From Mesostigma viride (Eukaryota; Streptophyta; Mesostigmatophyceae; Mesostigmatales; Mesostigmataceae), in NCBI GenBank assembly GCA_009746045.1, contig RPFO01000500.1:441199-505198 (forward strand): a stretch of DNA of 64,000 nt, given 5' to 3'. Positions 1 through 64,000 of the stretch are shown in pieces (positions within the stretch are counted from its first letter, which is position 1; the number at the start of each line of letters is the position of its first letter). The notes under the pieces were generated by a model, which had not been told where the DNA came from, searched no databases, and was given only the letters and a program-made list of their open reading frames with translations. Both the position numbers and the translations under genes were made by a program.

Positions 1-75
1 TTGATGTAGATAGATTAGACCGGTAGGACTGTTTGCACTGACCCATCCATCCATCCATCGGGGTTAATGCTCCGT
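1..75 (-). repeat. Uninterrupted copy of the LINE target-site repeat
   Basis: The reverse complement of this stretch joins two sequences found on either side of the LINE at 1116-21779. One part matches 1083-1115 (GGAGCATTAACCCCGATGG...). The other matches 21780-21830 (TGCAAACAGTCCTACCGG...). It therefore looks like an inverted, unoccupied copy of the sequence into which the LINE inserted. No coding capacity. Confidence 0.6.
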
Positions 76-91
76 GACTCCCCCACGGCAG

Positions 92-137
92 CACGAGTCT
101 AATTAATTAATTAATTAACTAATTAATTAATTAATTC
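92..137. repeat. (TTAA)n simple repeat
   Basis: Nearly uninterrupted AATT/TTAA tetranucleotide tract. Similar TTAA-rich tails occur at 59155-59160, 59208-59221 and 59347-59425, so it is probably the tail of a small retroposon. The following bases up to 475 show nothing convincing. Confidence 0.6.
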
Positions 138-475
138 CATCCCATGTTCGGACCCTCCCACTGAGGACTTATGCTCACGTGACGCAGTCACGTGTCTATT
201 AATTCATTAATCATGGTCGATCGTGCCACCCAACAGCCACTGAAATTCGCGCGAAAACTGGCGAGATCTAGACCTGCCGCCATCGCCGTCGTCTTCACCT
301 TCGTCCCGCCAAAATGCCTGATTTCAGTGGTACATATTTGTTTGCAGCTGTCACAATTTAAAAATACCAAAAATACCATGATGTTTTCTTGAATTCTATG
401 AGATGTTTCTGACCTGTGTTGAAAGTTTCAGACCAAAAATCGCATGTGTTAATTGGCTTGCCACGTGTCAGATTA

Positions 476-523
476 CAACGCGATACATCGCGTTCTAACC
501 CTACAACGCGATGTATCGCGTTG
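476..523. repeat. Double palindrome built on AACGCGATRYATCGCGTT
   Basis: Two copies of the near-palindrome AACGCGATACATCGCGTT and its reverse complement AACGCGATGTATCGCGTT are separated by about 8 bases. They can pair with each other or fold individually. No gene is attached; it may be the end of a small inverted-repeat element. Confidence 0.55.
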
Positions 524-540
524 TAAAATTTAAGCACGGG

Positions 541-1083
541 TTAATGGGGGCCATTATGGGCACACATGCGCGTAGGCCACATGCTAGGCTAAGCCTGACT
601 AATCTACACTACTGTTGTATCAAGGAGACAACCAGCGGAGGCCAGAAATCGGGAGAATCCGGACCATGGAAGCTCGCACTACAGTTATGTATTCCCTACA
701 CACAGATCTCGAGTGATTTATCTAGTACCAAATCCGAAAGGCTTGCATCACTCCCAGGGCAGGAGAACTTGTGCGGATGACTGTAGGTGTAAGTTGGCGA
801 TGCCATGGTAACCGGAGACGTCCGTCCTATAGTCAGCGAAAGTTGGTGCGATCGAGAGGTCCCCAGTTCGATTCCGGTCGGATTCATTTGCAGATCGCGT
901 TTTTCCGCGTTTTCCGCGGCCCGGCACTGAACGCAAATGGTTTTCACCTTTGCGGAGTGCCTGATCAGAATATATTCCCTAGACTGAGGTTGCTGGGGTG
1001 GCAGGAGGTGCCTGCCAGGGCTTGCACATGGTCAACGTGGATGACCGCCCCCCTCCAGTATGCCGGTTTCCTAAGGTCAGGAG
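541..1083 (-). pseudogene. Remnant of an ORF1-only LINE derivative, interrupted by other repeats
   Basis: Positions 541-606 match 57786-57855, and 967-1075 match 57860-57950, of the minus-strand ORF1 element at 57430-59090. This is therefore the 3' end of LINE ORF1 plus 3' UTR on the minus strand. The 607-966 segment is a later insertion: a piece with the dispersed motif TATCAAGGAGACAACC at 618-634, followed by a tRNA-like SINE. No intact reading frame survives. Confidence 0.6.
771..960 (+). mobile_element. tRNA-like SINE copy
   Basis: It contains an A-box-like stretch at about 831-846 and a B-box-like AGTTCGATTCC at 865-875, the internal promoter layout of tRNA-derived SINEs. A second copy in opposite orientation lies at 59655-59830, with the same tRNA-like part and the same GC-rich segment matching CGCAAATGGTTTTCACC. 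The tRNA-like part lacks a foldable acceptor stem, so it is not a functional tRNA. Confidence 0.6.
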
Positions 1084-1115
1084 CTGAGGAGCATTAACCC
1101 CGATGGATGGATGGG

Positions 1116-1539
1116 TAACCCCGAGGCCTTGCGGGGCCCCACGTTCTTGGGGTTGCTGCAGCTGTGCGATCACTTGACCATTGACCGGGCCATCCGCCTG
1201 CCAGGCCCAGGTGGCCTGGTCCTGGTCACCATGGCCACTGTGAACGACCAGAAACGGGTCATGGGCGCCCGTCGCCTGCTCAAGGGCAGCCTCATCAGCA
1301 TGGACGAGGACTACACCCCTGCACAGCTGGCGGCAAGGAGCAAGGTCTGGAATCACGCGAAGGTCGTGGCCATCCGGGATGGGTACGTACAGGGGGGGAA
1401 GCGTGTGCAGATGCGTTTGAAGTCGGATGGTCGCTGGGTTGCCTCCTTTGACGGTGTTGAGATTAACACCACGGGTGCAGAGTCTCGTAGTGAGAAGACT
1501 CGTGGTGAGAAGCGTGCTGCCCCTGGTGGTGACCAGTAG
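1116..1539 (+). pseudogene. LINE ORF1 C-terminal fragment
   Basis: The open frame runs in from the target site (ATGGGTAACCCC) and stops at 1539. Its core (MDEDYTPAQLAARSK, basic and aromatic patches) aligns with the C-terminal half of the second ORF1 copy at 57850-58803 (LDDDLTLAQQQRRREL). That layout resembles the RRM plus C-terminal-domain region of L1-type ORF1 proteins, which bind LINE RNA. The 5' part of ORF1 is missing, as expected from incomplete reverse transcription. The apparent start codon belongs to the target-site repeat, so no native start is present. Confidence 0.65.
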
Positions 1540-1613
1540 GTAGACAACCTTCCTCGTCGGCTCGCGGCTAACAGGCTTCGGAGACAGCCTCTAAACAGTC
1601 CCGTTCCACTACC

Positions 1614-4449
1614 ATGCCTCGACCTAACCGTCGGGTGAAAGCCATGGTGGTGCCGGTATTTCGGGCCACAACCTCATCTGTCAAATGTCAGATTCGTAAA
1701 ACCCAACGTTTGCTAGATTACCTACGCCTCGGCGTTGTGCAATCAGCCCCAACCCCGAATACCCAGAGCAAGCGGCAGGCTCGCATCCTACGCTTGCAGG
1801 ACAAAATAAATGCGATGAAAAGCACTATTTCTACCGCTTCCCTTCCCCCCTCCCTTTCACCCCCACCCCACCCCCCGCCGCATCCACCCCCATCATCCAT
1901 CGTCGTCCTCCCCTGGTGGGCCAGCAGGCATCCTTGGCCCTTGCCACTTTTAACACCCGCACGCTGCTAGATGACGACCATAGCTGCCGGGTAGAGGAGC
2001 TAGTCGCATTCTGCATTGAGCATCGTGTATCTATATTAGGCCAGGAACACCGCCGCACGGTGCCACTTGGCATGGTGAGCACTGATCCCTTGGCGGGTGG
2101 CTGGAGGTTTTACTTTGCTGGCAGCGGTACGTCTGGCCAAGGTGGTGTTGGTCTTTTGTGCTCGCCGCTGGCAGTTGCTAGCCTCAGCACGCTTAAGTTT
2201 CTAACCCCACGCCTTATGGTAGCACATTTCACCTCTGTCGAGGGGCGGTCTACTGAAACACCACCTCACGGTGGGGGTGGGCTACGCACCCCACAGTGGT
2301 CTACTTGATTCGGCCCGTGAGGAGTTCTTCGAATCCTTGCATGACCTTGAGAGGGTCACCCCGGCCCGCCACTTTTTGGTTATGCTGCTTGACGCCAATG
2401 CCACGCTCCCCGTGGGCACTGCTGGCAGCCGCTTTGCGCCTGCTGACACTACTGCTAACGACAACACTCCCCTGTTTTCTGCCTTTTTGCGGGATAGCGG
2501 GATGGTTGCTGTCAACTGCCACTTCCAACGTCCCTCACAGGACTTGGTCACTTTTCGTGGCCCTAACGGGCCGTCAGGCCTGTTTGGACTACGTGGTGGT
2601 ACGGCAGTCCAGGTGCACCTCGGTTCTGGACACCCGAGTGTTTGACACGCCGACGGTGTGCTCTGACCACCGGTTGGTGCGCGCGACCCTTCGGCTCCGG
2701 TTCCACGTCCCCGCGCGCCGCGCCCCAGTGGTCCGCCCTGACTGGTCTGCTCTACGTCCGGTCAAGGGAGATCCTGAGGACTGGACGGACGCCGAGCACG
2801 AGCGGAACTGGTGCCGACGGAAGTACCTGTCGGCCCTGGACGCCCGGGCGGACGTCGACGAGCTGGACAATGGTGCCCCCAACGCAGCCATTTTTGCGGG
2901 CTTTGCGGCCCGTGCCCCGTTGCTGGCGGCCCGGCACCTGCCGGTCATGCCCCGCCGCCGCCCCGGCCCGCTCTACCGCCAGGACCCCAAGGTCTTGGCC
3001 GCCCGGCACCGCCTCAAGCGTAACCGGGACCCGCTGCAGAAACCATTGCTCCAGGCCGCCCTTGTGGAGGCCTACGAGCACGCTCAGGACGCGGAGGCGG
3101 CCCAGTGCATCGCGGATGCCAAGGCCTGCCAGGCCCGCAACCAGGGCAAGGACATGTGGTACCACCTCGACCGGCTCGGCGGCCGGCGGCAGCGCACCCC
3201 GGTGGAGCACACGGGGGACGGCACGGCGCCGGTAAGCCTTGACCGCTGGTTGGCCCACAATGTTTCCTTGACCGGTGGGGCTCGCGCCCCCCCCCGCCGC
3301 TTCACCCCGAGACGGCCGCCCGCCTCGGGGTCGCCGGACCCCCGCCGCCGCCAGCGCCCCCCTCCTCGGCCGCGGACTACCAAGTCCCCGCCCTGCAGGA
3401 GGGCTGCCTTGCCACTGACGATGTCGTCCCCCCCTTCTTCACTTTGAAGGAACTGGACGGCGCCCTTGCTCGCCTGCGGTACGATGCGGCGGTCGGTGCC
3501 GACCACCTTTCTGCTGAGCTGCTGAAGACCCCTGATCTGGCGGTTAGGGATCTTCTGCTGGCGTTCTGCAACCGTGTCCTGCTCTCTGACGAGCCTCCGC
3601 CTGCTGAGTGGCAGACGGCCATCCGCGTCATGCCGTACAAGAAGGGCTCTGCTGCTGACCCCGGCAACTACCGGGGTGTCTGCCTCCAGAGCGCCGCGCT
3701 GAAGGTCTTCATGCGCATGATGCTGCACAGGCTCCGCGCCGCGCTGGACCCACACCTGGGTGAGTCTCAGATGGGTTTCCGTCCTGGTCGTAACACTGTC
3801 ATGGCTGTGTTTGTCGCGCGCCGGTTGATGGAGGAGGTGCGTCGACTTCCCCCTGACAGTTTGCCGCTGGTCTTCATTTTTGTTGACTATATCAAGGCCT
3901 TTGACACGGTTCTCTGGGAGGCTCTTTGGGCCATCCTAGCTCTGGATCGGGTACCACCTGCGTTTATTGCTGCCATTCGCCGTCTGTATTCATGAGGGTT
4001 CACAGGCAGTAGTGCGGACTGCGGAGGGCACCACTCCACCATTCCCCCTTCACCACGGGGTGTGGCAAGGTTGTGTCCTGTCCCCATACCTGTTCATTAT
4101 TGTCGTGGATCACGTCATGCGCCGGGCACGTGCGCGCTTTACTGCTCTTAAGGGGTTCGAGCCAGGCTTGGACATGATTCCTTAACGTGAAAGAGCACGG
4201 CGGGGTTAGACCGGGTTACCGCCTCATGCCGACCTGATTTATGCGGATGATACCACCCTCATCGAGAGCCCCGAGCACATTCAGACCTGGCTGGACTGCC
4301 TGGGCCTTGAGGCGCGGGCGGTGGGGCTGGAGATTAGTGTCAAAACTGAGGCGATGGTGATAGGAGCATCCAGTAAACCACCGCTGCCGCGCCTGCTCGA
4401 CGGGACGGAGGTCCCGTTTTGCGACCGCTTCAAGCTGTTGGGGAGCTGG
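1614..4449 (+). pseudogene. LINE ORF2: endonuclease and reverse transcriptase, frameshifted
   Basis: Endonuclease pieces are spread over three frames. The first is LATFNTRTLL with IxxQEHR at 1916-2308. The next is LLDANA at about 2385. The last is LDYVVVR followed by SDHRLV at 2590-2690. The RT fingers and palm begin at about 3430 (GADHLSAELLK, NYRGVCLQSAALKVF). Motif A reads FVDYIKAFDT near 3890. A stop follows at 3993. Motif B (GVWQGCVLSP) continues in another frame at 4060-4085, and the catalytic YADD sits at 4240-4251. ORF2 is cut at 4449 by the LTR element and resumes at 20765. The frameshifts and stops predate or accompany loss of function. The protein would nick target DNA and prime reverse transcription there. 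Confidence 0.85.
4445..4449. repeat. Left target-site duplication GCTGG
   Basis: GCTGG precedes the 5' LTR and is repeated at 20765-20769 after the 3' LTR. Removing the element plus one copy restores the LINE reading frame (LLGSWLPDTADDVDTR). Five bases is the usual Copia integrase duplication. Confidence 0.9.
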
Positions 4450-5066
4450 AGTTAACGTAAAGGATTTACGTTAGATGGATAGAGATTGTTACGCTCTTTC
4501 CAACGGCACCTTGAACGCCTCATTTGGTTAAGGAACGTAAAAGTTATGACGTTTCCTAGGCTGTGCCGACAGTACCCGGCGCGCCACTGTGGGCGCGTAC
4601 GGACACAGGATGTACAAGTGTCACTTTGATAGTCCGCAGGACGTTGACAGGACTTGTACAGGACTTGATGGTCAATTGATAGGTAGGCGCACTGTAGCGC
4701 GCCAGGACCTATGAGACAATTGATGCTGACTAGTGTACGGATAGGTCCACAGGACTAGCCGTATGGACAATTGATAGATCTGCGCGCCAAAGGCGTGCCA
4801 GAGTCTGTGTAATCAATTGATTGACAGTTCAGCTGTGACAGTGCAGCTGAATACTTGGACGCGTCCCTAGTAAGCTATATGAGTGACTTGGTCACACCGG
4901 GACGCTAGTTCTTGCGTGCACGTTCTCTTGGCACTGCGACCCTGTCGTCTGTGCTGCGTGCAGTCTTGGAAGTGACGTGACTTACGTCTGTGTTTCCTGA
5001 TTGTTAATAAAGGCAACTTCCTGCAAGAACCATGGCGGAATTCGTGGCATTCTTACCCTCACAACT
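4450..5066 (+). repeat. 5' long terminal repeat
   Basis: 617 bp, beginning AGTTAACG and ending CTCACAACT, so the ends form a 4-bp inverted repeat AGTT/AACT instead of the usual TG/CA. It contains several CAATTGAT motifs (about 4671-4825), a TATA-like CTATAT at 4875 and AATAAA at 5006-5011. That order fits a U3 promoter followed by a polyadenylation signal. Confidence 0.9.
4875..4882 (+). promoter_or_regulatory. TATA-like box in the 5' LTR
   Basis: CTATATGA lies about 190 bp before the LTR end, downstream of the repeated CAATTGAT motifs. It is the best candidate core promoter for the element's transcript. The assignment rests on motif and position only. Confidence 0.4.
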
Positions 5067-5090
5067 CGTATTACAATAGTTTGCCTGTCA
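5067..5090 (+). promoter_or_regulatory. Primer-binding region complementary to 19682-19705
   Basis: These 24 nt start exactly at the LTR boundary (CGTATTACAATAG...) and match the reverse complement of 19682-19705 without mismatch. They do not begin with TGG, as sites for tRNA 3' ends do. The first base pairs with G19705, so an RNA 3' end made there would prime into the last LTR base. See the corresponding finding. Confidence 0.6.
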
Positions 5091-5095
5091 AAAAG

Positions 5096-5728
5096 ATGCC
5101 AAATTCGGAAGAATTTCGGATTCCGGACGATGAGGAAATAGCCGCTCCGCCGGCTGGTTCTTCGTCAAGACCGACGGTGCCGTCGTGGCAGCAATTGCTC
5201 GACGAAGTAACGGTCTCGCTCGACGAGCTTCATCGTCAGCAGCGTGCAGCTCACGCATTGCTCGGGGATAACCCCGAGGACCCCGATTTGCCAGCACTGG
5301 TGCCGGCAATCCGCAACCTGTTGGACCAGATTCGAAACATTTTATCGACATTTACGGTCCAGGTGCGGGGAGGTTTGCGGTCGGTGACCGAAGTCACGAC
5401 TGCCATTGAGGAGTTGGACAACGTCCTCTCTTCACTCACCGGTTACCAGAGAAACCTGCAAAACTGGGCATCGCTACGCACGGGGGGCGCGCCGGCGGTG
5501 TCGACAAATTTGTTTCAGGATCTCGCGCTGTTATCGCTGCTCACTCGCGGCGTACGCAGTCGCGAGCGCCAGGTTTTAATTAACCTGGTGGCATTTCTCG
5601 CCTCTGTGCGAGAGTGGATTCCCGCGGGGTGGGAATTATCCCTACCAGCCATTAAGAATGTACTCCAGCACGCAAAATGTACTTCGTACCGAAGTTTGTC
5701 TTTTTATGCTGAAAATTGTCATGCATGA
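5096..5728 (+). CDS. Unknown ORF directly after the primer-binding region
   Basis: Taking the first ATG (5096) gives 210 residues. The N-terminus is acidic (MPNSEEFRIPDDEEIAAPP), then a Pro/Ser linker, then mostly helical, hydrophobic heptad-like sequence (LDEVTVSLDELHRQQ, IRNLLDQIRNILSTF, LFQDLALLSLLTRGV). It sits 30 nt after the 5' LTR, the normal place for gag, but has no zinc knuckle and I recognise no family. It may be an extra structural or accessory protein of the retrotransposon, or the first ORF of a different element nested here. Its position suggests it would be the first frame met by ribosomes on the genomic RNA. Confidence 0.5.
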   Translation: MPNSEEFRIPDDEEIAAPPAGSSSRPTVPSWQQLLDEVTVSLDELHRQQRAAHALLGDNPEDPDLPALVPAIRNLLDQIRNILSTFTVQVRGGLRSVTEVTTAIEELDNVLSSLTGYQRNLQNWASLRTGGAPAVSTNLFQDLALLSLLTRGVRSRERQVLINLVAFLASVREWIPAGWELSLPAIKNVLQHAKCTSYRSLSFYAENCHA

Positions 5729-5733
5729 TGTTT

Positions 5734-6490
5734 GCAACCAAAATAGACCTCGTACAAAGTTTGGTATCGATCGGACGTCATCTTGGTGACATTTGCTAGC
5801 AATAAAGGTACATTTTTGTCATTTTTTGTTAAATTAAATAGTAATAAATAGGAAACAGTACTAAATCACGTCAAACCATCATGGATATTTGCAAGCAACC
5901 TAATTACCACTAGAATAGACCATGCACAAAGTTTGGGGTCAATCTGAACTCAAAATAGTGACGTTTGCTAGCATAAATACTGCATTTTTTGCCATTTTCA
6001 AGCATTTTGCTCAGTGTAAGCTACTAAACAATATCAAACTACGTCATAAAGCTATGAAATATTGGAAGCAACCTAAACACCACTAGATTAGACCATGGGC
6101 CAAGTTTGGGCTCAGTCTGACGTCAAAATAGTGACGTTTGCTAGCATAAATGGTGCATTTTTTGCCATTTTCAAGCATTTTGCTCAGTGTAAGCTACTAA
6201 ACAATATCAAACTATGTCAGAAAGCTATGAAATGTTGGAAGCAACCTAAACACCACTAGATTAGACCATGGGCCAAGTTTGGGCCCAGTTTGATCTCAAA
6301 ATAGTGACGTTTGCTAGCATAAATGGTGCAATTTTTGCCTTTTTCAAGCATTTTGGTAAGTATAGTTGCCTCAAACTATGTCAGAAAACTGTGAATTGTT
6401 GTAAATAACCTGTTTGCCACTACATTAGACCATCCTCAACTTGTAAGGTCAGGCATAGGTAAAGGTAGTGACATTTGCTAGCACTATATA
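5734..6490 (+). repeat. 173-bp tandem repeat, about 4.5 copies
   Basis: Units starting GCAACC at 5734, 5895, 6068 and 6241, plus a degraded one at about 6410, share landmarks such as AGATTAGACCATGGGCC, GTGACGTTTGCTAGCATAAA and TTTTTGCCATTTTCAAGCA. The middle units are nearly identical and the outer ones diverged, as expected for a satellite homogenised at its centre. No coding frame. Confidence 0.85.
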
Positions 6491-7148
6491 CAAGCATATT
6501 ATGCCTCTTTTCGCATATACACATTAAAAATAACAAGACATCATCATATCATGGCCTTAATACAAGGTGTGCAAATGCAAATCACACCAGATCGGATGAC
6601 CAATGATGGGTGGCTGCATGCCAACACATCTACCAGGCTGCAGGGTGAGAGGCCACATCGCTACAAGACAGGAATCCTCGCAATTGCACAACACCGCTAG
6701 TACACTGTGCACATACCCCAAGAGGATTTGGCTACAAGCCATAAAAGTTTGGCCATGCTAACACATTCTTCATCCAAGCAAAATGCAGCCTCTCCAAACT
6801 CAACTCATTGATTTAAATTCAGCTAGGCCAGGCGTGCATGCTCTACTTGCCGACAACCATGAGTAAACTTGTCTACCACTTCATTCCATGCGCCGGTAGA
6901 TGGCACCGTCTCATCTACCAGTCATCCCCGGCTCCCATTCCGCATCCTCCTCTCCCTCTCCCTCTCCCTCTTCCTCCTCCCCCTCCCCTCCCATTCTCCC
7001 TCCCCTCTCCCTCCCCTCTCTCCCCTCTCCCTCCTCCTCCCCCTCCTCCTCCCCCTCTTTCTCCCCCTCTTTCTCTCCCTCTTCCTCCTCCTCCCCGCCT
7101 TCACTGTCACTGTGCACAGCAGGGACGGCATCGTCTATGTGGGTGCCA
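6491..7148. repeat. Non-coding stretch with a pyrimidine-rich hexamer tract
   Basis: 6491-6940 shows no gene. From about 6942 to 7105 the plus strand is almost pure C/T, built from CTCCCT-like hexamers. The long open frames across it are artefacts of the tract. Confidence 0.7.
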
Positions 7149-8864
7149 TCACCTGCGTTCACGGTGCCAGCCTAGCTCCTGTGGAAAGAAGCGAGCGCGG
7201 CCAAATGCCTCGACTGGGTGTGGGCAGCCGCACACGAACTGCGTCACCTCCGCCAGGGCATGATAGTCCTCACACTGCCCATCAGCCCACATCGCCTTGA
7301 TGAGCAGGTGACCTCCCCTTTCCTGAACCTTAGTGACCCAGCCATGGAAGCGCTCCCTCTTCCTCGCTATCCCCGGAAACAGGGCACACAGGCGCATCCC
7401 GATAAGCGCACGTGCTCCATGCTCGGCAAAGTAGGCATTGCAGTCATCCTTTGCTGCTGCCCTGGCGGCGGTGGCAGTCTTGTAATGCTCAAAGTCAATC
7501 TGCGGGTGCTCTTTCAACGCCGCCACCGTGGCAGCTGACAGTTTGCCGGTACTGATCAGCTCAGGCTGGTGCACCTCTGCCGTACCGCCCACTGTCCAGT
7601 GCTGCAGGTGTACATCAGAAATGGGGACCGTCATCCCTGCGCTGCCGCCACCTAATGTCACTCTAGAAAACTGGCCCGTCCACGACGGTGCGTAGTAAGG
7701 AGAGGCGACAATGCTGTCACGCTCCGTGCGATCGCCTTCCAGATCAAGGACCTTCACCAGCATGTGTGGTGCCCACGGCATTCCCTGCCCGCAGGTGACG
7801 GCTGGCCGCTTAACAACGAGTAGGTCGCTGCGTCGTATGAGGCTTCCATTCACCTTGAAGGTGTGCCTGCCGGAAATCAGTGTGCGCAAAGCGGGCGTTG
7901 CCGTTGATGTGCTCCCTCGCGCAGCGGGCGCACATGCGCGGTTGATCTGCGCTTGAATCTCGCGGGCAGGGCAAGCGACGTGTGAGATTACTTGTTTTAT
8001 GGGCAGCCTCAGTGCTCGTGTTGCCCGCGCAACCGACTGGTCGCCTGCAGATCGCAGCGGTAAGGGTACCGCCTTGTTCGCTTGCAGTTCACGCTTCTCT
8101 TTGAGCTTTTGCTCCATGATGTCGAACAGATTCTCGTTGTTGGCACGCACATCCTCCACGGACTTTGGCACCTGCTCAATCCATCCGTCCAGCAACTGCT
8201 GCTTCTCAGCGGCGACGATGTCAGGAAAAAGGCTGTGAAGGCTAGCGCAGGTACATCTCCTGGCACCGCCCTCGTCCCATTCAAAAAGCGGCACTAGACC
8301 AGGACTTCCTTTGGGGGCCTTGCCACGCTCTATGAGGAGGCACCCATAGACAGGATCTCCCTGCGGGGTGTACCCAATGGGCGTGACCCCGTCACAAGCC
8401 TCGCCATTAGGCCCTGTGGGCTGCCACTTGTTCACCGGTGCATTTACCAACGTCTCCGATGCGGCTAGGCGCCAGCGGACATACACGGTCATATCCGGGC
8501 CCCAAAACACTTCGAGATCGAACACCTTCGAAGAGCGGTGCCTCTCCCTCTCGGCTTCGGTTGCTGGCTCATCATCCAAGTCGGCGGTGGCGCCCGCGCC
8601 CGCACCCGCGCCGGCGCCTGCGCCCCCACCCCCGCCCGCGCCCGCGCGCGCGCCTTGGGTGGCGCCCGCGCCCGCACCCGCGCCGGCGCCTGCGCCCCCG
8701 CCCCCGCCCCGCCCGGGCCCGCGCCCGCGCCCGCGTCTTGGGTGGCGCCCGCGCCCGCACCCGCGCCTTCTCCCCCGCCCCCGCCCCCGCCCGCGCCCCC
8801 GCCCGCGCCATGGGTGTGGCCCGCGGCTGGCTTCTTCGGAAATGCGTCCATCGATTTCACCCAC
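7149..8864 (-). CDS. Unknown 571-residue antisense protein with RG and GA repeats
   Basis: An uninterrupted minus-strand frame inside the leader of the LTR element. Residues about 20-95 are low-complexity RGRG and GAGA repeats encoded by GC hexamers. The remaining ~470 residues look like a normal globular protein (FDLEVFWGPDMTVYVRWRLA, VLDLEGDRTERDSI, CGCPHPVEAFGRARFFPQEL). A motif occurs twice: LHSLFPDIVAAEKQQLLDGW and LCALFPGIARKRERFHGW, suggesting an internal domain duplication. I recognise no family. Retrotransposon open frames antisense to gag-pol are unusual, so it may be host cargo or part of an earlier nested element. Another minus-strand frame lies just upstream (9337-9843) and may belong with it. 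Confidence 0.55.
   Translation of the reverse strand: MGEIDGRISEEASRGPHPWRGRGRGRGRGRGRRRGCGRGRHPRRGRGRGPGRGGGGGAGAGAGAGAGATQGARAGAGGGGGAGAGAGAGAGATADLDDEPATEAERERHRSSKVFDLEVFWGPDMTVYVRWRLAASETLVNAPVNKWQPTGPNGEACDGVTPIGYTPQGDPVYGCLLIERGKAPKGSPGLVPLFEWDEGGARRCTCASLHSLFPDIVAAEKQQLLDGWIEQVPKSVEDVRANNENLFDIMEQKLKEKRELQANKAVPLPLRSAGDQSVARATRALRLPIKQVISHVACPAREIQAQINRACAPAARGSTSTATPALRTLISGRHTFKVNGSLIRRSDLLVVKRPAVTCGQGMPWAPHMLVKVLDLEGDRTERDSIVASPYYAPSWTGQFSRVTLGGGSAGMTVPISDVHLQHWTVGGTAEVHQPELISTGKLSAATVAALKEHPQIDFEHYKTATAARAAAKDDCNAYFAEHGARALIGMRLCALFPGIARKRERFHGWVTKVQERGGHLLIKAMWADGQCEDYHALAEVTQFVCGCPHPVEAFGRARFFPQELGWHRERR
8579..8815. repeat. GC-rich hexamer array (GCGCCC-like)
   Basis: Runs of GCGCCC/GCACCC hexamers encode the RG/GA-repeat N-terminus of the antisense ORF. 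It is one of several different hexanucleotide arrays within the element. Confidence 0.8.
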
Positions 8865-9189
8865 CGGCCGTCAGCGGTGGATGCACCCTTTCGGCCACGT
8901 TGTGACATCAAGCGCGGCGTCCCCAATAGAACAGTCATGCAATATGAATAATCATTAGTATCAACGATGCGTTCATGCAGGCGTGAACTGTGAAATACAA
9001 CAAGCATGCAACAACGACTCCAGCACACTTAGTAAATACTGCTCATAATATCTGTGGCACATGCAACATGGTTAAAACACACATGGATGACCTGTATGGC
9101 TGCACATGAACTGTCCACCTAGAGAAGAATAGAAATTCAGCATGATATCAAGAGCCATCCACACAAATATATGTCTTACCGCAGCTTAG

Positions 9190-9331
9190 GGCTTCTTCGG
9201 GTTGAGTTGGCGAATCGAGCTTGTTGAGCCCTGCTCGAAGTAATGCTCAAATGCGATGCCCAGGCCCGCCAGCACATCATCAAATGTGATTAGTTTCACA
9301 GGTGGTCCGAAGAGTTCCAAACGTGGTTGCT
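9190..9331 (-). other. Possible antisense exon
   Basis: Minus-strand reading after a TTAG acceptor-like site gives QPRLELFGPPVKLITFDDV followed by LAGLGIAFEHYFEQG and a stop. The composition looks like real protein, yet it has no start codon. It could be a spliced exon downstream of the 9337-9843 frame. Confidence 0.3.
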
Positions 9332-9336
9332 AATTT

Positions 9337-9843
9337 TCAGGCAGTGCCTGAAGGCCGCCTCGAAAGTGAAACGCGAAAGTGAAAAGGGGTCACAAACCCT
9401 ATGTTCATATCCTTGACTCCCCCGTCGAGAACGAACCGAAAACCAGCGCCATGAACGAACTTGTGACGAGTAGATGACGACATCGTGGTTATGGCGTCGT
9501 ACCCCCCCTGGTGCAGCTGCTGCTTTATCGCCGCCTTCCTGTCCTCTTGCTTCCGCCCGGGCGAAAACCAGGCGCTTCGCAATGCCTGGAGATGTGATAT
9601 TCTAATGGGCTTCATGCACTCGTGGCCGCACTTACAGTCGAACGTCTCGTCGGTCACTAGGCTGCCGGCATGGGTGCTGCCGCTTAGCACTATGGCTGCG
9701 AACTTGCGCTTCCCATGGTGTCCCATCACCATGATAGCGAAAGCCAGGAAGCAGATAGCCACGATTATGTCCCAGCAAAGCCATAGCACACCTTCCGTTT
9801 CGACCGCCATGTCGGCCACTAGTCCGGATAGCTCAATGTGCAC
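9337..9843 (-). CDS. Unknown 168-residue antisense ORF with a hydrophobic helix and Cys motif
   Basis: It starts MHIELSGLVADMAVETEG. A strongly hydrophobic segment follows (residues about 18-41, LWLCWDIIVAICFLAFAIMV), then CKCGHEC, a possible metal-binding cluster, followed by a basic helical stretch (ALRSAWFSPGRKQEDRKAAI). No family is recognised; a transposase-associated zinc module is one guess. Its first 25 codons lie inside the left arm of the large palindrome, so an inverted second copy of that 5' end is present at 10311-10384. Confidence 0.4.
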   Translation of the reverse strand: MHIELSGLVADMAVETEGVLWLCWDIIVAICFLAFAIMVMGHHGKRKFAAIVLSGSTHAGSLVTDETFDCKCGHECMKPIRISHLQALRSAWFSPGRKQEDRKAAIKQQLHQGGYDAITTMSSSTRHKFVHGAGFRFVLDGGVKDMNIGFVTPFHFRVSLSRRPSGTA

Positions 9844-10384
9844 CTGACCTTGACACTAATCGCACAAACAGCCACAATTTTGCAAGCAAGAAGACATGGC
9901 TACCTCGGCATTTCATGAAATGTACTTCGTGAAATGCATTTCGTGAAATGTACTAAGGAACGTGATTGGCCGGCGTTCGCTCGCCAAATCTCGCAAAATG
10001 TACTAAGGCACGTGATTGGTCCCGCAAAATGTACTAAGGAACGTGATTGGCCGGCGAAGATTCTGTAGGGAATTTTAATTGCAGCAAACAGAATCTTCGC
10101 CGGCCAATCACGTTCCTTAGTACATTTTGCGGGACCAATCACGTGCCTTAGTACATTTTGCGAGATTTGGCGAGCGAACGCCGGCCAATCACGTTCCTTA
10201 GTACATTTCACGAAATGCATTTCACGAAGTACATTTCATGAAATGCCGAGGTAGCCATGTCTTCTTGCTTGCAAAATTGTGGCTGTTTGTGCGATTAGTG
10301 TCAAGGTCAGGTGCACATTGAGCTATCCGGACTAGTGGCCGACATGGCGGTCGAAACGGAAGGTGTACTATGGCTTTGCTGGGA
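9770..10384. repeat. Nearly perfect palindrome, 297-bp arms
   Basis: Left arm 9770-10066 and right arm 10088-10384 are reverse complements with one visible mismatch (9787 against 10367). The spacer is 21 bp, centred on 10077. Each arm contains three short repeats carrying ATGTACTAAGG and CGTGATTGGCCGGCG. Transcripts from either strand would fold into a ~300-bp hairpin. Such arms are normally unstable, so the duplication is probably recent. Confidence 0.95.
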
Positions 10385-10989
10385 TGATTATCATCGTAGT
10401 ACATCATATGTATTACAGTACATTTCACGAAGTACATTTCATGGAGGCAGAGGGAAAGTTCCTGTTCATGGTGAGTCGGGGTTAGCAATCACGGCAATGT
10501 CGATACATGTACTTGCAGTATATACAAATGCCATAATGTCCTTAGATGCAGCATGAATGTCTATTGTTCGGATTTCTTTTATCACGATGCTTAGGATGCC
10601 TTCCAACAGAAATCTGCTGCGCTACAGGTCGGGAATACCTGAACTTGATATGCGTGGCCAGTGGCCATGGCAGCCGGGGTCGGTAAGAATTAACTTCGAT
10701 AGCCATGAATAATGCGGAAAGTGAACGTTGTCCACCCGCTGCACAGGGAAAATGGCTGCACAGGAACGGCCTGACGTGATACTGTCGCAAAGCAGTTCTC
10801 ATAAGCCGACAATTACACATTCGACTTATGATCGATAATCGGCGCAGGCCTTCGACATTCAAGCGCGCATCGAAACGTCGTGAGGATTTCGGACATTTAG
10901 ATGAAGTTGGATTGTTTTCGGCCCTCGTATTTGCCATGATCTTGGCCATCCAATCTTTTTGCTTCGTGCACAGTTTGCGTTTGCAGTTA
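10385..10989. other. Non-coding leader segment
   Basis: A partial third copy of the palindrome-end repeat (GTACATTTCACGAAGTACAT) lies at 10419-10438. Nothing else is recognised; short frames here lack protein-like composition. Confidence 0.5.
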
Positions 10990-11070
10990 AGCGTAGGTAC
11001 ATGACAAGCTTGCGTTTGCGTTTGCGTTTGCGTTTGCCTTTGCCTTTGCCTTTGCGTATACATTTGCATG
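10990..11070 (+). repeat. (TTTGCG)n / (TTTGCC)n hexamer array
   Basis: About ten consecutive TTTGCG or TTTGCC hexamers. Together with the arrays at 11578-11744, 12018-12897 and 13190-13320 it makes this part of the leader a cluster of hexanucleotide repeats. 11071-11577 contains only T- and TGCA-rich sequence without a gene. Confidence 0.8.
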
Positions 11071-11577
11071 TGCGCTTGCGTTGCCGTTTGCTTATGCGTC
11101 CCAATGTATGTCTGGCTTTGGGCAATTCTATTTCCTTGTCGTTGGGATATGAGTGGGTGCTGGCGGTGGTGTTACTGTCGGCAGGTAGAGTGGCAGTGGC
11201 TTCAACTTCTGTTGCTTTTTCATTGCATTTGCATTTTCATTGGGTCTCTGTAGTTAACAACTGCTTTAAATATCTTTGTTAATAGCCGGCTTCAGCTGTA
11301 ATTTCGATTGCATGTTGCTTTTGAATTGCATTCGCACTGGGCACATGCAGTGGGCATTAGGCATTGGTAGTGCAATTACACATGCAGTCACACTTGCAAT
11401 TGCAATGAAGTTGAAATTGAAGCTGCAGCTAAAATTTGCTACGTGCCTACTGGTACAGTCGCATGTGCAGTCAACTTTGTGCTTGTTTATTATTATTATT
11501 TCTTCTTCTTATAATTTCTTCTTATTATTATTATAATTTCTTCTTGCTTTTCGTAATGTGTGGTGGTTAGAATGGTG

Positions 11578-11744
11578 ATGGCAGGGGCAGGAGCAGGGGC
11601 AGGGGCAGGGGCAGGGGCAGGGGCAGGGGCAGGGGCAGGGGCAGGGGCAGGGGCAGGGGCAGGGGCAGGGGCAGGGGCAGGGGCAGGGGCAGGGGCAGGG
11701 GCAGGGGCAGGGGCAGGGGTAGGGGCAGGGGCAGGGGCAGGGGC
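11578..11744 (+). repeat. (GGGGCA)n hexamer array
   Basis: About 27 tandem copies with few interruptions. Every repeat brings a G4 run, so the sense RNA or DNA strand is expected to form G-quadruplexes. The GAGAGA frame across it is a repeat artefact. Confidence 0.95.
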
Positions 11745-12017
11745 AATCATGAGTTGCTTTCGGCCTGGCATGTGCACCAGAACTGGCATATGTGCTCGCA
11801 ATGCAGCTTGCTACTCTTGTTCCTTTTGTTTGCCTTTTCTTTTGTTTGGGAACTGTTCGTGCAGGGGGGTGGGATGAGGCCGCGAGTCTCTGGGCAGGGG
11901 CATTGACGTGGGTAGGTGTGTGTCTGGGCTAAGTCTGCAATTGTCGCTGCTGTGCTGTACTTCTGGCTGTGGCTTACGGTGCATTTGTGGCTTGGAGTAG
12001 GGGTGAGGCTAGGGTGG

Positions 12018-12897
12018 GCGCAGGCGCGGGCGTGGGCGTGGGCGTGGGCGTGAGCGTGGGCATGGGCGCGGGCGTGGGCGTGGGCGTGGGCGTGGGCGTG
12101 GGCGTGGGCGTGGGTGTGGGCGTGGGCGTGGGCGTGGGCGTGGGCGTGGGCGTGGGCGTTGGCATGGGCGTGGGCGTGGGCGTGGGCGTGGGCGTGGGCG
12201 TGGGCGTGGGCGTGGGCGTGGGCGTGGGCGTGGGCGTGGGCGTGGGCGTGGGCGTGGGCGTGGGCGTGGGCGTGGGCGTGGGCGTGGGCGTGGGCGTGGG
12301 CGTGGGCGTGGGCGTGGGCGTGGGCGTGGGCGTGGGCGTGGGCGTGGGCGTGGGCGTGGGCGTGGGCGTGGGCGTGGGCGTGGGCGTGGGCGTGGGCGTG
12401 GGCGTGGGCGTGGGCGTGGGCGTGGGCGTGGGCGTGGGCGTGGGCGTGGGCGTGGGCGTGGGCGTGGGCGTGGGCGTGGGCGTGGGCGTGGGCGTGGGCG
12501 TGGGCGTGGGCGTGGGCGTGGGCGTGGGCGTGGGCGTGGGCGTGGGCGTGGGCGTGGGCGTGGGCGTGGGCGTGGGCGTGGGCATGGGCGTGGGCGTGGG
12601 CGTGGGCGTGGGCATGGGCATGGGCGTGGGCGTGGGCGTGGGCGTGCGCGTGCGCGTGGGCGTGGGCGTGGGAGTGGGCGTTGGAGTGGGCGTGGGCGTG
12701 GGCGTGGCGTGGGCGTGGGCGTGGGCGTGGGCGTGGGCGTGGGCGTGGGCGTGGGCGTGGGCGTGGGCGTGGGCGTGGGCGTGGGCGTGGGCGTGGGCGT
12801 GGGCGTGGGCGTGGGCGTGGGCGTGGGCGTGGGCGTGGGCATGGGCGTGGGCGTGGGCGTGGGCGTGGGCGTGAGCGTGGGCGTGGGCGTTGGCGTG
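12018..12897 (+). repeat. (GGGCGT)n hexamer array, about 145 copies
   Basis: An 880-bp array of GGGCGT with rare substitutions (GGGCAT, GGCGTT) and one single-base phase change at about 12706. It encodes GV, WA or RG runs depending on frame, none of which is a gene. 12898-13000 is a unique spacer that repeats the sequence before the array (GGCTTGGAGTAGGGGTGAGG at 11990 and 12977), so the array and its flank were duplicated as a block. Confidence 0.95.
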
Positions 12898-13000
12898 GGT
12901 AGGTGTGTGTCTCAGCTACGTCTGCTATTGTTGCAGCTGCGCTCTACTTCTGGCTGTGGCTTTGGGTATAATTGTGGCTTGGAGTAGGGGTGAGGCTAGG

Positions 13001-13320
13001 GTGGGCGTGGGCGTGGGCGTGGGCGTGGGCGTGGGCGTGGGCGTGGGCGTGGGCGTGGGCGTGGGCGTGGGCGTGGGCGTGGGCGTGGGCGTGGGCGTGG
13101 GCGTGGGCGTGGGCATGGGCGTGGGCGTGGGCGTGGGCGTGGGCGTGGGCGTGGGTGAGAATGGGCGGGTGCGGGGGCAGGGGCATGGGCATGGGCGGGG
13201 GCGGGGGCGGGGCGGGGGCGGGGGCGGGGGCGGGGGCGGGGGCGGGGGGGGGGCGGGGGCGGGGGCGGGGCGGGGGCGGGGGCGGGGGCGGGGGCGGGGG
13301 CGGGGCGGGGGCGGGGGCAT
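13001..13320 (+). repeat. (GGGCGT)n followed by (GGGGGC)n
   Basis: A second GGGCGT array (13001-13155) preceded by the same flank as the first. After an interlude it passes into GGGGGC-type repeats (13190-13320). 13321-13985 holds a G-rich remnant, a GT run and AT-rich sequence with TAGTACA/TAGTTCA motifs (13890-13985), without a recognisable gene. Confidence 0.95.
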
Positions 13321-14455
13321 GGGCGTGTGCATGGGCGTTGGGGGGTCAGGGGGCTGGGGTTGGGTTTGGGTGGGTGGGTCATTGGTGCAATGTTTGGAGT
13401 TGGGGCTTGTGTGTGTGTGTGGGGGGGGGGGCATGGGGATTGCCATGCGCGTGCACGTGGGCGTCCGCGTGATCCTCTGTTCGTGTACATGTTCATGCAT
13501 GTGCCATGACGGCACAATGCATGTCAGATTCGTGACTTTATCGTGTGTTCCCTAGTTGCAAGTATTACTGCTAAAATTCATTGCAGCATTCCATTCCTTG
13601 CATAATGCTTGATTGCTTGCATCAGTTCATTCTATACTTCGATCATGACCTGAAGTGCTTAAGTATTACCAGACTCTCGTGCAGTGTCAGAATGTCCAAT
13701 TTTTAGCACACATGCATGTTTGCACACCAAAGCCCTCATTCCCATGTTGATAAGGCTAAGTAAAACATTTTTTTTTTGTGCGGTGATCCACGAAATGCAG
13801 CTGTGAATGGCTCTAGGAGGTCACCAATGGTGGCCAGACCTGTTATTGAGCATTGGGAGACGTTACAGGGGCATCAATCACAGTTACATTTAGTTCAGAT
13901 GTAGTTCAATTTAGTACATTATAGTATAAATGTAGTAGAAAATAGTACAACCTAGTATATTGTAGCATATACTAGTTCAACTACCTCCAGATGAGATCCA
14001 GGGGCTATGGGGACACTTTTTATGCAAAACTGAACTTGAAACAAGCAAAAAACAAGAAACTTGGAAAAACTCAAAATGTACTTGTGCTGGAGTACATTCT
14101 TAACGGCTGGCAGGGTATTGACGATCTTTACACATCCTCTGCGCCTCGTCGCGCGTCGGCGCGTCGCAACTTACGCGGCGGGGAGCACGCCGGTTTTAAT
14201 TCATACCGGTGCAGGTCCGGAGCTGGATATGGAGGATCGTGAGTTCGTATACACGTACTGCGACTTCAGGGGCCTTGACTACTAGTCGGCCTAATTTTCT
14301 TCTGCAGTACTCGTCGACATTTTTTTTTGTCGAATTTTCAGCGGCATTTCGCGGGGCGGCAGCGACACCGGCGCAGGCGGCAGTGGCGACACAAAATTTT
14401 GTACATATTTTCTGCTGCTTTGTTAAGGTGTTCTTTGAATAGCTGGTAGTGCAGG

Positions 14456-15571
14456 ATGGCTGAGGGACGCCGTAGCAAGGGTCCAGCCAGTGGGAATAAT
14501 AATGGGGGTGCTGGTAGTGGAACCGCTCACGTAGATGACGTGGGGCTTACCGGAGAGATTACCAACCTTCCTCACAATAATAATAATGCACAAGCTATTC
14601 ATGGCTTTGATCTTACCACACAGGGTCTTTTAATTGTCAATCAGTTGCAGCCTGTAACCTCAGACTCCAAGCCTAAGCAGGCTGAAGAGTTTGTGGAGGG
14701 ATTGGAAGGGTTCCCTAGCTTGTACGGTGGTACAAATTACTATCAAATCTGGATAGGCAGTAGCACTTTTGGCAAGTGTACTGACCAGATTAAGGACCTA
14801 ACCAGGGAGTGCAAAAAGGCCAATAAGGCCTGGGCACTGTACGTGGCTGAGCTGAAGGAGCTGCTGGAGGACCAACGCAAGAAGGTCGGCATCCATTGGC
14901 AGGACAAGTATCAAGGGTGGGAGGTCAAGGGGGACCTGATCCAGAACTTTCTCAACTATTGTAAGATGGTTGAGGAGGGCAGGGCTCACGGCTTTAATGT
15001 AGCTGATAACATAGCCCTAACCAACTGGCTCAAGGTTTCTGGGCTGGATAAGGCGACACGTGGCTCCTTAAAAGTCATGTGTGCCCCACACTCTACCCTG
15101 AAGGCCTACAAGGTCATCATTAAACAAGCTCTCGAGGCAGAGGAGCTGTTTGAGGGTGGAGTGCCAGCAGTGAAGGCTACCCAGGCAGGCGGGCGTACCC
15201 AGGGTGGCTCCAAGACGTCTGAGGCTGACCGAAGCCAAGGAGGGCGTAGGGGCAACCATCACAAGCGCAAGGGAGATCATTCACCTGATTCTGACAGGAG
15301 GTCACACTCCAAGTCGGTGTTCAGGCGGGTGGGTGGTCAGCCCAAGCAGGGCAACGCGTCTGACAATGGGGGCAGTGGCCAGGGCAAGTCCAAGATACAA
15401 TGCTACCTGTGCAAGGGGTGGGGGCACATCAAGAAGGAGTGTCCCAGCTTCAAGAAGTCCCAGGGCCAGGGCAGCAACAAGAATAACAACAACAACAAGA
15501 AGAACAACAACAAGTCCCAGGCAGGCCAGCCTTCAAAGGGCAGTCAGCAAGAAGACAACAAGGAGCAGTGA
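14456..15571 (+). CDS. gag: Gag protein of the Copia-type element
   Basis: 371 residues. The Asn/Gly-rich N-terminus is followed by a helical capsid-like region (about 80-235) and a basic linker. A CCHC zinc knuckle, CYLCKGWGHIKKEC, lies at residues 316-329 (Cys-X2-Cys-X4-His-X4-Cys), then an Asn/Lys-rich tail. Gag packages genomic RNA in virus-like particles. The ATG at 14456 follows a short upstream stretch rich in T and C. The frame ends in TGA (15569-15571), and the same frame stays open without any further stop through pol to 19196, so readthrough would produce a Gag-Pol fusion. Confidence 0.85.
   Translation: MAEGRRSKGPASGNNNGGAGSGTAHVDDVGLTGEITNLPHNNNNAQAIHGFDLTTQGLLIVNQLQPVTSDSKPKQAEEFVEGLEGFPSLYGGTNYYQIWIGSSTFGKCTDQIKDLTRECKKANKAWALYVAELKELLEDQRKKVGIHWQDKYQGWEVKGDLIQNFLNYCKMVEEGRAHGFNVADNIALTNWLKVSGLDKATRGSLKVMCAPHSTLKAYKVIIKQALEAEELFEGGVPAVKATQAGGRTQGGSKTSEADRSQGGRRGNHHKRKGDHSPDSDRRSHSKSVFRRVGGQPKQGNASDNGGSGQGKSKIQCYLCKGWGHIKKECPSFKKSQGQGSNKNNNNNKKNNNKSQAGQPSKGSQQEDNKEQ
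15569..15571 (+). promoter_or_regulatory. In-frame UGA between gag and pol (candidate readthrough stop)
   Basis: Codons read GAG CAG TGA CTG TCT, with gag and pol in the same frame and no other stop between 14456 and 19196. UGA followed by CU is a known leaky context in several eukaryotic and viral genes; whether it leaks here is inferred. Confidence 0.5.
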
Positions 15572-18500
15572 CTGTCTGAGGCAACCCCTACACACCTTAA
15601 TTCACCCAAGGGGGAGGCCAGGTGCTCCAATGCAGATTTTATATCTGGGCAACAAGAGGGTGATCTCCAGGTTCAGTGTGGCCCCAGGTCACCTGGAGAG
15701 GTACAGGTTCCTATGAAGACGTCCTTGACAGCTGATGCAGCTGTAAGTATGTCTGACCCTATGCATCCTCGTGCTGGGCACGAGGGTGGACCTCTCATTT
15801 TGAGAGAAACCAATGTACAACCACAGAGGGGTGTGAAGGCCTCTGGTGGTATGCATGTGGTCCCTGCTGGCGGTCCAGGTGTTGGGCATGAGCAGGGTGA
15901 CTCAGGCTCTGAGTCAGAACAGGATGGAAGTCAGCATGGTGATGCTGGACAACCTGACAGCACAGTCCTGACTGTGCCAGGGACTGCTTCCTCTGTGTAC
16001 CAGGAGTTGGGTGCCCGAATCCACAACATGTTTGGGCATGCCACTTCTCTGTCAAACAACTTTGCCTTCCGTATGGGCAGGGCACCCCTTCTTAAGGCGT
16101 GTCAGCAAGCTGCCTCACGGTGTAAGTGCCAGTTGTCCTCCAACAAGCCCAGGAAATCACATGCCAAAGCTCTACCTCAGAGCATTGGTGATCTGCAGTG
16201 TGATATCCAACACATCAGGGGCATGCAACTGTTGGTGTGCGTGGACAGGTACACGAAATACAAGGTGCTGGAGCATTTACCTTCTATGAAGAACAGGTAC
16301 TTGCTGGCTGCCCTGCAGAATGTAAGAGCCAAGTTTCCTACCACAAGGATCCAGGTGGACATGCAGTTTCAGCATCTCAAGGGTGATCCTACCCTTCCTG
16401 AGTTGCTGGTTACACCTAGGGAGGCTCATGGGCAGCAGGGTGCTATCGAGAGGGCAATCCAGGAGGTCAAGAAATTGATCATCTCTGAAGACTGGGTACC
16501 CTTGTCTGCACCTGCACTTGTCAGGAGTGCATGGCTGAGGAACGTGGAGCAGCAGCTGAACAGCAGGGTTAACTTCTACTATGATGGAGTTGCTGTCAGC
16601 CCAATGGGTCTATATCATGGCCTGTGCCCACCACATGTGCTGGAGGGCTGGAAACATGCTGCACATGTCACCTTTGCCAAGCTGAGGGAGAAGGACCGGG
16701 GTTGGAAGATGCTGGAGCCACAAGTGGGTCAGAAGGTCCTAGCTTGGAAGGAACCTAGCCTTTATGGCAAACGTGGTAGCTGGAGTCCTGGGGTGGTTAC
16801 CCAGGTTGATGAAGCTAGCCACGCATGCTTGGTCAGCATGGAGGACGAACCAAAGCATGTACACCGGCTGAGTTGGTCATATGTCAAGCCTAACCTGATG
16901 AATGAGGGCAGTCAGGCACAAGGCTCACAGGATCTGCAGGATTTTCAGGTCCCAGGTGACATCACTGACGCAACGACCACATCTGTTGCAGGGGAATCTG
17001 TCAGCCCTGGCCAGGTTGCAGAGGTACTTGTTGAACAGGCTGCAAGGTCAACAGCTGGGGAGTCAACTGTCAAGCCCAAGGCACTAACCAAGCCCAGGGG
17101 GACAAGTTTGGCTGGATTGATTGGGGCTCTACAAAGGGCCAAGAAGCAGCCCAAGGTAGCCAAGCTCAGGTGGCATGGCAATCTGGGGCTGGACACTGCC
17201 TTAGAGGTAGACACTAATTCTCAGGTCTCCATTATTGGGACCAGGGCTGCAGCAGGGTACAGCATGTCTGAACCCAGCTATCAGTTTGTGTCTGACTTCA
17301 GTGGCGGGGTACACGTGAAGGTACTGGGTGAGGTATTCATTCCTATCCTTGGACAGGACACTGCTTTTTGTGTCTTGGAGGGCTATCAAGGACCTGCTCT
17401 TCTGGGGCAGAATTTCCTATGCCAGGATGGGGTAGTGATCACGTCCTCTCTCCTGACTAAGGAAGGGGCTGGTCAGGTCCCACTGATTAATTTCAGGACC
17501 ACTCACCTATCACGTGCAGTAACCAGGACGGTTAAGCGTGTGCAAGTGTGCCAGGGGCAGGAGCCCTTGGTTGATGACCTCATACTGCCAGCTGCTAGTC
17601 ATCCAAGCAGTTTGGGCATTGGTCCTCACTCACTTGCTGGACACAGCCCTATCAACTACCAAGGCCTGGTGAAGCTCATGTCCTCTCCCATTATGTGTCC
17701 CCAGGTCACACTGGGTCTGATTAAATCTGGGGAGGACTGGATCTCCAAGAAATGCGTGGAACCTGTCAATGACCTGCCTCCTGCACGACGTCTACTCAAG
17801 CTCAAGTTTGTCATCAAGATGAAGGAGGTGGACGGGGTCAAGGTACCACATGTCAGGCCAGTGCTGAATGAGTTCAAGGGTACTGGTGAGTGCACTGCTG
17901 AGGAGTTGTATACCCCTGGCATGCTGCATGATACTTGGAGGCTGCTGCTGTGTGTCTTTCTAGGCCTTCTCAACAAGGGCTTGGACTATGGCTCAGTGGT
18001 GATAGACTTCAAGAGGGCATTTCTGGAGGGTGATGCAGATGTGGCACAGGAAAAGTGGGAGGGCAAGACGCCTTTCTATGTTAGGGTGCCTGCTGTATGG
18101 AAAAGGGACATCCACACGGAGTTCCTTAAAATCCTCAAGGGCCTGGAGGGCCTGAGGTCAAGTCCAATAATCTGGAGGGAGACTCTCAACCGTTTCCTGA
18201 AGGAGCATTGCAACTTGAAGGTCTCTCCTGTAGACCCCTGTCTGTTTCTGGGGCAATGGGAAGGCCTGCCAGTGTATGCTTCGCTGCACGGGGATGACCT
18301 ACATCTGATAGCTCCCACGTCGTGGCTTAAGGAGCTGATCACCATCATTAAGTCCAAGTTTCCTCTGGGTAGGGAGCAATGGCAGGTGGAGAATGAGCCT
18401 CTGCTGTTTGTGGGCATGGAGGCCACACTGGTGAAGAAGGGAGGGGAGTGGCGTATGCTGCTGGTGGGGGGCAATGACTATCAAGAGACCCTCATTAGCA

Positions 18501-19198
18501 AGCTTCCTCCAACCATCACACAGGCACTGTGTCCCATGGTGAGGGGCATGGTTGCTTGGGTGGCAGGCATTTCCAGGCCAGACCTTATGGTCATAGCCAG
18601 GTTGCCTGATGACATGCTGGTGGAGCTAGGGTCTGCCAAGGTGGCTGATCAGGTCAGGGCTTCATCTGGCATTCTGTTGTCTGCAGTGGATTTATCACAA
18701 CCCATTTGCATGGAGCTGTATGTGGATAGCTCAATGGACAGCAGGCAGGTCTCCAAGGTCAGGGGCAGGGCTGCAGGGCTCTTTGTGCTCAGACAGGAAG
18801 GCCTGGGGAGTTTGGTGAGCTGGTTTAGTCGCCTGCACAAACGGGTGGCTGTCAGCAGTGATGTGGCAGAATGCAGGGCTATTTGTGAAGGCATTCACAC
18901 AAGCCTTTATCTGAAGGAGTTGCTTCATCAGATGACTTCTAACACTCCTTGGCCACTTCAGGTTACCACTCTTCTAAAAACAGACTCCATGGGGATGGTG
19001 CAGTTTGTGCACAGGCAGATGGCCAGAAGTAGGGACTTGGATTATCTCCTTCTTAAGGAGTTGTCCTCCTTGGCCAATATTGAGCATATCCCTGGGGTTG
19101 ACAATCCTGCTGATGCTTTGACCAAGCTAGTGCAGAAGGCAGCAGTGCAATACAAGGTTCTTCAGTCTCTGATGGACCCATCTCAGCAAGCTGTCTAA
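15572..19198 (+). CDS. pol: Pol polyprotein: integrase, protease-like, RT, RNase H (Copia type)
   Basis: The frame opens right after the gag UGA (1208 residues); the first ATG is at 15713 (1161 residues, numbering used here). Order: HHCC-like zinc region (HNMFGH at 104, RCKC near 137); integrase core with D164, D216 and E246 (GAIERAI; the D-E gap of 29 is shorter than the usual 35); a C-terminal WSPGVVTQVDE patch; a retropepsin-like region with DTN at 500-502 and ALLGQNFL; RT with DFKRAFLEGD (Asp765) and catalytic HGDD (Asp861-Asp862) instead of YVDD; RNase H with YVDSS (Asp1005), AECRA and NPAD. Copia elements normally run protease-integrase-RT-RNase H, so the protease position is anomalous. 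DTN replaces DTG/DSG. If translated alone, pol would need internal initiation at 15713. Confidence 0.85.
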   Translation: MSEATPTHLNSPKGEARCSNADFISGQQEGDLQVQCGPRSPGEVQVPMKTSLTADAAVSMSDPMHPRAGHEGGPLILRETNVQPQRGVKASGGMHVVPAGGPGVGHEQGDSGSESEQDGSQHGDAGQPDSTVLTVPGTASSVYQELGARIHNMFGHATSLSNNFAFRMGRAPLLKACQQAASRCKCQLSSNKPRKSHAKALPQSIGDLQCDIQHIRGMQLLVCVDRYTKYKVLEHLPSMKNRYLLAALQNVRAKFPTTRIQVDMQFQHLKGDPTLPELLVTPREAHGQQGAIERAIQEVKKLIISEDWVPLSAPALVRSAWLRNVEQQLNSRVNFYYDGVAVSPMGLYHGLCPPHVLEGWKHAAHVTFAKLREKDRGWKMLEPQVGQKVLAWKEPSLYGKRGSWSPGVVTQVDEASHACLVSMEDEPKHVHRLSWSYVKPNLMNEGSQAQGSQDLQDFQVPGDITDATTTSVAGESVSPGQVAEVLVEQAARSTAGESTVKPKALTKPRGTSLAGLIGALQRAKKQPKVAKLRWHGNLGLDTALEVDTNSQVSIIGTRAAAGYSMSEPSYQFVSDFSGGVHVKVLGEVFIPILGQDTAFCVLEGYQGPALLGQNFLCQDGVVITSSLLTKEGAGQVPLINFRTTHLSRAVTRTVKRVQVCQGQEPLVDDLILPAASHPSSLGIGPHSLAGHSPINYQGLVKLMSSPIMCPQVTLGLIKSGEDWISKKCVEPVNDLPPARRLLKLKFVIKMKEVDGVKVPHVRPVLNEFKGTGECTAEELYTPGMLHDTWRLLLCVFLGLLNKGLDYGSVVIDFKRAFLEGDADVAQEKWEGKTPFYVRVPAVWKRDIHTEFLKILKGLEGLRSSPIIWRETLNRFLKEHCNLKVSPVDPCLFLGQWEGLPVYASLHGDDLHLIAPTSWLKELITIIKSKFPLGREQWQVENEPLLFVGMEATLVKKGGEWRMLLVGGNDYQETLISKLPPTITQALCPMVRGMVAWVAGISRPDLMVIARLPDDMLVELGSAKVADQVRASSGILLSAVDLSQPICMELYVDSSMDSRQVSKVRGRAAGLFVLRQEGLGSLVSWFSRLHKRVAVSSDVAECRAICEGIHTSLYLKELLHQMTSNTPWPLQVTTLLKTDSMGMVQFVHRQMARSRDLDYLLLKELSSLANIEHIPGVDNPADALTKLVQKAAVQYKVLQSLMDPSQQAV

Positions 19199-19639
19199 GC
19201 TGGTGCATGGTTATAGGGCATTGGAGAGCAGATTGTGTGGTAGTGTCAGCATTGTGACTGGCATAATACCTGTATTTTAGTCTGTACTAAGGCTCATGGA
19301 CCATGGTACACTCACTCTGATTTTAATCAGGATACAGCCAGGTTTTGGCTGGGGTTCATGCTGTTGACTACACAAGGTTGACAGGTCCATTACAGACCAT
19401 GTATTCTATTTTAAAAGAAATGTATATTTGTACATACCTCTCACAATGGTCTGGGAACCTTTATTCTGGGGTTTATAGGGCGGGGTTCGATTCCCTGGTA
19501 TTATGTTTCTACAAGCTGGCCTGTTCAGGTGTTTGCCTGTTCAGACTTCCCTAGTTCCCCAGGGCAGGATTTAATTGTTGCCTATGTGTTTCATTTTGTC
19601 ATTTGTTTGCTGTGGCAGTTTACCATCTGGCAAGTAGAC
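19199..19639 (+). other. 3' untranslated region of the retrotransposon
   Basis: AT-rich, without a coding frame. It contains GGGGTTCGATTCCCTGG (about 19482-19498), which resembles a tRNA T-arm/B-box, although no tRNA can be folded around it. No LTR-like sequence matching the region before gag was found here. Confidence 0.4.
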
Positions 19640-19660
19640 GGGCGCCGTAAGACGGGCGCC
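19640..19660 (+). promoter_or_regulatory. GC-rich hairpin before the candidate self-primer
   Basis: GGGCGCC-GTAAGAC-GGGCGCC can form a 6-bp all-GC stem. It lies 21 nt upstream of the segment complementary to the primer-binding region and might mark or stabilise that RNA end. The function is inferred. Confidence 0.5.
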
Positions 19661-19681
19661 AATAGACCCCTGTTGAGAGAA

Positions 19682-19705
19682 TGACAGGCAAACTATTGTA
19701 ATACG
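19682..19705 (+). promoter_or_regulatory. Segment complementary to the primer-binding region
   Basis: The reverse complement of 5067-5090 over all 24 nt; similarity stops on both sides. In sense RNA the two segments can pair, joining the two ends of the transcript. Cleavage after G19705 would leave a 3' end positioned exactly at the LTR junction. Confidence 0.6.
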
Positions 19706-20128
19706 CCTTACTTTGTCAAGTGGTATTTTAATTGTCATGGATTTATTGTACTTATATTGAATATGTACTGGGTTTTATGGGATTAGTATCTGGGATTAAT
19801 GTAACTCACCGCCAGAAGGTCATTGTACTGGAGGCTCTACCGAGGTGATGGGATTAATTCCTGGAGAAGACCTCATAGAATTAACCTGTATGTATTTAAT
19901 TTTGTGTGCTTCTAATATCTGGTGGTACTCTGTAATGCCACTTCCATAGGTTTTCTCCATTTCTCATGAAATGGTTTTCCCTGTGGCAGATCTGTTTCTT
20001 TTCCAGTTCCTTAAAAGAAAGGGCTGGGGGAATGGCATTGGCCATTAAAGACATCTGTTCAAGCTTCAAGCTGGAGTGAAGGACATTTCAAGCTACTTCA
20101 AGGGTCCCTGGCAGGGGATGTGACCCCT

Positions 20129-20147
20129 AAAGAAAAGAAGGGATTGG
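20129..20147 (+). promoter_or_regulatory. Polypurine tract before the 3' LTR
   Basis: AAAGAAAAGAAGGGATTGG immediately precedes the 3' LTR. Such RNase H-resistant purine runs prime plus-strand DNA synthesis in LTR elements. The two T residues near its end are slightly atypical. Confidence 0.7.
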
Positions 20148-20764
20148 AGTTAACGTAAAGGATTTACGTTAGATGGATAGAGATTGTTACGCTCTTTCCA
20201 ACGGCACCTTGAACGCCTCATTTGGTTAAGGAACGTAAAAGTTATGACGTTTCCTAGGCTGTGCCGACAGTACCCGGCGCGCCACTGTGGGCGCGTACGG
20301 ACACAGGATGTACAAGTGTCACTTTGATAGTCCGCAGGACGTTGACAGGACTTGTACAGGACTTGATGGTCAATTGATAGGTAGGCGCACTGTAGCGCGC
20401 CAGGACCTATGAGACAATTGATGCTGACTAGTGTACGGATAGGTCCACAGGACTAGCCGTATGGACAATTGATAGATCTGCGCGCCAAAGGCGTGCCAGA
20501 GTCTGTGTAATCAATTGATTGACAGTTCAGCTGTGACAGTGCAGCTGAATACTTGGACGCGTCCCTAGTAAGCTATATGAGTGACTTGGTCACACCGGGA
20601 CGCTAGTTCTTGCGTGCACGTTCTCTTGGCACTGCGACCCTGTCGTCTGTGCTGCGTGCAGTCTTGGAAGTGACGTGACTTACGTCTGTGTTTCCTGATT
20701 GTTAATAAAGGCAACTTCCTGCAAGAACCATGGCGGAATTCGTGGCATTCTTACCCTCACAACT
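20148..20764 (+). repeat. 3' long terminal repeat
   Basis: 617 bp, same start and end as the 5' LTR and no difference seen on reading. AATAAA lies at 20704-20709. It is followed by GCTGG (20765-20769) and the interrupted LINE ORF2. Confidence 0.9.
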
Positions 20765-21423
20765 GCTGGCTTCCTGACACCGCCGACGATGTGGACACCC
20801 GCATTGGCCTTGCCTGGGCCAAGCTCCGTTCGCTCACACCCTACTGGCGCTCGAAGGGCCTGAACGGGCACCGCAAGCGCATGCTCTTCAAGGTCCTCGT
20901 CCTCACGGTGCTCACGTATGGCGCCGAGGCGTGGACCCTCCCCCCCAAACTGGCAGCTCGGCTCGACGGCACAGTTTACAGGATGCTCCGGCAGGTCCTT
21001 AATGTAGGTTTTTCCGAGCGTCCGTCATCAGAGTCTCTGTATCATGGCATGCCTCGTGTTTCGGACGAGATTAGACAGCGTAGGATAGCATTTGTAGGAC
21101 ACCTTGCCCGCACCAGCCAGGTCGACACCACCCTTGGTCTGGCCGGCCCCCAGCGGCTTGGACAGCCAGGGCGGCACATTCTGACCTGGCCTGGCCCCAA
21201 GGACATTCCCAAAAGGGTAGGGAAACCTGTCACCAACTACGTTCAGATGCTGATGGACGACCTCGTGGTCCCAGCCCAGTTTGAGCACCGCATCCACTCT
21301 CTCTCCCGTCTTTGGACTGCCATGCAGGACAAGACGCGGTGGAAGAAGATTGTCAAGGCGCACACGCCCGACCCTGTGGGCAAGCCACCTCCCCCCAAGC
21401 GGAGGAGGCGTTTTGATGAGTAG
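20765..21423 (+). pseudogene. LINE ORF2, C-terminal region
   Basis: It continues the LINE frame after the LTR element: GLAWAKLRSLTPYW, LTYGAEAWTL and the conserved Leu/Arg pattern MLRQVL, then a basic tail KPPPPKRRRRFDE before a stop at 21421-21423. This stretch is typical of the region downstream of the RT palm in APE-type LINEs. It is open over its whole length, unlike the frameshifted 5' portion. Confidence 0.8.
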
Positions 21424-21558
21424 TGCAGTTAGGATTTTCTAGATAGAGTTAGGATAGTTCGATCACGCGGCTTCCCCCACCCCATCCATCATGAAATATG
21501 TGCTACATGACCTCCCCACGGAGGCATGTTATAATTTAATTTAATTTTAATGGATGGG

Positions 21559-21779
21559 TTGAGATTGTCAAGCCTCACACGCCCGACCCTGTGGGCAAGC
21601 CCCCTCCCCCCAAGAGGAGGAGGCGTTTTGACGAGTAGGGGAGTTAGGATTTTTTCTAGACTAGGTAGATTAGCGTTAGGATAGTTAGATTACGCGGCTC
21701 TCTCCTTTCCACCACCCATCAAGGAATATGTGCTACATGATCTCCCAACAGAGGCATGTTATAATTTAATTTTTTTTTA
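21559..21779 (+). mobile_element. Second, 5'-truncated LINE tail inserted at the same target
   Basis: It repeats the last ~200 bp of the preceding LINE (…PKRRRRFDE-coding end, 3' UTR hairpin, AT-rich tail) with several substitutions. ATGGATGGG lies on both sides (21550-21558 and 21780-21788). This is best read as a short LINE insertion into the target duplication of the first. Confidence 0.75.
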
Positions 21780-21788
21780 ATGGATGGG

Positions 21789-22228
21789 TGGGTGCAAACA
21801 GTCCTACCGGTCTAAGCTATCTACATCAGCTACCTACGACATCTATCTAACAGCAACTAACTACAACATCTATCTATACAGCATCACGTGGCCCTAGGGG
21901 AGCTGTCGATCTGGCGTGCCTCCCGTGGGTTTGCACACGAGGGCGCTTCCCCACAGGGGGGGGCTCGTTGTGGTGAGGTGTCTACCTGGTTGGTGCGAGC
22001 TAGGTGCCCTACTAGCTGCAGGCGCCGCTGCTTAACAACTATGGAAGTCCTATAGTTGTCTCACGTAATTATCAAGGAGACAACCAGTATTATTATAGTT
22101 TTCTCACTTGATGGATCATGGATAAACATCGATGCATGCACAATAAATATAATAATTCTTGATAATAATTTGGCAGAGAACTAATGATCAACCGTTCGGA
22201 TGTCACTTCTAGTTCGGAAACCAGTAGC
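21789..22228. other. Intergenic stretch before the CFAP96 3' end
   Basis: It begins with the right flank of the LINE target repeat (to about 21830). At 22054-22088 the dispersed motif GTTGTCTC...ATCAAGGAGACAACCAG forms a short inverted repeat. No gene seen. Confidence 0.5.
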
Positions 22229-25200
22229 TCATGTGGGAGAGAAGGGAGCATCCGGGCGTGAGCCATGGGCGGGTGAATTTGGAAGGCTGCGCACCACTCG
22301 GATCGGCGTCGACTTGGGTCCCTTTGCAGGCCAGAACACGCCAAGCTTTTTCCTCCTCTCCATTTCTTCCTGCTTGATCATTGGCCACAGGTGAGCAGAA
22401 ACAAATCCAACGGTTGGATATGCAACATCACTTATGTCAACATTTGCCACATGAGCTTTGAACTTGCAGTAGCTGCTTCAACACAGGGATACGGATGTCC
22501 ACATGCCTATTCCGCAAGCTTGCGCACCAGCCAAGGCTGCACAGAGCCGGTTCTCACGATGCTGACTAGGTAGCAGGTTGTGACTGATTGCTGACATGAT
22601 GCTGTCGTCAGAAAGCAATAACCGTGAAAACACTATCTGCCCAAATCGGATACTCTGCCGAACACAGAAAATAAATCATGATGTGTAATAGGGTCAACAA
22701 GAGACAAGCTGCTACCCATGCCAGCTACTAGACGCTATCTTGGACCGCAAGGTTGACACTAAACATGAGCCATCTCAATGAAATGAGATTTGGGCGGTAC
22801 GTCACATCTGTGCCAAAACATTTGGAGCCGAAAACAAACCTTGTGGCAAGCTTCATGCATTCAGCAGGCAAAGACGGAAAAACACAAGGGAAGTTATTTT
22901 CTTGATAGGAATCTACAACGATGCAATGCAGAGATGATCATTCGATCAACATCTCGCCATGAAACAATACGTGGCGTGAACTGGTCGGATCAGGTATCCC
23001 CAAACTGTTCCTGGGCCGGCTGTTCCTGAGCAGAAGACCTTCGACGGAAAAGGCTGGCCGTGTCCATGCATGCCCACACAGTTAGATGCTTTAAGACGTG
23101 CAAGCAGATGCACGCCTTCAAACAAGCACCACAAGGCATGGCCACACACACAAGCACACACACATACACACAAACAAAAACCCTGCAGCCATGCATGCAT
23201 CTGTACACCTGCTTGTGGACGCGCACACATGAACAGAGGAATGAACAAGACTCTTACAGTCTAGGCCACACTTCAGGCCGGCAGTGGGTGAGGTGTTCTT
23301 GCTACTTGTGCATGCTCAACACCCACCTTCTCCTTCTCCTTGCGCGCAGCCTCGATCGCCTTCTGCTCCGGTGTGGGCTCCATGAAGGGGATGATGGGCG
23401 CCGCGTTGTAGCCCTGCATGGGGCAAGCAGACGCGGGTGCGGAGGTGCCGGTGGCAGTCAGGCATGGCAGGGTACCCAGCGCGAACGGTACGGAGCGACC
23501 AGCAGATAGTAAGTACGAACGGGGTGTACGTGAGAAACAAAACCGTGCCGGGCTACAAAACATGATACATACAGATGTGCGTGGGCCATAGCAAGGCACA
23601 TGAACTAGCAGGCCACTGCCAGCCCCACCAGTGCAAGCAATTCAAGCCAGTCGGAACACCAAACACAAAACAAGCAGGGAAGGCGCATTGACACGGAACT
23701 TGCATACGATATCTCGCAGGGGCGCACCCACATAGAATGGTGCCAGCGTGGCGATCGCCAGTTTGGCAATTCAAACTACAGACAGGCACGCCTCACGTGC
23801 AGGCTGGGCTGGGGTGAAGCCTTGCCGGTCCCATGCCCCAACATCAGCAGCGGGCGCGCCTGCCTACCTTCTTGCTTGGGCTGCTGGGCCGGAATGGCTT
23901 GAGCTCCACTTTGGGCGTCTTGGGCTTCACGTAGAGGGGGCCTGCGCCACGCGTGAGGAAACCGAGGGCAGGGAAGGCAACAGAGAATCTTCCGACGGTT
24001 AGCCCTCCGTGCCGGTACTTGGGGCACACCATCCATGCTAGCAGTCATGTGCTGCGCCACATAATGTCCACTGCCACCATTCCAGGTAGGCCAGCTGACC
24101 TGCACCCATGCAGAGCGCGGGCAGTGCCGAGGCATGCCTGTGTGCAGCATAGGGGCATATGAACACAGAGGCACGCACTGCATCATCCGAACAAAATGGC
24201 TGTGCCGCGGCTGTGCCCACGACAGTTATACTGGACAGCAAGGCCAGGCAGTACGAAGACATACACACACATATGCACACACACACACACATAGTGTACA
24301 TGACGAAAAAAACACACCTGCCAATCTGTCCGAAAGAGCATTGAAGAGACGATAAAAGTCAGATGATGACAATACACCAGCAGCATGCAACATACAACGT
24401 CATATAACGCCATATCATGCCATACAACGCCAACCCTTGTACCCTATGGAATTCACGCTACCCAAAATTATGCACTTGGCAGAAACCCTGGGGGGGCAAG
24501 TCATGGCATCAGAGGGGACGTCCAGGCCCATTCAAGCCGACATTCTTGCCTCATGTCTCCTCCCCTGTCCCTGTCCCTGCCCCTGCGCCTGCCTGACCTT
24601 GCACACGCATACTTCCCACGAATACCCACCCATCCGTCCAACCAGCTCTGTTATGCCCCTCCAGCCCACAGCATAGCAGCAACAGCTCCGTGACTAGATA
24701 GATGGAGAGTAGCCTTTCTGTCCCTGGTGGCTGACAGGCGTCTGCTGGCCCCGCATCACTCACCAGGCTCCACATGGAAGGCCGCGGTGCTGTTGTCAAA
24801 GAGGTACGATCCACTCTTGTTTGCGGTGACAAACGTCTTCCCCTTGAGAGTCTCCCGGTGCTGCTCGCGTAGCTTCTGCTTGGCAGAGGGGGGGGGGGGG
24901 GAGGCGGGGGGCCATGGGTAGCGTGGGGTGGGAGGGTTGTGAGAAAAATGGGTGGGTGGATAGCTAGATCAGCTGGCAGCCCTGCTCTTTGGCGTGCCTG
25001 CGCCCTGTTGGGTCACAGTGTGGTTCTAGTGGCAATAGCGCGCTGCACCTAGCGCGCCATGGACTCATGATAGGGTATGGTACACCATGGTAACTGCTCA
25101 AGCTACGCCAGAACAGTTCTTGGACGACGTGAAGAAGGGAGGCTGGCCAAGTATGTGCGGAGGAGAAGCTACAGAATGGGGGCACAAGAGCTGCCCTGGG

Positions 25201-28200
25201 GTTGTGGCCCCGTTGCTCAGGGAAGGGACTCATCATTCAAAAGCTGTTCGCGGTGCCTTGGTGTTGCGCTTTGGGCAAAGCTAGCCCCAAGATTAGACCC
25301 CTTCTGCCACCTCAGAATGACAAGCTTATCGGGTACTTATTTAGGTCGCCAGTTTAGTTGGGGCGAAAGTCAAGTTCGGAGGCTGTTTGCCCCTTCTGCG
25401 ACTGCGGACCTAGATCTTGGATATACGACGCGCCGTACACCCAATAAAGGCGCGGCGCAACAGGGAGAGGCGTGCTGACACCTACTTACCTCTTATTCGC
25501 CGACTTAATTTCGGTCTACTAGTTTTTTCTGGTTCCCGTCTTTTCAGTACCCACAGTTTAAGCTGTCCGACCAAAATGTGAAGTTAAGGCGTTAAGTTAG
25601 CAGTTTAAGTTGCAGTGCTTCTGCTAACGTGACGAATTCGTCAACTGGTTGATGAATTTTAATATTAGTCGTAAATTTGTCAACATTTTGGGCCATTCAT
25701 CAACCACACTCGTCAACAAATTCGGCAGTTCGTCAACCAATTGACGAATATCTTTCGCAGTTCGTCAACCGGTTTGACGAAATGTATAGTGTATTCGTCA
25801 ACCACGCAAGTCAGGTTTTCCCATAGAGAGGCCAGACCATAGGTCCATCAGCGCGGCGTCAGGCCGTCAGCCCGTACCAGCTGAAGGCTTTGTACACTGC
25901 CCAAAGTTCAGGACCCAAAACTGAAGTACTGACGAGGTACTGAACTAAAAACCTGTGAGATACAAACACCTTGTCGAGTGCAGCGGAGTTAAGTGAGATG
26001 AGGAAGGCACGACCAGCCAGATGAAAAATTAAACGCGGGCAGGCAGGCAGGCAGGCAGGTGAAAAATTAACTGAATGCCGTCTGGCGACTAATATAATAT
26101 TGCACGCGAAATTGTTTCTTTAATGGCGGCCTGCGATGTATAGGTAGTGTTGAGGTAGAGAATGTCAAAGAAAAACGGTTCGGCACGGTTCAAGACTAGT
26201 ACCTTAGATGCTCTGTTTAAAAAGCAGGCTGGAGAAACTGTTCCGGAAGCAACGGAAAATATCGTGCACCTAGGTCGCAGTTTAGATGGAAAGGAGGGCA
26301 GGCAGGGCCGCGACAAACGCAAGAGGCTAGAGCTTGACGAAGAGAATGGGTCTAATGCGCAGGAAGGGGAAGATAGCGGCCAGGAAACATCATCTAGCGA
26401 GAGTGGTCCATCTGACAGCGACTCAATTTCTGGCGAGGAGGAATCTGGTGAGGAGGAATCTGGCGAGGAGGGGGGAAGGCACGGGCAACCAGTGGACAGT
26501 CGCGCGCAAGGCGCAGGGTGCAGGGCCAAGCTCGGGCAGAACTGTGCAAGTAGTGCCTGATGATAGCAGCGAGGAGGATGTTATGGTTGTTTAATGGCCT
26601 CGTGCTATGCACGCTGCACCGCACTGGCGGACTGGGCGACTGGCCTAGCTATGAACGATACTAATTGTTGTTTTATGTTGTCGTCAACAACTAGTCAACC
26701 ACCTTGTTATATTGTGTTTTATCCACATGCATTACATGCGTGATGCGTGTGTGAGCGACCTTAAGCAGATGATTCAGTTTATTATTAAGAAATAAAGCTC
26801 CCCCCCCTCACCCCCAAAGGTTTGACGAATTGCCGAGGCAAATAGTCAACCATTTGACGAAGTGCTGAGGCAAATAGTCAACCATTTGACGAATGACAAA
26901 ACCCCTTAGCAGAAACACTGTTAAGTTGGTCATTTAGGTCGGAGCCGGCTTAAGTCGGACGGAGCAGAAGGGGTCTATTATCAAAGCAGCGTTGCGCCTA
27001 ATTTACTGTAATGAATGCTATCAATCAACCAGCTAGATTGGTAATCTACCAGTACTGGTTATCCAAGGAGTCATTGTGTAGTTGATGAAGCAGATAGTGA
27101 TGATGCCAGCAGAAACACACGGGTAACAAATGGACATGGTGCCGCCCACGCGGGCACCGGGCAGCCAAGCGAGCAACAAGCCACACGATGTGGCAGCGAC
27201 TGGTTTGTCCTCGTATGCTAGCATTCAAACCACCATTGGCCGCGGGAACCAGCGAATCCTGGTGACAAGGTATGCTGGCGATGCCACGCAAGCATGAGGG
27301 CAAGGGTACACGGGGCTGGATGGCAAGGCATGGCGTACCTTGTCCATTGCCGCCACTGAGTCATACGGTTCCGACATGTAGGGGTACTCTTTACCCAGTA
27401 AACCTGTGCATCGGGGTGGGGTGGGGTGGGGGGTGGGCAACCAAATCACCACGGTAGGACTTGCCACGTGAGCGGACACAAGTCTCAACGTACAGTTGGG
27501 ACATCACTGGCACATGGTGGGGAAGGGATGGGTCTGCCCTGTTTCCTTCGTCAAGAGGCTGGTTGATCATTCATTTTTTTCTGATAGTAGTAAGCGAAAA
27601 CAGGCATGTCACAGCTACGGCACGCAGCAGATAGCGTGGCAGGTGTGTGGGTGTGCGTCACTGTAACATGCGTTCTCTGAGGGCCACGGGCGCGAGCCAC
27701 CAGGGGACACGACGCGTGTGCATGCGCTAGGTGGGAGCACAGATGAGTAGGCGAGAGCACAGATGGGGTCAAATAGTCCTCCATGCCTGGGGGGATGAGC
27801 CCTAGCACTCGTGCTCATTGCGACCATGCCGTACACAGTACTGCAAGCATTCTCTTTGCTCAGGCGTGTAGTTCCCATACAATTTCACAGGAAAAGCGCG
27901 GCCCTGGTGCGCTGCCAACTATGGATACTTGCCGGCGACATACAGGCTGGGAGATAGCAAATGACAGAAGGCATACCGGCTCGCCCGCTCTTGCTGGGGC
28001 TGGTCACGAAGTTCCTCGGCCCGGGGCTTTTGGGGGACTTGGGTTTGTCTGCATCCTTGTCAGGGACGGACACATACTCGGGCGGTTTATACGTGCTCCC
28101 CTGCCGGCCCCCCAGCACAAAAGGCTTTGTGTTTGTATAAGTTTTCTTCTGCTCCAGGTGCTCCTGCCGCGTGCGCGTGGCGGGGTCGACATAGGGATCC

Positions 28201-29318
28201 CCCTGCCACACACGGAATGGGAGAACAGAACACGACACAACAGAACCAAGAAGATAGAACAGAACACGACAGAACACAACAGAACACAACAGAACACAAC
28301 AGAACACAACAGAACACAACAGAACACAACAGAACACAACAGAACACAACAGAACACAACAGAACGGAACAGAGCAGCTTGTGCCGCCATGAGACCGTGT
28401 TGTGTCAGGGGCGATTGAGAAACAACCATGCTTGTCTCGGGGACATGCTGCCTTTTGATAGCAGAACTTTGGATCTTCTGACCATGCAGCAAGGGGCCGC
28501 CGTTGAGAAGCCTAGTGGGGGTAGCTGCGCTACAAGGACACACCTCTTGACATGGACCGGCGAAGACAGGCGGCCTGGCCCAAAGCGTTACTACTGCCCT
28601 GGGTACTTGTTAAGCTGACATGGCTGGGTAGTGCGCAAAGCCTCCGCCAGGACAGCTCCGATGCGGCCCACAATGGGCCCCAGCAATACTACTCCACCAT
28701 ATAGAGGACCAACATGGTGATTGGCTATCATGTGCGTAGCAAGGAAATGGTTAATAGGATTTTTGGCAGATATAGGAGCAGTTTTGAATAAATACCATGT
28801 AATATACATTAAATATAGTATGTATATTAATGAGCAATGGGAGGCACATGGGCATGCCAGCAGGCATTGCTTACAGAAATAAGGGAAGGTTTAAGCAGTG
28901 GCTGACACAAAGGAACGCCATTCAGCCGCTCATTGAAGGTGCTATCAGCTTTATTGTGAATGTACGGGACATACCTCTGTTAACCTTTTTAATGTCTTGT
29001 CCAGATAAGCATCCGGACCTCGCCCAGTTTTCGCAGGACCGCCCGTCAAAAACTGTTTACCGGTTTCCCTCGGATTGTGTTCTGCAAGGGTACGAGATAG
29101 ATATGCGGCAAAATTATCCGGGTCAATCCAAGACACGGGCGCGATAGAGTCAATGGTGGCCAGCGATGTGAGTCATATCGCCTCCTCAGCCTCTATTGAT
29201 GTAGACCTAACTAACCTATATTGCGCATGTACCAACACTAACCTTTTTTGGCCTTGTATGCATCCCCGACATGGATGGAGCCAGGGTGTGAAAAGACTCC
29301 CAACTTGTCAAGATCCAT
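22229..29318 (-). CDS. CFAP96: Cilia- and flagella-associated protein 96-like (C4orf47 family), 8 exons
   Basis: Minus-strand exons: 29318-29243, 29081-28975, 28202-27977, 27403-27339, 24875-24764, 23941-23868, 23413-23327, 22369-22229. All introns are GT-AG, phases are continuous, and the CDS is 888 nt (295 residues; human CFAP96 is about 309). Family signatures in order: LGVFSHPGSIHVGDAYK at the N-terminus, TGKQFLTGGPAKTGRGPDAY, EGDPYVDPATRTRQEH, PRNFVTSPSKSGRA, YDSVAAMDK, FRPSSPSKK and, near the C-terminus, GVFWPAKGPKSTPIRVV. CFAP96 is a ciliary axoneme-associated protein, so the organism should build flagella. At exon 5 CAAGCAG offers a NAGNAG acceptor, giving one optional Gln. The 24876-27338 intron carries a DNA transposon; the 28203-28974 intron carries a decamer repeat. 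The assignment is by remembered conservation, not a search. Confidence 0.85.
24888..24901. repeat. Poly-G run of 14 in a CFAP96 intron
   Basis: On the coding (minus) strand it is a poly-C tract directly before the exon 5 acceptor, so it may act as the polypyrimidine tract. Comparable G runs occur at 39950-39966 and 47052-47081. Confidence 0.85.
25295..26976 (+). mobile_element. 1.7-kb DNA transposon with 12-bp TIRs in a CFAP96 intron
   Basis: Ends are perfect inverted repeats AGACCCCTTCTG (25295-25306) and CAGAAGGGGTCT (26965-26976), flanked by ATT on both sides (25292-25294, 26977-26979), a 3-bp duplication. Subterminal regions are dense in TTCGTCAACC / TTGACGAA motifs (25634-25815 and 26820-26895), which probably bind the transposase. 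One acidic ORF lies at 26162-26560 but no catalytic domain is seen, so it is likely non-autonomous. The superfamily is not determined. Confidence 0.7.
26162..26560 (+). CDS. Acidic ORF inside the DNA transposon
   Basis: 132 residues starting MSKKNGSARFKTSTLDALFKK. The STLDALFKK segment resembles a PCNA-interacting (PIP-box-like) peptide, without the usual Gln. A Lys/Arg patch (RDKRKRLEL) could be a nuclear signal, followed by a Ser/Glu/Asp-rich domain (SSSESGPSDSDSISGEEESG). Shortly downstream another frame ends PDDSSEEDVMVV, which looks like a SUMO-interaction motif, so a frameshift or intron near 26500 may separate the two. It could be the N-terminal part of a transposase whose catalytic exons were lost. 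No family is recognised. Confidence 0.4.
   Translation: MSKKNGSARFKTSTLDALFKKQAGETVPEATENIVHLGRSLDGKEGRQGRDKRKRLELDEENGSNAQEGEDSGQETSSSESGPSDSDSISGEEESGEEESGEEGGRHGQPVDSRAQGAGCRAKLGQNCASSA
28230..28366. repeat. Decamer array AGAACACAAC in a CFAP96 intron
   Basis: About ten tandem AGAACACAAC units, beginning about 28 bp from the exon 3 acceptor. The coding strand therefore reads pyrimidine-rich TGTTCTGTTG before the splice site. Confidence 0.9.
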
Positions 29319-55881
<26,563 letters not shown>

Positions 55882-56224
55882 GACAACATAAGTGGATGCT
55901 TAACCAGGATATATTCGTGCCAGTAAGCCCAATGGCACGCCTTTGCACGGGAACTCAGCAATATTGTGGAGGAGAGTAGCAAAAAGGATTAGATAGAAAC
56001 ATGTAGAACACTGAGGCTTATGGTCCTGTGGAAATGCTGTTGCATTCCATTCCATAAGTACTGTATGTCGCAGTCGTCTACCTTACGAGCTTAGGCCAGG
56101 TGCACCATCTCAGCTTGGTCTGCGTTGCATGGGCCTATTGGCATCGATCTGCCTAGAAGGTAGCCTTGTTGATGGGTGGGTCCGCTAGTACCCACCTTGT
56201 TTCTTGATCCAGCTCATGTCATTC

Positions 56225-56230
56225 AATAAA
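56225..56230 (+). terminator. Candidate poly(A) signal of the GBP gene
   Basis: AATAAA lies about 345 nt after the stop codon, in AT-richer sequence. It is the nearest canonical signal downstream. No other evidence for the transcript end. Confidence 0.35.
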
Positions 56231-57429
56231 TGCTATAAACTCCGTGTTGTGATGCCGGCCGGCCGCGTGGCCACTTCTTTGATTAGAGCCGAACAGGGCG
56301 CACTGGGCGGCCATCACTAGCTGTACATCACTTAAAGTCGATCGATCAGGGCTCGATGATATGATATTCGGAGCTTACGTGAGTACTGCCGGTAATTCCC
56401 ATGTTCATTGGATGGCAATTCCGACAACTATACTCTCAGAAAACTATTCCTCGACTAGTGTCCGTCCGGTTAACGCCGCGTAAGGATATTAGAAGTAGTC
56501 GTCTGATTAAGAGCTAGAATGAAAGGCACGAAGACCGCAGATATTGAGCCGCGTGTCTATCCATAGGAAGTTACATGTAGGCATTCGCCACAATTATTTG
56601 TCGGACAACTGGCTCGCGCGGGAATATAAACTCAATTCAACTCAACGTACTCAACATGTGCGTTCTCAATCATGCATGCAGCGCGTTAGCCCAATTAAAG
56701 CTATATTCTGATCAAAATTCTAGATTCTGATTAAAGCTATATAGCTACATACGCATGTGGGTGGGTGCATGCATGCACCGCCCCGCAAGGTGTGTGCATA
56801 TTATGCATGTGACTCGGCCAATCTGGTATGCTGCATGTTGATCTGTAGGCGCTCGTGCTATACCCTGGCATGGCTAACGTAATGACTGACTAGCTAGACC
56901 TTTTCAGTGGTTTTCCATTTGCGGGTATTTCCTCGTAAATGGTGGGAGAGCGATCGCAGAAATGGTGCTCACCACTAGACACTCCCGGCCATTTAGGCTC
57001 GAAACACACGCCCTGATCAAGCATGCTGTTTCCGGCCCCACCGTCTAGGTCATCTAGTCGCTCTACACGTAAGCCAGCCATAATTTCAATGCACAAGGAT
57101 ACACATTTCCATCACCATTCATCTTCATCATCCTGAACGACTCGAACACGCGGACAAGATAACGGCAGGCTCGAGCTACCATGGTCCGGATTCTCCCGAT
57201 TTCTGGCCTGCGCTGTTTGTCTCCTTGATACCCATACATACCCTTGTATGGGTTGTCTCCTTGATACATACAGCTGTCTCACTTAATGCATGCCGATTCA
57301 TGCATTCACGCGCATCGATCCGCGAGCCTCGAGGCGGTCTTCCCGCCGCCAGCTGGCCCAGCACGAGTTCGTGAAAAAACTCCGCGCGATGAACAATACA
57401 TAATATCGCAGCCCTTGTATATAATATAG
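56231..57429. other. Intergenic stretch with small repeat fragments
   Basis: No gene seen. The segment 57170-57230 (minus) repeats 618-670 near the window start, and the motif GTTGTCTCCTTGATA occurs at 57252-57265. Confidence 0.5.
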
Positions 57430-59090
57430 TTGAATTGAATTGAATTGAATTGTAACATAACTCCGTTGGGAGTATATGTAGCACATAGCCCAGAGAAGGG
57501 GCATATGGCCTATCATACATTCTAAGCTACTTCCTGCAAGCTGGGTGGGAATGTAAACAACACTTGCTCTAGGTGCACTAGGGCACCTGCACCACCCAGA
57601 GTTTCAGGCAACACCCAGCGAAGGGGAGCCTGTCATAGGTGGGGAAGATCATCATGGCTATACAAGAGCTAGGACATGGCTTCTCTACAGAGAGCATCTC
57701 TCTGCATGGCATAGCATGGCGAAATTCTTAATGCAACATCCATGGGGGTCCCGTTATAGGCAGGGCTTGGCTAAATGTAGGCAACATCCATGGGGGCCAT
57801 TATGGGCGCACATGCGCGTGGGCCACATGCTAGGCTAAGCCTGACTAATCTACACTACTGGTATGAATTCCCTAGTCTGGGGTGGCAGGAGGGGGCTGCC
57901 AGGGCTTGTGGTCAACGTGGATGACCGCCCCCCTCCAGTATACCGGCTTCCCCCTGCGCTGTGCCGGAGCTGAAGGTAGGTCGGCCATAGCTCGCGTCGC
58001 CGCTGTTGCTGGGCCAGGGTCAAGTCGTCGTCCAGCGTGAAGCGAGTCCTCGAGAGCTTCTTGCGGCATTTAAGGAACGACAGCTTGTCCGCCATGTACT
58101 TAAAGGTGAGGAGCACGGGGGCCGGGCCAGCCTTCCCCCGCGTGCGGGGGAGGCGGACAGCCGACATGTCCAGCTCACCAGTGAGTAGCATGGGGGCAAG
58201 AATGTCGCGCTTAAATGCCTCAAGAAGGCTCGTGGAGGTCTCACCTGCCGGCTGGTCGAAGTGCTTGACGATGACATTGTGGCTGCGCCGGGCAATGTCG
58301 GTTTCCTCGCGAAGGTCGAGGGCTTGTTGCTTGAGTTGTGCCGAGATGGTGGAGGTGGTGGAGGTAGTGTGCTGCTTAAGCAAGTCCGCCCAGGTGGAGG
58401 GAGCATCGCCGGCCGGGCCAGCAGGCACCGGCTGGGCGGCGATGTCCTTCACCGCCTGGGCGGTGAGGCCGGCGGTGTCATGCAAGCTCTCAAGGGCGTT
58501 GGCGGTGGCTTGAAGGCGTTGGTCGAGGTCGAGGAGCTGGGCTTTGATGTCGGCAGTGGAGGCGGAAATGGCAGTGGAGGTGGAGGCGGCAGCGGTGGAA
58601 ATGTGAGGAAGTTCAGCAGCCAGCGTGCCACCCATTGCTGCGACGTCAGCAGCAAGGGGGGTCACGTGCTGCTGAAAGGCTTCCGTGAGGATGGAACGGA
58701 GGGTGGAGGCGGAGATGGATGGAGCCCAGATCTCGCCGTCAGAGCGCTGGAGAAGGGAGTTGAGGACGGCGTGCTGGAGTTCGGGGCGGGGGCAGCCAAG
58801 CATGGCGCCGTGGGCTAGCCAGGGGCTGCCGTTGCTGCAGAGGAGGCGACCTTAATGGTCGGAGAGATGGATGCACAGGTCGTAGAGCGAGGCGTAGTCC
58901 CCGAAGAAGATGCAGTCCATAGCATCGTCAGGAGACATGTTGTTCCAGTCGTGATCATCGACCTTGAAAGGGTGGGGCCGAAAGCGCGGTTCCGAGGGGC
59001 GGGACCATCCTGTTTTGTCGGCTGGGCGGGTGCGTTTCGGGTCAGGCGATGCCGATGGCGAGGCATTACACCGCCCGCAAATTGGAAGTT
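57430..59090 (-). mobile_element. ORF1-only LINE derivative with (TTCAA)n tail
   Basis: On the minus strand it consists of LINE ORF1 followed directly by a 3' UTR. The UTR has the hairpin CTCCCAACGGAG and a CAATT/TTCAA repeat tail at 57430-57452. No ORF2 lies between. The UTR hairpin resembles that of the plus-strand LINE (CTCCCAACAGAG at 21744). A second, shorter copy with the same tail lies at 59828-60480. The arrangement is like mammalian HAL1 elements, which carry ORF1 only and depend on a partner LINE. Confidence 0.65.
57850..58990 (-). pseudogene. LINE ORF1 protein, with one in-frame stop and a 3' frameshift
   Basis: The longest open part (58803-57850) encodes 317 residues. It has a helical Ala/Ser/Thr-rich region suitable for a coiled coil (ADIKAQLLDLDQRLQATANA). 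An RRM-like part follows (VLLTFKYMADKLSFLKCRKK), then LDDDLTLAQQQRRRELWPTY. Upstream the same frame continues (MDCIFFGDYASLYDLCIHLSD) past a single TAA at about 58855, so the true start was farther upstream. Near 57960 the frame shifts, and the expected ending KPVYWRGAVIHVDHKPW is found in the neighbouring frame. The protein would bind LINE RNA as an L1-type ORF1p. Confidence 0.65.
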
Positions 59091-59099
59091 CTAACTAAA

Positions 59100-59650
59100 T
59101 AATTAGCTTCTGGAAAATGTTCTGGCTGAAAACCATAAAAAAAACAAAAGAAAATTAATTAATTAACTCCGGGGGCTGAGGACTGGACTCAACAAACAAA
59201 CAAACAAAATTAATTAATTAACTCATGTGGGCTCTGGGTATCACTGACCTCCACTGACTCTAGCCTATGGCCGCCGAAGGGGGGCCGCCGGGCCGGATTG
59301 CCGGCCGAATTGGGGACGGCGTGTACGATATCTACCAAACAAACAAAAGAAATTTATTAATTAAATAAGTACCCATGTGCCTTGAACGGCTGTAGGACAA
59401 ACAAACAAACAAAAGTTTTTAATTAAATAATAAAAACCCGGGACTCTAACTGGCTCCCCAACAAACAATCCAGGGTTATTCGTAATGCAAATACGGCAAA
59501 AATTGACCCATAATAACAAACTTCCAATGCGGAGGGTGTAAGCCCGGGAGGTTGCTGGGTGGCCACCAGTGCACGACTAGTGTCACCGCTGCTGAATATA
59601 GTTGTCTCGCTTAATTTATATGAAGTGAGACAATTATTCTGATTTGGCAC
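59100..59650. repeat. AAAC- and TTAA-rich retroposon tails
   Basis: Successive short segments ending in (AAAC)n/(CAAA)n and TTAATTAA stretches (59133-59160, 59192-59221, 59335-59365, 59399-59425) suggest several small insertions in a row. No coding sequence. Confidence 0.5.
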
Positions 59651-59654
59651 GCCG

Positions 59655-59830
59655 CAAAGGTGAAAACCATTTGCGTTCAGTGCCGGTCAGCGGAAAACGC
59701 GGAAAACGCGATCTGCAAATGAATCCGACCGGAATCAAACTGGGGACCTAGCTCTCGCACCAACTTTCGCTGACTATAGGACGGACGTCTCCGGATCCTA
59801 GGGCATCGCCAAGTGACACCTACAGTCATT
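59655..59830 (-). mobile_element. tRNA-like SINE copy, opposite orientation
   Basis: Reverse-complement copy of 771-960, including the B-box-like segment (ACCGGAATCAAACTGGGG on the plus strand). It joins the TTCAA tail of the next ORF1-derived element at 59830. Confidence 0.6.
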
Positions 59831-60480
59831 GAATTGAATTGAATTGAATTGTAACATAACTCCGTTGGGAGTATATGTAGCACATAGCCCTTGAGAGGGG
59901 GCATATGGCCTATCATACATCCTAAGCTACTTCCTGCAAGGGTGGGGATGTAAAGGACCCTTGCTCTAGGTGCACCAGGGCACTTGCATCCCCATGATCT
60001 TCAAGCTATGCCCAGCGAAGGGGGAGCCTGTCATGGGGGGGAAGATCAGCAGAGCTATACAAAAAGGCTAGGGCATGGCGTCTCAGCAGAGAGTTACTCC
60101 CTGCATGGGCACAACATAGCTAAATAAAGCTAGGCATCATCTGGAGTGTGGCACATCATAGGCACACATGTACATGATTAAATAAAGCGTGTGGCTTAGC
60201 TAGGATAGTGCCTCTAGGAGGCGTACATGTACATGGCCACGGTCTATCTATTCTACACTACTACTGCTGTATTCCCCTAAGCTGGGGCGTCTGGAGTCGT
60301 TGGGGCCGCGGGGGTCGCCTGCCAGGGCTTGTGGCCGACGTAGATGGCCGCCCCCTTCCAGTACACCGGCTGCCCCGCCTTGGTCTTCCGGAGCTGGAGG
60401 TAGGTGGGCCATAGCTCCCGTCGCCGTTGTTGCTGCGCCAGGGTCAAGTCGTCGTCAAGGGTGAAGAGACCTACAGTCAT
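59828..60480 (-). pseudogene. Truncated ORF1-only LINE derivative
   Basis: Minus-strand copy holding only the last ~65 codons of ORF1 (FTLDDDLTLAQQQRRRELW, then VYWKGAAIYVGHKPW), the 3' UTR and the TTGAA-repeat tail at 59828-59851. It is 5'-truncated but open where the larger copy is frameshifted. Confidence 0.65.
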
Positions 60481-60489
60481 CCGAGACAA

Positions 60490-61745
60490 TTATGCCTGGA
60501 TCGACGCGTGCATATAGCTTATATAGGCAGTTTTTATAAGACACTTATCCTTTTGAGATGTACTATACATGTACTGTTCGATCGAGCTGGACGCATGGCC
60601 GGCCTGATGTGATTATAGAGGACAACCAGCGCATACAGGCTGGTGCGCTGAATTGAATCAAATCAAAATCTGACCATGAAAATATCTGTCTCCCTCCATG
60701 CAGGTCTTCCTACAGGTAGCCACGCGGCTCCAACTGTCTTCGCCTCCTTCCTCTCAGACTACCCTAGTCCTTCCACGACGTTGGAACGCCATGCGTCCAG
60801 GAATAGTTGTTTCACTTAATATAGCTCGAGCTTTATTGATATCAATCCAGAAAAACTTGGCATGTACCATCATGAACGTATTAGTCGCCTCACTTGACAT
60901 TGCATGAGCTTGCTTGCAATAAACATTGACTTGCTGTAAGTTTCAGGATGTTGCAAGAGCTAAGGTCAATAATCATAATCTTGCGTGGAGCACCCTCCCT
61001 CGCAAACTCTTACCCCACTGGGCATGGTCACACCAGCATCGCCAATGACACATCCCCTCCCATGCCAACCACGGCCGTAGCAATACAGCTGGCCAGCTTG
61101 ACAATTGCACCTGGCGAATACCCTAGCCAAGAATCGCTGCTTGATTGTAACGCAATTACTTCATGACACACGCATCCCATGTGTGAGCGTGAGGCCCCCT
61201 GCCCATAGGCATGCAAGGAAGCTTCAAAACCAAGTGTGCAGCACAAGAGCCATTTGTCCATAAGAATCGCCGCAGACATGGGTGGCCGCTCGTTATCGTG
61301 AAGGTCAAGTCCCCTCATAGCACCCGCCATGTGCCTGTCAATAACTTTGGGCTAAGGACAGTCATAACGAGATGACTTCTTGCGAAGAGCTGTAAACTGA
61401 TGACCCCCCCCACCCCCCCCTTGTATATCTTGGGCTACTCCCTGATGGTATTCCCTGTCAAGGAAGATCCCTCTTGGCACGTTGGATCTGGATCTGTACA
61501 ATTGGAACTGCCGCCTACGTCACTCGCGGAGCCAGCATGCACACCTGGACAACGACAGTGCCGTGCCCAGGGTGGCTGCCCTTCATGCCTGCTCGGGGGG
61601 TAATGCAGAAGCGACCGTGACAAGCGAGAAACCTTGGACATCGCTTGCCATTCTGGAAGAGTATGAGACCTTCTTAGATCTAGCATACTCCACCCTCCAG
61701 ATCTAGCATATCCCTCAGGTGGTGTACTGCTGCAGGTCTCTGGCT
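60490..61745. other. Intergenic stretch before NDUFA8
   Basis: No gene supported. AATAAA at 60919-60924 and a repeat of the dispersed GACAACCAGCG motif at 60614 are the only items noted. Confidence 0.5.
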
Positions 61746-62579
61746 TTATTTGGATGCTGGTGCGGGGATCGGGCACTCCTTCTCAAACGCTTTCTGCTCG
61801 TTCCGGCACATGTCAAATTGGTTGGAGTAGTAGTCCATGCACTTGACATAACCGTTGAACGTCTTGTTGCAGCGGGAATGCAAGCCCTTCAAACTGCAAG
61901 CAATCGGCATCAAGCACGCAGGCGGAGGGTCATACAGAGCTGTTATCCTCGCACATGCAGAGAGAGTGCTGTGTGTGTGAGGAGAAGGGGAGGGGCGGGG
62001 GGGAGAGAGAGAAAGAAAGGTTGTGGGATGGCACCAACGACAACCCGGTGCCAAGGATACGTGGATAGGCGGAATGCTGTTGGAATCAGCGTGCGGTGGC
62101 AAGCACACAGGAAAGCATGCGTCAAAGGGCAGACCATAAAACAGGCACCCACGACAAAAACAGGTTGCCAAATAAAACGGTAATAACAAGTTGTATCAGA
62201 AATGTCGGCGGTGAACCTTGTGAGAAAGTGCGAGCGACGATGTGCCTTAATGCCCCACAGCTACAACCGCACACGTAAATTTAGCCAGCAAATCGAGCGC
62301 AAGCACAACAGATCCAAGTATGGCATACAGTAAGCGGAACGGTCGGAAGCATGAAGTCCTTAGCAGAGAATATAGCCGTGGCGCTTACAGTGAAAGCACG
62401 CATGTCGTGACAGCGTCGCCTTGCTTTAGACACTCTTGCGGGTCAGCATTCTGCTTCTTGCAGGCGATGTACCCAGCATTCTGCGCGGCACATGAGGCAG
62501 CTACATGCTTCGCCGCTGCCATAAGCACAAACGAATTTGGTGGACCATTGACGGCCGACGCTGCTGGTTCTTCAGCCAT
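61746..62579 (-). CDS. NDUFA8: NADH:ubiquinone oxidoreductase subunit NDUFA8-like, 2 exons
   Basis: Exon 1 62579-62389, intron GTAAGC...TTGCAG, exon 2 61893-61746; phases fit, 339 nt, 112 residues, the length of plant NDUFA8. Cysteine pairs of the twin CX9C type occur in exon 1 (CAAQNAGYIACKKQ; CLKQGDAVTTC) and exon 2 (CNKTFNGYVKC; CMDYYSNQFDMC, then CRNEQKAFEKEC). These form disulfide-linked helical hairpins after Mia40-type import into the mitochondrial intermembrane space, where the subunit belongs to complex I. MAEEP was chosen as start because it matches plant N-termini better than the ATG nine codons upstream. The 5' end faces the next gene head to head. Confidence 0.92.
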
Positions 62580-63303
62580 TGTTACACCCAAACCCTTGGC
62601 CAACAAATCAAATCAGCCGTTACACGGGGCCTTTCACTACAACGCTGCAATTCTGCAACAGCAATAAGGCCACTACCGACGATATAATGGTAACAATATG
62701 GCAGATGGCAGCTCGCCTTAGTGCGCGGTGTCCACCGTGACCCGGGCAAGGCAGCTGCTGAGCTGCGCGGCCATGGCGGGTGGTGCTATCACTGCTACTG
62801 TAGTGCATCCTTTCGGGCAATCACCATGCAATCACGCATGCAACACCATGGTGCCTTCTCCGTTGCTGCGAATTCGCCTGGGGAGGCTCTGGGTCTGCAA
62901 AGGCTACCCTGAGCGCCTTTGAGCAAATCCTCGCCGTCAGCATAAGAGTTGCTGCTGGCGAAGTTGCGATACAGTAAAGCAGGACTGTAAAGCAGGAATT
63001 TTGGCAGAAAGCCTTGGTGGCAGCGAGCCAGCGACGACGGATCTGGTCATCTGGATCTAGCAAAACTCACCGTAGCCTATCCAGTTATTCCAGTTATTCG
63101 ATAAATTGCTAGAGCTCGTGCATGATTGGGCAATTTCGGTAAATTCCAGCATTGATCCAGATTGTAGTATAAGCTTATAACCATACCAACCTTGCCTGAT
63201 TCTCATCGAATCTCATCGACGTTCTCCAGTGACTGCTCTTTTCAACATCGTACCATATTGCAGACAAAATAGGCACTAACAGGGCATTGGGTCATAATTC
63301 GCC
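62580..63303. promoter_or_regulatory. Shared upstream region of divergent NDUFA8 and PAP/fibrillin-like genes
   Basis: 724 bp between two opposed start codons. No clear TATA box; nothing else recognised. A bidirectional promoter is plausible from spacing alone. Confidence 0.4.
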
Positions 63304-63512
63304 ATGGAAACCTTGTGTATATCCCCGTCGGTTTCCGTTAATCACTCTTTCCTGTCCGGCATCTCCCTAGAACGTCGCACCACCCCGACCATTGCCAGCT
63401 ACCGGACTGCCAAGCTGCAGACTCGTGCTTTCTTCAAATTCGGCGGCGGTAAAAACAAGGCAGTTACAGATGCCAAAGCCAAATTGAAAGAGAGCATTGC
63501 TGGTCTCAACAG
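63304..63512 (+). CDS. First exon of a plastid PAP/fibrillin-like protein (gene continues)
   Basis: The exon gives 69 codons plus two bases before the donor GTGAGC at 63513. The first ~45 residues are Ser/Thr/Arg-rich with few acidic residues, as in chloroplast transit peptides. They are followed by RAFFKFGGGKNKA and then AKAKLKESIAGLNR. The K-x-L-x-x-x-I-A-x-L-x-R pattern matches the start of the mature domain of plastid lipid-associated proteins (fibrillins), which bind lipids at thylakoids and plastoglobules. Only the first exon is visible, so the family assignment is tentative. 63513-64000 is intron or unrecognised. Confidence 0.55.
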
Positions 63513-64000
63513 GTGAGCCCACGGGTCACGTTCCGCACCGCATGCAGCCTGGCAGCACATCCCCTTGTTCGTTAAACCACCGTTGTGGGTAATGTACTTC
63601 ACACTCGCCGCTTTAACGCCCGCGTGGCACTTCGGCCCGGTGTTCGAGAGAGCGCGGCGCAAACCAGGGACTTCCGACCGCTAATTTCCTAAGAGACCCG
63701 CATACATCACTCCGTACCGCATCAGTCATACCATATCATTACCACAAAAGTGACCCCATAGCTTGATAGATGGCAAACCCATCATATGACAACCCATCAC
63801 AGTATGCAGTCGCGTTTTGTTTCTGCTGAATGGCATTCCCAAGTGACGTCAAGTTGGGGGCAAATGCCAAGGGTGCCAGCGTACAGCCGCGCTGCAAGTG
63901 CACGTGCACAGAAGCCACCCTCGATAACTCCTTTCGCATTTCGGCGCTTGCGTGGAGTCATCATCTGCCTTAGGAAAATATCGAGTGCTTTTGTTGCTTA

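Follow-up and report, generated by a model that had tools for sequence, protein, structure and literature searches.

A high-copy LTR retrotransposon of Mesostigma viride that probably primes reverse transcription with a segment of its own 3' UTR

Background

What primes reverse transcription of an LTR retrotransposon whose primer-binding site (PBS) lacks the initial TGG and is complementary to a distant part of the same RNA? The question is raised by an element in a 64,000-nucleotide stretch of the Mesostigma viride genome (hereafter, the window). A survey of plant LTR elements counts three types of primers, namely whole tRNAs, half-tRNAs and a self-primer that was sought in the 5' LTR (PMC6317226); in the published accounts considered here, the self-primers described lie in the 5' LTR (PMC4600332, PMC6317226). 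From the comparison of the window copy with its relatives across the genome, we infer, with a probability of roughly three in four, that this element starts minus-strand synthesis from a segment of its own 3' UTR, at a putative RNA 3' end.

Results and discussion

Architecture of the window element

The M. viride element is a young, high-copy LTR retrotransposon with the hallmarks of this class, that is, two LTRs, a target-site duplication, a polypurine tract and gag/pol. Its features in the window are as follows.

4445..4449, no strand: left target-site duplication, GCTGG
4450..5066, +: 5' LTR of 617 bp, AGTT...AACT, with the same sequence as the 3' LTR
5067..5090, +: PBS of the window copy, consisting of the 9-nt family core CGTATTACA and 15 further nt, all 24 nt complementary to 19682-19705
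5096..5638, +: beginning of the element's first ORF, interrupted by the nested insertion
5640..14115, no strand: nested insertion, outside the proposed mechanism, absent from the compared copies
14450..15571, +: gag-like ORF with a CCHC zinc knuckle (under Pfam's cut-off), TGA at its end
15572..19198, +: pol, in frame past the TGA, with stretches resembling integrase, protease and RVT_2 reverse transcriptase
19622..19640, +: predicted stem enclosing the 3' segment, 5' strand
19641..19660, +: hairpin rich in G+C, GGCGCC...GGCGCC, preceding the 3' segment
19682..19705, +: 3' segment, the proposed self-primer; its core 19697-19705, TGTAATACG, is the part that in canonical copies pairs with the first 9 nt past the LTR
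19706..19726, +: predicted stem, 3' strand, starting directly past the proposed primer end
20128..20147, +: polypurine tract preceding the 3' LTR
20148..20764, +: 3' LTR, AGTT...AACT, 617 bp, identical to the 5' LTR
20765..20769, no strand: right target-site duplication, GCTGG

The exact match between 4447-5066 and 20145-20764 spans 620 bp and includes a chance TGG outside the LTR proper; given the GCTGG duplication, the LTR proper ends at 5066, so that the first base past it is 5067. The first-pass annotation correctly recognized an LTR retrotransposon; its span has to be revised because 5640-14115 (8.5 kb) is an insertion that is missing in both copies compared over that stretch (L010 and L014), which makes the element about 7.8 kb long rather than 16 kb. 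In the window pol, the RVT_2 match (residues 733-930; E 4.1e-06, 27 bits) falls below Pfam's cut-off of 31.6 bits and is preceded by an integrase-like stretch at 208-263 (E 0.039); a protease-like stretch was detected only in P0002 (557-628, E 0.086), after the integrase-like one of P0002 (214-265, E 0.15). ARAGORN, run with the bacterial code, found no tRNA genes in the window. An Rfam scan of 4300-20900 returned just three miRNA-type matches, all under the gathering scores and all in a nested inverted repeat, and a known RNA family at the site was accordingly rejected.

The first 24 nt past the 5' LTR, 5067-5090 (CGTATTACAATAGTTTGCCTGTCA), are a perfect reverse complement of 19682-19705, without similarity beyond either edge, and with the boundaries re-derived, the complementarity still starts exactly at base +1, as originally claimed. 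It is the longest perfect inverted repeat in the 7,222 nt that remain of the element after removal of the nested insertion and the 3' LTR, the next longest being 12-nt palindromes; the chance expectation for an anchored 24-mer is about 6e-11. The predicted fold of 19612-19740, which encloses the segment, has a significant z-score of -3.69 in the window's family (family A); the corresponding stem is not significant in the related families B (z -0.95) and B2 (z -0.34).

Sites and segments across the genome

In the 440 Mb M. viride genome, which contains hundreds of copies of the element, we identified 279 LTR/PBS junctions of family A, and the first 100 by contig number were listed. The gapped search pattern for these junctions required CGTATT and CTGTCAAAAAGATGCC without mismatch, leaving out larger insertions such as that in L055. 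DNA or protein searches of the genome placed the element at no fewer than 38-45 sites; loci L003 and L050 represent the same place. Among the 100 listed junctions (of 279), 89 read CGTATTACACGCTCTGTCA and pair with the same 3' segment over 9 nt, so that the usual complementarity in family A consists of 9 nt abutting the LTR edge and an additional block of 6 nt. The 24-nt match, although exact in the window copy, is therefore not a conserved feature of the family, and we rejected it as such; it is a rare state of the site, most plausibly the mark left when a primer was copied.

Several junctions depart from the norm in a manner suggestive of such copying. In the window copy, CGCT of the canonical site is swapped for bases exactly complementary to the 3' segment; this type of site occurs in 1 of the 100 listed junctions (of 279), in a single assembly. 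In 3 of the same 100, CG is changed to AT, the next two bases of the segment's complement, which extends the pairing to 11 nt, with no change in the 3' segment of any of the three copies. The AT change involves two bases only, and its three copies may descend from one ancestor. Both the window replacement and the three 11-nt junctions have the form expected had an RNA primer with its 3' end at 19705 been copied into DNA. Extra bases also occur at the LTR/PBS edge, 12 of them in 6 and 4 in 1 of the 100 listed junctions (of 279); two further patterns of extra bases were also seen, and a B2 copy carries an extra CAGT.

Of 30 pol-bearing loci, counting the window, 29 carry the exact 3' segment. 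When up to 3 mismatches are allowed, the segment recurs at 728 genomic places, compared to none for the reversed control; that these places outnumber the 279 junctions weighs against the proposal. Of the first 100 places by contig number, 48 have a listed junction as their partner and 51 do not, the remaining one being the window's own PBS; five of these 51 were read over 80 nt, and all five proved to be element 3' UTRs. For one locus (L056), no 5' LTR was found within the stretch fetched.

Covariation of site and segment in three families

The sites of families B (CGTACTCAAA) and B2 (CGTACTCTTA) differ from that of family A after the LTR, and the sites of all three start with CGTA, in line with the originally noted lack of TGG. 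Each family carries a 3'-UTR segment, TGTAATACG in A, TTTGAGTACG in B and TAAGAGTACG in B2, that is complementary to the first 9-10 nt past its own 5' LTR. The longest perfect complementarity begins at +1 in every case and spans 9 nt in A, 10 nt in B and 10 nt in both measured B2 copies; out of 20,000 shuffled 3' UTRs, 110 did as well for A, 7 for B and 2 for each B2 copy, so that the A pairing taken alone is modest. Between A and B, 3 of the 9 paired positions differ, and in the aligned 3' UTRs of B and B2 two adjacent positions change along with their partners (TTTGAGTACG/CGTACTCAAA to TAAGAGTACG/CGTACTCTTA). Thus, the covariation that the first-pass annotation had suggested looking for is present: each of the three PBS sequences has its own complementary partner in the 3' UTR, and every pairing begins at +1. 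Together with the rewriting of the PBS, it supports the proposal that a 3' segment of the same RNA would serve as the primer.

Some sequences were uninformative in this comparison. In family C, which is 63% identical to P0002, no TACG occurs within 896 nt past pol; in a family B copy (C80), the 5.3 kb upstream of pol contain no 5' LTR, and the 5' piece of C2156 stops short of the LTR end. When the canonical A leader and the 3' UTR are paired over their whole length, the duplex with the lowest computed energy does not involve the segment; whole-length duplex energies were uninformative. No relatives were confirmed in viral contigs, bacterial genome contigs or plasmids; an 18-mer match in a viral contig (L001) was taken as chance because the 24-nt site is absent there at up to 4 substitutions.

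The proposed priming route and its alternatives

Retroviruses copy the host tRNA primer into the PBS, so that the site inherits the sequence of the primer. Under self-priming from the 3' UTR, a similar sequence of events would apply to the Mesostigma element. The 5' site and the 3'-UTR segment would pair, as their conserved complementarity suggests, the RNA would be cut after ...TACG, and the new 3' end, facing the first base past the LTR, would be extended into U5-R. Plus-strand synthesis would later pass through U5 and on into the RNA primer attached to it, of which it would copy the start, as with retroviral tRNAs. Such copying would usually cover about 9 nt, over which primer and site are in agreement, and would leave no trace; occasionally it would continue and rewrite the site as the complement of the primer, over 11 nt in the three listed copies and at least 18 nt in the window copy. 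The site would thus take on the primer sequence as a retroviral PBS does, except that retroviruses prime from a host tRNA. The retention of CGCT in 89 of the 100 listed junctions implies, if priming is always by the 3' segment, that plus-strand copying mostly stops at 9-10 nt or is repaired. A cut at 19705 would, in addition, leave pol and the 3' LTR of the cut RNA on different pieces, which means that a second RNA must serve strand transfer.

The most serious competitor, although an unlikely one, is that the pairing merely circularises the genomic RNA and that a host RNA is the primer. Conserved complementarity by itself would fit, and Ty1 and Ty3 reverse transcription requires an interaction of the RNA ends (PMC4974528); indeed, the Mesostigma element resembles the Ty1 CYC5/CYC3 pairing and the 5'-3' bipartite PBS of Ty3 in that the ends of the genomic RNA are paired or bridged for initiation, but Ty1 and Ty3 use the initiator tRNA-Met (PMC4974528), whereas in the Mesostigma element the primer sequence is that of the 3' segment itself. 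In a Ty1-like CYC arrangement, the conserved complementarity lies outside the primer site; in the Mesostigma element, it is the LTR-adjacent site from +1, the exact position of a primer end, in all three families. Circularisation alone also does not predict a site rewritten by the complement of the segment, and it requires a separate host RNA for each family, mimicking the 3' segment of that family. It is even less probable that priming is by a host RNA, a tRNA fragment or another, whose end the element has captured and carries as a copy in its 3' UTR. Half-tRNAs are used by some copia lineages (PMC6317226), but each of the three families would have had to capture a different primer end, and the segment places for which the context was read (29 pol loci and the five junction-less places) sit in elements. 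The absence of an initial TGG, combined with family-specific PBSs that are each matched inside the element, argues against a tRNA primer.

Self-priming from the RNA 5' end is a known mechanism of Tf1/Sushi-type elements (PMC4600332) and has been proposed for some plant copia families (PMC6317226). We consider it very improbable here and rejected a Tf1-type primer because the LTRs carry the complement of only the first 4 (A), 4 (B) and 3 (B2) nt of the site, these being the longest anchored matches. The likeness to Tf1/Sushi and Tj1 lies in a primer that would be part of the element's own RNA, paired beside the LTR and in need of a cut to gain a free 3' end; the difference is that in those elements the primer is the LTR-encoded RNA 5' end, as opposed to a 3'-UTR segment between pol and the polypurine tract (PMC4600332). 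Similarly, the TAR lineage, Houba and Osr-1 share with the Mesostigma element proposed self-priming and a copia relationship that is tentative for the latter, but the survey that covers them sought putative self-primers in the 5' LTR (PMC6317226). Hardly any weight is left for the alternative raised in the first-pass annotation, namely a DNA transposon that inserted at the LTR edge and has the two 24-nt arms as its terminal inverted repeats. The window copy does have perfect arms, but other copies keep the LTRs, pol and the 3' arm and have no 24-nt 5' arm, so the arms do not move together and this explanation fails.

Conclusions

It appears fairly likely that this clade of algal LTR retrotransposons has a further priming route, in which a 3'-UTR segment, either excised from one genomic RNA or released as its 3' end, primes another (or itself, once circularised), and genomic PBSs keep traces of primer copying. 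If so, such a primer would free the element from host tRNAs and would link reverse transcription to RNA whose ends have met, and one packaged RNA would have to be cut for another to be copied. With hundreds of copies in the alga, the RNA and cDNA ends are directly mappable, and the copies would record the extent of primer copying. Surveys that seek self-primers in the LTR alone would miss the 3'-UTR kind.

Structure and age of the element

The window contains a copy of an LTR retrotransposon family, denoted family A, with identical LTRs and the target-site duplication GCTGG:

4450-5066, 5' LTR, 617 bp, AGTT...AACT
20148-20764, 3' LTR, 617 bp, AGTT...AACT

The exact LTR match spans 620 bp and includes a chance TGG at the left end; because the LTR is 617 bp long given the GCTGG duplication, with TGG excluded, the complementarity reported in the first-pass annotation starts with the base that directly follows the LTR. 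The 24-nt match was confirmed: the primer-binding stretch at 5067-5090 (the site) is the exact reverse complement of 19682-19705 in the 3' UTR (the 3' segment), and similarity stops at either edge. In the element without the nested insertion and 3' LTR, other perfect inverted repeats are at most 12-nt palindromes.

Downstream of the site, a gag-like ORF that encodes a CCHC knuckle ends in TGA and shares its frame with pol (1,208 codons); a single TGA at 15569-15571, followed by C, parts the two ORFs, and stop readthrough is possible. The pol product weakly matches RVT_2 (E 4.1e-06, below Pfam's cut-off); the proteins nearest to it are P0002, at 56% identity across the part searched, and P0003, at 38% in the search and 35% in an alignment. 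P0003 carries the source name eukprot:jgi/Mesvir1, a label we take to denote Mesostigma viride, and matches places in the genome of the window at 100% identity, which points to this alga as the host. A column pattern, HHCC-like, then DT[NQ]xQVS, then RT, is common to the window pol (15572-19198), P0002 and P0003; the domain order in all three seems, on weak support, to be integrase, protease-like stretch and reverse transcriptase, in contrast to copia, where the protease comes first.

In the genome searched (440 Mb, 2,243 contigs), pol is found at 100% identity, as rounded by the tool, in at least 38 places, those listed; a full 5' LTR 99.5-100% identical to that of the window is present in 19 of the 20 loci fetched upstream of pol and none in the twentieth. 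These identities indicate that family A is young. Relative to two compared copies, the window copy carries an 8.5-kb insertion (5640-14115). Within this insertion lie an inverted repeat of 297 nt, perfect and closed by a 21-nt loop (9770-10384), which gives sub-threshold miRNA-precursor matches, and a 1.3-kb GTGGGC repeat array (12014-13338). The locus is flanked by 49-nt inverted repeats, 94% complementary (2-50 and 21780-21828); possibly, the LTR element lies inside a DNA transposon bounded by them.

Conservation of the 3' segment and variation of the site in family A

Counting the window, 29 of 30 pol-bearing loci hold the 3' segment, TGACAGGCAAACTATTGTAATACG, without any change; the remaining locus, L030, diverges within it. 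With up to 3 mismatches allowed, it occurs in 728 places genome-wide, the first 100 listed being all exact, and the reversed control in none. These places outnumber the LTR/site junctions detected by a pattern search of the genome (279, of which 100 were listed). Among the first 100 segment places, 48 have a listed junction no more than 20 kb away in the same orientation (at 5.8-6.2 kb in 40 of the 48), one is the window's own site, and 51 lack a listed junction of this kind. Five of these 51, at 80 nt each, read as element 3' UTR with 0-1 mismatches and so look like copies with the 5' part lost or altered; the places that lack a listed junction (e.g. L074-L078) could possibly be truncated copies or a deletion derivative. 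Short 3'-UTR deletions in the copies L029 and L035 overlap (matching window positions 19400-19428).

The site in nearly all copies read differs from that of the window and reads CGTATTACACGCTCTGTCA (canonical). The 27 junction rows represent 26 places: 22 canonical, one window and three with extra bases at the LTR edge. Among the 100 listed junctions, 89 are canonical, six carry a 12-nt insertion, CGTATTACAACT, one has 4 extra nt, three read CGTATTACAATCTCTGTCA (AT copies) and one, from one assembly, is of the window type. The 24-nt complementarity is thus a property of the window copy; in the canonical site, the 9 nt that adjoin the LTR match the 3' segment by pairing, as do a further 6 nt (CTGTCA with TGACAG), and CGCT and GCAAACTAT are left unmatched in between. 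In the window, CGCT has given way to ATAGTTTGC, which complements GCAAACTAT exactly; in the AT copies, which may stem from one event, AT, the pair of bases with which that complement begins, replaces the first two unmatched bases, and the 3' segments of all three are unchanged. Small insertions exactly at the LTR/site edge are seen in L042, L050 and L055, copies otherwise near-identical, and CAGT is inserted there in L070, a copy of the related family B2; reverse transcriptase stutter at initiation or strand transfer is a possible source.

Covariation in related families

In family B, represented by P0003, a 501-bp LTR (AGTT...AACT) is followed by CGTACTCAAA, and TTTGAGTACG lies in the 3' UTR, where 35 nt separate it from the LTR. 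The 5' end comes from copy C2089, whose 3' UTR (L064) has the same segment. Subfamily B2, 77-80% identical to P0003, has the site CGTACTCTTA after the LTR in C1458, C2111 and C113 (in C113 preceded by an inserted CAGT); its 3' UTRs, read in four copies, contain TAAGAGTACG in each case. The B and B2 3' UTRs align with the segment in the same column, and two adjacent segment positions differ between the families along with their partners some 4.7 kb away; the covariation check proposed in the first-pass annotation therefore came out positive, site and segment changing together. CGTA next to the LTR and TACG ending the segment are common to A, B and B2.

In all three families, no perfect complementarity of the leader to the 3' UTR is longer than the one that begins at base +1; of 20,000 shuffled 3' UTRs, 110 did as well for A, 7 for B, and 2 and 2 for B2, so that the statistical support that sequence comparison lends from family A alone is modest. 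The lowest-energy duplex between the whole canonical A leader and the whole 3' UTR does not use the segment. In a further family, C, the 896 nt after pol contain no TACG; we do not take this as a negative result because purine runs of at least 9 are absent from this stretch too. The family A 3' UTR (window 19478-19499) and family C (L073:207-240) share a sequence resembling a tRNA T-arm/B-box, GGGGTTCGATTCCC, in a region 91% alike over 35 nt; the rest of the 896 nt gave no alignment to the 3' UTR of A.

A candidate primer in the 3' UTR and its alternatives

At the sequence level, the complementarity is conserved, covarying and anchored at the LTR edge, and the site is replaced by the complement of the 3' segment. 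In the mechanism we propose, site and segment would pair in the RNA, the RNA would be cut after TACG, and the cut end would be extended into U5-R. For the cut, the nearest model is provided by Tf1-type elements, where, according to an excerpt of PMC4600332, a cut is needed too. In family A, a stem is predicted whose 3' strand starts where the segment ends, and none of 200 shuffles folds as well as this region (z -3.69); a similar predicted stem can be drawn for B and B2, without significance. Strand transfer would need a second RNA because the cut would part the 3' LTR from the primer-giving RNA; Ty particles contain two RNAs each (excerpt of PMC4974528).

Copying of the primer would account for site replacement. 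In retroviruses, plus-strand synthesis runs on into the end of the tRNA primer, so that primer sequence is written into the site; likewise, an RNA ending at 19705 and serving as primer would give the observed variants, with 11 nt copied into DNA in the AT copies and at least 18 nt in the window. For the 12-nt insertion, a 10-nt primer copy would end in CGTATTACAA, the last base of which mismatches the canonical site, and re-annealing of its ACAA to the LTR end CACAACT could yield the insertion. Simple slippage at the ACA that both have in common also accounts for the insertion, so we regard the latter as evidence only of priming or strand transfer at the edge.

The LTRs of A, B and B2, which hold the complement of only the first 3-4 nt of the site, exclude a primer of the Tf1 type, derived from the RNA 5' end and encoded in the LTR; copies without the 24-nt 5' arm exclude a TIR transposon. 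Possibly, the pairing merely circularises the RNA and a host primer does the priming, but circularisation alone leaves the exact LTR edge and the rewriting of the site unexplained. Capture into the 3' UTR of a host RNA that itself is the primer appears very improbable, as it would require a separate capture in every family.

Among openly licensed PubMed Central papers, the titles and abstract openings listed in the searches name no LTR element with a 3'-UTR-encoded primer, and a plant survey, in the portion of the source consulted, sought self-primers in the 5' LTR (PMC6317226). Judged from sequence, we rate the putative 3'-UTR primer as a new variant of self-priming.
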